The notes under the pieces: generated by a model | The model's database searches: none | The model's input: only the letters and a program-made list of their open reading frames with translations | What the model was told of the DNA's origin: nothing | Source: Polytrichum commune | Taxonomy: Eukaryota; Streptophyta; Polytrichopsida; Polytrichales; Polytrichaceae | Assembly (NCBI GenBank): GCA_950295325.1 | Contig: OX485804.1 | Location: 24,428,001 to 24,492,000 of the forward strand | Length of the DNA: 64,000 bases | Direction of reading: 5' to 3' | Translations under genes and position numbers: made by a program | Shown here: in pieces, positions 1 through 64,000 of the stretch | Position numbering within the stretch: position 1 is the stretch's first letter | How the letters are laid out: each line of letters starts with the position of its first letter

Positions 1-802
1 TCTACGAGAACAAACACCGACGTCAACTGTTCCACCAGACAGTCGGAACAGACACAAAGAACGCGTGGAACAAATGTACACCAATGCTTTCCAATTCCGT
101 AAATGCAACGTTTTCATTGATACAACATATTGCAACCAAGAGGCTGCATTTACACATCAATCGCTAGTTGCCCAAAAACTTAAACATTGTCCATGATCGA
201 GGCATCCATGTCTATAGTCGCGAGTCTACACCTCCACGACTAAGTGGATAATTCATGAGCACTCGAATGGAGAGCCGCGTCGTTATTGAGAACGTCCACT
301 CATTTCCCATTTTGTGTCTGTGCCTTCGTACTAGTCCCCACCTGCCCCATTCCACCACCATTCACAAAACCGCATGAATTACATTAGTGGTCATCCGAAC
401 ATGAAATGGACTCACACGAACGACGTGACTATATTCGAGTGCTCCACACTCCTCCTGCAATCATGCAAGCAATGTAGGCATGCAAACACTAGTTCCCTCA
501 CCTTCGCAAGATTTTGGAGAGGTTTAGGCAAACCAACCGCTTTTGGTGCACCGAGTTTGGCCATTGAGGATTTCGCTTGTGCGCTTCTACCCGCATGGCG
601 GGGTCGGCCACCTGACTCCTCCGGTACAGGCACCTCATCCTGTAATAGCATTCCGCATTAGTACTCGGAGGTTTCAAATTATGGTCGTTCTGTTCTGCGA
701 TAATTCAAACTGTCAAGGCAAACGTCCAGCCTAATGTACATGTTGACATCCTCAATGACACCACGAAGAACATGCCAGACAAATATATGAAGGTATAATT
801 TT
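1..802. other. CACTA internal/subterminal DNA, no gene recognised
   Basis: Short ORFs on both strands overlap and show no family resemblance. GACATCC- and GACGTC-like motifs recur (for example near 747 and at the window start), matching motifs in the right subterminal region near 10,660-10,830. This is probably left-hand non-coding or subterminal DNA of the CACTA element. Confidence 0.45.
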
Positions 803-2879
803 TTAAACGACGATGAGAGGGTTTCCAGTATGTCTAATATGGGTGGATGTTACTTGATCCAGAGATGCAATCTCTTCAGGCACGTCCGCATTGCCGGATA
901 TCTCAGGGTGTCCTTCCTCGACATCCTCCATAGCTTGCACTGGCACTTCCTCGTTGGTGGGTTCTACAGGGTCATCAATTACAGGTGTCTGTGTCGTTTT
1001 TTTCGGCACTTCGAGAATGTCCTCAATTATAGACGCGATAATGGTTTCAGAGCTGGGAGGCACTGCTTCTACGTCTGTGACTGTATCAGTCGCAACATCC
1101 TCGGAGACGTCGCTCGGGACAGGAATCGCGGACGCCACACGCATGTCCGCACCGCCCACCGCGCTGATAACTGGGATGGGAGCTTGTTTCTGTGCCACCA
1201 TTACCAGATCCTCCGTCGTTGACGTCAATGCCGAAATATCGAGCATCTTCGCAGACAATGAAGGCTCCGTCATGCTATCAATGTTAGTCAGATGTTTCTG
1301 ACTCTAATTCTGAAGAATCATTCGCATCATGTCCTCCATGCGCTTGTTTGAGGCTGCCACATTCTCTCCAACGCGTGTGACGCTACCCTCCAAATCCGTC
1401 ACTCGAGTGCGCATCGACTCCATTTCCGAGCCATGATCGGGACGCGCTCGGCGTTTTTCCTCCTGTATGCGTTGGTACTCTTTGGCAACCTCGGCGTCAG
1501 CCTCCGCATCGTACGGTGCCCTGTTCTTCAACATCGCCTGCATGACACATTAAAGTCATTACGGATGAAAGGGGACGTCGACAACAATGCGTTCCAACAG
1601 GTGCAGGTCCCGTGACGCCTTTGGAAGTGCCATGATTAACATCGAACATCAACTCAAATAACTAGAGTTACATTGCCGGCTCATCGGACGTCTAAGTAAA
1701 CGTGTTGGATGACATCTGTTGTCGACATTGACATTGTAGGGGATAAGGGCCATCACAGATTTATAAAGAGAATTGCAACATTGTCAGCCATGTCAACATA
1801 AACATAGTGGCACTCTTACCAGACGGGAGACGACCTCCCTTTCAATAGCTTTCAGTTGAGCTGTGGTCGATCCTTTCCCTTTTGAAATTGAGCGCATGTG
1901 CTGAGACTTCAAATGCGCAGCCTCGGTGGCGCGCATACCTACAAGTGTTTTCCAATGCTCTGCATCCACATCGGCTGGTTTACCCGCATTGTTGTCTATG
2001 AGCTGGTTTAACCTCCACCGGGTGTTGATGAGTACCTTTGTTACAATAGGCCGCATCCACTTCTCGCACACTTTGTCACAATGCCCGCACATCTCCCAGT
2101 CTGCATGCCGGACACACACGTCAATGCCATCACATTCACTTCACAAGCGACCAACATTGGGTGCCCACACTACACCAACGTTAGAAAGGGTACAAACCAG
2201 TATGTCACCACAAGAGAGAAAATTGATATCATCGACGTCCCTATGGACGTCGATAGTGATTGTCGAGCGTTTCAGTACACATGTCCACAAAAACGCACGG
2301 ACGTCCTGTTCGGCATCCACTCACAGATTGTCAGCATGACACTCTGTGCTAAATACATCTCCACCCTAATGTCAGCGAGAATGTCATGCCTGCCTACATA
2401 GACATACACCCTGTTGCTCATGTCCAGAATGATGTTTGGTTGCACTTAAAATGTCAGATTCGGGTTTCACATCGCAAATTAACGCGACACATGCATGCCA
2501 AAAAATTGATGTGCAAACCTTACCTGTGTATAGGCGTTTGAATAATCGCTTCCTCTCGTGCCGTGGCTGGCCTTCCCATCCCGTTGTGGGATCCAGGTCC
2601 TTTACATACTTCTTGATGTTGGCGCACATGACAGCCTTCATGGCGCCAAAAGGCTGCCCTTGCGCATCCAGCTCCACACGTTTCTTCAAGGCAGTGCTCC
2701 CCCCTCCCTTACGTGTTGGTAGTGGATGTGATGTTTCAATCCCATCACTGTTCTCCTGATCGCCGTCTGATTCCGTGCCCGAGTTGGTTGCGTATCCTCG
2801 GCTACAACAACCACATTCCACAACAACATGGTCTAATGTTTGAGTCGTCCTACCTAAACCATCTTGAAATGGGTTCTTA

Positions 2880-3046
2880 AAGACTGCAGATTTGTTTTAT
2901 TGGTTTTCCAGCTGCAATTTCAAGACTTTGGGGGCATGTTATATACCGCTGGAAAGATATTTTCAATACCTTTCCAACGGTATATAACATGCCCCCAAAT
3001 TCTTAAAATTTCAGCTGTAAAACCCACAAAACAAATCTGCAGTCTT
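2880..3046. mobile_element. 167-bp hairpin MITE, TTA target duplication
   Basis: Two inverted arms of roughly 75 bp start AAGACTGCAG and end CTGCAGTCTT around a short loop near 2963-2970. TTA flanks both sides (2877-2879, 3047-3049), the target duplication expected of Tourist/PIF-Harbinger MITEs. It lies inside the second intron of the TNPA-like gene. A transcript would fold into a near-complete hairpin that could feed small-RNA production. Confidence 0.75.
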
Positions 3047-3159
3047 TTAGTGACTGCAGATCAGGGTGGTCAAAAGCTCATGGTCCCATAACCGTCGTCA
3101 AAACCCCAAGTTGCAGGTATAAAGGAAAAAAATCATGGAGCTCCAAGGAGCTGGAGCGC

Positions 3160-3232
3160 GGCGTGGTTTGTGTTTGTGTTTGAGTTTGAGTTTGTGTCTG
3201 TGTCTATGTTTGTGTTTGTGTTTGTGTCTAGC
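3160..3232. repeat. (TTTGTG/TTTGAG)n simple repeat
   Basis: A degenerate 6-bp GT-rich tandem repeat in the second intron of the minus-strand TNPA-like gene. It creates a spurious His/Lys-repeat reading frame on the minus strand. Confidence 0.8.
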
Positions 3233-4011
3233 ATAGCATAGCATCAACACCAGGAAGAGGTCAGGAAAGGAGGAGAAAGACCCACTTACCTCCAAGATTG
3301 CTCCGGCACATCCTCAGCCGCATCCTCCTCCTCCGATGATACCTCGATTATGCGGCGGCGTCTTGCCGGGGGTGAGCCACGCCTCCCAGCCACATGCCGT
3401 GGGTCCTCTCTGGCCTTGGATCGCCGCTCTCCAGCTGCGCGCCTGTGTTCTACCAATGTTGCTGGAGACATCTCCTTGCAAGAGGTAAGAGGATCTATGC
3501 ACCTCGGCATCGGAGAAGACCTATGGCCGACTGTGACCCTATGCCCAACCCACTGGAGGCCGTACAGGCACCTAAAACCGGGGGCTGCCGCGTGTCCGCA
3601 TGCGGGCTTCCCAGTGCCAGTGGCCAAGAGCGGCGAAAAATTTCGCCGCACAGCAAAATTTGAACTTGACCGTGACCTAAATTGTGATGCATGCATATGA
3701 GATGGAAGATTTACCTGTTTTGGAGCTGGGTTGATAGCGATGCTCGATGACTCAGTGGGTGTTGTGAAATTTTCACTCCCAAAGAAGTTGAGCAAGCGTG
3801 AGCGGCGACGACGGTGTGCACGTTGGGTTCTTTGAATTGTGTTGGGTTTTTGGGATGGCATCATTGCATTCTTCTCTTCGCATTCAAACACCAAAGTGGA
3901 CAACACTGCAACGGCCTCGGAGTCATCCGCATCCACCTTTTGCGGATGTTGTGATATGTCTATAAAACGGACAACCCTACCAGGCTTTCGTGCTGAACGC
4001 GACACCGCCAT

Positions 4012-4729
4012 GCTGCTAAGGGATGTTCAAGCAATGAGCGTACAAAGGTGAAGCCGCAACACTTAGGGTTTAGAGAATGTCGGCGAGCCTTCTCAGGGTC
4101 GTCTGGGGCATCCACTGCCTGGAATACCCTCTGGGACACGTGGGAAAAGGTCAGTTACATTGTTTTTTTACTGGCGTCGTAGATACCAGTGTTTTCTTGG
4201 ACGTCATGTAAGACATCCAATGCGACATGTGCTTAATTCGAACACTGTGCGCTCCCCATTGTGTGCGGGAATGAAAGATCTAGGTCATCGACGTGACCAT
4301 TGTGGTTTCGATGTTCTGCAGCAGTCAAATCCCTCACGTGGGTGTGTATGGAACACACTGTCGTGTAGTGTGTGACCTTCATTTTGGTGTCCAGGAAGAT
4401 GTCACAATTGACGCCGACAGATCAACAGCAATGTCCCCATGGACATTCTCAGTGACATCCACCCTGGAAGAGACACTCCGCATAGTGTCAACGAATGGTG
4501 TCCAAGAAGATGTCACAATTGACGCCGACAGATCAACAGCAATGTCCCCATGGACATTCTCAGTGACATCCACCCTGGAAGAGACACTCCGCATAGTGTC
4601 AACGAATGGTGTCCTCTGTTTATATCAATGCTCATGCGCAACACGACCACGCGGAGACCTTGCGGAAGCGCTGCAGGGTGTGTAACATTGGCCCAGTGAG
4701 GTAACATCTTCCAATTCGGGACACGCAAC
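4012..4729. promoter_or_regulatory. Divergent promoter region between TNPA-like and TNP2-like genes
   Basis: This 718-bp gap separates the start codons of two divergently oriented genes and must carry both 5-prime ends. It holds GACGTC/GACATC motifs near 4200-4220 and a perfect tandem duplication (4386-4607). No convincing TATA box was identified, and regulation by the encoded TNPA-like protein is only an inference from En/Spm. Confidence 0.55.
4386..4607. repeat. 111-bp tandem duplication in the CACTA central promoter
   Basis: Two near-identical 111-bp units start at 4386 and 4497, and a third partial start (GGTGTCC) is at 4608. Each unit carries several GACATCC/GTCCCCATGGACAT-type motifs. 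Because 111 is a multiple of three the copies look like a 37-residue protein repeat in one frame, but neither frame connects to the flanking genes. Confidence 0.88.
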
Positions 4730-5167
4730 ATGGGTTCGGTTGTGCGTCGTGGTGCAACCATTCGTTTGACGGACGATGGACGCACACTTTGTCACGTGCC
4801 AATAGGGGATTTGATACTTCACACGGAGCTCCGCGTGGCGACAGAGAACAATGTGCACACATTTAGATGTCCTTGCAAAGACTGCAAGGGTGGACGCAGA
4901 AAAACCATACAAGTTATACGGCAACACCATGCGGCAGTTGGCCGTGATCCATTTCTAACCAAGTCTTTACTAGGCGGTGACCCCGTCGATGGATACCCAC
5001 CGTCTGGAATGTGGGTGGAGGACGTCTATTGTGACAACGACGTTGTAGAAGACATCCCTTCGAACACATTACCGGAACCCATGGACGCCGACAACGGGGC
5101 ACTTCCCCCACCCCTCCTGGATGAATTCCATGAAGTTGAACGTCAGGTGCTGGAGGCACTGGGCAGA

Positions 5168-5945
5168 GGGGGGTGCACCTTTCATTAAAACCTAGAATCA
5201 CGTGCGTTCACTGCATACTCTAAAAACCCCCTATATACAAGTTGTTTTTTGTGAAATGAAGTAATACACATACAATTGCAACAATAAATATACAAGTGAC
5301 AATATGTATACACAAAAAATATCCATTCATATATAGTCATTAACATAAGTATAAAAATATACTTTTGAACAATAATCAACCCCTATAATATGTATAACAA
5401 AATATCCTAGCTTTCATCAGCAAAGTCGTTGAAAACTTTTTCATCTCCCGGATGTAACTCATAAACATTTGATTCACCAATATATGTCATTGTAGCCAAT
5501 GCAATTATTGTCTCTAAGTCTACCATCAAATGATCAGTAAGATCATATGTCCACTTGTTGTTAGCCCCTTTTTGATACCAACATAAACCAATCTCCTTGT
5601 TACTTTGAGCTGAACAAATCATTTCAAAACCCTAATACTGCCTCTTTCCCTGATATTACCTCGACACCTTGTACATGGTTCATACTACCCTATAAGGTTG
5701 CTAATGAAAATCGTTAATCCTAGTTAATCCTAATTTCATCCAATATGAAAACTTATGATATGTAGTATAGTAACAGTACCATACAAGTACAATTATTGTA
5801 TACTTTTTAAAGGCCTTCCATATATGTACGTAACTATAAATTATAACATGCATACCATATGTATACGTAATACGGCAAGGTCCAAATCAATACCCCTCCT
5901 GTGCACTCACGTATACTCGTACATGTTTAGTATAGTGCACCCCCC
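5168..5945. mobile_element. 778-bp terminal-inverted-repeat insertion in TNP2 exon 1, about 15-bp target duplication
   Basis: The insert begins GGGGGGTGCAC and ends GTGCACCCCCC, an 11-bp perfect inverted repeat. The flanks repeat GAGGCACTGGGCAGA on the left and the same sequence lacking one G on the right. Removing the insert plus one copy of that repeat rejoins the transposase reading frame exactly. The interior is AT-rich. A target duplication of 14-15 bp is much longer than in the common TIR superfamilies, so I cannot assign one. Exact ends are ambiguous by a few G residues. Confidence 0.72.
5407..5622 (-). CDS. Short ORF (71 aa) inside the 778-bp insertion, unrecognised
   Basis: The frame ends VYELHPGDEKVFNDFADES before a stop and is the only protein-like segment in the insert. 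The C-terminal half is acidic. No family is recognised and no splice partner is obvious. It may be a captured exon fragment or a chance ORF. Confidence 0.25.
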   Translation of the reverse strand: MICSAQSNKEIGLCWYQKGANNKWTYDLTDHLMVDLETIIALATMTYIGESNVYELHPGDEKVFNDFADES

Positions 5946-8900
5946 GAGCACTGGGCAGAGGGGATGCACTCCACGAAGAGGCCGTAGCTGAAGGACGTTT
6001 GCATATGGAGAACGAGGAAGACGGCGACATCGAAGATGAATTGGATGGTTTGTATACGGAAGCCACGACTCCAGTGTACCCGGGTTCAAAAATGAGTGTT
6101 GTGTCCGCCACGATCATCATAATGAACATGTGCTCGGTGTTCCGTGTGAGCAATACATTTACCGATGAGTTGTTCCGATTTTTGTCTGGAGACTTGTTAC
6201 CAATGTCCAACAAGTTGCCCAAAACTCATTATGCGGCTCGGAAGAGCATCCGTCGACTTGGATTGACCTACAACAATATCCATGCATGCCCCAGTGGTTG
6301 TATTCTATATGACGAAGAATATGCAAATCATGATTTATGTCCCAAGTGCACGGCGCGACGATGGCTGGATGGCAGCAACAACATTCCCGCAAGAGTAATC
6401 CGTCACTTTCCCCTAATTTCTAGGTTGAAACGGATGTGGCGCTCGTCTGAGATAGCGCGTCTATTGACAGGTCACACCAAACACGTCAGCAGTGATGACA
6501 TCATGCGTTATGTGGTTGACAGCCCTGCATGGAAGCACATCAACAATGACGTCGCGTTTGGCAACTTTGGGCGTGACGATAGGAACATGAGACTGGCTCT
6601 CGCTTTGGACGGAGTGAATCCTTTTAAAACTAAACAACACCAACTGGTCGACGTGGCCGGTATTGATTTTGATTTACAATTTCGAGCCATGGTTGGTGAC
6701 CAAAAAGTTTTTTATCTCGTTGTGTATATTGATTTCCGGGAAGAAGTCGCTGTCCTCTTCAAACATTGATGTGTTTATACGACCGCTTTTGAAGGAGCTA
6801 CAAGAGCTTTGGCATGGTGTTGAGGCTTTAGATTTCTCCCAACCACAAGGGAGTCGCACTTTCACTTTGCGTGCCATACTTATGTGAACCATTTCCGATT
6901 TTCCCGCTTTCGACCTCAATTCTGGTCTTACTTGTAAGGGCTACAAGGGGTGCCCTTGTTGTGGACCAAACACCGATGCGAGGATGGCAAAAACCGGAGA
7001 CATGCTTCCAAATCGGAGCATTAGGGGCACCAAAATTGTTTACGGCGGCATTCGTCGTTATTTACCCCGTCACCACCCGTATCGCCGGAATAGGAGATTC
7101 AATGGGGAGGAAGAGGAACGTCCTAGGCCAAAACCGATGTCGGGGGATGATATCATTCGATACGCAGTTTGGTGCGATTCATACCTACAGATGGGCGGGA
7201 GAGAGAACGGACCCAACGATCCTGTGCATGTCACAGGCGTCAAAAGACTTAGTGTGTTGTTCGAGCTGGAATACTGGCAGGTGATTCTCGTATAACAATT
7301 AATGTTTGCACATCCTGTCCACAGATGTTGAAGTGGACATCGCGACGTCCGTCTCAGTCACGTAGTTTGTAATGATGTCCACCAAGACATCTGACCTAAC
7401 GCTTCAGGCCATGATGATTACCAGCTTTGCTCATACGGATAGACGAGGCATGCATGTGTCCATGAAAGTGCTGGCAATGTGTCTGAAATTGCCCATGTGT
7501 CTTGTGCAGCACCTGCTAGAGCGTCACATCCTCGATGTTATGCATTGTGAGAAGAATTTGTGCGAGAACTTGTTGAAGACATTGTTTGGAATGAATGATA
7601 GTCCTGGAAGCAGGGTCGACGCGGAGGACCTGGGAATACGCGAAGAGATATGGTTGCAACCCCCACGGCGGCCACAGGATGGGTACTATATGCCGCACGC
7701 TCCCTATGTTTTTAGGCCACATGAACGCGCGGAGTTTGTTGGAATCGTCTCCAATATTCGCACCCCCACAAACTACGTGGGTAGCATTCACAAGCGCCTA
7801 GCGGATGGGAAATTGCAGTACATGAAAACGCACGACTACCATGTTCTCATGCAACAGGCAAGTCAAGAAGGACACCCTCGGGGATGTCAATGTTGTAATA
7901 CAATGTATCAATGTGTCATAGGAGTATAGGCACACACCGCATGATGTCTACTGAGACCTCATTCCAAACATGGTTGACGCGTCAACATCCTGGGGGACGT
8001 TATCCTCAAACTGTTCTCGCACTCCATGTTCTTCATGACGCTCCTAGATGTTCTGTCTGATGTCCAGGGAGGCGCGACACAATCGTTCTCTGACTTTCTA
8101 AATACATGTCTTTCAGATTCTTCCAGTGGCTATACGCAACCTATTGGATGAAAGTGTGCGCGTAGCTATTATCAAACTGAGTAGAGTGTTTCAGAGACTA
8201 TGCGCCAAGGAGGTGAAGAGAGGCGACAAGGAGGGCACAATGTTGGATGTGGTGATGGCGACATGCATCATGGAGAAGGAGTTCCCTCCCACATTTATGA
8301 ATGTCATGACGCATCTTCCCGTCCATTTGGTGGAGCAGTTGTACACGTGCGGTCCAGTGCATTGTCGATGGATGTATCCCATAGAACGGTACATGAAAAT
8401 GTTGAAAGATTACGTTCGAACATTTGCACATCCGGAGGGTAGCATAGCGGAAGGTTATCAAATAGACGACACGCTTGGTTTTTGCACGGAGTACATGCAT
8501 CAGTACAGAGGAACTACACATCGTGTATGGGACGTTGAAGAGGATGCAACCATGAACGATGAGATTCTCCGTTGCAACTCACAACAAAAGCGAAAGATGT
8601 CCGACGAATTCCGCAACTATGTGCACGCTTTTGTTTTGGACAATGCGTCGTTATTGGAGCGTTGCAGAGAGTTAGTGGAACCCATACTTACTTTACTTCA
8701 AGCCTCGATGATATATACTGTCACCCAATGCAAAATACTTGTGCCATGTCAACTGTGACATGCAGCAGTGCATGAGGATGTGTTGGACATGATGTCCCAA
8801 ATGACATTCTTTCTGAGATATACGCGTCACATGTGATATTGCAGATGATGGCCATCACACTTTTGCATCACCTTTATATACATGCAAGGGCCATTTCTAA

Positions 8901-9778
8901 CCACAATTTAATGGCACACAACCTTGTGCAGGGAGTTTATGGCAGCTAGAGTTTCGCGTTGGAAAGAGAGGGAGGCCTTTCGGAAAATGTGTCGCCGCCG
9001 GCATCCAACTTTGGCAGTGCGGTATCCGTTGGAACTACACGATCTTCCTCCCTTTGCAATATGGTTGACGTCGCGTCTGTCACGTCAGCGTTCCTCCGGC
9101 GAAGTTGTGGACGTCGATGTTGCGCAATACGCGCAACCTCCCGAGCGATATGCAATCTCACACCGGAAAATGTATACGTTTGGCATGCACTTCCGAGTAC
9201 GAGGTGTTGAGGGTGGCCTCGTCACGTGCGATTCATGTGTGGTGGCCTCATTTACACGATAAATACCATGGGGCTTGAGAAATGGGCGACCCATAGAGAC
9301 AACCGAGGAGTATGTGGGCTACATCGAAGAGATCTTGGAGCTAGACTACCGAAATCATTGCACCACTGTGCTAGTGTGCGATTGGGTTCGCCCAAGTGCA
9401 AATCCTCGACACCCTAACATCACACGGGATCAATATGGTTTCACCGTTGCGAACTTCAACCGCATGGATGGCAAAGTGCACTCAAACTCTTTTGCATTTC
9501 CATTGCATTGTCAACAAGTTTTTTTCTCCAATGACCCGACGAGGCCAGGATGGAAGGTTGTATGTCGCACGGACGTGAGGGGTAGACGTGGGCAACTACA
9601 AACCAACCAGACCTTACCGCGCATAATCGATGTCGGCCACGATGCTGACTTTGTGGGTTTACAACCACAAATGCAAGATGTAGAGCCCACTAGAGAGCCC
9701 GCAACGGACGGCGGCATGCACATCCCAGCCTCGTTGGATGTTCGTGGGGAAGAAGAAAACGAAGGAACACAGTATTAG

Positions 9779-10859
9779 TGGTTACAACCCAAAGCACCTA
9801 CAGCAACGTCACATCACACATGGCATGCAATGTATAAGGTTGCGTCACAAGGGACGCCTTGCTGGAGAGGAACCAACTGTCAAGGCTGATGTCTACTCGG
9901 GTGTCCGCGGAGACGTCCTTTGTGTTCAAACAGACGGATGGTCATAATTTTCTAGGCACTAAGATTTTCCAGTAGCAGTTGCTCGTCTATATGTGGAATG
10001 TGGCCACGAGATCCAACGTGGGCACTCCCACGTTTGGCGCATGTATTTTTGGAATTGTGAGAGCAATGAAGTGCCATATTTTGCTTGCAAAAGTCTTCCC
10101 TTGATTTCCTCGTGTCTAAATGTACAAATATATAACCTTTGAAATCATTTGAAATCAAAATCAACATATGACAAACTAAATTATAAACAAGTGAATGAGA
10201 AAACATTCCTTTTGTAGCAAAACTTGAAATTTCATAATTTTTCTATTTTAATCCAAAGGGCATTTTTCCACTTTAATTAATTATTCGGCTAACATGTGTT
10301 GAACCAGCTATATATGAACCTACGGTATGCAATTGTGGTCCCGCATGTCTACCTTATGGCAATTAGAGAATGACTCAACCACCCCCGTGTTTTTTGGCTC
10401 ATCCGCTACAAATATTTGAACGGAATTCGGGAGAATAACATGCATGCCAAGAACCATATTGATGCACCGTGAGAAATTTATGTGGCATTCCCTTAAATTT
10501 TTGGGAACAAGTTTGTCTTTTATAGCCAACCACACATAGTTGAACATTCTCCAACTTTTTTTTCCCGGGCAGCACTTTAAGTCTGCCCGCCGCAACTTTA
10601 TACATGTCGTGGATAGACCTGTGGGGATGACGTGGCGTTAGCGGCCTTACAAACGGCCCGACGCAGGACGTCAGCATGTTTTAAATGACATCCACAAGAA
10701 CATGGCTATCCTTCCTGACATCGCCATGTCCTGGCCCATGATCTGTCATGTTTCACGCAACGTCCAATAAAATCTGCAATTCTGTGGGCGTTTATTGCCG
10801 AACATAGTGACATCTCGGAAGACATCACTCGTTTCTCCAAAACGACCCCAAAAACGCGG
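9779..10859. other. CACTA 3-prime non-coding DNA with possible minus-strand relic
   Basis: No gene is recognised downstream of the TNP2 stop. Two short minus-strand frames (10595-10320 and 10206-9952) contain HINFSRCINMVLGMHVILPN and HCSHNSKNTCAKRGSAHVG but match no family I know. From 10,660 to 10,830, GACGTCAGCATG, GACATCC, CATGTCC and GACATCTC motifs cluster, as expected of the subterminal binding region of a CACTA element. Confidence 0.4.
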
Positions 10860-11520
10860 GTTTCTTATAGTGATTTGTTATATACTGCCTATTATTTATT
10901 ATTAAGTATCTCGTATTTGCTATTTACTGCCTCATATTTACTGTTTATATTATCATATTTACTATGTACTGCCTAATATTCATTGTTTATAGTTTATAGT
11001 TTATAGTATTATATTTTATTATTTATTAATTTCAGTATGTTATTATTATCTATTGTATATAGTTTACTATTTACTATTTATAGCATGATATTTAATATAT
11101 ACTATTTATAGTATATATACTATTAATGGTCTGATGTTTTATTTATTATTTTCAGTATGTTATTATTATCTACTGTATATAGTATATTGTTTACTATTTA
11201 TAGTCTGATGTTTAATTTTCAATATTCATAGTATATTAGTACTATTAATAGTATTCGGTTTATTATTAATAGTATTAGATTATTATCTACTTTATATAGT
11301 TTATTATTTATTATTTTCAGTATGTTATTCTTATCTACTGTATATAGTATATAGTATACTATTTATGGTCTTATATTTATTATTTTGTTATATTATTATA
11401 TTATTTCTATTAATGGTGTGCTATTCTTATTTATTATTTATAGTATATTGTTTTATTATTAATGGCCTTTTATTTATTATATATTGGAAATTATCTACTA
11501 TTTACTGTGTACATGATTTT
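10860..11520. repeat. AT-rich degenerate tandem array
   Basis: About 660 bp built from variants of TTATTATTTATAGTATAT and TTTACTATTTATAG, with very low G+C. Blocks of roughly 130 bp recur imperfectly (compare 11,030-11,100 with 11,150-11,220). It is non-coding and lies between the CACTA subterminal motifs and the terminus. Confidence 0.8.
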
Positions 11521-11739
11521 CCACATACGTCCTAAAAATTGCCGACCATAATTCACACAATCTATTGGACAAGTTGTCTGATTATTTATAGGACGATGTG
11601 AGTCGTCCTATGAACAACATCGGGGCGTCAATGTGTCCACAATGACTATTTTCCAACACTTATACTAGAAACATGTCGATTTCTTTTTTTTCATGAAGTG
11701 TTGGTCCAATAAGCACATGCTTGCTAAAACACTGTACTA

Positions 11740-11763
11740 AAAACCCTTGTTTTTCTTGTAGTG
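11740..11763 (-). repeat. CACTA right terminal inverted repeat
   Basis: Read from the outside inward the sequence is CACTACAAGAAAAACAAGGG. The next base outside, 11764, resumes the sequence seen unbroken at 44,234 in the paralogous element. The partner terminus is beyond the left edge of the window. Confidence 0.9.
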
Positions 11764-13188
11764 AAGACTCTGGCAAGGCGTCCCCCGTCTGCAGGGGACG
11801 CCCCACGGGTGGTGGCCGACTCCTGAGAACACCCTCCTCATCGACGACAGCCCCACCAAGAGCGTCTTGAACCCCCCGGGCAACGCCATCTTCCCGGACA
11901 CTTGGACCGGCGATAGGCAAGACACATTTTTGGTCGATAGGCTAGCCCCCTACCTTAGAAGGCTCGTGCTCCACGCCGGTAGCATCCCATTTTTTGTTAG
12001 GTCCAACCCCTTCGGCAATGCGGCGCTAAGCCCCCGCGATAATGTATATAAGAGCATCATGAGGCTCACCAAACTCAATAAATTGATTTGAAATTCCTCC
12101 ATGTCTTTGCTTGTTATCATGTGGTTCACATATCTAATGCTTGCTTCGTTTTTGGATGTCTTTTGTTGTTGTGATTGTTGTTGTTCTTGTTCTTACCCAT
12201 AGTCTGCCCCCATATGCGATGCCCCTGTAGTCGATGGCCCTTCCCGTCCCCTCTCGCCCCCTGCCTCCCCTTCCCACGACGTCACGGACTTCCAAATGCC
12301 ATCCCTCTACCAGTTCTCGGTGGTCGACGCGGCCTCGTCCGTAGATTACTCCCACGACGTCGGCATCGACGACGGCGTCGTCAATAGCCCGCCCCCAGCA
12401 TTTGTCCTCCGCGCGTACGCCCTGTCGCCCTCCCCCCTCTCCAAGGAGAAACGGACGCTCGTTCGTTTGGGACACCTTTCGCCCTCGAGGGACGACGCCA
12501 TCGCTCGTCGTGGGCCCAGCCGGCATCTCCGCATGGAAGGCCCCCCGTGCCACACCTCCCGCGACGACTCCGTTCCTCCCCCACCAACATGCTCCACCAC
12601 GGTCGGCCCTCCGCGCCTCGAATCTGACTTGTTATTCAACACTGCCATAGTGCGATCGGTTCCGCTTGCTCCCGTCGACGCCCCCCTTGTGCCCACCGTC
12701 CCCGGCATGGACGTCCCCAAAGCCAAGGTGCCCTCCTCAACCCTAAACCCCTTTCCCGCTTTTGCTTCCCTTGTCTTCTGTGTGCGTGCCGTTCTCTTTA
12801 CGAGCGCCAATCCCAAACCGCCCTCATTATTTTCCACACTCCGTTCTTATTCTTATCTTCCTATGACGTTGTTCCGCAGGTGGCTACCCGGTCTCTCGGT
12901 GCCCGACCCTCCTCCACGTCTTCCTTGGATAGGCATGCCCTCAAGGCCGCATCATCCGAGTCCGATCGTTGTTTGGCCCTCCGCCGTAGCGCAAGACATT
13001 CCCTCTCGCAAACGCACTCGTATTCCACTCACAATACCACTCCGTACAATTCGGGAGCGCGTCCGGAAATTTGGAAGAACGACACGTATTCCGGGTCCGT
13101 CAACAAAAACGGTTATAGCCGCGGGCCTGAGATTTTCAGAGCCGTGGAGGCTGCCAAAAACAAGGCCAAGGCCGCGAATTTTTTTTAG
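11764..13188 (+). pseudogene. 3-prime exons of FCP1-like chimeric gene, split by CACTA insertion (E2 copy)
   Basis: Coding resumes at RLWQGVPRLQ, within HAD motif III, and continues through the motif IV region LLIDDSPTKS to LNKLI and TGA at 12091. As in the E1 copy, a GT-AG splice 12044-12202 would bypass that stop. It joins a Ser/Pro-rich exon (12203-12727), then intron 12728-12879 and a last exon 12880-13188 ending AKAANFF. All three junctions are phase 0. The equivalent E1 exons are very similar. The 5-prime half of the gene lies left of the CACTA element, so this copy cannot make an intact product. Confidence 0.78.
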
Positions 13189-13587
13189 TAGGACGGACTA
13201 GTGGGACTAGAAGCGTACGAGTGGGACGGACTCCCTAAATGCGCTTAGGTGTAGAACATATTAGTGCTGACTTTCTATTCTATTTCAAGTTACTCAAGAC
13301 ATTGATGGTATTTCCATTATAATTGTATTTCACTCCCATTGAATTCATTCAACTTCCAATCATTCTCCGCATCCTCCCTTCCATTCATGACGATCCCTCA
13401 TTTCATACGCTACTATTTTCATGTATGCCTCACATTTTTGTTCACTTTGATTCCTTCATGTCTAATAATAGTATTCAAAATTATACATATGGGATTTTAG
13501 GTTGTCATTACTTGTCCAATTTTGAAAAGTGCATCCTTCAATAGTCTCATAATCAACAAAAAGTCTCCAATTACCGAATATAGTGTT
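11764..13587 (+). mobile_element. Right end of a second copy (E2) of the E1-type element
   Basis: This stretch is closely similar to 44,234-48,253 of E1, exon and intron included, and stops matching exactly where E1 stops, at CGAATATAGTGTT (13575-13587 here, 48241-48253 in E1). Beyond that the two flanks are unrelated. Read inward, the terminus AACACTATATTCGGTAATTG matches the left terminus of E1 at 28,799. E2 lacks the 2.2-kb solo LTR present in E1. Its left part is separated by the CACTA insertion and lies outside the window. Confidence 0.85.
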
Positions 13588-15135
13588 CTAGGCAAATGCT
13601 CAAATTTGTTTGAGAGACCATGGACTAAGAGACTGCGGATTGAGAATGAAAAATACTACAAATTAGATGATACTAAAAACTAGATGAAACTAGGGATAAA
13701 CTGGAAACTGGGGATGAAACTAAAAAACCATATAAAATTGAGAACTAGATGAAATTCATAGTTGGATGTAACTGGATGAAAGACATGATAGGCATGGAGA
13801 AACTCCTAGAGTTCTAAGAAATGTTTAAAAAGAAGCTTATACAAAGTTGTAAGCAATCTCCAAGAGTTTCTAGAATCCAATCCATGAGAATTTTCTAGAG
13901 TTTACATTTGATGTTGTTTCTAGAATCTACTACATAACAAGTTTCTCAAATTTATTTAAAAGGAAGAGTCTAGCGTCTACTTCTTCAAAAATTCTAAAGT
14001 GTTACATTTTAGATAATTCAAATAATATCTACTTTTCAAAACATTATGAAATCTGCATTAGTAGAAGATTTTAAAAATCTATTGTTCGTAATTTTTTGAA
14101 ATCTACTTATATGAAGATTTTGAATCTTCTTTTTAAAGAATATTTCGAAAGCTCTTTTTCCACAACATCCTCGAATCTACACTTTGTTAATATTCTAGAA
14201 TCCACTCGTCTACAAGGTTCACACAATCTTCTCACACACATAATTTCTAGAATCTATGGTATAAGAAGTTCTAAAATTTAAGTGTTTAAGAGCTTCTAGA
14301 ACATACATTTGCAATAGGTTTTGAATTTATGCATCATGAAATTTCTAGAATTGATCAGCATCAAATACTTATATAATTGAGAGCTCAATCATAAACACTT
14401 CAAAATTTATCACTCCCTTTCTACCTTGTTTACTTTTTACTAAGCACTTTGTCCTGTCAGAAAGCCTTCACATAGGCTCTGCCCCCCAAGAAAAAAAAAC
14501 AACTATGAGGATCGTTCCCAACATCGCCTAGATGTTGTGTGCCAGAAAAACCCCAATACTCAGAAAAAATCTTCCAATGGCCTAGCTGTAGTGTCAAAAT
14601 AGTCTCAAACGTGCACCACCAAGTTAGGAAAGTTGTAAAGGAATGCAAAACAAGTGGCTTATTGCATAATGGCTCTATGAATATAGACAATTTTGTAACA
14701 ATATTTATGGTAAATATTGTGGGCAACACTATAGACAAGGAAACCAACACTAAAAACATTGGGGATAATATTGTGGGTGCAAATTGTATTCCAATCCACA
14801 ATATATAACATTGGAGGCCTACAATGTACATCATGCTACTTCAATTGGATGAAAAATCGTGTGCATTTGAGAGACTTCCAGCAAATGAGATCCAACTCAT
14901 ACCTATCCTACTTGGATGGTTGTAAACCTAAAATTAGGATACCTCATTTACGTCCATATATAGATTTCAACCAAATTGAAAAAACTATATCTTGATAATT
15001 CTTGTTATATGTCACGTAGAGATTGATGAAGAAACAACTCCTGAAGTATAAGGTTTCTATACTATTTCAATGTGTGATGGTGTATAGTATGGGCCACAAC
15101 TATAGTGCATCAAAGGGGGTAAGTCGCACTCTAGG
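13588..15135. other. Intergenic DNA, no gene recognised
   Basis: AT-rich. 13,640-13,800 repeats variants of AGATGAAACT. 13,860-14,340 repeats TTCTAGAATCTAC-like words at irregular 40-80 bp spacing. A 125-codon minus-strand frame (14834-14457) and an overlapping plus frame (14539-14808) are not recognisable proteins. Confidence 0.6.
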
Positions 15136-15143
15136 TATGCCCC

Positions 15144-15391
15144 GGTTGGGGATTTGTGGCACTCACTTAAAATCATCCATCCAAGATATCGTGGATGAAG
15201 TGGCTCCAATAAAAAAAGCCCCCCTATGGGATTGAGGGCCGATTCATTCGAATGTGACGACACTAGACTAATTCGGGGCCTTTGACTCTATTTCCGGAAT
15301 CAAATTTCCCAAAAATAGCCATTTAGATGATTCCTGTGTTTTTTTCATCCGCACGGATGATTTTAAGTGAGTGCCACGAATCCCCGGCCGG
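15144..15391. mobile_element. 250-bp TIR MITE (hAT-like target duplication)
   Basis: Inverted arms of about 35-40 bp share GTGGCACTCACTTAAAATCA at the left and its complement at the right. TATGCCCC occurs directly at both edges (15136-15143, 15392-15399), giving a 6-8 bp target duplication depending on where the C run is cut. An 8-bp duplication would suit the hAT superfamily. No coding sequence is present. Confidence 0.72.
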
Positions 15392-15399
15392 TATGCCCC

Positions 15400-16433
15400 C
15401 ACAATTTACCATAGGTGTAGCTAGGAATTTCAGAGTTCCAAGACCGTATCCATCAAAGAGAGCAAAACCATCGAAAAAAGGTTACAAAGAGGATGCAAAG
15501 CAATGTGGGAAGCAGATAAAGCCAGAGTGGAGACGAGAATGATGAACGTACATAAAGTCAAACATCTTAACCTGTTGTTTACCCTGCTTACCAATCCACA
15601 ACAAAAATTAAGTTTCAGACAGCTCTCCCATGTAGCAAATACCCAAGACTAGTATTCAATAATCAAAAACTCCAGATCACCATGACACAGTTCTTACGAC
15701 AAACTTGACTTCCACCTTCAGAACCACATCTGAGATTTTCTAGTCCAACAAGAGCTCTAAGCTAGGATTGTCATCTTGAGGAATCGCTGGAAGCTGGCGT
15801 TTAGCTCTGGTTTCACAAATCCTCTGAAGTGGTAGATGGAACAGTTGGGAGGTGGGAGTGGGACAGTTGGTGAGGGATGGAGGCCGGATTGGCAATTTGG
15901 GGAAACAGCGAGTGCGGTATAGAAGCCCTGTAATGCAAGCGGAAGAGCTCAGGGACCACAATCCACCAAATGGCAGTGTGCGAATCGGCGAGGCGTTCCA
16001 ACTGGGCCCCCCAAGGACTGATGAGGCTGTGAATTTCTGCATTGTGTCGTAGACGGCAGGTTCGTGTAAGTTCCATGGGGATTTGCAATTGGAAGTGAAG
16101 GAGTTGCGGGCATCGATATCCGCAGCGCAACGTATTGATGATGGACTCCACCGACTGGACATGGATTCTCGGATTGAGATGGCGCCCGAGAAACGACAAA
16201 CAGACATGATGAAGACAGGAACAAACAAAACGGCGCACAACTATACTACTTTCCGTGACTCGCTGACCAGGTCACTGGTAGCGCAGACAATACACGTGTC
16301 AGTTGCTGGCCCTGATTATTTGCTCCACGAGGGCGCCCCATGAGCTCAAGAGTCGATATAATAATATAAGCCATGGGGGTGCCTCGATTGTTGGATCAAG
16401 GGTGGGGAGTTAGCCCCGCAGCTTGAGTACCGG
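15400..16433. other. Intergenic DNA with one unrecognised minus-strand ORF
   Basis: The minus strand has a 141-codon frame (16238-15813) containing HNAEIHSLISPWGAQLERLA and IWWIVVPELFRLHYRASIP. It overlaps another long minus-strand frame in the same block. Composition is more GC-rich than its surroundings. I recognise no family, and it may be a decayed fragment. Confidence 0.35.
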
Positions 16434-16684
16434 TATGGATTTGGCCGGACGCTAAAGAAGCCCTATCGAGCTCTGTGCGCCTAAGAATCTGCGTCTCATG
16501 GTCCACGTGTCAGTGCCCAAACCATAACTTTATGGACCTGCCCACGCTGTTGCCCCCACCTTGCCAGACCGGATGGAACCTTGGACGGAGTTAGCTCCAA
16601 CGACGTTAGTCATCCTTCGAGCCATGGATCCTCTTCCGAGCATTGGGAACGTTCCCTATCTCCTTCCCATCGGTTTTCAACCAC

Positions 16685-17170
16685 ATTTGCTAATGTGTTA
16701 TGCAAACGATATCTGCGGATGTGTTATGCATCAAAATCTTTGGAATGTGTTATACGCCGGTCCCAAATCCAAAAATATGTTATGCACTAAATCCAAATTT
16801 ACAAATGTGTCATCCGTCATATTCATGTTTACGAATGTGTCATGCACTAGATCCAAATTTACAAACGTGTCATGCACCATATCCATATTTATAAATATGT
16901 CATGCGTCATATTCATATTTACAAATGTGTCATGCACAACATCCAGATTTACAAATATGTCATGCGTCTTTCATATTTACAAATGTGTCATGCACAACAT
17001 CCAGATTTACAAATATGTCATGCGTCTTTCATATTTACAAATGTGTCATGCACAAGATCCAGATTTACAAATGTGTCATGCGTCATATTCAAATGTGTCA
17101 TGCACTTGATCCAAATTTGTGAATGTGTCATACATCATATTCAAATTTACAAATGTGTTATGCACTACAT
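16685..17170. repeat. Tandem repeat of about 30-bp units, left arm
   Basis: About 14 units based on ACAAATGTGTCATGCAC plus an ATCCAGATTT-like segment. Two adjacent copies of a longer block at 16,930-17,050 are nearly identical and account for most of the length difference between the arms. A G run follows at 17204-17220. Confidence 0.85.
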
Positions 17171-17597
17171 CCAGGTGGAGGACGTTAAGTCCCACGAACT
17201 TTTCGGGGGGGGGGGGGGGGATATTTTGTTTGGGGCAGCTGCCCGTCAGTTTTTCTGCACCCCACCGAAAATTGTTGCCCGCCTGCCCGACTTCAAAAAA
17301 ACTATTGTACTTGCATTTTTGAAGGCTACTTGTCCACAAATCCCATATTGAGTGCACTTCATTTTCAAGGTCTCAAATCCAATATATATGTTCACTTTCA
17401 TTGAGTAAATAAGCAATTGACTGGATTTCATTTTCAAAGTGAAACCGCCAATAAAGCACGTAATAAACTTGGAAGTCAAAAATATTACAAAATCCTCATT
17501 AGCATTGAGGTTATAATTTTTGTCACTTACAATTGAAAGGGACTTTGTCATTCTAAAGTGAAACTCAAATTGATGATTTTTTCAAAATTTCAATTGT

Positions 17598-17628
<31 letters not shown>

Positions 17629-18189
17629 ATATAATATAGTTAATACCGACTACTATCACAAATTTTTCATACACATTCAAACTAGTTAAGTAAGATTGAA
17701 TGCAACTAAGTCTAGTAATTTCTGATTTATCCTAAATAATCCCAATTAAATCAGAATATATGATTACCAAATTAATTAAGCCTAATTGATCATAAATTGA
17801 AAAAATCATCAATTTGAGTTTCACTTTAGAATGACAAAGTCCCTTTCAATTGTAAGTGACAAAAATTATAACCTCAATGCTAATGAGGATTTTGTAATAT
17901 TTTTGACTTCCAAGTTTATTACGTGCTTTATTGGCGGTTTCACTTTGAAAATGAAATCCAGTTAATTGCTTATTTACTCAATGAAAGTGAACATATATAT
18001 TGGATTTGAGACCTTGAAAATGAAGTGCACTCAATATGGGATTTGTGGACAAGTAGCCTTCAAAAATGCAAGTACAATAGTTTTTTTGAAGTCGGGCAGG
18101 CGGGCAACAATTTTCGGTGGGGTGCAGAAAAACTGACGGGCAGCTGCCCCTAACAGAATATCCCCCCCCCCCCCTGAAAAGTTCGTGGG

Positions 18190-18560
18190 ACTTAACGTCC
18201 TCCACCTGGATGTAGTGCATAACACATTTGTAAATTTGAATATGATGTATGACACATTCACAAATTTGGATCAAGTGCATGACACATTTGAATATGATGC
18301 ATGACATATTTGTAAATCTGGATGTTGTGCATGACACATTTGTAAATATGAATATGACGCATGACATATTTATAAATATGGATATGGTGCATGACACGTT
18401 TGTAAATTTGGATCTAGTGCATGACACATTCGTAAACATAAAATATGACGGATGACACATTTGTAAATTTGGATTTAGTGCATAACACATTTTTGGATTT
18501 GGGACCGGCGTATAACGCATTCCAGATATTTTGATGCATAACACATCCGCACATATCGTT
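18190..18560. repeat. Tandem repeat of about 30-bp units, right arm (inverted)
   Basis: Reverse-complement counterpart of the left-arm array (GTGCATGACACATTTGTAAA units) with about three fewer units. The corresponding C run is at 18163-18174. Confidence 0.83.
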
Positions 18561-18831
18561 TGCATGACACATTAGCAAATGTGGTTGAAAACCGATGGGA
18601 AGGAGATAGGGAACGTTCCCAATGCTCGGAAGAGGATCCATGGCTCGAAGGATGACTAACGTCGTTGGAGCTAACTCCGTCCAAGGTTCCATCCGGTCTG
18701 GCAAGGTGGGGGCAACAGCGTGGTCAGGTCTAGAAAGTTATGGTTTGGGCACTGACACGTGGGCCAGGGGACGCGGATTCTTAGGTGCACAGAGCTCGAT
18801 AGGGCTTCTTTAGCGTCCGGCATGGATTTGG

Positions 18832-20286
18832 GCGAACTAACCCATCCACTCGTTCCTTGTTGGATGTCTAAACCCTTGCCTCCAAGGAAACTAGTGTACG
18901 GGTTGGTTCGACCCAGCCCTTGAGTATGGCTCAAGTTTTTAGCCAAGGACAACTTCCAATTGCTTATTAGAGTGGGCCCTGAAGAGGGATGGGCCCATGG
19001 AGGATGAGAGCGGGCTTCCTCATTATACTCCACAACTACCAAGGTCTTAATGCGATATTTCAAGGATCTTTTGTTATTTCAAGAAGGTTAAGTAGCTTGG
19101 AAAATTTTCCAAAAAATTACGTAGGTTAGCAAATCTATACAGAGTCTAAAAGACAAAATCCAAAACATAAAATCATAATATGCAACCTACACAAAATTTT
19201 GAAGTCGTCTTGAGGAAAGAACCTTTTCCTCTCAACTTTTTTTTTTTTGGGGGGGGGGGGGGCTATTGACGTTGGATTGCTAAGTGTGAATCACCACAAA
19301 ACCAACCTTGTTATAGGTCAGGATCTTTCTATTGAATGAAGGTGTTGTCCCCACTTCTTACACCACCTCGTTGAGCAAATAGATCCCCAATTCGCCATTG
19401 TGATTGGGCAAAGTTGGTGCAAAGTGTTCTAAAGTATTCTAAAGTGTTCTTGCATCTTACACCGCTATCATAAATGGTCAAAGTAGTGCTATTTTATACT
19501 AAACGTTGGATATGATCAATAATTTTCAAGAATGACTGACTTGATGGCATTGTTGCACTCACTTGTTGACAACTTAAGGATCTAAAATAGGTGTCAGCAA
19601 AGAGAAGGTGTTACTGTAAGGCCTCGGTGCCTTGCTTAGCTCTTGAGTGACATGGAGTCGAGGCAACATATCCAACATCAACATCTGAATTGTGTCCTGC
19701 AGAATATCTTAAGTTAATGTCGTTTATGGGCGCCGACTGTACTCGCATGATGCCTCGGCGTCGAGGCGGGCCCATCCCCGGGCTCAAGGGGGGCTCTGGT
19801 GCACGTGCCCGGGCCCAAGGCCTTCCTCCGCTTCAAGCTTGCGTTAGGGGAAGGGCTGTGCGTGCCACGATGTTTGTCTGCGGGGCAAAAGCCTACATAT
19901 GTGGGAGGGAGAGTGTTCTTTAGTCATTCCGGTGCTGTTCGCCGTTGCTGGAGTAGCTCGATTTCTGTAACAGAGATTATTCAGAACCTGGCTCCTGTTC
20001 TCTAATTTTATTCTGTTTACTTGTGTACTTGTTTACTTACACTGTTGGTGAACGGAGAGAAACAGGGTTTTAGGGGAATTCAACTGAGTCTCTGCTTTCA
20101 TTTTGAGTTCAATTGTGACCCCTGGCGGCGAGAATGCTGCGCAGGGGAGTCGATGATGATGTTGCGAGTCTGAATTCAAGTGAATTCCGTCTTGAGTTAT
20201 TGGTGTGTGAATCTCTTCTCTCCGAGGCATTCCAGTGACAACAAACAGTGGCAGTCTTTCGAGGGCTTGCTCACAGTGTGTATGTT
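18832..20286. other. Intergenic DNA, no gene recognised
   Basis: Includes a T10G13 homopolymer tract at 19,240-19,262. 19,610-20,290 is more GC-rich and contains TAAGGCCTCGGTGCCTTG and TTTACTTACACTGTTGGTG. It has the feel of LTR-derived DNA, but I found no paired target duplication, so it is not called as an LTR. Confidence 0.45.
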
Positions 20287-20640
20287 TCAATTGACGTTCA
20301 ACTTTTAATCTAAAGTGTCACGTGACGTTTTCAAGAACAAAAATAATGTCAATTGACATCTACATTTCTTATAAGAATATCACCTTAATGTCACATGCCT
20401 TGTAGTACACGTCATTTCAATTTCTAAAGTGTCAATTGACATGTAATTATTTTTCTTCACAGGTCACATTACGTGTCAAATTCTAAGGGTGCTTGTCAAT
20501 TGACGTGTATTTTTTAAATTAATTTCGTTTTTCCAGGTTTTTGCTTGTCACTTGGTGTCAATTGACATGCACTTTTGTGTGTGCAGGTTTTTGCGCGTCA
20601 ATTGTCAAAAACTTGCGAAAAATTTGTCAAAATACATGCA
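20287..20640. repeat. Diverged 350-bp repeat, copy 1, with TGTCAATTGACA dyads
   Basis: This block and 21,285-21,600 share ordered words: TCCAAAGTGTCACG-like, TCAATTGACATCTACATTTC, CACATGCC..GTAGTACA, GTCATTTCAATTTCTAA and GTCAAAACTTGC. Several perfect or near-perfect TGTCAATTGACA 12-bp dyads recur here (near 20348, 20428, 20496, 20561). Confidence 0.75.
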
Positions 20641-20939
20641 GCTTGCGCAAAAGCAAAACCTTAAGGTGGGCTAACTAAACCTGGGTTTTGCATCAACTTT
20701 ACGTTTTGAGGGGAGTTATTTTTTGCCATTGGTTATTCTAGATAGGGTATCTAACACATTCTCATGCATTTTGCGTGCCGCTGTACGTGCCTGTGAGAGG
20801 CTTACGAGGGTCAACTGTGAAGGAAGCTTTCTGACTTCCAGGCGCTAATAATACCTTCTCCTTATAAATAAATCTGGTTTTCTATATACAGCGCTGAAGT
20901 ATGTTTTTGTGCTTCTTTCTTTTTTGATTCTTTTTGGGC

Positions 20940-22860
20940 AAGCAGCTGTTATATCAATCAAACACCCAATTACGCTACATGAATACGTAGAGGAGGAGGT
21001 CGAGATGGCAGTTTTTCGGTACGTCCCTTAAGCTTATTCTTGTTAAATAATCAATTAAATTGTAGTTGTCTATTTTTTCCTTGTTGCATGCACATAGCAC
21101 TCTGCCAGAAATATTCTACCTGTCAGAACTAAATCTAATTTTCCTTTTTGGTGCAATACGAAATTAAGAATCTTATCCTGGGTGGTTTTCATTAGTGGTG
21201 AGCTGATTGGAGTTTTGCAGAGTATCCCCTTCGTTGGCGGGGAATGTTTTGTTCATTTGATGCAGTGTTTAAGTTTGAAAATTTTCATTTCACGTTCAAC
21301 TTCAAATCCAAAGTGTCACGGGACGAATGTCAATTGACATCTACATTTCTGTCTACAATGTCATCTCACTATCACATGCCTAGTAGTACATGTCATTTCA
21401 ATTTCTAACATGTCAATGGACATGTGGGTTTATTTATTTATTTAAACAAGTCACACTGCATGTCAAAATCTAAATTGTGCACATCAATTGATGTGCATTT
21501 TTTTTTTTGGGTGGCAAGTTTTGCATGTTAAATGTCAAAACTTGCAAAAACTTTGTCAAAAATACACACTAATTTGATGTCCTTCAATCTTAAGTATGGA
21601 ATTTTTTTGACTCTCCTAACCTGGCACGAGTCAATTCTTGCTTATATCTAGCCACAATTGGTTGCGTTACTGCAAGAGATTTCCTGAGACCATATCCTCT
21701 TACGTAACACTTGTTCAGACTGAATTATAGAACTTTTTGTATTGAGCAAGAAATGGTGGTGATGGGGTTTGCAGACATTGTAATGAGTTTGACATTTGTG
21801 AGGGCTTATCGGCTTCAACCGCGATTCAGAGGAGTGGCCTACGCTTCTTTAATCACTTGCAAGATACCGATTCTGCGGAAACCATTGATGATTCCCGACC
21901 TCCAGCTGAGTCCAGGGCCATGTCTAATGGGGTTCTAATGCCAGAGGTGAACTCCGGAGACAATTCAGAACTAACTTTTGCGCAAAGTTTCAGGGACCAT
22001 GCCTTGCAGCAGCTGCTGGAGAGAGAATCTACTGATGTGGATGGTGAGATTGACCACTTTTTAGGTCCCTTTCCACTTCACCTATGTTAGGTATTTTGTT
22101 ATCTGGTGTTAAAATTGATAGTCCATTCTAGGCCTTCAATACGACTCAGGCATGTGTTTATTATGATCATAACACATGTGCTGCTTAATGCCATGCAGCT
22201 ACTCACAAACAATTTTCAAGTCCGCCCTGTTTGAACTTTTCGAATGTCATTGTTCTTATCTGGCATATATATGGTGCTTCATATTTAAGTTAAGCTTGTT
22301 GATCTATATGAGGTCGAGAATGTTTTTATCAGGATCGAATGAGAAGGAAAGTTGGGTTGATCTTGAGTTTCATGATTTGAATAACCCTATCTGTGTGTGT
22401 GTGTCTGTGCATGGGACCTTGGATGCAGCTCTGCTCACAATCTTTCCAAACTTTGGACAACAGCATCCCTCAAACTTTAAGGCAGGACTTCAAAACAACT
22501 GCATCAAAACCTACCACTACAAATCTGTTTTGCACAGATTGCTCTACTATTGGTTCTTGTCGAACTGCCATGATAACAAATGGTTGTCATGTGATGAACT
22601 GAGTTACCCATACGCATACGCATGCATGTTCCGGCGGTTGAGAGAAGAGTTGAAGTTTGTGCACTCTGAAGATGGTTCTGACTCCAAGAATGGGTCCGAT
22701 CCTCGAAGATTTTTTATGTGTTTGAGTGACTTGGCGTTTGATATGGATAAAGCTTCGGCATCTGTGGAACCAAAGGATGGAGAAGTGCATGTTTTCAAGG
22801 AGACAAAACCGTATGCAGAGTGTCTTCTCTCTGTGGCACAGGTTCTTGAAAATCGCAAAG
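20940..22860 (+). CDS. Unrecognised multi-exon host-type gene (partial)
   Basis: Three exons join in frame with sound splice signals. The first is about 20941-21018 (AVISIKHPITLHEYVEEEVE, ending CG before gtacgt). The second is 21775-22043 (from HCNEFDICEGLSAST to LLERESTDVD). The third is 22333-22860 (from SNEKESWVDLEFHDLNNP to CLLSVAQVLENRKG). Within exon 3, HYKSVLHRLLYYWFLSNC and DPRRFFMCLSDLAFDMD look like folded globular sequence. The protein is acidic, shows no transposon motif, and its composition differs from the surrounding repeats. No convincing upstream start or downstream exon was found, so it may be a partial gene or a gene whose other exons I missed. I do not recognise the family. 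Intron 2 contains the second copy of the TCAATTGA repeat. Confidence 0.55.
21285..21600. repeat. Diverged 350-bp repeat, copy 2, within an intron
   Basis: Direct repeat of 20,287-20,640, about 1 kb away and in the same orientation. It contains TGTCAATTGACA at about 21,329 and decayed dyads near 21,412 and 21,483. It lies in the 21019-21774 intron of the unrecognised gene. Confidence 0.75.
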
Positions 22861-23913
22861 GTATTTCACTTCGCCTATCTTTGAAGGTAGTCTGTGATCT
22901 ATCCACCCTTGTAATGTCGTAGGATATTGGTTGCTCTCATGTGTTCTGACTTGAAGTGTTCCTTCTGAAGAGAAATATATACAGTGCAATAGAAGATTTT
23001 GTTTATCATCAAAAGATTCATGCCTTGCAATGTGTGCTCCTTGGACTAGGATAGCCAAACCCTAAGCATCAACCGTGGATCATCTGTAGTTTGGTTGCCC
23101 CTTTCTTGGGGTTGACTTTTAAAAGCAGTTAACAATTGACTGTCAAATATCAAGATCAACAGGACATTTCTCATTTTCGGTGTTTTGTCAACTGTAGTAC
23201 GTGCATAGGTTTCTTCTACATGGATTTTGTATCCATAATTCCATGACTCATTCCATGAATAATTCTAATCCAAAATGTTAGTCACGTTGATATGGAGTTT
23301 GGAGTTAATTCTTAAGGGCTTGCTTGGCTACTGGGTTGGCAGGTTAAACAATTCACTTCAAGCGGTTGGTGCTACTGCTACAAGATGGAGGTGCAAAAAA
23401 AAAACTGTAAAACAATGCTACTTAAATGTCATTATAATATACTTGCATATGCATCTTGGGAGATGGAAACCTTCGTTGTAATATAACTTCTGGTGCAAGC
23501 AGGTTCACTTCTATTGTAGCCTTCATCCTGCTTTCCAAGTATTACATCAGTAGGCAGAAACATCAAGAACCACTAGTAGAGTTGGAACTCTTGAAAGATA
23601 AGCCACACTCCGTGGCCACCCACCCGAAATACAGGAAACCTAGCAACTTGTGAGAGATCCGGTGGAGTAGGATCAATATGGCCATGGGGAATAATCCAAT
23701 CCATCCATTTCTTCCCCAAAAATGGGATTCCTGAAGGTATTCTCTCTGCTACTGAGTTCATAAATGACAAACCTGTAAATTATGTCCGAAACATTGGTCT
23801 GTGCAACGGCCATTGAACTTCCAATCATTTGAGTTTATATATACAAATACCTCATATCTCTTGATTGTGACAGAATATGTGTACATAATGACTCAAATGT
23901 GAAGTGTCAAGTT
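22861..23913. other. Non-coding downstream DNA, possible unrecognised exons
   Basis: I could not extend the upstream gene in frame. Candidate acceptors near 23,341 and 23,503 lead to early stops in the required phase. No repeat family was recognised. Confidence 0.4.
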
Positions 23914-23916
23914 TAA

Positions 23917-24476
23917 GGGGTTGTTTACACCATGGACCATGAACTCATCTCAAGGCCCTGTAAAGTCTGTGATTGGCTGTTGAACTCGTCCCGGAATCAC
24001 TTCGGTTTACACCAAGGAAAAAATGTCAGAGTGACCATGGAGTTCGAGGTCTCCAAAAGACAATATTGTAAGGCCTATATTATTCACTGACACGGTCCAA
24101 TAGGTATTGCGGTGGGAGAGGCAAAAAAAATGCTCTCGTAGAAAAAGACAAGAGCCCATGGCAAAAAAAATCCTGTCATAATAAAATTTTAATGAGTTTC
24201 ATAATAAAATTTTAATGAGGTTTTTTTGGGGGAAAAGAAGATGAAGACAAGAGAAGACCAAAAAAATGGTCAAATTTGAATTTTTTTCAAAAATTCCCTT
24301 TTTGGACATATATCAAAAAAATCAGCACATCCGGTTTACACCTATTGAGGAGCCCAAAGGCTTTGTAAATTGATATTTTAAGAAATTGGACCAAGAAAGT
24401 TGGACCATGAAGCCAAACCATGGAAGAAGGCCATCTTCTATGGTCCAACTTCATGGTCCATGGTGTAAACCGGCCC
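23917..24476. mobile_element. 560-bp Tourist-like (PIF/Harbinger) MITE
   Basis: Termini GGGGTTGTTTACACCATGGA (left) and the complement of GGGCCGGTTTACACCATGGA (right) form an imperfect inverted repeat of about 27 bp. The left flank is TAA (23914-23916). The immediate right flank appears to be TAT, but a solo LTR has inserted right there. Beyond that LTR and its duplicated GGCCC the sequence resumes TAA (26230-26232). The original duplication was therefore TAA, as for Tourist elements. The interior is A/T-rich and non-coding. Confidence 0.78.
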
Positions 24477-26224
24477 TATGAGCCCAAATAGTGTGCTCAC
24501 ATGTGTGTTAGGCGTAAAAGAATGCTAGAATTAGGATTTGATGTTTTCAACACGTATACAAAACATAAAAAAAGAGTGCCGGGGTAGGGCTTAAGTTGGA
24601 ACTGAGTTAAGTGTTAAAGATAACATTTTGGGCTAGTGTTTGATGGATTTGGATTGAACTAGGTTACTTAGTTAAGTTAGTGATATTTAGATTGGAATAG
24701 GGGGGGGGGCTCAAAATGGGTAGGGGAAGCTTAGTGTTAAGGTAGCTATAACCTAGGCTGTGGGTTAGTGGTGTTGGTTAGGCCTTGATTAATTATCTTA
24801 AGTCCAAGTTTGATTGGCTTGGAGTTAGGAGTTGAGGCTTATGCCAAAAACTAGTTTTAGTTGATGGTGGAATTAGTTGGTCTGGGCGGGCACTACTGCT
24901 CGCTTTGGGCTCGGGTTGTGTCCGTTTAGGGACGGGGGTGGCACGAAGGATAGGCCAACTGCTAGATTTCCGGGCCTGAGGAAGGAAGTCCCCTGTTCGG
25001 CCAGGGAGCTCTCTGAAACACTCTCTTAGTTGCTGGAAGGATACAGAATGCGGAGCTCGACCGTAGAAGGCCCTGCTGGAATCCTCCGAGGTTACTCACC
25101 AATCTGATGTGGGAGGGCGCACCTGGGTTGCGGATGGAGCCAAATGGGGAGGGGCAGGAAGAAAAAAACGAGAGCTTGGAAAGCCACCAGGGGCGGTTGA
25201 AGGCGGCCGGACATCGTTCTCACCTGGATTTGGATTTACACAAGGGCCCGGACTGCAAGTGGCATTGGCAAGGAGACGAAAGGATGTAGGAGGTGGCTGT
25301 AGGTGAATGCCGAGAGATGAATCTGTTGTGGGTAACCGGTGCATTTACATCCGCATTCACTGGAATCATTGCACAACCTAGGAGATTGCTACAAGAGGGA
25401 AGCGGCCAACATCAGCTAAGTGGGTTATGCCTCTCGGTCTTCCTCGCAGTTGAATCGTCCTCGGCTGTTCTTTGGTAATGCCAACCAATGCCAGTGTGGG
25501 GGTCAACTTGGTGGAGGTAGAGAAGGGAGATCTGCTCGGGGGAGCGCATGAGCTGGGCTTCTAGCCGAATCGATCGGGTCAGAAGCAATCCCCGCAGGCC
25601 AGAGGGAGTGGCTTTGAGGTTGCAACCTCAGAGTTGGTAGAGGGAGCAGCGGGAAGGATCTGCTGTCTGTTGGTTGGACAATGAAGCCTGGGCCGACTGG
25701 GAGGAAACCAGGTATGCGGCAGGAGCGTGGAATTCAGCGCAGAGTTATTGGCGAGGTCCCGGCGGTAGTCTGCCGAGGTGAACTGGTGGGAGACGGAGAG
25801 ATGGAAGTGGGGCAGAGAAGGCGGCAGGCACTCCAGGGGCCTTCCGAGATGGCACAGTAGAAGGGGTCCGAGGACTAGGTAGGGGTTGAAGGGGGGTTAG
25901 GCCTTAGGACAGTTGGGTTTTGTAAGGCACATTAGTATGAGCCGCAGCTAATTAGTAAATTGGCTTTTGGTTAAGTGTGATTGCGGTGCTAGGAAGTGCA
26001 AGTGTGGAATGTGTTAGTGGGGATGGTGGGCATGAGACAGAAAAGTATTTTTTGAATACTATAATCCTTGCTTGATGGAAATAAAGTTGTATGAGGCTTC
26101 ACCTTCATGGGATGGATGTATTAAGATGCTAAAACCCACAACCTAAGGAGGTTACCCGAACACATGTGGGTCACATACCTTCACCTGGATTACGACGCTT
26201 AAAGGTGGGGGTTTGTGGCTGACA
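24477..26224 (-). mobile_element. Solo LTR, 1.75 kb, TSD GGCCC
   Basis: On the minus strand it starts TGTCAGCCACAAACCCCCAC and ends GGGCTCATA, matching the ends of the plus-strand LTR at 52,884-54,279 (TGTCAGCCC to GGGCTCACA). The final CA is TA here, a C-to-T change. The 5-bp duplication GGCCC flanks it (24472-24476, 26225-26229). No internal retrotransposon sequence follows on either side. The GC-rich centre (24,880-25,860) gives several ORFs that are not proteins. Confidence 0.72.
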
Positions 26225-26232
26225 GGCCCTAA

Positions 26233-28794
26233 GTGGACAGAAGAGTCCGCAAATTCCACCTGGCATTTATGTCAGTAACATTGACATGTAATTCACCACA
26301 CTTTCCATCCTTATCTATTTTTGCAATTTGAATTTGAGATTGAGTTTGTTACTCCATATTGATTCAGGTGGAACTTGCTTTCTGGAAGTTTATGATTGAA
26401 CTCACCTTGTGGATCAATCCAGCTGCTGTGGGGAAACTACGACTAAATTATCTGGGAGCATTTGACATCCCACCAAGTATATCACTGAGCTCTATGATGA
26501 CATTATTGTGATCTCCAACTACAACAGCTGGTCCTTAAGAATTTTCTCCACAATACCAACTTCTTAGATGAATTGGGTTGGAGATTATTAAGGAACCTTT
26601 ACACTGAAACACTCTAATGGGGTGACACCCTAATATTATTTCTATTGGTGTTGCTAGGCTGAATGTTCAGGTCCATTGGCCTCAATTTAGGCCCAAAACG
26701 TTCTTAGGAGTTTCATGCAAATTTTGTATACTCTCTTTATGTTGGATGACATGAAATCGTCATCAAACTCTTAAGAAGTGCATAGCAATTTCATTATTAA
26801 AGTGTACATTGGAGGTGAATTATTTCATGTTTTTCATCCTAATACCTTGGTGTAAGTGTCATGTGTCCATAAATGTGTTTCATTATGTCCAATTTTATTT
26901 TTAAACGTTCATTTTTCATGTAGCCATGTTATTGTGTAATGTGGCCCATGTTTGGTTTCATACGTAAAGTCATACAATTGATATGCAATACATCTTTAGT
27001 TCTATTGGTACACAATTGAATGATAAGTGTGAAGAAGAAAATTGGGATCATTTCAGTTAATTTTTGTTGTCCTTTTCATTCCTTAATCCTAAGGTCAACA
27101 ACTCTGACATCAACCATAGATAACAGTTAAGAAATCAACATGATATCATTAGTAACCCTAATCCTTGTTAATTAACTTTGTCATTGTATTGATTATGGAG
27201 TATTAAATGTAGGTATGATCCAAAATATGCTCCACAATACAAATCTAAGCACACCAACTATGTAAAGTTATTTGCTTTAGTCCGTGTTTGTTAGACACTC
27301 ATTCTTGCACCCCAATTGTGAATGACCCCTACATCTAACATTATCTAGTTGAACAAGCATGTTGGGTGGGTCCAAGAATATGTCAAAGATTGATTTTGGT
27401 GAATGCCATGTGATCCTTCACTATGCATATTCAACCTAAATAACAATTACGTTGCTTCCGTAAATATACCGGCATCTAACTTTTCATTTGTGTCAGTCCC
27501 ACCGGCCGCCCTCAACGACCGATTAACATCATGTTCTTTAATTAGCGTGTCTTCTCGTCATCTTGGCTTATTTAACGAAGACCCTTTGTAAGCTCTAGGG
27601 GAGAAAGTTAGCAACTTCTTTGCTAATGCATATTATTCTTTGTTGAAGTAGGGTTCTTGGCTACATACGGAAGGCTTATGCTGAAGATCATAGAATACAT
27701 GATAATTTTAGCACCGAGACAACCGCCTTCCTACTACAGGGTTGACAACTTACTAACTTACTAACTTAGTAACGACGGTCTAGGAGGCCAATTGTCCAAT
27801 AGGTTAGGTCCATTGATTTTGAAATCAACTCTCCCCTTTGTTGGTTTTACTGCATAACTTTCTTATATGTGGAATGGAATAGGCTGATTGTGCTTAATAA
27901 GTGTTATAAGTTTCTGTTATTTCAACAAAGGTGTAGAAATTGATAAAGATAAAGGGTCATATAGTAGGTAAAGTGGTAGGATATTGTAAGTTGTTCCAAC
28001 CAAAGAGTACTCGAGAGTAAATTTTTTATATATCCTAGTGTTTGAAGTGTCTTCTTTAGCTTGACAACTTCAGTAAATGCAAGGTTAGCACCACACGATT
28101 TTTTACAACTAGGTTTTTCATAGTTTTTTTTAAATAACCCAATCATCTAAGGTTCAACAAAATCCAGTTTTATTCGGTTTTATTACAAATAAGTTGAGAT
28201 TATAGGGCACAAGACCCAATGTCCGCCAATGATGGTGTCGATTGCCAAGTGTTGGAATAAAACCATGATTTTATAAGAAAAAATCGGGTTTTTTTGCATT
28301 AAAACCAAAAACCCAATGCATCGGCTCAAAAAGGTTAGGTTTTTCCCACCCTTGGGTATATGTAGATGGAAATATTCTAGCTGATGTTGTATGTTAGGTC
28401 ACAGTAGGACAGGGTTAGCTATAGAATTGCTCAAACTTTTCTTTTAGTCCTCTGTGTCTTTCTTTAGTGTTCACTTCACAGTAGTTAAACTTTGCGCCCA
28501 AAACTTTAACGTAAGAAGTTGATGATATCGTTTTTTACCTTCGTTCATGTGCACTATGTGTAGCGGTACTCTAGTAACATTAAGTTGAAAGTAATTGTAG
28601 TTGGCATCTAGCAATGTTACACTTGTCATAATTAAACTATGGGTGAAGAGATACATGTTACTTGTAAGTGAATTTAATACTCCACATGGAGTATTGTTAC
28701 TTGATTTTCCTTATGTCCTTATGGCTGGTAAGATGGTACAAAGATGGCATAGTTTTCCAAGCCCTACTCTTAAGCCATTGGTATGAGGTGATCT
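26233..28794. other. Intergenic DNA, no gene recognised
   Basis: AT-rich and free of long ORFs. The longest frames (62-75 codons) have no recognisable content. This is the left flank of element E1. Confidence 0.6.
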
Positions 28795-28798
28795 ATGG

Positions 28799-28828
28799 AA
28801 CACTATATTCGTTAATTGGAAACTTTTG
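28799..28828 (+). repeat. E1 left terminal inverted repeat
   Basis: AACACTATATTCGTTAATTG followed by GAAACTTTT. Compared with the E2 right terminus it matches at 27 of the first 29 positions. Confidence 0.82.
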
Positions 28829-29201
28829 AAAGTCTCAAAATAAAATATGCCCATAGTTTGGGATGCCAATATTGTGGGCATACGGAATATTGGAAACATC
28901 AAGAACATGACGATTTAAAAATTTGTACGTAAAGGATATTCTTATTACTAAAAATAGATAATTTCAATTAAAATGGAAAGTGAGCTCCATGTGGAAAATA
29001 ACAATCCACTCCAAAAAAAACAAATGGTTTATGTCATTATAGAGTTTGGGGTGCGCATCCCATAAGTAAGGCTCTTATGAATTTGGATGGCACATCCTAA
29101 ACGTATACCACAATGGAGTGTGACAAGTCCACTAAGTCTATTAAAAACCAAATCTACTAATCGCCCATGTTTTTCGCCATTAACTCCCACCTATGTTATG
29201 T
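28829..29201. other. E1 left subterminal non-coding DNA
   Basis: Nothing coding lies between the left terminus and the stop of the DUF7869-type gene. No palindromic sites of the E1 type are seen here. Confidence 0.6.
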
Positions 29202-32200
29202 TTACACATCTCCATCTTCCGCTTCATATCCATTCTCGGCGTCATTTTTTGCCGCTGCAATACGTGCCAAGTTGTCTTTGGCAAAATCTATATGTTTTTG
29301 GGGGATGGTCATTGTTTCTGTTTTGGACCCTTTGCGCGGCTTCCAAGCACAAAGTATAGTATCCGTATTTATCCAAACCGGTGTGTACGCTGAGTCCACA
29401 GTCCACTTAAAATTCTTTTTGGTGTCCCAACCTAAATAAGTGCGTAGCACATTATGGTCTTTAGTGCTTGGACGACAATATTCCACCTCAATTTGACGAA
29501 AATTGGGGCTAGTTCGAACAAAATTGGGTGAAGACAATGCTTTCACCAACCAAATTGGCTTGGGATGCTCCTCATCCCCTGCTCGTACAAGGACCAAATA
29601 ACCTTCATGGCAATCAACACCTACACGAAACGACGGTGCCGGTCGATTGCGGGCAGGGCCAACGTAATGCTCGTCCATTGCGAACTCTTCACGAACGTCT
29701 CCATTGCTAAAAAACATGGTGTCGGACTCGACAACCGTTAAACGGCTTTGTGGTCAAAATCCTTGTGTTAAAGTTGTACGGGTGTCGCCACCAAGTGTCA
29801 TTAGGGCCGAGCGAATGCAATCCCAATACGCAATTAAAGGCTCATGAGTATCTTTAACACGTCTAGTGATGTCTTCCTCACACAACTCTTTCCAATATTC
29901 AATGAATCCGGATATGCCTTTGATGATTTCCGGCCCATTCCTCATGAGATCAGGTTTGCAAGGCTTTGGATCCCCATCCGGAAGCAAACATTTGTCATCA
30001 TTGTCTTGATGCCATACGAATATACCATCATCCGGGCCCCAATTAGGAGATGTGCACAAAAGCTTGAATTGCATGGCTGGGAGACCATCATCCCTTATAT
30101 AGAATCGGAATTGTTGTGCTTTGGTATGCCCCACCAAACGGTCCCCTCCCTTCAACATGTATGACTTGATGAAGGCCTTGAAATTTGGTACTTCCTCAAT
30201 CATGTGCGGAATTACTGGCATATGGTCCAAATCCATATACGATTTCATAAGAAGAGGTATGGTTGGAAAATCTTCTTCATGCAACTTCATGCTCCACCGT
30301 CCGAATGATGCATCAATGTCGTCGTGTGTACGTCCCACCATAAAAAACGACACAAACACCTCCTTGAAGATTCCTTTCGCCACGAGCAATGACCAAAAAC
30401 AAAATACATATCGACATTTGTTGTCTTTCGCGCAATTATCAAGTTGAACGTGAAGAGTTGGAGGCAATGGTTTTGCACAAATAGGTTCTCCCGGTGGTTC
30501 TGGCAATGACGACATACAAACCTCCTTCCCCGCAAGCACTGCTTCGTAAAGGGGTGTCGTTCCACAACCATCAAAAAATGCACGTGATTGTTGCGCACCT
30601 CTCCATGAGGAGTGCCCGAAACACCATGGGCACAAGGGGGACCCCGGAGTGACACCCGGGACTTGTGGCGCCGTTGGTGAGAGGGCCCAAGTGATCCTAG
30701 TGTGGGTGAGGGCCCCGGGCGTTGGGAACGCCTCCCACCCACGGAGACTAGGAGGCATGAGGGTAAGGCCATGAGCTATGCGTAGCTCATGGCGTGGTGA
30801 TTCTAGAATGCTCAAGAACACCTCAATCGGAGGTGTGAGCTAGGAGTTATGGCCATTTGAGTGGCGCGCTGTCCCGGGACAGCGCCCTGCTACAGCAGTG
30901 CCTGGGAGTGATTCCCGGGACTGCCAAGGTTCAAACAGGCATAACTTCCTGACCACTTGCCCGAATGGGGCAAGTGAGGAGTCCATCGGCATGTACGTGA
31001 AGCGTAGATGAAGATGGAGTGGTTGGTTGCTGGAATCAGACATCATACAAGGAAGTTATGATGGTCTGAAGCTGCTGGGGGCTTCTAGGCCCAGCGGCTA
31101 AGGGAAAATGTCCACTTGGCCCCAACTCTTGGTAGAGAGACAAGAGGTTGGTTGACGGTGGGGTAGGGGCCCCGCGTAGAGTCCTAGAGGCTTATATGGG
31201 TGAGGTGGTGTGGCCTCACCCACCCGAGGCCGAACGGCACGGCCTCCATTGGCATTGGCCTAATGTGAGGCCATAGTTGCCTAGTATGGTTCGGGTTGTT
31301 GTAGTGTTGCTTCGGCAACGCGATGATCAACATAAGATTGGACTTCCATGGATGGAAGTCCACATCTAAGGATTGGTTACCAATTAAAGGGGTTGGTTAC
31401 CGATTAAAGGGGTGAGTCCCGAAGTAAAGCAAAGTAGGAGGGTTGGTTCCCCTCCTATGAACTATAAGGTCCGGGGTGAGAGGAGCTAACCATTAGCATG
31501 GCGGTATGCGAAGGGTTAGCGACTCGTAACCTTTGCTAGAATTGCAAATTGGCAAGGTTGTTAAGGGGGCTAGCAAGGGTTGCGACAGTGATGAATGTAA
31601 CGGCGGCTTCTCCAGATCGCGCAAGAGTTTTGCAAATGAACCCACTGTGTGGTTAGCATCGCCAGGGTAAAAATCCAACCCATAATGGGCATACTTTACG
31701 TCTCCATGGCCGTGGGCAATCATCCCTGCGAAAAAAAACAAACGATGCTTGAACAACAACAATAACAACGACAACTCCAAACGGAGGTATGAAATTGGAT
31801 ATTTGGCAAACACACCCAATAAAATTTGAGAGAATTTGAATACATATTTGTGATTCAATACAAACCTGTGATAGATACGGGTAACTTGAAAAGACCATCC
31901 GTGGCCTTTATTTTGCGTGCATAACAAGGGCATGCGGTCTTGGCGTGGTCCATTTTATCATGGATGATTGTTAGAACTTCTGTAGGCCTCATTATGGATA
32001 GAGCACGGTTCTTGTAGTAATCTTGACGGTGAGCCTCTTGGTTGTTGACATGTTCAATATATTTTGCTTGGTGTCTAGTGTGGGATTCGGTACCTATGGG
32101 GTGGGCGTCTCGAAGACCTTTGTATTTTTCACACGTCGTACACCTAGCGAATTTGTCCCCTGGTCTCTTCAAAATGTATTCGGCAAACTGTTGGTTTTTA

Positions 32201-33342
32201 ATCACACTCAACTTGGACAAAGAAATGGGCCCACATCCCGCTATGCGATCCACTTCATTGATGTCCGTTAATATGTTCTTCCATTTTGTACCCGTGGGCA
32301 ACACCATTTGTACAACTTTCTCCCCTGACGACAATGTCCTCGTCTTGTGGGGCATTGCATCGGCCAATGGGACTATGATGGTGGAGAGTGTCGCGGAGGT
32401 TTAGAGTGTAGCCTCCCTAGGTTTCTTTGTACCCGAATTGCCATGAAAACGAGAGCGGCGACCCAACAATGAATATTTTTGAAACCTATAAAAGTCAGAC
32501 TTTGACACGGCGTAGATGGTATACCACGCAGTACAACACACTTCCACATTATCAAGTGTGACCACCTTATGCCCATGGATGTCAATGTGGACATTTCTGT
32601 GGACCTCGAGTTTCTTTGCCGATCTCATACGGAAATCCGCAAGCCACATCTCTTGACGTAGGGACTTAATTTTCTCCCGCGGGAAAAATTGGCAACATTT
32701 CCTCTCGCAACAGTCCTTGGCGGACACAAAACGGATAGATTCGTCTCCCAATATGCGATCCCGTCGACGTTCCTTATCTCCACGAGGCACACGGTTAGAA
32801 TCATATCTGCGTAGGCCTTTGCGAGGACGTATTTTGGCCAACAAAGCTAATTGCGTTTGCTTATGGCGGCGGTCATGATCCAACAAGCTTACTCCGTCAT
32901 GGAGAACCCGACAAAGAGGCCATCGACGCAAGGAAAATCTCCATGTCACCGGGACGTCAAACGGAAGCAAAGAATTCAAGATGCACACACCCACATCATT
33001 GGGACCAAGGGGGTTGGCATCCATACAATCACAGGGATCGGAATTTCTACATATGCCATCTGCCACCGGGACACCAACATCGTTGAAAAGAACAACATCA
33101 AGGCCCACCCATTGCTCCCTACCGAAACCGGCACATAACGGAATGTCATCATTGTCATCCCCGAAACGTATAGATTGTTCGTGCGTTTCAAATGATTCGT
33201 GGGAGGATGAATCCACAAACCCACCCATGGCATTTGCCATGCCATGACTACCCGCCGATGGCGAAGATAGTTCACAGTCACCATCGGAAGAGGAAGCTTT
33301 TGTGGACAACTCCAATGAACTATATCCAATGTGCATCGCCAT
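29202..33342 (-). pseudogene. DUF7869-type transposase-like gene, interrupted by a solo LTR and two stops
   Basis: The minus-strand frame is open from ATG at 33342 (after a TTTAG acceptor; an upstream exon is possible) with SRRRDR-like basic and Cys-rich segments (SAKDCCERKCCQFFP, ARCTTCEKYKGL). An intron (31865-31726) rejoins SITG to MIAHGHGDVKYAHYGLDFYP. The DUF7869-type core is LHVQLDNCAKDNKCRYVFCF, VGRTHDDIDASFGRW and IPLLMKSYMDLDHMP; these Asp-rich motifs suggest an RNase-H-like nuclease but that is inference. Breaks are TAA at 32403-32401, a solo LTR 30589-31587 whose removal restores the frame, and TGA at 29756-29754 followed by in-frame homologous sequence to 29202. I infer it is the transposase of E1 because it sits between the termini and is the only transposase-like gene there. 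Confidence 0.75.
30589..31587. mobile_element. Solo LTR, 999 bp, TSD GTGAT
   Basis: Starts TGTTGCGCAC, ends GGTTGCGACA, with flanking GTGAT on both sides (30584-30588, 31588-31592). Excision leaves an uninterrupted DUF7869-type frame (EKPPLHSS joined to RAFFDGCGTTPL). No internal retroelement sequence remains. Confidence 0.88.
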
Positions 33343-33486
33343 CCAACCTAAACAAACCACCAATAAATGACCAACACAACAACAACCGCAATACATACAA
33401 AAGCGGATACGAGATATGCCTACATATATGGCTGAAAAATCACAACCAACACTCGCCACACCGTTGCGGGACCTCACATATGAAGA

Positions 33487-34790
33487 CGAACGTGCGTTCG
33501 ACAACAGCCCCATGACATGCAAATCCTACACGGGACTCAGACGTCCCTGCACAACGGAACCCCATTCCAATATATATTACCCGTGAAGGGCTTTGGGTGG
33601 AGTCGCCAATAAAACATTGGAAGGATTGTCCACCACCAAGGGACAACACAAACACATATATTCACGAACGCGAGGACGAAAACATCAACCCAATATACAA
33701 TAAAATCTAAATGGGACATATTATAAGAGCACCTAAAATATACTTGCCACTTTATTCACATGCAGTAAGCATCATATTTGAGGGGCGTATATTTGATGGG
33801 CGAGTGTTTACGAACGATCGTTCGTTAGCTACAGCTGAAATGGAGGGCTTATGTACACGAACGATCGTTCGTAAGTTCCAGCCGAAACATAGGGGCGGAT
33901 GCATACGACCGATCATATGTATGTTACAGCCGCGACAGTGTTAGGCAAAAATGATTGGACACGTCCAAATAGAGATATCTATAGCCACGTTACAGGGATA
34001 CATGAAATCCAATATCCAGTGGAAAATGACAATCGACATCTATCACTAAAATCATGATTGAACAGATACGAACGAGCGTTCGTATCTAACATTAACACGG
34101 TGTAGTCCTCTACACATGCTTGTGTCAACAAGTCTGTTGGTGGATGCGTGGACGGTGGATAGGTGGTATTTACGAACGCGCGTTCGTAAAATTGGAAAAC
34201 ATCATTATCCGTGGACATAAATGGTAGTGCGAAATACGAACGAGCGTTCGTATCTATTCTAAACATGGTGTAGTCCTCCACACACGCTTACGTTAACAGG
34301 TCTGTTGGTGGATGTGTGGACGGTGGACAGGTGGTATTTACGAACGTGCGTTCGTAAAATTGGAAAACATAATTCTCCGTGGACATAAATGGTAGTGCGA
34401 AATACAAACGAGCGTTCGTATTTAACTTCCATATTGTGAACGTGGCCAATGCACGGAAGTGTATAAATTAAGGAATATTTATGGATTCTTGAAAAATAAT
34501 CCCAGGTGATATTTACGAACGCACATTCGTAAATATCCCATCATCAGATGTTCCGTTGGAGAAAACGGTTACACGGGAACTCCTGCGCGTCTGGGTCTTG
34601 AAGGTAGATATACGAACGTACGTTCGTATATAATCGACACAATTTTCGTGCCTAGTTCTGTCTATAAGTAACTCAATGTCGAGTACGGTTGTAAACAACT
34701 TACGAACGCACGTTCGTAAACAACTCACATCATATTTATGTACCTCTTGTACATGTGCTACCAACTCACGTTTACGAACGTGCGTTTGTA
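33487..34790. promoter_or_regulatory. Palindrome cluster 1 (about 13 copies of TTACGAACGNNCGTTCGTAA)
   Basis: Perfect or near-perfect dyads are at about 33487, 33811, 33858, 34068, 34169, 34235, 34338, 34401, 34511, 34610, 34700 and 34770, with a decayed copy near 33905. The arms are conserved while the central two bases vary (AT, AG, CG, TG, TA, CA). Two copies of a larger 165-bp block (34,100-34,240 and 34,270-34,410) carry two dyads each, so some copies spread by local duplication. The cluster lies upstream of both divergent genes, the position expected for regulatory or transposase-binding sites. Confidence 0.88.
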
Positions 34791-34799
34791 AACGTCCGG

Positions 34800-37139
34800 T
34801 ATTTGCGGCGGTATATAAGGGTATGTGCAGTCTGTAGTGGACCTGGGGGGTGTAGGGTTGGCGCACAAGAAAATGGTTTGAGCGCGTTCCAGTCAGGTCT
34901 GTGGAGCGCACACTTGGATGTGCCGCAGAAAAGAGCTCTTCTGTGGGGGGAAGAGCTTTAAGTACCTTCCCCCCAATGGTTCAAAATCCCTTGGATGCTA
35001 TTTAAAAAGTGGATTCCCGCCGCCTACTTTGACCTAACAATATGCCATTCCATTCATGCGCAATATATAAATAGCATTATGTATGGAACATGTCTTGCGT
35101 GCACGCAACATATTGTAAATGTATAAATCCGTCGCACACCTTAGTTGTTACCAAGGTCGCACGAAAATATGTCTATATATCTATATGTCTATATTTATAA
35201 GTCTATATATATGTATAATTTATATTTTACTATTTTATATATGGGTTATTATAATATATATATATAGGTTGATGGGTTAACATTGAGTATTAAATTATTT
35301 GCGACTAAGGTGTGAAGTCCAAGTGAATTGATGAAGGTTTAAGTGATATATATATTCACACACACAATGAGGTAAGAGTGGCTAAGAACATATTGTGGAA
35401 TCCCCTAAAATTGTAGATATCATATGATTCACATAAAAAAAAATGCTTGTAATATGGTCACCAAGTGCATAAATACCAATAAAAAATCGCTTAATCCATA
35501 GTGGCTTGTGCTAGGTAGATTGAGGACATTTGGAAGTGGAGGCTCACCAAACATCGGCCCATATTAATATGACTCATTGTTGCAATTCATCATTGGTGAA
35601 AATTAAAGTTTAATGCACTAGTATTCGATCGTTAGTTCAAGTTGACACCTAATTAAATGACTTGACGTCCTATTGGAAATTCACTTTAGGTCCACCATGG
35701 TGTGGAAATGGATAACTAATTTGGAATGGTGCATACAATAGTATGCACTTACAATTATATATTTGTATTATTTGCAACAAGAAGTATGTGCATGACCATA
35801 GCTTAAACTATTGATTTAAGTTGAAGTCTTAAACCATTCATGTTATAATAAGACTAAGTGTGTATTTTGTGATCAAATTGCACTCAAAACTATTAAGGTG
35901 AAAGGGCTAGCATTTCAAAATTCATTCTTCACCCCCTAAACCAATGTTTTATATCAAAATGACAATTACTGGCATGAGTCTAGATTATTATAGTTGCTAT
36001 GACCCAAATAAGGCAAGTTCCAATCGAACCAACATTCGTAGACCATTTTGACATGATGCGCATAGACCACAACATGGCCATATATAAGAAAGGTTGGTAA
36101 GGTAAAAAAATGTAGGGTTTAGGGTTTGGGGTTAGGGTATAGAGTTTGTGAAAGTTGTCTATGTGGTTTGCGGGCTTAGGGTTTAGATCGTTACTTCAAT
36201 GCATTATATACACAAACAATATCGACTCCTAAATAATCCATATCGCACTAACTTAATTTATGGGAAGCTCATACTATCAATTATTGATACTACTAGCAAA
36301 ACATGCGACCACATGGCTAAAATACACTACACTAAATATCATATTTAGTGTTTGATTGTATAATATAGTGTTGTTACATTATCATGGTCAACACTAAATT
36401 TCAATTCTTTGATACTACTAGCAAAACATGCGACCACATGGCTAAAATACACTACACTAAATATGATATTTAGTGTTTGATTGTATAATATAGTCACTGT
36501 GTTGTTACACTATCATGGTCAACACTAAATTTCAATTCTTTGATAATTAGTGTTGGACATATTAAATGGGCCACCACATTTCCTACTACCATGTCCTTTA
36601 TGCTTTTATCATTGTTAATTTTTTTTTCATATTAATTTCCTTACACAAAATTTGTGCATGCGACATCCACATATTACCATTATAGTTGAAATTAAGTGTT
36701 TGAGTTCACAATGAATAGTAGTTACTTTCATAGGGTTACTGATATTTAGTGTACTATGCGTTTGTATTTAGAGTATCTAACACTAAATATCATATTAAGG
36801 GTGGTTCAAGCTAACACCTCATTAAATTAATGACATCGTATTGAAAATTGAATTTTCATCCACCTCTTGTGGAGAATCAGATAGCCCCTCTCCACAATTC
36901 AAATTGAGTCATTTATATATGTAATATTTATTTGAGGAACCATTGAAGAACTTTAAAGATGTCTCGTTCATGAAAACGACATTTGCATCTTGGGGGTGGA
37001 TTCTTCATCGAAAACCTACTAAATGACATGAATTGTTAAATACAAATTATCTGAACATACTTTTCTAAAATATGTTTACAAGGAATCCATATGTCGAGGT
37101 ACTAAGGGGATACGGAAAGTTAAATTTATGTCCCTAAAC
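34800..37139. other. E1 central non-coding DNA free of palindromes
   Basis: No ORF of note. It includes an AT-rich 35,160-35,280 segment, a 125-bp tandem duplication (36,286-36,541) and a short telomere-like run of TTTAGGG variants at 36,113-36,145. A TATATAAGG word is at 34,813. The abrupt lack of palindromes suggests an inserted block, but I found no defined ends. Confidence 0.5.
36286..36541. repeat. Tandem duplication (125 and 131 bp) containing CACTAAATAT dyads
   Basis: Both units begin GATACTACTAGCAAAACATG. Each contains CACTAAATATNATATTTAGTG, nearly a perfect dyad. The second unit has a 6-bp insertion (CACTGT-like). Confidence 0.87.
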
Positions 37140-37859
37140 TAAGCTCCTCCCATCTCCTATTTCATTTTTCCTGAACCCTCATCCCTCCATGTCCCCATGG
37201 TATCCCCTCATCCCCATCCCCATTCCCTCCATCCCCTCCATCCCCATCCCCATCCCCATCCCCCTCCCCCATCCCAGCCCTAGCCAGTGGCCACTAGCCA
37301 CGTGGCTGCCGCTTGGAAACCCTAGCGGCGCCGGCTACCTCCCCGCGCCCCTCTCTCTCCTCCTCATTTGTCATTTGGAGCAGAGGAGGAGAGGAGCTCT
37401 TAGGTGCGGCGAAGCCCTTGCCAATTTTAGAGCCTCATTGTGAATGTTGTTTTGTTGTGTTGTCAGAACCTTGAGAATAGGAAAGCTTGAGAGTAGGAAA
37501 GGTTGAGAGGTTGAGAGTTATAGAAAGGTTGAGAGGTTTAGAGTTTTAGAAAGCTTGAGAGCTTGAGTTTTAGAAAGATTGAGAGGTGGAGAGTTTTAGA
37601 AAGGTTGAGAGCTTGAGAGTTTTGGAAAGCTTGAGAGCTTGAGAGTTTCAGAAAGCTTGAGTTTTCTGAAGCTTGTGAGTTGTGTACATCAGGGTTTGTG
37701 TAGGATTTGCATATAAGTTGTGAAGGCTTGAGAGTGTGACAAAGTGAAATTGCAATTGAAAGCGAATTCAACGCTTTTGAAAGACAATTTGGTGTGCATT
37801 TGTGAGGGTTTCTGGATTTCTCAGTAGGAGGCAGCAGGTTTTCTGTGCAACAATTCAAT
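37140..37859 (+). promoter_or_regulatory. Putative promoter and 5-prime UTR exon of the E1 chimeric gene
   Basis: A CT/CCCCATCC-rich tract (37,140-37,275) is followed by about 200 bp of purine-rich TTGAGAG/GAAAG repeats and then a good splice donor, AAT|gtgagtac at about 37,858. The chimera's ATG at 38800 directly follows a CTCTGCAG acceptor, so at least one untranslated exon must lie upstream. This is the best candidate. No TATA box is evident. Confidence 0.45.
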
Positions 37860-38194
37860 GTGAGTACAGGTTTCCTTTACAAATCACTCCTTCACAATCT
37901 GAAATTGTTGTTTGATGAATTCCTTGTGATTTGTTTTCTGCATTATGAGGTATGGCATGTTTTGTATGAAATAACACTTTCCTCTTCATTCTGAATTATC
38001 AATCACTGACTCGCAATTTTGTTCTGATTCCATTTTTCACTTGTGTTTCATCAATCTGATCACGAGTTGCAGGTTCATGAACAATGCACGATCGCAACAT
38101 TCATACCAACATATATACGCATATATACATATACGTATCCGTATATGTACGGATATATGTATATAAATAAATATACCATTTCCTAATCCCAGAT

Positions 38195-38770
38195 GACCAC
38201 ATTTACGAACGTTCGTTCGTAAATGTGGCGTGAATATATGCCTTACCCCACAAACATATACGAACGTGCGTTCGTAAATACGCACCTCACCCTCCATTTT
38301 TACGAACGCACGTTCGTATATTCGTCTATACCCTGTACATCAGACAAATCCTCAAATCAAATTACACATACAAAAATACGAATGAACGTTCGTAATCACA
38401 AACTATAACAATATACCAAACCCTTCATGGTAATTGTTTGCTTTCCCTAGTAGCATAATTTACGAACGCACGTTCGTGAATAAGAACTAAAGTATTAATT
38501 CACCTATTTAGAAGATGCTCATGGAAATTAGAACAATCCTCGTGGAATTTAGATAACCCTGGACAACGCGTAGACTTGTTTAGAAACAATACGAACGCAC
38601 GTTCGTAAACTTGAGCCAAATACACCTTAGCAACCACATTCTTTACAAACGATCGTTCGTAAATGAAATCAGCGAAGACATAATTAAAATTCCTCACGGG
38701 TACCCATAGCCAGCGTTCATTGATTAGTATATATGATTTGCTTGTCAATTACGAACGCTCGTTCGTAAAC
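38195..38770. promoter_or_regulatory. Palindrome cluster 2 (eight copies) in the 5-prime intron of the chimera
   Basis: Dyads occur at about 38203, 38259, 38301, 38374, 38460, 38589, 38645 and 38750, all before the acceptor at 38792-38799. Centres vary (TT, TG, CA, AA, CA, CA, AT, CT). They sit in the sequence likely to be spliced from the 5-prime UTR. Confidence 0.87.
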
Positions 38771-40095
38771 ACAATACTAAATGTTTATGTGCTCTGCAGA
38801 TGGCTAGACCGAGCAGGAGCGCCATTGAGATGTTCGCAGTGCAGATAGATCAGCTACCAGAGTCAGTGTCCGACCCCAACGGAAACGATAATTATGTCCC
38901 CAAGGAGGACTTCATTGGGGAATGGACGGCACTGCCAGAGAAGACATCAGACGGTCTTTTCTGTCTTCGCTTCACCTACGAGCTGGAAACGACGCCGGAC
39001 CAGCCAGAGCAATGGGTGCAGATGAAGACTTGGGAAGTAGAATCGATTGAGGCACAAGGAGATTATGTGATTTTAGACATGAAAAATAAGAAGGATCACA
39101 TTAACCTCCTGTTAGAGTACAGGAGACATAGTTTCTCCTACACATACGCAGAAAATAACGTAGTGGTTGATGCCAAACACTTCCTCAAGGACCTCTTCAC
39201 GAAGTACGCCCTGAGCTCGTACTGGACAGCAAGGAAGTTGGCCGCGCTTTCCTTGAATATCTCCAAGTACAATAGCGCGGTCGCCGAAGCCAACAAGAAA
39301 AAGAAGAGCCCACGAAAACCATCCGCATCCGGGGCAGGAGGATCGAGAAGTGCACCCAGGCCGGTGCCTTCCGCGAGCAGGGTGACGGAGGGTCCCAGCC
39401 GACATTCCACACCATCGAAGAGGTCCCGGGACGAAATGGAGAGGTCTGGGGTAACAGAGGGCGCTGAGGTGAGCTCTCCTCCCCTGATGCCAACCCCTTT
39501 AAAGAAGGGTGAGAATCCAGATGCAGTAAAGGCAACAAAGATCCTACGAGACTTCAATAATTACTCGAAGGATTGCTGGCCCATGGGGCGCCACTTCACG
39601 TTCAACGTGGACTGCTTCAAGTGCGAAAAGTCCCCCAACAAGTGGGTGGTAAGACCTCGCGAGAGCGGTGGGGTGAAGTGGCAGATCAACAACCTCATGA
39701 ACAACGTCAAGTGGGATAGGCAGACCGTCTGCGTCATGCCCAAGGGGCTGACATCCCGACCGACAGAGATGGATTGGCCGCGAATCCAGAATGGAGAATT
39801 CTGGATTATAGATGGTCAGCATAGCTTGGAGGCGTCGCAACAAATCCTCAAGGACGACAACTTCCAGCACGAGCTGAAGGCTGACCTGCGGTACTGGAAG
39901 GCGTTCTTGGTCTGGTCGGACGATTGGGACAAGCTGCGCAAGATTTCAACCTTCCTGAACTCGGGGAACAAAATCAAGGCGTTCGAGGCTTTGTGGGCGG
40001 CTAACATAGTGGCTGCGAGAGACGTCTGGGTGGCACACGGATGCCCACCAAAGGAGAGGGAGAACGCCAAGAACCAGTCTCTTCAATGGAAGGTG

Positions 40096-40177
40096 AGTTT
40101 ACGAACGTTCGTTCGTAAAGTGTTGGATTCACGAAAACATCAATTACTGTCTCAATTTACGAACGTGCGTTCGTATT
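40096..40177. promoter_or_regulatory. Two E1 palindromes inside a 116-bp intron
   Basis: Intron 40093-40208 has one dyad starting four bases inside the donor (gtgagtTTACGAACG) and another about 30 bp before the acceptor. Together they fill over a third of the intron and could pair with each other in the transcript. Confidence 0.88.
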
Positions 40178-41549
40178 ATGTGCAACACTGACATCTTGTT
40201 TTGTGCAGGCATTTTGCGACGCGATGGTAGACAAGTTCTCTTCCATCGATATGAAGTCCACCACCACCAAGCCTGTGCTCGAGCTGAAGGGTGAGCTCAG
40301 ACTGATCTGCTGCAACAGGGACACATGGGACTTGTGGACGCAGTTTTTTGATGCACACAGCTCGGGCGATTTGGTCAATCCCGACACGGAGGAGAAGTAC
40401 AGCACGGAAAAAACCGGTGAAGCGCCCCCACTACTGAGGGAGTTCTTTAGACACCTCCAGGGATTGACGGAGTCAGAGCTGAAGAGGTGTGCGATTCATG
40501 TTCTTGGGAACACCGTGGGAAGAAACCTTCCCTATCCCAAGATCTTTTCGAAGAGGCCAAAGCACAAGCCCGGGACGTACTCTATCAAGGAGTGGTGTGA
40601 CCACCGAAAGCTGAAGACTGCTGCCATGAGAGAGTTGAGCATACTCGTACCAGAGTACAAAATCTTTGAAGTCGACGGCGACATCAACTGGCCGTAATGG
40701 CAATTGTTAAAGGTCGACTACAACATCAACGGAGCCTCCATGCGCAGTCTGGTCAAGGAGCACGCCTCGATTTTGAAGTTGAAGGGGAACAAAAGGACTA
40801 AGAAAACCGACACGGATCCCCATGAGGTAATGCTATACATAAAATTTTTGGAGAGGAAGAGGAACGCCACATTCGAAGGAGTGGCAAGGTTTTGCGTGAT
40901 GACCTCCGGCATGGAGAGGGTCACATTTTCCAAGTGGGACGGCACCATCAGCAGGGCCGAGGTGAGGGAGGATCGACGGGGTTGCCCATTTGCCCTGATC
41001 GATTTCAGGTGGATCCCGGGTGTGTCAAGGCTGGGGGGGAAGGACATTCCCTTCTACAACCCCTTCATGGCCAAGTTCATGGAGTTCAAATCGCCGGCCA
41101 TGAGGGAGCCACACGTTTGGCTGTGGAAGTCGAACAAGAGAAGCTGTCGGTCGTCACAGAGCTGTACGAGCAGAAGATCAAATTCGAGTACAACATCTTC
41201 CACAGCACGTACGTGCCAGCGAAGACGGAGGGGATCGTGGCCATCAACGAGGCCAGGGGCAACAAGCAGGTGGGAGCGGTCAGCTTGATTTTCTTGACGT
41301 ACAATGAGCTTAAGGATGGGCGACCGCCTATCAAGGCAAACAACACGTTCAAGAAAAATCTACAGCATCCCGCATCCCCCTCCCAAGGATCTGCTGCAAG
41401 AGACCCTCTACACCGTCTTCCCCGCCATGGAACTCAGGATGGAGTTCTACGTCTCTGTATTGCAGAATCTGGTTATAAGTGGAGAGACGGTATACAACGT
41501 ATGTGGAGGCTCCAAATTCATGTATGCAGCCATGGTAAGTTGTCCAGAC

Positions 41550-41732
41550 TCCATTTACGAACGCTCGTTTGTAAAGTTAACCAACTTCTCAATGTATTGT
41601 TTCACAGTCGCTGCACGTGACGCATTCATGTTTACGAACGCTCGTTTGTAAACATAACCCCCTTCGTAATGTAATGCTTGAACATCGTTGCTCGCTACGC
41701 TTTGATGTTTACGAACGTGCGTTCGTATTTTC
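41550..41732. promoter_or_regulatory. Three E1 palindromes inside a 223-bp intron
   Basis: Intron 41535-41757 has dyads at about 41554, 41631 and 41707. Two of them have CGTTTG in place of CGTTCG in the right arm. Confidence 0.87.
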
Positions 41733-42742
41733 TGACCTTATTGCTCTCTTCTCACAGATGATGGGTCTCGTAGTCAACACATTCGTTGACGCTATCGGCG
41801 AAGAAGACTTCAAGATCCACCGTGCGAAGGCGTCGACGATGGACCTCAAGGACATCTTTGTCCCCAGGATGGACTTCAGTATGCCCGCCGACGAGGGCAT
41901 ACCATTCCACGATTCAGAGGACGACGAGCCCGCCCCCTCCGCCAACGTGGACGCCATTCTGCAGTCCTTCGACGTACCCCCACTTCGGATCTTGCCGCCA
42001 ACGACGGATCTTCCCGACCCTCAAGGGACGCCGGGTGGTTATACCGGGTCGTCCGCGGGGACAACCCTGGACGTCCTCCCCGCGAGAACATCTCTTGCGG
42101 AGCCTTTCGGAACGCCAGGCGGATGCTCGACGTCACAGTCTCCAAGGCCCGCCGTGGTTCCGAAGATGGAAACCCTGGACATCCTCGACCAACGCTCGTG
42201 GCCATCTTTGGACCTCTTCCGCAACACGAGGAGGAGGATGAAGAAGACTCCCTATGTGGAGTTGCCGCTGGGAGCAATTATCGAGGTCTCGGACGAGGAC
42301 GAGGGGGACATGGACATCATGGCCGAGCTTGGCGTGGACTACGACAAGAACAAGCGGGTGAAGGAGGAGGCACTCACCGTCGCTGAGCTCAACGCCAAGC
42401 TAGAGGTGAAGATGAAGGAGGAGATGGCTGCAGCATAGGAGGAGAGCGCCAAGCATCTGGCCAGGCTGCAAGAGCAGCTGAGGGATTCAGCGGCCAAAAC
42501 CGACGCCATCTTCGAGATGCTCAGAAACATGCAGAGCTTCTCTGCGCCGGTCCAGCAACCTTACCCCTTCCCCCCTGGAGGATACCCCTCACAGCCCCCA
42601 CCTCCAGTCATGTACCAAGGAGGGCGTTCCCACCAAACAGCGCCACACCCAACGCCGGTGGGAAGTCCATTGCCCCCGGAAGTGACGGCGGCCGCCTCAA
42701 CCTCCCACGATGCAATCACGGCGGCGCTAAGGGAGGACGAAG

Positions 42743-43216
42743 ATTTACGAACGCGCGTTCGTGAATCTTCAGGTCCGGCAGTCCTCACCCCTCCCCCTTC
42801 AAGGGTAGGACTGCGCACAGACACCGACACGGCCTCTTTCACCGTCGTCCCAAGGGTTCTAGATAGGCGGGGCGATGACACTGCGCAACACACTGACATG
42901 GTCATTGTGGAGGAAACGCAGGGGAGCCCCAATGACTCGGCAGGTCCGCATGGGATGGTCGTGGAGAGCCCTGACCAGGAACGACATCCATCTGCGCACA
43001 TGGAGGATGTCCGCATGGAGAGACTTGACCTGAGCGGGGACGACGACGACGACGTGGAGCTCATCCAACAAACCCAGTTGTCTCAGGAGGAGCGTCCAGC
43101 GGAGGTCATGGAAGCAGAGGTTGCTGCCCCAATGGATATTACGAACGCGCGTTCGTTAATCAAAGAGGTAACTCATCTCTGAGAATGCCAAATGTTTTAC
43201 GAACGCGCGTTCGTAA
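42743..43216. promoter_or_regulatory. E1 palindromes within coding sequence and at an exon end
   Basis: The dyad at about 42743 is translated as LRTRVRES. The dyad at about 43138 is translated in a different frame as ITNARSLI, just before the donor at 43168. A third copy is at about 43195 inside the intron. Confidence 0.85.
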
Positions 43217-43504
43217 CATCACTAACCCCCGCGTTGTGTTCTTGGCGCTTCAACTCCATCGACATCACGTTGCCCACGCGAGCATTTTTCTACATGATCG
43301 CTTGGGCCGACCAATTTTGTAGGACACTGCATTTTTTCCTTAGGAAATTGTGATAGATTATCACGCGAGACAAATGTACATATTCACCGAATTAATATAT
43401 GAGCAGACGATCTCTGCTCGCATCCCCTCAACTTATTGCATATTATTCTCGCGTCTTGTGTTGTCTGTGTTGTTGCGCGTCCTTGCATTCTTTGCATACA
43501 CACC

Positions 43505-43660
43505 TCACTCACGAACGCTTGTTCGTAAAACTGTGCGACCCCGTCTCGACCTCCTTCGCGAACGAGCGTTCGTATATGTACGCATCCGCGCTCACGAACG
43601 AGCGTTCGTAAATGATGCGCACCGCCCCGCAGCCTTCATTGATGAACGGTCGTTCGCAAT
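43505..43660. promoter_or_regulatory. Four E1 palindromes in the 626-bp intron before the FCP1-like exon
   Basis: Dyads at about 43510, 43557, 43592 and a decayed one near 43642, within intron 43168-43793. No further good copies occur downstream. A weak relic, ACGGACGCTCGTTCGT, lies in the tail exon at about 44926 and in its E2 counterpart at about 12450. Confidence 0.82.
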
Positions 43661-45207
43661 TGTGCCCTTGTGAACATTTTCCTTGCACCCTCCTCACTTC
43701 CTCCTCTTTTCCCATAATGCATCGTCTTTATTTTCAACGCAACAATTTCTTTATTGGATCATAGAATTAAACTAGTCGCGTTGTTCATCACAGGACCCCC
43801 CAGAGATAGGTCGCAACCCCTCCACCAGTGGACCTCGAACCCGGAACAAACCGTTCCTCGTTTTTGACCTCAACGGGGTGTTGTGTCACACCCAACACAT
43901 CCCAAGGGTCCCCACGCGTCCCTTCCGTCACCCCGACGAAAGGGACTACGACGGCGAGCTCGACACCCTCATTAACCGCAAGGCTGTCCGCGCCCGTCCC
44001 GGCCTGCGGGACTTCCTTCGCAAGGTGGTCGAGTTCGCCCACGTCGTTGTGTGGAGCTCCATGGTCATGGAGAACACGGAGCCCATCGTCCACTTCTTGT
44101 TCCGTGATCTCCCGAGCCCTTGCCTCGTCCTCGGCCAAGAGGACTGCGACGAGCTGCTCGACGAGAAAGGCCGACCGGTGCCCAAGTTTGGCGGTCGAGG
44201 TGGAGGACAACAGTTCCTCAAGGTCCTCCGTTCAAGACTCTGGCAAGGCGTCCCCCGTCTGCAGGGGACGCCCCATGGGTGGTGGCCGACTCCTGAGAAC
44301 ACCCTCCTCATCGACGACAACCCCACCAAGAGCGTCTTGAACCCCCCGGGCAACGCCATCTTCCCGGACACTTGGACCGGCGATAGGCAAGACACATTTT
44401 TGGTCGATAGGCTAGCCCCCTACCTTAGAAGGCTCGTGCTCCACGCCGGTAGCATCCCATTTTTTGTTAGGTCCAACCCCTTCGGCAATGCGGCGCTAAG
44501 TCCCCGCGATAATGTATATAAGAGCATCATGAGGCTCGCCAAACTCAATAAATTGATTTGAAATTCCTCCATGTCTTTGCTTGTTATCATGTGGTTCACA
44601 TATCTAATGCTTGCTCTGTTTTTGGATGTCTGTTTTTGTTTTTTGTTGTTATTGTTGTTGTTCTTGCCCATAGTCTGCCCCCATATGCGATGCCCCTGTA
44701 GTCGATGGCCCTTCCCGTCCCCTCTCGCCCCCGGCATCCCCTTCCCGCGACGTCACGGACTTCCAAATGCCATCCCTCTACCACTTCTCGGCGGTCGACG
44801 CGGCATCGGCCGTGGATTACTCCCGCGACGTGGGCATCGACGACGGCGTCGTCAACAGCCCGCCCCCAGCACTTGTCACCCGCGCGTACGCCCCGTCGCC
44901 CTCCCCCCTCTCCAAGGAGAAACGGACGCTCGTTCGTTTGGGGCACCTCTCGCCCTCTAAGGACGACGCCGTCGCTCGTCGCGGGCCGAGCCGGCGTCTC
45001 CGCATGGAAGGCCCCCGTTGCCACACCTCCCCCGCCGACTCCGTTCCTCCCCCCGCAACGTCCTCCGCTATCGTGGGCCCTCCACGCCTCGACTCCCCCC
45101 CGCCATCCAACAGTGCAATATTTCCATCGGCTCCGGATGCTCCCGTCGACACCCCCCTTGTTCCCACCGTTCCCCGCATGGACGTCCCCAAAGCCAAGGT
45201 GCCCTCC

Positions 45208-47396
45208 TGTAATGACAATTTCTGAATTTTTTTTGAGCAAAACAATGTGTAAGTGAGAAACATGTTGTTTTAAGGCTTCAAAAGTAGAGAGAAGTATGTG
45301 TGAACAGGGCTATGGTCTGGCAGTTTAGAAAAGTAACCGCCAGCAGCTCCTGACCTGCTTCGAAGAAGCTTCAGAAGGATACACAGTCTATTGTCTGGTA
45401 GAAGAAGGCAAGTTTTTTTTGGGTGAATATAGACTTTGATAGTAGTGCAGTGAGATTCAGGCTGGGAGAGCCGACAGGATGATAGAGAATTCTCTGTGCT
45501 AGGTTGATTTGTAGTGATACAGATTAATTCCCTACCAGAAATTGTTTTGATTATACTGTGAGGTGAATTTATCCTATTCCAGGGGGCTTGTACTGGAGCA
45601 GGCTTGGAACTTTTGAGAAACTGTGTTTATTTCTGGATTACCAATGTTATGTGGGGCAATCATAAATATAGTTTACTGTTATGTGTAATTGCAATTCTGT
45701 TTCCAAATTATTGTATTGTGACTATGAGTGTTTATATGTATATGTTTTAGATCATAAGCGTTGCATGAGGCAGAGTCCTTGGTAGGGAGAGTTGAAGTAA
45801 TCCAGCCCGGGTGAAATGCATATATTTGAACTTGATCGTAATATCTCTAATGAAGTTGAACTGGTGATAATTGTTGTGTGATTGGATTGGCTGGTTACTA
45901 CATAACTTGATATTTTCCAGTGAGTGGTTTATATAGATTAAAGGCTATGGACTCAACTGGATTTGTTTCATACTTATCAGATATATGCTGAGGTGGGCTG
46001 AAATATCGAGCAATTATGGTCTGAGTCTATGCATGAAGTCTGTGAGGATTTTACCATAGGTTATTTTCTAATTCTATTATGAAGAGCAATCGTTAATCGG
46101 GTGAAGGTTTTTATTGGCAATTGTCTGGGTGTATCAAGGAGGAAAGAAACTGCTCGGATTTACATCATAGCTAGATGGCTTCATTCTTGGGAGTCCATAG
46201 ACTGGAAATATTGAGGGGTGAATTACCTACTTGGTTGACCTACTCGAGAACCTAGAGGTATCGGAAAGTAGAAATTTGGAGTTACTTTGGTGTGTTGTAG
46301 GTAATCACAGACAATTGACTGCCCTGATACAGTAAATTCTTGTACTGGGGGAATGTTTTCGGATGAGTCATTCTCTCAACCCATTAAGCCTCAGTGAGTA
46401 ATGTGCTAATTTTATATTAATCTAATACGATGCCAATAAAAGGAATGCGCCTCGTATTATTTAGTTCAATCTTTTGAGAGTACAGTTAGGGGACAAAATA
46501 GTGAAATATGTAGTTGCAGATAGTTATAGGATTGAACCAATGACAAAGGCTATTGTCCTTGCTCTGTAAATGGAGAAACTGTTCTCTACTAGCCTTTCAG
46601 AAAGGATGGAACGTGAAAGAAAAGAGGCTATGGTCTGTGGATGATTACATAATCGGACGTAGGAGATTCCTAATCATGATTCGTACGACACAGGTATGTT
46701 TTGATGGCTAATTGTGTCATTAATTGAATTCAGAGATCTTCGTGAAATCATTACTTTATTAATTGAATGTTTTAACTTCATTTTGGGGAAGATAATATAA
46801 TAATGAATTGATTACCTTAACGAGCATGTGGTCTTGGTCTATTGTTTCGAGGAAATACGCTATGGTTATGTTGGCCAAGACCCGGTAAAGCCTATGGTCG
46901 GACAGTATAACCTAAAATGAAATGATTAATTAAGGAGTTTCGACAATCCCGCAGGGATGACTGCACCGCCCATTTCAAGTTCAATTAAAAGGGATTAATT
47001 AAATGCCAGCTTATGGACAATATCAAAGTGCCCTTGACTTTGATAAGCCAAACTAAATGGGTTACCTTTTGCAAATGACTATAGTCGATGGCGAGCCCTA
47101 TGTTTTTGCACCGCACTTGGTCCAATTAAAATGAACTCACTGCCAGACAATTGCCTGGGAAATTAGAGTGAGAAGAGAGACTGTCACTTTTGCATGCACT
47201 GTGATGGAGTGATCTTTTAGATGTTTTTATCCCCTGCCCGTAAACTAATTGACACACCTAAATGGAAATGAAGTGTTATAGCCTTGTGTTTTACCTAACA
47301 AACCTTGTCTAAGACACCTAGATGATATAAGAATCACCTTTTAAGTCTTCCCTGATTGTTTCCCTGGTTTTGTTTGTAACCAAAAAGCTAACTACA
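45208..47396. mobile_element. Solo LTR, 2189 bp, TSD CCTCC
   Basis: Comparison with the uninterrupted E2 copy (12,728-12,745) shows the exact insertion. The element starts TGTAATGACA, ends GCTAACTACA, and CCTCC flanks both sides (45203-45207, 47397-47401). It lies in the intron between the last two exons of the chimera and carries no retrotransposon coding sequence. Confidence 0.92.
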
Positions 47397-47868
47397 CCTC
47401 CTCAACCCTAAACCCCTTTCGCGCTTTTGCTTCCCTTGTCTTTCGTTTGCGTGCCGTTCTCTTTACGAGCGCCCATCCCAAACCGCCCTCATTATTTTCC
47501 CCACTCCATTCCTATTCTTATCTTCCTATGACGTTGTTTCGCAGGTGGCTACCCGCTCGCTTGGTGCCCGGCCCTCCTCCACGTCCTCCTTGGATAGGCA
47601 CGCCCTCAAGGCCGCATCTTCCGAGTCTGATCGTTGTCTGGCCCTCCGGAGAAGCGCAAGACGTTCCCTTTCGCAAACGCCCTCGTATTCTACTTATAAT
47701 ACCACCTCGTACAATTCGGGAGCGCGTCCTGAAACATGCAAGAACAACACATATTCCTGTCCAGGCAACACACAAGGATACAGTCGTGGGCCTGAGATTT
47801 TTAGAGCCATGAAGGCCGCCAAAAACAAGGACTTAGCCGCAAAAAAAAATAGTGGATCGGACTAGTGT

Positions 47869-48253
47869 GACTAGAAGCGTACTAGTGGGACGGACTCCCT
47901 AAATGGGCTTAGGTGTAGAACATATTTAAGTGCTTACTTTCTATGCTATTCCAAGTTACTCAAGACATTGATGGTATTTCCATTATAATTGTATTTCAAT
48001 CCCAATTAATTCATTCAACTTCCATTCATTCTTCGCATCTTCCCTTCCATTCATAACGAGTTGTCATTTCATACGCAACTATTTTCATGTATGCCTCACA
48101 TTTTGTTCACTTCCATGCCTTTATGTATAATAATAGTAGCATACCATTATACATATGGGATTTTTAGTCCTCATTACTGGTCCAATTTTGAAATGTGCAT
48201 CCTTATATAGTCTCATAATCAACAAAAAGTCTCCAAATACCGAATATAGTGTT
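47869..48253 (+). other. E1 right subterminal DNA and terminal repeat
   Basis: Non-coding and closely similar to 13,189-13,587. It ends CCGAATATAGTGTT at 48253, where similarity to E2 stops. The last 30 bp are the right terminal inverted repeat. Confidence 0.82.
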
Positions 48254-48257
48254 ATGG

Positions 48258-50130
48258 TCCAACTTTAGTAAATATGTTTTGGAAAAGAGGTCTTCCAATC
48301 CAGAGTCGTAGATGAATATGTATAGATAAAAATAAAATAAAATAACATCAATATTTTTGTACATTGACGTGAAAGGAAGCCCATTCATCCTTACCTTATT
48401 TTATAAAGCTTCAAGGTAGGGTCAGTACCTTCTTTTTAGAGGCTAGACTTTCTTACATAATATATAGTGGGGATTATCACCCTAAGGTGGGTCAACGGGG
48501 GCATGTTTGTTGTTGAGTTTCTCTTATTTAGGATTAGATAAGGGGGAGGGGAGGGGTATTTTTATGGATATTTGATGTATGTGTTTCATGAGTTTTTTTA
48601 TTTCTTATGGAGGTTTGTTGAGGTTTGAAGTGTTTGCATTAATGGTTTGTGGACAGTCCCTCTTATGCCGGCCATGATAGTGATAAGGGGATTGACTTTC
48701 CAACCTTTCGTTCTAATGGTTTGGATGAGTGGGTGATATTTGTTGACTTTCTCAAAAATTACGGCAAAAGGAAATATGTCTTGACAATATGTAGATTTGA
48801 TGAATTGTAATGTATTTGGTGGGGAGGATGAGTGTCGTTAGGGACTCCTAATACTCATAGGATGTCATGTCAAAGGCAAATCATGCAAGTATATGTTGCT
48901 AATATGTAAACATGTATATATAGAGAGAGGTAGTATTTCTAAATACAAGTGTGTGAGTGTACAAAAGTATCAATATAGGTATAATTGAACACAAGAACTC
49001 AGGAAAAATTTCATGCCGCATACAATCATAGATAAATCAATCCTCTCATACTTTACTCCTCTATGCCAAAAGGTTTCGGCATAGGAAACATTCTACAACA
49101 TGGGAATATTGTAATCCCATACAGTAAGAGTAATAAGGGGGTAATAGGCTAGAGCTTACTAGACTAGACAAGACTACACTCTTGCCTCCCTCCTGCATGA
49201 ATGCAACGGCGTGCACAGTGAAGCCATAGAGATATAGTACATGGGCAAGGGAGAGGGGACACTAATCATGACTAGAAGTGATGATCAGTATACCACTAAA
49301 CAAGTATTTGAGGCTAATGTTACAGGTGAGCTTCTATAAGCATGTTCCCGTAGTGACCTAGAGAGAAGGGATGACGTGGAAATCTAGTTGGCATTGTCAA
49401 GTTAGCAGGAGTGTATCCTGGAAGCTTAGGGTGGTTTTTAAAAACCATCCAATACGTACTAATTAGCATTCGCTGGAAACATCAAACTATCTCTTAATAC
49501 CTTTGGATAATATGGTATTCAGTCAGCAGCTGCATGCCATCTCTGTTAGTAAACTATGTCATGCCTCTCTGGCCGGTTTGTGCTAGGCGCTCCAAATTTG
49601 CAATGCTCAGCTAGTACCTGTATGTCAAATTATAATCACTTCATACCAGCCAACACCAAACAAGGATTAGGAGCTCCATATATGGTTAAGTCTTGTTCTT
49701 TATGAGGACAGTAATACTACTCATTACCAAGATTTCTAGCGTGCCTTTAGATTACCTTAAAGCCATTGAAAAGAAATTGAAGCATATTATTATACCTTAG
49801 TTCACATGAACCTGCAAAGATGGTGAAATACAGAATTCAGGAAGCAATATCAAAAGTTACTAGCAGATAAGTGTACTTTTCAAACACGTCTCTATGGCCA
49901 TTGACAGGCCGAATCTGCCACATAGTTAGAATTCATTGGGTCGTGTTCAATAAATACAAATTTTGAGGTAACGTGATGAGAGAAACAGGACCTATCTCCT
50001 CATTACCAATTTCCATATATACATTTCTAGCATGCCTATAGATCCACCTCGAAGCTACTGAAAGGAAATTGAAGCATAGTACTTGTACATAGTTCACATG
50101 CACACTGAAGATGGTGAAATCCAGAATGAT
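48258..50130. other. Intergenic DNA right of E1, no gene recognised
   Basis: AT-rich without substantial ORFs. Two related segments at 49,680-49,800 and 49,990-50,110 share words such as TTTCTAGC.TGCCT..AGAT and AAAG.AATTGAAGCATA, an old local duplication about 310 bp apart. Confidence 0.55.
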
Positions 50131-50726
50131 TCAGGTGGCAGGATCAACGATATTCGCAGAAAACAAATTTGTGAAGTCACAACCTTCACCCAACAGCAGT
50201 TGATGGACCGAAATCTCTGACACCTCAGTTACAATTCGGCAAACTTCTGCTGTCGGGTTGATTGTTGCGATACACAAAAGATTTTCTCGTAATTTGATGA
50301 GTCGAGAAACAAAACAGAGTGTAACATAGACACAACCATGGCCATGATCCATTGCTGCTGCTGCAATGGAAGCAAACATAGTTGCGTCTCCCAATCAATA
50401 AATGTATTGAAACCGTACTCCTGGTCACCTCTAGCAGGCTGACCACCAACCCAAACGACACACACGCCTACCACGTGGAGTCCCTTGGGAACGGTGGTCA
50501 GAACTGCAAGAAATGAGCAGGAAAATACAGGTCAGGTTCTTCACCAGCTCCACGCATCCCCCATGCAACACTGGCTGAAGCTGCAGTACTACCGTTTCAA
50601 AGATGGCCTCTCAGGCGCTAACATGTGCACTCACGTTATGTTTAGCATCTGTAGCGCTTTACCAGACAGTCTACGTTCAAGCCCAACCCAGAAGGAGGCG
50701 CTGGGCAGAAGATGATCTAGGTCCAT
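50131..50726 (-). CDS. Putative minus-strand host gene fragment, unrecognised
   Basis: A plausible first exon (50726-50635) reads MDLDHLLPSASFWVGLERRL and continues to a gtgagt donor. A second block after a TTGCAG acceptor at 50503 reads TTVPKGLHVVGVCVVWVGGQ, and a third frame (to 50131) contains TAEVCRIVTEVSEISVHQLL. The splice phases between these blocks do not join cleanly in my reading, so the model is incomplete or the gene is broken. I do not recognise the family. Confidence 0.3.
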
Positions 50727-50760
50727 GGCAGGCTGGCTGATTGAATGGGCTCTCTAGTTT

Positions 50761-52878
50761 TGGGGGGCTTATTTATGAGCAGCAACCAAGATGCCTTTTG
50801 GGTGGGAAAAGGGTTCCCTAACAATGAACGGGGAGAACCGGATGCTAGTTACAGATGAATTGGTTGAGTTTGAGAAATAGCCAGTTGAAGCTCGATCCTT
50901 CAGGAAGATTACTGGTCATTTTAGAGGAATTTAGAGAATACAACTCAAAACAATTTACTAAAGCAAAAGAAATAGATGTCAACATGTAACCGGTTGGACT
51001 TGGAAACACTAAGATCTCAACCAGTTGTGCCCAAAAATCTCCCCAGGCACGGTTTCCTATACTGAGGGTTTACTCCAGCACTTTTGGAAAATTTTCAAGC
51101 TTCTCTATACTCAATCTAGTTGGAGGTATGTTCCCAGTGATTAATGATCTTGATCACATTGGAAGGTAATAATTACCATTGAGTGACACAGTGAGCTCTC
51201 GAGTCACCTGAAAACAACACTTTGGAATTTTCGTATACATGATCAGATTTGCTGGAAATGATTTTTCAATATAAAGGTTGAGTATTTGTTATTCTCCTGG
51301 GTGTAGATGGGTTTAGTGGTTTTTTTCTCACCACCAACTCAGATTTTTACAAAAATTAGGTAAGAGCGTAGAAATACATAAACATATAGTTTGCAGCACC
51401 ATACAATAAATAAATAAATAAATAATCACACCATTAATTTGTTTAAAAAAACTGCTTTAAAATCACAAAAAACTACCGCAACATGATCACATACCTCATC
51501 CCAAGAATAATTGCAAATTTTTGGGTCAACCATCGCAAGAAATTTTGTAAACTCCTCACTAAAGATGGATTTGATATCCTTATTTGCACCTTTGTTTATT
51601 GCTTCTCAAACTCCTTTGAAGAACTTGTCATCAAACAAGAGAAGAAGTCGTGTCCATAATAACCACCTGCAACTGGCTATTGCGATGCGGTGGGTGCAGT
51701 TATTGCCCTATGTAACCAAATGCGGAGGTTAACCGTCATGGGATCCAAGCTGGCATTATTCAATGTCAATTGCCCTTCATTGCATCTGTGTGGGATGTGA
51801 CGTGGTGAACATTACCAAAGGGCAACATGGTTTAGAAGTGCCCAATGCAAAAAAAAAATTGTCCCCATAGGTGGAAGTTGTTGTTGTTGCATAAAATAAG
51901 AACCAAAGTCCAATGTGGCGGTCTTTTTCCATCTTGCGGTGGTGGGCAACCCAACCACCATCACAGATGTAGTTGATGTGTGATGGCAATATGATTATTG
52001 TACCTTATTTTGGGTGACATGTCTATGCCCATCTCCAGAACGGAGCTCAAGCTTATACATTCACATGTTCAAAGCAACTTTGGCAATGTCCAACATCCAC
52101 AACATGCCCACTTATGGAGGTTACTAGTAGATGTATGTAAGGATGGTTGCCACCCTTCTTCACCACCTCAATTTTGTAATGTTGTGGTATGTGGCTGCCA
52201 ACATGCCTATTTCCTAGTGCTCTTGAAGCATATACAATGTTGTGGTTCATGATTACCATTTACATTGAAGTTAGTTAATGCCAACTGTTCACATTCATTG
52301 ACAATATCAATGTACAAATTGCTTGCGACATCTTTCTCTGCTACAATAATTTGGTGTGTTCAAGCGCAAACATGTTACAAGGCATAACTACATTACGTAC
52401 TCATTTAACACACGTTGCATGTTTATCATCGCCCATGGCCACATTCCCCAACATGTACTCTAGTTGCATTACACACAACAAAGTGTTGATCGCAGAAAAA
52501 TCAACACTTGTTATTTTTGTTACACTATTTTGGAGGCACGACATAACCACAAATATGGAATCTTTTTATCATTTTATGTCAAATTTCCAACCAATCTCTA
52601 AGGCTTTTACACAAAATATGCAGCTGCTATAATTTTATTTTTATTATTTTTTTGTGTGTACACTTACATTGAGGGCCCCAACTCCACCATTACACTTAAT
52701 ACCTTCACTTTGAATCTGATGCGTATGATGGACATCCATATTTATTGTCATTTTTGATGTTCCTATGCTTTGCATCATTTCTACATTGCTAAGGATTGTG
52801 TCTTCCTCTATACAACCATGTTCCTCCCTACTCCAAAAAATAAAATAAATAATTTAAAGAAAATTTGTAGAAACAAAC
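50761..52878. other. Intergenic DNA with faint coding relics
   Basis: Fragmentary frames (51,511-51,732 plus; 51,989-51,777 and 52,259-52,053 minus) have no recognised family. The sequence resembles a heavily decayed element later split by the LTR at 52,884. An (AAAT)n run is at 51,408-51,424. Confidence 0.4.
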
Positions 52879-52883
52879 AATGG

Positions 52884-54279
52884 TGTCAGCCCTAAACCCC
52901 CACCCTTGCGTTGTAGTCCGAGTGGGAGCTCGAGGTCAACATGTAATTGTGTACTTCAGTATGGGCACCAACACTTTCTTTATTCTTTCAATGTGCAAGG
53001 TTGAAGCATTGAGAAATGCTCCGTGATTTCACAATCATTGCAACTTTAACTTAATCAAACATTCCTAACTTCTATCTGAACTAATTTCCTATCACTAACC
53101 TATACTATGTGCCCACAGCATATAAGCAACTTCTTAGGAACTAATCACTGCCACCCTTCAGCCCATTCAACCCAGTGTTCAACCCACATTCCCGAACTGA
53201 ACCAGCCCTTCACCCCTGATATGAACCCTCTGGCTCCCTAGTTGGTCAGCTGTCCTGGACCGTCGCCCTGCCCTCTCACCGGCCAGCCCAGCTCGGCTCC
53301 TTCCACAGCCTTTGTTGAGGGTCGAAGATTCCAGGGGCTTTACCCCCTCAATTTTAAATCTACCACCCTGCAGCCGTGGACAGCCACAGTGCAGCTCTGC
53401 AGCTGGGCCGAGAGATATCGGTCTCGAAATTGGGTTGGGTCAGCAGCATGCCTGTCTTCGATGCCACTTCCTGCTAGTGAATTTAATCGCACTGCCTTCG
53501 TAATTCCAGAAAACTAAAACACTCCTCAACAGAGCTACATTCCCGGATTGAGGGTGAAATTTCCTCAACTCGGCGAGGGGGTAGATGTTGGTTGATCCAG
53601 CTCCACATCTGAGTGATTCCTTGTGGGTGAGGAATGCATCCTCCGGTTGTCTCTTGCGCTCTATGCTAGCACTGCCAATGTTGTGGGAGCTTCAAAGCTC
53701 ACGGCCTTGCTCGTGGTTGCTTCCCCCCTCCCCTGATCAAATTTCAGCCTTGTGGAATCCCTCATGACTCTGTGCTTGACAGCACCCCCTCGTCCGCAGT
53801 CACATTGTGCCTCCTTCCCCTCCGCCTACCTTATGTTTGCCCTCGCTGCAATCCCTCCGCGTTGGGTTTCGGCCACCACTCTCACAGCCGTCCTCGTTGT
53901 TCCTCCTTCCCCCCAGAGAGCAACTGCCTCTCCCGACCTCAGCGTTCCAGGGACCTGCCCCTTTCATCCGAGAACCAAGCAGCCTAATCCTCTTTTGAGA
54001 GGAGGACCCCCCTTAAAACAAACACTGCTCTATCCTTCCATGACCAATAATTCCAAGGCTAACGGCAGCCTAACCCCTCAATCACTAATTCCCAATTCCC
54101 AAATCTTTCCACACTTCAAACACAAAAATAACTCCTACCTAGCCTTTTCTCTTAACTCAAATCCCAATTCGAGAATATCACTCTTTTTAAATTTTGTTTT
54201 ATTCCCTGCAAACACAAGGACTAAGGTTTTAATAAACTTTTAGATTAAAAACACATGTGGGCACCATATTGGGCTCACA
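52884..54279 (+). mobile_element. Solo LTR, 1396 bp, TSD AATGG
   Basis: Starts TGTCAGCCC and ends GGGCTCACA (a terminal TGT-AGCCC inverted repeat). AATGG flanks both sides (52879-52883, 54280-54284). The same termini occur on the minus-strand LTR at 24,477-26,224, so both belong to one family. ORFs in its GC-rich centre (53,242-54,243) are not proteins. Confidence 0.82.
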
Positions 54280-54284
54280 AATGG

Positions 54285-56458
54285 AGTCCCCTCCATATGC
54301 ATTTATTGACTGCAATCGCATCCATTGTTGCTAACACAATATTGCCCAATACATTTCTACATAAGTATGCCCTAGTATGTTCTCTACATGACCACCATTG
54401 CGCCTTTGGCCACATCGCAATTGAGTTTTCAATTCCACTAAGGTTACATGGCTTTCAAAATGCACACAACCAACCTCCTCTTTGGCGGGTGTTTCTTCAA
54501 CATATACCCATAACAAAATAACCGCTCTCTACGTTGCCCCCTGTTGCACTCCATGTACCATCCTATACACATCATTGGCCAGACCATTCCAATTCTCATG
54601 ACATCCGCATATTATCCCCCACATTCTTCCTCCACAACATATACATAATGGCTCATTTTCGTGTACACGTGCAAGGCTCAAGTCCTCAAAGGTCCATTCA
54701 CCATTGCCACATTATCTACAATGAGCATATGGAATCATGGCAACTACGTAATTTTGGCGACAACAAGCAACCCAAAATGCACTCCTTGCTAAAGATGTCA
54801 TAGGGAATCACATATTGCCTTGCACCTCCATACCTTGCATGTTCAATAAAACCATGTTGTTGCCACATGTTATGTGCATTTTTATAACCTTCCTCTTTCA
54901 CATCTTTCAGTGTTATGCATAGGCTCATTCCAATAGTGGTGGACTTCCAAAGATGTAACCATAACTTGCTGCATGCTCTAAGACTTTGAAGTTCAATGAG
55001 ATCTTGGGGGGGTCACTAGCGAAAATTATAGAAACAACGTGCGATAAAAAATAAGGTCTAATATATTCAATGTAGATATATTTTGCAAAAATGTACATAT
55101 AATATAGGGGTTTAAAAATAAGTGTAACATGTATACATGTAAAATACCATCACATACAATGCCCTCTTTTATCTAGTCAGTTGACGTAAAATAGCGTGGA
55201 AACAATTCCTAGGGGTAGCGGGTCTAGGGTAGGGTCTGTGCTAGTGGATGAAAAGAGGTAAATTTTTGTTGAAAAAACTTGGATGGATGACTTTGTAGGC
55301 TTGCTGGCTTGAACGTTATTGAGTCGACATATCTAATGTGGAGTTAATATTCTCTGCCTACGTGTCAAGAGGGAAAATTTCAGCATGTTGTTTAAATTGC
55401 AATCTACTTTCCAATTTTCTTTGGCATTATAAGCGAAATAGGGTATTTTTGAATGATTTCCCCTAAAAATATAATTTTTGATAGGGTGTTTTAAAATACA
55501 AGCATTTATCTTTATTTTAAGAAATACCATACCTTATAATCTTTTGTGCAAGCCCCCCGATAAATAAGTCATGAGCGCACGTGTATGCAAAATATAAGAG
55601 GGAGTGACCCCCCTAAGAGTGAGATTCGCATACAATAAACTCACTTTCATATTTATGTTGTTAATTTGGCAATCCATCTACAAGGCTAGCCATGTAGGGG
55701 CATCACTCACAACGGCATCACTCACAATCCAATAGTCCTCCTTGGCCTAGTGTAGGGGCCTTCTCTCCAAGCAATCGTGAAATTAGGGGCTTGCGTGAAA
55801 TTGGGAGACCTAGATTTTTTCCTCAAAGAACAAATATTGAATGTGGTGCTAAGTAGAAATGTTCTTCCATACAATGTGGACAAGTGTTTCAAAACAATGA
55901 CAATCACGTGGGCTAGCATAGCCTCCTATTGCATCTAGAAATGGACGGCATCCGCGGCTATATGCTACTTGGCCAACGAGTTGTTCCCCGCAATTTGCAT
56001 ACCCCTACCCATTTGCTTGAATTTGCAAACATCATGACGTAGTGTAGGACTTTTAAAACTTTCAAGCTGGTACAACACTTCTTGCATCTCACTGTCAAAT
56101 ATAAGCAATGGTTTCACTCCATCTTAGTCAATGAGTTGGTCCCCTAAGAACTCAATGCTTGCAGACATAGCAATTGATGACAGTAATGCTTTGGGCATTC
56201 TCCCAACATCGTCATGCAAAAGTTAATTCCGCAGCACGCGTGACTCTACAATCACCTCGGGCCACAGGGTGATTGTGAGTCTCAATATGTATACAAGTTT
56301 GCGACGTGGAAGTGACATTTGTTACCCAATACATCATAGTAGAACAAATTGCAAGACAAGTAGGTAGAACTTTGCAAATCTTGTAAACAATAGTAGAATA
56401 AAGATGAGGGGCATGTCCAAGAAAATGTTTCTAGCGTGACCATCCCAAAGTTTTTTAT
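54285..56458. other. Decayed repeat DNA, no intact gene
   Basis: Short frames on the minus strand (54928-54716, 54516-54331, 55919-55722) are broken by many stops. The words GGCATCACTCACAA are tandemly repeated near 55,700. This is likely a remnant of the same old element as 56,459-56,711. Confidence 0.4.
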
Positions 56459-56711
56459 TCATTGAATCGTGACGTCCCTATCAAAGAAAGGAATCACAGT
56501 TGGAATTATTGCAACATAGATGGCCAATACAACGAGCATCACGAAAACTGAAATGGAATTCATTTTGAATATTGCGTGTATTGAACTGACACCATGTATG
56601 TCCGTCGAAGTGCTTATCCATACCATACAAAGTCTGAGCATGTCCCACTTTGATGTCTATAGGGGTAGGAAGAAACCCAAAAATATGATTGCCATTATAT
56701 TCAGCAAACAA
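56459..56711 (-). pseudogene. Relic of a transposon ORF with a Cys/His zinc-binding-type segment
   Basis: The minus frame contains DKHFDGHTWCQFNTRNIQNE and CIGHLCCNNSNC, spaced like a C-H-C-C zinc-binding module found in some plant transposon proteins. The frame is short and ends at a stop, with frame changes downstream. Assignment to a superfamily is not possible. Confidence 0.4.
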
Positions 56712-57349
56712 GTATCAAAGAAGGGAATATTCGAATTGATCAAAATTGAGCTTACTAAGCTCACTTTTAGCTCTTTTTCTAAATTGTAATTTACAAATGC
56801 AATCAACTTTGCTAAAATTTAACTTGGACAACGGGGTGAAGTGAAGCTTTTGACTAAATGTTTTTGGAGCAGACAGAGATTGCGCAACTGGAAATGTAGG
56901 AACATTTTGTTGGCCCCTAGACATGGATGTGATATCACCTAGGACAGACATTGTCTTTGAGTTATCCCAATGAATAAGTTTACATTCAAGAACTTGAATA
57001 TCATCTACAATGCAAACTACTGTGACAAATTTCAAACGTACAACACTTGTCAGTTCAAGAGGGTCCGACATATTTCCCAATATACAATAATTAGAATGAT
57101 GTAACACCTACATTTATTTTTCTCTATCTATGGAAGGTTGAACTGCAATTGTACAAGACAATTCTCCGGAATCATCAAAGATTTCCTCTTCTAGGAAAAG
57201 AAAGTTTGGTTTAAAACTAAATTCCAAAGACAACATATGGACTTGCATCACACTACGAACGACCCTTGTAACACCCAATTCATACGAACGACCCTTGTAA
57301 CGCCCAATTCATCGAATTCACATATTGTCATGGCATATTCCCTGATCAA

Positions 57350-57612
57350 GCCCTCACACATAAACACATTAAATATGACCCACTAATCAACACCATACAA
57401 AATGATGGATGGAAAACCAACCCCGTTATTACCATTACAGCCGGAGTAAGAGGCACCATACACGAACATTCCAGTAGCAAACTTACCAACCTTAAAATCC
57501 CAAAACAAGCTATCAAAACCCTCATGAAAAATATCCACCAAAATGCCATCAAATACATCACATATCTTATCCTAAACAAAAGGAAATTGGGAAAACAAAC
57601 AAACACATGTCC
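57350..57612 (+). pseudogene. Relic resembling the C-terminus of a reverse-transcriptase-type (LINE) ORF
   Basis: The plus frame reads KYDPLINTIQNDGWKTNPVI, ITAGVRGTIHEHSS, IPKQAIKTLMKNIHQNAIKY and ends ILNKRKLGKQTN. This pattern recalls the tail of non-LTR retrotransposon ORF2 proteins, judged from memory only. No upstream reverse transcriptase is present. Confidence 0.4.
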
Positions 57613-57619
57613 CCCCTCC

Positions 57620-58464
57620 TTAAGGGAATGAAATAATTTTTGGCCCAACAAACGAGCCCACCTCGCAAGAGGCATCACACTATAGTTACATCATAGAAGA
57701 CCGTTATCAACAATAGGCTAACAAGCTCTCAGTCACGCCGGTACTTGGCTACGGGCGTTATTTTTATTTAATTTATTTTATGACACTTGGTGTTGCATGG
57801 GAAGTCACATAGTCCACTCTCATTAACATGACACACCAAATTTAATGCCGCATTGGATTAGTTCTTTAGTTTCTTCAAGTTAAAAGGCATCCAACACAAA
57901 GATTGATGACAAGATCAATGAAGGTAGAGCCTCAGAAAAATAATGTTGGGGATAATTGGAGAGAGTTAGCACTGCTTATGGAGTGGCACAAAAGTTAACC
58001 ACCTTGGAGACTAAAGCCATGGTTTAAGAGTTGCTCTAATCAAAGTTTGAGAAATAGGGATGTAGAATTTGTAATTATGGACCTTACATTTCACTACTAG
58101 AAACCATTCTTATCTAGAAGACTCTAGGTTGTAGAATGTAAGATGATCTTTTTTGTAAAAATAGTGATATGTCATTCCTATCTGTCCATGTCAAGTGACA
58201 AGTGATTTCTTTTATTTTTTCTTTCTTGTGATAGTTGAATTTTTGGAATGGTCTTTCAAATGATGGGTCAAGTTTTTGAAATCTTGATTTTTTTTAAAGA
58301 TTAATTTTTTAATTTTTTAAAACTAATTCATTTATTCTGGTTTTGGCTTGGGATAGGTGCATAACTTATTCCAACCCAGTTGCCAACAACTCAATCTGAA
58401 TCTACACTAGCTACAACATTTCATGGTTATACTTTTGAGGTCCACATGAACGGACGTACGTTGC
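57620..58464. other. Intergenic DNA, no gene recognised
   Basis: Includes CACTACTAGAAACC at about 58,095, which looks like a CACTA-type or hAT-type terminus but has no partner in the window. Confidence 0.5.
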
Positions 58465-58468
58465 TTAA

Positions 58469-59068
58469 CCCCTAAAGGACCGTAAGGCCCCCAGGGGGCT
58501 TTTGATTGTAGAAAAGTGCAAATTGGATGAGATTGTTCCAAAGAAGCCCAAATTTGCGGGGAGAGGACCCTAGCTGTTTTTGCGAGATGGATCCAATGGT
58601 CTTTTCCGATCAGAAAATGATGAAGGATTGGATTTTTGGCGAATTCTTTGAGTGAACAAAAATTTCAGTTTTTGGGCCCAATCTCATTGCTTGGAGACTT
58701 CAGAGTCCCATATTTTTTTTTCCACACCTCAGAATTTGACGAAAAAAATTCCACATGAGGGTCATAATGTTCTTTACATGTGGTAAAAATTTCAGATGTT
58801 TTGGAGCACTTCTAAGCAATCTGATTCCAGCATAAGTACGAAGTACCCCCTGCCCGAACAATTTCCATCAATCTTCTCAACGGTGGCAATTTCTCAGAAA
58901 TTGTGCGATCTTGTCGATCTTTTTTTCATAAACAAGCTATGTAAGTCTTCTTTAGTTTCAACGGTGCCGATCGTGAAAATTACCCCACACTAACAAGAAA
59001 TTGAGCTTGCTACAAGAGCTAATCAAGAAAACATGACCTAAGCTAAAACACCCCCGGTCCTTTAGGGG
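58469..59068. mobile_element. 600-bp MITE with TTAA target duplication (piggyBac/Kolobok-like)
   Basis: Starts CCCCTAAAGGACCG and ends CGGTCCTTTAGGGG, with TTAA on both sides (58465-58468, 59069-59072). TTAA targeting is typical of piggyBac and Kolobok superfamilies, and a CCC start is common for piggyBac. No transposase is encoded; the interior has no ORF above about 65 codons. Confidence 0.8.
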
Positions 59069-59072
59069 TTAA

Positions 59073-61879
59073 GAATGTTATGATGGGTTGGGCCGCTTCA
59101 AAAATGCTTTGAAATTCAACTGAAACATGACAACTAATTTGTATAATTATATCACCAATTGATTTTGGACTAACTAAACCACAATTTCAAGACATATCAA
59201 ATTTACCAAAAAATTGCATTGATTGGCTAAACATACAAGTTCTATGTAAAATCGATTAAAGATGAAAGGTTTGGATGTGAGAGGTCAAAAAGTCATGGTA
59301 TCAAACTTTGACACTGAAAAATAGTTAAAGATGACCTAGTAAGCAATTGGAAGTTTGAAACTGTCCACGCACGTGGTTGGGCTCTGAATCTCAATTGCTT
59401 GCATTGTCATCTTCAACATTTTCAGAACTTCAGGAAAATGTCCTTGGCAACCTTCTCTGGACTTAAGATTCTTACAAGAGACTGTTGCAAGGCTTAATTT
59501 TGACCCCCTGCAACGTGCGCAGGAAGAAAATTATGATAAACAACTATATTGGCAAGCCAATTTGTCGGGGATCACCAGTCACATTTCCAACAAAACAATG
59601 AAAAACTGCTGCTACTAATTGAAGTCCAAGTTTGTGAATCAACTACAAGGAGCGATGGATCACATCAGCCGAGAAACATAGAAAACTGATCGTCTGAACA
59701 CACAGAGAGAAATGTGAAAACTCATCATCCTCACGTCCAGTATTGGTTATGACGAGGCTCACGGAGAAGCTCCTTGCAATGTAGAACACCACAAATAGCT
59801 TTAGAGCCACATTCTCACTTAGAGCAGGCTATTGTTGACACATATATAAAATTAGGCTCCATCATTGTTCTTAAATCCAAGTACTTCAAGGACTGTCTAA
59901 ATTATTGCTCACGCTAGAAGAATACTTATCCATTACAACCATCCGTTGCAACTTGTCCGTCATCATTTACAGCGAGAAAATGTTTAAATAAATCATTACG
60001 TTACCAACTGGAGATTTCTGGTTGCCAATCGTCTCAAAACTGCAATCAAGAATCTTCGTTGACAACCCAAATGACCTATTCATACAATAGACTCTTGCTA
60101 TGAGTCACACTGGACAAGTTGCAATGGACAAGTTTCCTTCTAGTGTAAAAGTGGGAAGTTATGGACATGTTACGACTACTTGTGAGGTCGACTATACACA
60201 ACCTCGATGGTTGTGTACTGACTTTACAACACACAACAAAACGCGCCTCTCAAAATCTGAACAAGAAACTTGAGCTAGCTAGAAAGAAGATATTACATGA
60301 AGAACTTCTGAAGAATGATGTCAATCACTACATATGACCTCAACTGGGAAATTTTCTAGAACAATGAAGTGGCTCGTGCATATGAGTCCCGGGTGGTGAG
60401 ATGCCATACATTATAAATATGCGACGAAATTAGGTCTAGGCAGCCACCCCTTGCGATCTCAGCAAGCTGAAGCGCGAATAAGAAGGGGAAGGAGCGTTTT
60501 ATAGGCCTCAAAAGACGAACCTGACAAGTCGATTGACAGTTACAAGTAAGCTACACCGTTCATGGTGTTTAGTATCATTTACTATCTGCAGTTATGCAGT
60601 GCTATGACTTTTTGCTAAGAATGTAATTCTCTTAACAAGTAAAGTCATTCATGTTGCACATTGTCCATACAACCTACCTATTTAACCACAAAGGTTTTCA
60701 GTTAAGGTTATAGTCAAAGTGGATGAGTGAAAGTTATAATTCAGACATGTACAGTATGTGCATTTTATGTAATTGTGCATTGCGGTTGCACCGGCTTTGG
60801 GAGGTCATTTAAAATCTATTTTAGATTGCTCTAGAATTCTTTGATGGAAATTGGAAGTATCTAATTTGAGTGGCCATAATTGTTCTCTTTGGTAGAGTAT
60901 AACTTGAAGGCCACCTTATTCTCAACCAAAATTTGTTATTTCATTACCATCTTACTCGTGTGGGTCCTTCTGCGTGATAAATTACAATAGATCCAAGGTT
61001 GTAAGATTTTGAAGTCTCATGGTATCTTGGTTTTGTATAATCCCATCTCTTTGACGTGGGCTTGACACGAAATCATATAGATCATGAAAATAATTTGTTG
61101 CATAGCTTGTAAGACTTCTACATATTTCATCCATTGAGAAGTTTAAGTTTTGTGACACCTAATTGGGGGGGGGGGAGAAGGGGGTTGAAATGTAGAGAAC
61201 ATTGTATATCAATGTGGTTTTCTTTTGAAGACAAATTGAGCCATAATAACTATGAGTCAAAGACCCAATTTGGTGTAGTGGGACTCACTTCAAATGAAAC
61301 AATTATAAACTTGGTAGGGTTGACCATTTACCGCACCCTCCGCAACCCTATGGTGGGTGTTGTGAACCTAAATCCTTTGAACCTCCTTGGTCCTTTAGGT
61401 CCTTGAGCTTTTGTGTCAAATAAACTGGGGTGGTATTGGAAATTTCCACTAATGAGAGATTGGTGATGGGCCCCCAAGCAATAGTGAAAAATATACTTTA
61501 ATGTCAAATATGATTTAAAAAGGAAGTTGGTATATGTAGCATTAAAATGATTAGGGATGCATATTCAAAGAAAACTCCATTTCAGTTTTCTCAATGAGGA
61601 GTTTTCAAGATTGTTCATAGAATTTCATATTGTGTATATATACAATCATTATTTTTTATGCATCTAAAATTACATTCTAAGTCTTGTACTTATGATGATT
61701 ATGCTTATAATGTTCAAACTCCAAGTAATGCTATCTCCAAGATGTTTTGGTTTATGCTTTGAAGATACTTACATGGAGGTTATGATGACCTTATAGAGAA
61801 GATTCAACCATATGGATGTATTCAGGTGACCTTATGTCAACAATTTTGGTTCATGCATGTTTCAACACAAATCAACGTA

Positions 61880-61917
<38 letters not shown>

Positions 61918-64000
61918 TTGAAAATGCATAATATGATTCTCATAGTTCCATTTCATTCTTATTTACGACTTGGTGGGAGATAATCAAGTCTCATCCATCT
62001 CCATTTTGGTCGAGCAAGTCATCGTACCCAATCTACTCTTGTTGGCCTATGCTAAACTTTTGGGAAACAATTTCCTTAGATATTGGAGGAGAAATTGTTG
62101 TGGTGCCCATGTACTCTATACTCTATCTTGTCCATACTTTTTGGGTTGTTGAAAAAGCTTAAGTTAGGGTCCTTCAAAAAGAAAGAAAAGGATGTTAATA
62201 TTTTAAAATTGTCATGCGATGTGCATTCACCATCCCCTATCCATGTCAGTGTGGGCCTGTGTTTTTTTTAAAGGGGTGATTGTACAAGTGGTCCACACAA
62301 ATAACTATGACATTCTTGATGTTTTGCAAACAGTTGTTCCAAAAACGCAACTTTGAAAGGCCAATGACCATGACATCTTTGGTTGGTGTTCAAAGTGATG
62401 GTAAAGTTGTTCAAACACATCACGTTTGTCGCTACGAACAATGCTATTATGCTAAGCTATTTAAGAAGGCACTTAAGGGGTAATAGTCAATGTTCCTAAT
62501 TATAAGGGCCCACTTGATGGTCAAAGTGAGATTGTCAACATAACACAAAAGTTGTATGAAGCTTAATTAGTGACAACTTGAACTATAAGTTAGGTGTTTT
62601 GGAAGAAAATTAAATGGATAGATGGGCACATGTGTTTAAAATAAGGCCCTTTATGTTCCATGCCCAAACTATAGAGAGGCTCCAGGTGTTAGGTTTCCAC
62701 TGTTGATATTAATGAGTGTCGTAATTTTAAAATGGGTAATTGTCATATAGGTAAGGAGGTTTTGACTCCCATCATGCTGAAGGGGTAAAACTAGACAAAA
62801 TGCGACACCATAGGATGACCTACTTGGGACCTAGGCTGATCAAAAAGTTGGGTAATGTGTTATGATATTCACACCATAAATCCTTCTATATGATGTTTTA
62901 AAAATTGAATATAAAAAAAATAAAAATAAATTCGTAGTGATTAGATTAGCTACAAATGCAGGAGGGAGCTTGGTGTGAAATTGCCCCCTATTACGCAAGA
63001 TTGGGCTCCAATGCCCCCAAAGATTAATGGAACGTTGGGGAAGTTGGGTTTCTAGTTTGGCCAAATAGCATTGCGGGCAAGAAATTGGCCAAGGATTTTC
63101 AATTTATGGTGGACAATAATAAGTCTACCAAATAGAGTCCAATGGGCCAAGGTAAAAGAATTTTTGGCTTTTACAAATGGCTAACTTTGAGGAGTTTGGT
63201 TTCAAAATTGGTCCATCTTTTATTGGTTAAAGATGTTTGTTTTCTATTTCGATCCAAGATGATCATTTTGTAAGGTTAAAACCCTTGTTTCTGATTTGAG
63301 TTGACAATGAGCTTTTCTAACTAGTACAAGAGGGGCCAACCTTAAAACCAAGCTCTTCAAGGTTAAGCACATCTGAAGACCAAAAGTTTTCTACCTTGGT
63401 CCCACAAGCCCCTGTTTCAAAACCGGTGTTCAAACGTGTGTGGAGGCCTCTCCTTCATTCAATGACGCACCGTTCGGGTGAGGGGTTGGCCACCCAAGCC
63501 AACATTTCCTAGCATTTATTGGGCACCCCAAAATGACCTCTTGACCACGGGACTAGGGCTTACCCTTGTTAAACATGGCCTCCGATAACTTTTGCATCTC
63601 AAAGAAATGATGCATCTCACACAAGGACTCAAATGGCAATAATCTTCATTCACAATTGGATAGGGCAAATTTCAATCCAATCCAACAACTACAATCGTCC
63701 GGGGAGTTGGAAGTAAAGGGGAGTTGTGAGCAAAGTGACCAGAATCTGTGGTTGTTTGCATTTACATTTCCAACAACCTAGAGAGTGTGTCAAGGACATT
63801 GTAAGGGGCATAGGTGATGCTATTTAAAAGTGAGAATTATACTCTGAATTTTGTAATATCAACTTCCTTAATGTCGTTCCTTCTCTTATATCCTGAAACC
63901 CTAGGAATAAAAGTTCTCGGTTTACATTTCACTCTTTGTTGTCACATTTTCCTCCCATGTATCATGGGTTTGACATTACAATATACCACTAAAGAAATCA
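59073..64000. other. Intergenic DNA, no gene recognised
   Basis: AT-rich and without long ORFs. Notable items are an (AT)n microsatellite at about 61,882-61,911 and a G run near 61,166-61,174. A polyadenylation-like AATAAAAG word is at 63,905. Short frames (61,134-61,406; 62,280-62,483) show no recognised content. Confidence 0.55.

Follow-up and report, generated by a model that had tools for sequence, protein, structure and literature searches.

A moss DNA transposon family with divergent DUF7869 and ParB/methyltransferase-like genes and lineage-specific palindrome arrays

Sola elements generate target duplications of 4 bp, and En/Spm elements are known for a two-gene, site-rich layout. In bacteria, parS consists of palindromic sites of ~16 bp that occur in clusters, and GERRxRA is the CTP-binding motif of ParB. 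An algal Sola1 element, Sola1-1_Ec32 of Ectocarpus, has been reported to carry a ParB-methyltransferase gene on the strand opposite its transposase, and, in the available excerpts of that report, accessory proteins of this kind are proposed to bind the transposons that encode them and to modify them (PMC12477816). Sola1 has also been listed for Physcomitrella, according to an excerpt of a second source (PMC9033089). VANDAL elements offer another precedent: as described in portions of two reports, they encode a fast-diverging protein, VANC, beside a more conserved transposase, and carry short motif arrays, often tandem, that lie in noncoding DNA and introns and differ between relatives (PMC5735166, PMC10398659).

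Here, we describe one copy of a large DNA transposon family, located at positions 28799-48253 of a 64-kb stretch of Polytrichum commune DNA (hereafter, the window), and compare it with other copies in the same genome. A sequence-only reading of the window had proposed a bounded transposon with two genes, one of the DUF7869 type and one a ParB/FCP1-like chimera, palindromes crowded into the gap that separates them, and, at the element's ends, inverted termini and a short target duplication. All of these features were found; what that reading missed is the apparently degenerate methyltransferase fold within the partner gene and the lineage specificity of the palindromes.

Element boundaries, copies, and derivatives

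The terminus AACACTATATTCG occurs in the 64-kb window without mismatches at 28799-28811 (+) and 48241-48253 (-), the 13-bp terminal inverted repeats of the window copy, and once more at 13575-13587 (-). Across the genome (408 Mb, 64 contigs), the exact 13-bp terminus was matched 1,583 times (776 forward and 807 reverse) versus 13 times (3 and 10) for the same pattern read backwards. Among the first 100 matches listed, all on contig C1, neighboring termini less than 25 kb apart faced inward in 25 cases, with 4, 3, and 4 cases for the other orientations. We examined 24 of these 25 inward-facing pairs (a 22.75-kb pair was left out) together with the window copy; ten pairs of 16-18 kb and two short pairs were read whole, and twelve at their ends. 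A 4-bp target duplication, with letters varying from copy to copy, flanks 23 of the 25 copies, namely 10 of 11 in the first set, scored by eye from printed flanks, and 13 of 14 in the second, the exceptions being copy E17 and the pair L049/L050, respectively. In the window copy, sequence and flank comparison identify the duplication as ATGG (28795-28798 and 48254-48257). The termini and ATGG duplication proposed at the outset are thus upheld, as is the expected duplication length of 4-5 bp, and inverted termini in many copies combined with duplications of fixed length are typical of cut-and-paste elements of the TIR order. Left ends additionally contain a small inverted repeat (28820-28838 in the window copy, equivalent place elsewhere), which reads AGACTTTtgAAAGTCT in copy E25 and GAGACTttctctAGTCTC in E13 and has one mismatch in the window copy; right ends are devoid of it, and the two ends are therefore distinguishable.

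The window copy had been called complete. It is indeed bounded and contains both genes, but it is decayed, with two nested solo LTRs and both genes broken. The LTRs, both of the TG..CA type, lie at 30589-31587, inside the second DUF7869 exon (5-bp duplication GTGAT), and at 45208-47396 (5-bp duplication CCTCC). They account for the extra length of this copy, which measures 19.45 kb with them and ~16.26 kb without, close to E25 (16.11 kb) and E17 (16.07 kb); the latter two are 99.4% identical to each other. The right end of the window copy (47397-48253) is 97% identical to E25 whereas other parts are 65-94% identical, so this copy is also a mosaic, produced by recombination between subfamilies.

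Both genes, in divergent orientation, were found in all 11 terminus-bounded copies of 16-19.5 kb, which were chosen by size; for full-length copies, the expectation that other elements with this terminus would bound the same two genes therefore holds. Among the 150 partner matches listed, at least 95 are accompanied by a divergent DUF7869 match. When partner exon 1 was used as a query, 23 of the best 150 of 951 candidates had the identical score (431.6 bits, E 9.5e-128), which suggests recent spread. Short bounded derivatives need not carry both genes: L053 (9.5 kb) has good termini, a target duplication, and 33 exact palindrome sites, and its gene content is limited to a DUF7869 fragment of 46 residues and an FCP1-like (NIF) fragment of 81 residues, while L058 (3.6 kb), likewise with good termini and a duplication, has a DUF7869 remnant and no palindrome sites. 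The ParB/methyltransferase part is missing from both of these derivatives, the two short ones examined whole.

The terminus at 13587 had been taken to end a second copy. The terminal base is the same, and the stretch at 11764-13587 (+) is 88-93% identical to the right end of the window copy, but only a right-end remnant is present. Its right flank reads CTAGGC as opposed to ATGGTC for the window copy, and it is therefore another insertion or a recombinant; the same difference led us to reject it as the right end of a duplicated copy located upstream. That upstream copy (L063; G000:C2:24411769-24411969) is identical to 28699-28899 at every one of the 201 bp that span the left end and its flank, 100 of 100 bp being shared in the left flank itself, and the spacing between the upstream and window copies is 44,930 bp for both genes alike. 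The shared flank and equal spacing indicate that the two copies are, at least partly, products of a segmental duplication. Elsewhere in the window, positions 4730-9778 contain pieces of a plant-type CACTA element, in which Transposase_21 and DUF4218 exceed the cut-off, DUF4216 narrowly misses it, and Transpos_assoc falls far short of it; since the stretch just before 11764 ends in TAGTG, these pieces may be nested in the copy ending at 13587. A very large inverted repeat occupies 16444-18821, with arms of up to 380 nt that are 96-99% complementary and 30-bp tandem repeats inside.

The two divergent genes

The DUF7869 gene (29202-33342, minus strand), modeled by comparison with E25, has two exons separated by an intron at ~31726-31860. 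Its Pfam match in the window copy scores 117.6 bits (cut-off 26), and two lesions interrupt the gene there, an in-frame stop near 32400 and the first solo LTR. By structure modeling, the protein is a putative RNase H-like DDD transposase; the assignment draws on the predicted fold, which is that of DDE/D transposases of DNA transposons, and on conserved residues. Relatives are found in Ceratodon purpureus (52% identity) and Physcomitrium patens (51%), those of the liverwort Riccia being more distant (32-33%), in keeping with a moss host.

The partner gene, on the plus strand, is a chimera of four exons. Exon 1 (38800-40092) encodes a ParB-N-like region with a DGQHS motif; exon 2 (40209-41534), a region resembling beta-class methyltransferases; exon 3 (41758-43167), a charged linker of low complexity with palindromes inside; and exon 4 (43794-44561), an FCP1/SCP-like (NIF) domain. 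In the window copy, this gene is broken by three exon-2 stops in the frame that continues from exon 1, and a further in-frame stop interrupts exon 3 near 42438. Downstream of the FCP1-like exon, all 11 full-length copies conserve a third reading frame (44674-45207, plus strand; DAAS..DYS..GVV.SPPP..PSPL) with Ser-Pro-rich stretches, which may represent a gene of its own or else an alternative exon.

The ParB-like part gave no Pfam match above the cut-off and was identified by fold comparison, the ParB-N fold being found in a model with pLDDT of 54-87 (in blocks of ten) over residues 251-380; model residues 380-640, the candidate location for a parS-reading helix-turn-helix, are partly of low confidence and barely covered by the fold comparison. 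DGQHS is present in 36 of 59 partner relatives, and none of these 36 contains GE[RH]R, the core of the GERRxRA-type motif. Fold comparison likewise revealed a beta-class DNA-methyltransferase fold, which is predicted to be catalytically degenerate: of 21 relatives that include this region, 20 contain DFRxxP, and in these 20 no motif IV of the DPPY kind ([DNS]PP[YFWH]) lies within 40 residues of it. The NIF/FCP1-like domain scores 60.6 bits in Pfam (cut-off 21.8). FCP1/SCP phosphatases have the catalytic motif DxDx(T/V), which is replaced by DLNGVL in the window copy, E25, and E13, the second Asp being substituted by Asn. Pfam and NCBIfam searches with 26 partner relatives returned weak matches only (best, DUF6551, E 0.024), and profile searches against PDB sequences found nothing. 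A parS-like, CTP-driven clamp is possible, without support at the level of motifs. The sequences show the anatomy of the element, the enrichment of its palindromes, and their lineage specificity; palindrome binding, anti-silencing, and any role of CTP or SAM are inferred.

Palindrome arrays and their candidate reader

Every one of the 11 full-length copies is dominated by one palindrome of 16-24 bp with 13-38 exact occurrences. The dominant arm is ACGAACG in the window copy (21 exact sites), E17 (21), and E25 (23); ACGGACG in E29 (13); and TGGGTCG in E13 (38), E15 (25), E19 (31), E21 (30), E23 (22), E27 (27), and E31 (25). No second recurrent arm was detected in any full-length copy except for TA runs, which are simple repeats, in E17 and E25, and 20 first-order resamples per copy yielded no arm occurring more than once. 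Genome-wide, ACGAACGnnCGTTCGT has 5,602 sites versus 4 for its control, TGGGTCGnnCGACCCA 10,055 versus 1, and ACGGACGnnCGTCCGT, the ACGGACG form, 1,394 versus 1. Among sister forms inferred from database relatives, ACGGCCG occurs 27 times in the same genome (control, 2), and TCGGTCG and TGGGCCG have no matches there. Over the forms observed or inferred, the half-site is TT[A/T][C/G]G[A/G][A/T/C]CG. Of the first 50 ACGGACG sites listed, 46 lie in the C1 stretch with listed termini, and 36 of these fall inside an inward-facing terminus pair; the first listed sites of the other two motifs include some outside exact terminus pairs.

Allowing one mismatch, the window copy has 32 sites, 20 of them in the main field between the two gene starts (33486-38766; consensus ATTTACGAACGnnCGTTCGTAAAT). 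In E25 (n = 30), the gap separating the gene starts holds 19 sites, the introns 8, and exon 3 another 2, with 1 located downstream and none in the DUF7869 gene; in E13 (n = 40), the first three of these locations hold 30, 8, and 2 sites. Such arrays could be bound by a host factor or could simply result from tandem duplication, the partner playing no part. Many sites are indeed carried on tandem or duplicated units: some in the window copy and E25 sit within units of ~168-179 bp, and tandem repeats contribute more in E13, E15, E29, and L053. However, conservation over all sites of the window copy and E25 spans only ~22-24 bp while the flanks differ, one motif is common to the introns, exon 3, and intergenic gap of a given copy, and a single host factor would not account for three motifs in one genome from which two others of the same design are absent. 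We consider this explanation very improbable.

The palindrome type follows the partner clade, and the three forms coexist in one genome. When E25 is compared with the seven TGGGTCG copies, identity is 58-66% for DUF7869, 43-44% for the NIF domain, and 33-38% for the ParB/methyltransferase part; by this measure, the partner diverges faster than the transposase. Introns of partner relatives in databases, translated in frame, suggest further motifs, which we derived for other lineages from the read-through peptides. The resulting patterns match 41 of 59 partner relatives (64 matches) and none of 113 DUF7869 relatives, although they were drawn from those same 59 sequences and the first count is hence not independent. 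One pattern, LRTxVRK, was scored under ACGAACG but is compatible with ACGGACG too; we assigned P0155 to ACGGACG and left P0158 out, and P0167, matched by no pattern, was labeled TCGGTCG by eye. In a tree of exon-1 proteins from 27 of the 36 DGQHS-bearing relatives, six motif labels require 5 changes, the minimum, versus 15.8 after shuffling. Labels differ even between relatives with identities of up to 82% (85% when the eye-labeled P0167 is counted), and one relative, P0129, contains two motif forms together. Linkage alone would produce this agreement between tree and motif; a stronger argument is that some thirty sites of a single copy, dispersed over introns, an exon, and the intergenic gap, have one motif. 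Values of dN/dS were saturated for many pairs, with two comparisons missing, and were set aside.

Could the DUF7869 transposase itself bind the palindromes? The protein has a large, functionally unassigned N-terminal part and is encoded beside the palindrome field, yet lineages that share identical 13-bp termini, and have DUF7869 proteins with 58-66% identity, use different motifs, which makes this reading improbable. Invariant termini suit the transposase; palindromes that change require a different reader, for which the fast-changing partner is the best candidate. A different use of such a reader would be in transposition, where the partner and palindromes would serve end pairing, excision choice, or copy control, akin to TnpA binding in En/Spm, rather than the control of silencing. 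The two-gene, site-rich layout is in line with this proposal, as are the outermost right site of E25, ~1.1 kb from the end, and derivative L053, which retains termini and 33 sites without the genes, as a mobilized nonautonomous copy would. Nevertheless, the outermost left site is 3.9-4.7 kb from the end in the window copy, E17, and E25, introns and the gap separating the gene starts hold most of the sites, and L058 has good termini and a duplication without any site; we regard a role in transposition as unlikely.

In the best explanation of the whole, which we hold with moderate confidence, the window copy is a decayed member of an abundant moss DNA transposon family of ~16 kb, which would encode a DDD transposase and a palindrome-binding, anti-silencing partner. 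Judging from its fold and conserved residues, the DUF7869 transposase would act on the invariant termini. The partner, by analogy, is probably a self-specific chromatin or anti-silencing factor. It would be a dimeric, sequence-specific binder of the palindromes, would sit at the promoter gap and within the introns of elements of its lineage, and would keep the element expressed or unsilenced, as VANC is described to do for VANDAL in an excerpt of that work (PMC5735166). More tentatively, the palindromes might constitute an address code, in which the protein of each lineage reads its own palindrome only, loads at the gap and introns, spreads, and holds its own copies open, with code and reader switching together; although we doubt this extended version, it would imply several mutually blind transposon lineages sharing transposase ends within one genome. 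Dozens of copies of a lineage's own palindrome, next to that lineage's version of a bacterial-looking protein that might read it, suggest recognition by the element of its own DNA. The candidate sites are conspicuous and abundant and vary along with the protein, which makes the idea of an accessory protein binding its own transposon directly testable. If true, the system would also offer a case for studying how about thirty scattered sites and the protein that reads them evolve in step.

Comparison with described systems

The sequence-only reading had remarked that the layout parallels En/Spm while termini and proteins differ. The element shares with CACTA (En/Spm) transposons two genes and a site-rich organization, and the terminal AACACTA contains the letters CACTA, but the target duplication is of 4 rather than 3 bp, the termini begin with AA, and the proteins are different. 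Lanisha, a proposed superfamily whose authors are reportedly associated with moss genome work, was also considered. In the CMCT group, which includes Lanisha, a C(2)C and H(3-4)H motif is reported, in the available part of the source, between the second and last catalytic residues (PMC12730594). Within 250 residues after the second Asp, this pattern was found in 1 of 37 sequences. Its absence from the other 36 led us to reject Lanisha and, along with the 4-bp duplication and AACACTA termini, CACTA/En-Spm.

The literature listings consulted contained no description of this element, and none of the papers listed in a search on DUF7869 contains that name. Nevertheless, the statement that the element matches no nameable superfamily was too strong. 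The 4-bp duplication found in 23 of 25 copies, the DDD fold, the occurrence of Sola1 in Physcomitrella, and the ParB-methyltransferase gene of Sola1-1_Ec32 all point to Sola1 or a near relative as the probable affiliation, judged by features and descriptions. As in Sola1-1_Ec32 and other algal transposons, a giant DNA transposon carries, on the strand opposite the transposase, an accessory gene combining a ParB-like domain with an N4/N6 methyltransferase fold (PMC12477816). Unlike that of Sola1-1_Ec32, the moss partner is without DPPY and has an FCP1-like domain fused in the gene model, and the moss element has lineage-specific palindrome arrays, whereas the excerpts on the algal element mention no target sites (PMC12477816). 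Bacterial ParB/Noc with parS resembles the moss system in its ParB-N-like fold and clustered palindromic sites of ~16 bp; in the moss, DGQHS replaces the GERR motif and the sites are dispersed in a eukaryotic transposon.

The parallel with VANDAL extends to the fast-diverging protein beside a more conserved transposase and to motif arrays that differ between relatives. VANC proteins carry DUF1985/DUF287, whereas the moss partner has ParB, methyltransferase, and FCP1 folds, and searches with 26 partner relatives matched neither DUF, even at E values as high as 5. According to the same portions of the VANDAL reports, VANC21 binds a 9-bp nonpalindromic motif, as opposed to the 16-24 bp palindrome of the moss element, and the action of VANC is established by experiment, whereas that of the moss partner is one we infer (PMC5735166, PMC10398659). 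If the proposed role is correct, self-specific transposon control would here have been built, unlike in VANC, from bacterial-type folds.

Follow-up and report, generated by a model that had tools for sequence, protein, structure and literature searches.

The window analysed here comprises 64,000 nucleotides of Polytrichum commune DNA (GCA_950295325.1, contig OX485804.1, positions 24,428,001-24,492,000, forward strand) and contains a copy of the DNA transposon E1 at 28799-48253. E1 is about 16 kb long, has the ends AACACTATATTCG and produces 4-bp target duplications. The ends of the window copy are common to copies B1, B2, B3 and A2: a left terminal inverted repeat AACACTATATTCG at 28799-28811 on the forward strand and a right one at 48241-48253 on the reverse strand. 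The copy is flanked by the duplication ATGG (28795-28798 and 48254-48257), and a 4-bp target duplication was present in all five E1 copies for which both ends were seen. An Rfam scan of the window returned no matches. The ratio of observed to expected CpG in copy B1, calculated without the dyads described below, ranged from 0.59 to 1.13 by region, with 0.59 in the dyad-rich intergenic part, and was 0.17 and 0.35 in the flanks.

The element carries two divergent genes. The DUF7869 gene (29202-33525, reverse strand; Pfam PF25273, E 6.5e-34) consists of several open stretches and encodes the putative transposase; in the window copy a 1.0-kb insertion, absent from the other copies, splits it at about 30585-31589. 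The DGQHS gene on the forward strand begins with exon 1 (38800-40092, 431 aa open), which encodes a variable N-terminal domain and the ParB/DGQHR-like motif WIIDGQHSLEAS. It continues with exon 2 (40209-41534), which has a GGSK motif at its end, and an acidic, proline-rich exon (41758-43167), the three being followed by introns 1 (40093-40208), 2 (41535-41757) and 3 (43168-43793) with predicted splice sites. An open reading frame for an NLI-interacting-factor-like (SCP/FCP1-type) phosphatase (43794-44561, forward strand; Pfam PF03031, E 2e-16) lies next in line and may be the final exon of that gene; the same gene order is found in lineage E3 (see below). In the window copy, exon 2 is disrupted by frame shifts and a stop in frame (40695-40697), and the acidic exon by a stop in frame at 42436-42438; the exon 2 reading frame is intact in A2 and B1. 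Genome-wide, 150 of 1,491 candidates were scored for the DUF7869 gene and 97 of 1,086 for DGQHS exon 1.

The first-pass annotation had described some 30 dyads with conserved arms and a free centre, confined to the element and placed between its divergent genes and in introns, and our counts agree with this description. With up to three mismatches, the dyad TTACGAACGNNCGTTCGTAA occurs 31 times at 33808-43659 and nowhere else in the window, against an expectation of 0.01 (100 window shuffles, none of which attained 31). At up to four mismatches 32 copies were found, the additional one at 33484 and all of them within E1, and at up to five mismatches 36, with 35 within E1. Among 199 sites from ten E1 sequences, counted in both orientations and chosen for likeness at up to four mismatches, arm positions 3-9 are 95-99.5% a single base, position 2 reaches 91% and position 1 87%, whereas the central base is variable (C 184, T 91, A 87 and G 36; n = 398). 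According to region boundaries set by open reading frames and splice signals, 29 of the 31 window dyads are non-coding. Eleven lie in the intergenic block on the DUF7869 side (33808-34791), eight upstream of the DGQHS gene (38203-38768), and two, three and five in introns 1, 2 and 3, the first of the two in intron 1 lying 6 bases past the 5' splice site. The two coding dyads are both within the acidic exon and are translated in frame as EDLRTRVRESS and DITNARSL; the DUF7869 stretch, exons 1 and 2 and the phosphatase exon contain none of the 31.

Dimeric regulators typically use symmetric sites with a free centre, and dyad clusters are found ahead of each of the two divergent genes as well as in the introns. 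They could thus be enhancer or operator sites of an element-encoded transcription factor in plain transcriptional autoregulation, with no anti-silencing role. We consider this possible but doubtful as a full account, since dyads extend as far as 4.9 kb past the DGQHS start, into late introns and a coding exon, and the 21-39 sites per copy counted in seven E1 and E2 copies exceed the needs of a promoter.

Across the genome, a count proposed in the first-pass annotation yielded 3,737 perfect copies of the E1 dyad and none of the reversed pattern used as a control. The first 100 perfect sites listed form seven clusters, each within or adjoining E1-related sequence (C1:2239792, 2464806 and 2534839; L015, L016, L017, L018 and L019). 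The alignment of E1 paralogues, likewise proposed there, placed 13 of the 16 intergenic dyads of subfamily A2 opposite a dyad of subfamily B1 and left three without a counterpart, in an alignment that may itself be pulled together by the dyads. Non-dyad columns of this alignment are 66% identical (2,674/4,056), near flanks 37-72%, and columns where just one of the two copies has a dyad 52% (75/145). Neither an equal density elsewhere nor a lack of site conservation between E1 copies, the two outcomes named there as refuting the finding, was seen.

Dyads are also retained in a derivative that has lost most of its DUF7869 gene. This locus, L015, carries 42 dyads and the left terminal repeat next to a 49-residue remnant of the gene; a DGQHS exon was not found in the 10 kb examined, and the right element end lies outside that stretch, where further genes may follow. 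The derivative bears on the idea that a host protein, such as a silencing factor or an insulator protein, reads the dyads in place of an element protein. Host zinc-finger proteins that track transposon families exist in other organisms, and this parallel is what speaks for a host reader, with nothing direct beside it. Sites that recruit silencing should be lost, yet the dyads are kept and amplified, even in L015, and a change of dyad goes with a change in the protein lineage of the element itself. We thus regard a host reader as highly unlikely.

This joint change is seen in three sister lineages, E2, E3 and E4, each of which has its own version of the DGQHS gene beside its own dyad. The E2 dyad TTTGGGTCG-NN has 9,731 perfect copies in the genome, the E3 dyad CCACGGGTG-NN 819 and the E4 dyad TTACGGACG-NN 1,310, with a control count of zero in each case. 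De novo palindrome counting recovered 37 copies of TTGGGTCG-2-CGACCCAA in one E2 element and 6 copies of CACGGGTG-2-CACCCGTG in one E3 element, and also yielded the E4 dyad, as TTACGGACG-2. The DGQHS motif is kept in the four lineages, in E3 as NGQHT. Identity between the E1 and E2 N-terminal domains is only 22%.

In order to relate protein versions to dyads, 17 loci were picked by DGQHS codon spelling, among which the dyads near L033 and L036 were already known from the genome site listings. All nine DGQHSL loci carry E1 sites and lack those of E2, E3 and, at one mismatch or less, E4, although the relics L027 and L032 retain merely one and two degenerate ones, and all eight DGQHSV loci have exclusively E2 sites; a foreign-clade dyad was found at none of the 17. 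The end of exon 1 was located in 27 of 30 sequences (17 E1, 8 E2, 1 E4 and 1 E3, several of them near-identical and 15 of them codon-chosen loci), and in all 27 an own-class dyad begins 6-46 bases into intron 1. Four different dyads thus occupy one homologous intron place. Clade members share ancestry, so the counts of 17 of 17 and 27 of 27 do not represent independent events; independence rests on the four dyads. At the E4 locus, 15 sites match the E4 dyad with at most one mismatch. Two of these are hybrids that join an E1 arm to an E4 arm and differ from each of the two dyads by one mismatch; the locus also has one E1-type site. The acidic exons of E1, E2 and E3 hold dyads that encode the unlike peptides RTRVRE, FGSSDPN and PHGCSPVG, so that the DNA and not the peptide seems to be kept. 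Sister lineages with different dyads are the decisive result of our analysis, and suggest a lineage-specific marking of these elements.

The same results speak against a miniature mobile palindrome spreading within the elements, which the first-pass annotation had offered as one possibility. Tandem duplications containing dyads are present, and would suit such spread; they point to local changes in copy number. Flanks of the 31 window dyads, however, are nearly as unlike each other as those of random positions (26% against 25% alike), with only 2 of 465 flank pairs more than 60% alike (0 of 465 for random positions). Considering also that different dyads sit at the same intron place and that the first 100 listed sites all cluster in or beside E1-related sequence, we find this explanation extremely improbable.

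Both element proteins vary by lineage, and the DUF7869 protein could accordingly be the reader. Nine DUF7869 loci were chosen by open reading frame length and inspected over 2.5 kb upstream, where no dyad was seen at L049 or L050 and just one, degenerate, at L046; judged on this stretch, the DGQHS protein fits better as reader. A related possibility is that the dyads are accessory transposase-binding sites that pair the ends, comparable to the subterminal motifs of En/Spm-type elements. As in En/Spm with its TnpA, many short sites lie within an element that encodes a protein of its own, and the dyads are element-specific. TnpA sites are subterminal, within a few hundred bases of the ends, whereas E1 sites are internal: in B1, 3.9 kb separate the left end from its nearest dyad and 2.4 kb the right end, and in the window copy, with its insertions, these distances are 5.0 and 4.6 kb. 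Together with the two DUF7869 loci among the nine that are dyad-free over the upstream 2.5 kb, this makes accessory transposase sites a very unlikely reading.

We posit that the dyads probably serve self-recognition, each lineage-specific dyad being bound by the transposon's own protein, which would keep the element transcribed through anti-silencing or activation. From the sequence comparisons we infer that one of the two element proteins is the binder, most likely the product of the DGQHS gene. The earlier suggestion of a site for the element's own protein gains strong support from the partner-specific dyads of the four lineages, with binding itself as the presumed step. The DGQHS product may act as a symmetric dimer on two arms of 9-10 bp around the free 2-bp centre. 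With many sites in promoters, introns and one acidic exon, it might coat its own element and sustain transcription, either by activation or by the removal or blocking of silencing marks of the host, in the manner of VANC on VANDAL transposons, and the adjacent phosphatase reading frame is a candidate effector. Since each lineage has its own dyad, the protein would act on relatives and spare the host and the sister lineages. Self-recognition against silencing and the autoregulation described above are compatible readings. Domain and profile searches of the element proteins identified no DNA-binding domain.

The first-pass annotation had likened the dyad to parS. ParB-parS and the DGQHR/DndB/GmrS proteins of the ParB/Srx fold (PMC4619093) resemble E1 in having palindromic sites in many copies and a partner protein with a DGQH motif, and it is through the DGQHS/NGQHT motif that the comparison holds. 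In contrast to DGQHR, the R is replaced by S or T in all seven aligned DGQHS-gene sequences, with DGQH or NGQH kept. Of the QR pair and FxxxN that the same source gives as features of DGQHR/ParB-fold proteins (PMC4619093), our alignment has an invariant R (R49) with no preceding Q, and FxxxN was not seen by eye at the expected place. Profile searches with exons 1 and 2 (Pfam, PHROGs and NCBIfam) gave sub-threshold matches only: TIGR03187 (E 0.11, 2 of 7 members), GmrSD_N (0.057, 1 of 7) and the phage ParB-like phrog_1033 (0.046, 2 of 7). A viral DGQHR set was assembled from 97 stretches with W-[..]-IDGQHR codons, from which 80 loci, 78 proteins read and 71 of sufficient length led to 54 non-redundant sequences. 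Against this set, hhalign matched 19 columns around the selection motif; the match disappeared once the motif was masked and was no better than shuffles beyond it. Homology is not claimed, because the match is confined to the selection motif. In viral contigs (86 and 54 pattern stretches) tblastn found no relative, phages gave one chance-level match (E 7), and no ParA-like protein was matched among the ten open reading frames scanned.

Structure-based searches of the element proteins were likewise unproductive. AlphaFold2 with the window exon 1 alone (single sequence) gave a mean pLDDT of 35.4 and no usable fold, and PDB profile searches with three domain alignments returned nothing convincing (best matches 0.078 to Cas1, 0.0015 to a cytochrome construct as the sum of its three repeats, and 0.31 to a topoisomerase). 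Exon 2 was also considered as methyltransferase-like, by comparing its GGSK with what we take to be motif I and its IDFR with the presumed DPPY place, but PDB, Pfam, PHROGs and NCBIfam profile searches did not support this candidate. A more far-reaching proposal, which we think unlikely, is that the ParB-like protein of a eukaryotic transposon superfamily loads at parS-like palindromes, spreads over the element as a clamp and brings its own phosphatase domain to RNA polymerase II or chromatin, thereby shielding the element from silencing. Repeated switching of dyad and protein would then have given at least four mutually insulated protein-DNA pairs that coexist in a single genome, with the E4 hybrid dyads as traces of a switch.

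With four dyads and as many proteins coexisting in a single genome, it can be tested directly how DNA-binding specificity evolves, for example by asking which residues change as an arm goes from ACGAACG to ACGGACG. Long specific dyads and their readers are possible tools for steering chromatin marks, and the system offers leads on what DUF7869 and the phosphatase linked to it may do. No paper on DUF7869 was found in open-licence PMC, and titles and abstract beginnings of that literature contained no description of a transposon system with matched dyads.

The closest known parallel is that of the Arabidopsis VANDAL transposons and their VANC proteins. MULEs make 9-11 bp target duplications; those of E1 are 4 bp, and a MULE transposase was absent among the open reading frames scanned, which gave only DUF7869. 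VANC proteins have DUF1985/DUF287 and a different transposase partner, whereas E1 has DUF7869 and an NLI phosphatase, and Pfam matched neither DUF1985 nor DUF287 in ten window open reading frames or the members of the exon alignments. The VANC papers describe anti-silencing on VANDAL elements (PMC5735166; PMC10398659), motifs of 8-9 bp arrayed in one orientation, and, for VANC21, motifs in non-coding regions with tandem gain and loss and motif switching between related elements (PMC5735166). E1-E4 differ in that their sites are 18-20 bp dyads with a free centre and that anti-silencing, demonstrated for VANC, is a proposed role for E1. In both systems, short motifs specific to a family occur in many copies in non-coding sequence, are amplified in tandem and reach a high density only in the element, and related families with related proteins have different motifs. 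Should binding be confirmed, transposons would have evolved sequence-specific self-recognition on at least two occasions, in VANDAL and in E1-E4, with unrelated proteins, which would make it a general strategy rather than a peculiarity of Arabidopsis.

The dyads belong to E1, a DNA transposon that comparison of copies shows to be about 16.1 kb long with inverted ends AACACTATATTCG. All five E1 copies with both ends seen carry 4-bp target duplications (acct, agtg, caag, ctat and, for the window copy, atgg); in a sixth copy, A1, the right end was not found. The window copy spans 28799-48253 and is lengthened by two insertions of about 1.0 kb and 2.2 kb. Over their main aligned blocks, copies B1, B2 and B3 share 99.1-99.6% identity, and we therefore conclude that the family moved recently. 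E1 holds two genes in divergent orientation, of which the left encodes DUF7869 (E 6.5e-34; 150 of 1,491 candidates were scored in the genome search for this domain). In the right gene, the DGQHS gene, exon 1 carries WIIDGQHSLEAS and exon 2 has GGSK at its end; an acidic exon rich in proline comes next, and then an ORF of an NLI-type phosphatase (E 2e-16). Exon 2 contains a stop and frame shifts in the window copy and is open in copies A2 and B1.

The 1.0-kb insertion interrupts the DUF7869 gene at 30585-31589. About 770 of its bases match loci L016/L017 at 95-97%, where the matching sequence likewise interrupts another E1 copy, and it is probably a separate mobile sequence. A2 and B1 lack the 2.2-kb insertion (45209-47396), which lies near the right end. 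In the AT-rich intergenic part, 36284-36545 holds an 86-base direct repeat (99%) with a 47-base repeat (98%) close by. Pieces of a CACTA-type element were found at 5999-9775 on the plus strand (Transposase_21, E 1.4e-9; DUF4218, E 1.2e-32; DUF4216 just under its cut-off). On contig C2, the exon-1 copies at 24367842, 24421870 and 24466800, the last being that of the window, have 100% identical protein and are all on one strand and less than 100 kb apart, which suggests local duplication.

In the window, 31 copies of TTACGAACGNNCGTTCGTAA at up to three mismatches lie at 33808-43659, with 0.01 expected, and no site was found outside the element even at up to four. This agrees with the first-pass annotation, which had claimed about 30 dyads confined to the element; the first site it named, 33484-33503, has four mismatches to TTACGAACGNNCGTTCGTAA. 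The conserved arms and free centre described there were also recovered. Among 199 sites from 10 E1 sequences, preselected at up to four mismatches, a single base accounts for 95-99.5% at arm positions 3-9 and 91% at position 2, position 1 is T in 87% and otherwise A, and the centre is mixed. According to the predicted exon boundaries, 29 of the 31 window dyads are non-coding, in line with the proposed concentration between the genes and in introns, and two fall in the acidic exon.

A genome-wide count, suggested as a check, gave 3,737 perfect E1 dyads in 408 Mb and 0 for the reversed control. The first 100 sites listed form seven clusters, each within or adjoining E1-related sequence, three tied to E1 by exon matches (C1:2239792, C1:2464806 and C1:2534839) and four by blast (L015, L016 with L017, L018 and L019). 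The weakest relation is that of L019, with about 75% identity over 250 bases adjoining seven dyads. Contig C1 begins with TTTAGGG repeats and thus with a plant-type telomere. L015 (C1:637500-647499) is an E1-like derivative that has the left terminal repeat and holds 42 E1 dyads, spaced at short, recurring intervals. Its DUF7869 gene is mostly lost, leaving a 49-residue remnant, and neither a DGQHS exon nor a right end was found in the 10 kb fetched. Among the matches listed, the stretch between C1:646079 and C1:2235597 is free of perfect dyads, and that between C1:622493 and C1:2119054 of DGQHS codon matches.

DUF7869 elements of other types carry dyads of their own. A de novo count of exact palindromes (8-base arms, spacing 0-8) yielded 37 copies of TTGGGTCG-2-CGACCCAA in sister lineage E2 (L022+L023) and six of CACGGGTG-2-CACCCGTG in E3 (L020+L021). 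Perfect copies in the genome number 9,731 for the E2 dyad TTTGGGTCGNNCGACCCAAA, 819 for the E3 dyad CCACGGGTGNNCACCCGTGG and 1,310 for the dyad TTACGGACGNNCGTCCGTAA of a further lineage, E4, with a control of 0 in each case. At 9141-10390 of L022+L023 the E2 dyads form an array of 78-base period, part of it in a minus-strand open frame of 461 codons.

The DGQHS codon pattern has 498 matches in the genome, and from the 100 listed we picked 17 loci for differing codon spellings; at two (L033 and L036) nearby dyads were already visible in the dyad listings before the choice. All nine DGQHSL loci contain E1 sites, with zero E2 or E3 sites and zero E4 sites at up to one mismatch, and all eight DGQHSV loci contain E2 sites only, counts that are not independent events because loci of one clade are relatives. 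Five of the 17, without a repeated exact dyad, were scored by approximate matching, which found only one and two degenerate E1 sites in L027 and L032, respectively. Nine more loci were chosen by ORF length of the DUF7869 match and read for 2.5 kb upstream. The E3 dyad occurs in three (L042, L043 and L047), the E4 dyad in two (L044 and L045), the E2 dyad in L048 and a single degenerate E3 site in L046, and no recurring dyad was found in that stretch of L049 and L050. The latter two have the second and third best DUF7869 scores and open frames of 975 and 870 aa, and could represent host genes or a different class of element.

In the E3 locus L041 (9.5 kb) we counted 15 E3 dyads, and the gene order matches that of E1 (NGQHT, GGNK, acidic exon, phosphatase); the E4 locus (L045+L051) encodes VDGQHSV together with an exon 2 of its own. 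Exon 1 identity to E1 is 34-37% for E2, 40-44% for E4 and 19-21% for E3. The E1 and E4 dyads differ by one base per arm. Of 15 sites at the E4 locus that match the E4 dyad with at most one mismatch, two (L051 4646 and 4847) are hybrids of one E1 and one E4 arm, beside one further site of E1 type. These sites may mark a transitional state, the hybrids being possible traces of a change in specificity, or else reflect weak discrimination between the two dyads.

The position of the dyads is kept while their sequence changes. Of 30 sequences examined, 27 yielded the end of exon 1 (17 E1, eight E2, one E4 and one E3); L027, L034 and L004 did not. In all 27, which include several near-identical E1 copies, a dyad of the own class starts 6-46 bases into intron 1 with 0-2 mismatches; this holds for 15/15 codon-chosen loci with the exon end found. 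Outside the dyads, the introns show no apparent relationship between lineages. In-frame dyads also occur in the acidic exons of E1, E2 and E3, where they encode different peptides. In the alignment of E1 copies that had been called for, 13 of 16 intergenic dyads of A2 face a B1 dyad, with 66% identity in non-dyad columns (2,674/4,056) and 37-72% in the near flanks of single dyads; the dyads themselves may aid this alignment, and may not aid the intron 1 result.

Because the dyad sequence shifts in step with one protein of the element and its place is kept, a dimeric protein with a co-evolving site is the most likely explanation on sequence grounds; it would leave a symmetric pattern with a free centre and kept position. 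Such a protein would bind the dyads of its own lineage. The DGQHS protein appears a better candidate reader than the DUF7869 protein, since 17/17 DGQHS loci have a dyad (two degenerate) and two of nine DUF7869 loci have none in the stretch seen. Of the parS-like site suggested in the first-pass annotation, a likeness of motif to ParB/DGQHR stands, and the link goes no further than that motif.

Seven E1 and E2 copies counted hold 21-39 dyads each. As the sites span promoters and introns in such numbers, we posit that the DGQHS protein may coat the element and oppose silencing, similar to VANC21, an anti-silencing protein of Arabidopsis VANDAL transposons described in PMC5735166 as opposing silencing of its element. 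Both binding and chromatin outcome are inferred from the DNA, and a close rival is that the dyads serve transcription activation alone. The phosphatase, putatively joined to the DGQHS gene, could act on polymerase II.

No description of such a system was found in the open-licence papers searched. In behaviour it resembles VANDAL/VANC, but neither a VANC domain nor a Mutator-type transposase was found here, and we therefore do not count it as a member. It would rather be an independent instance.
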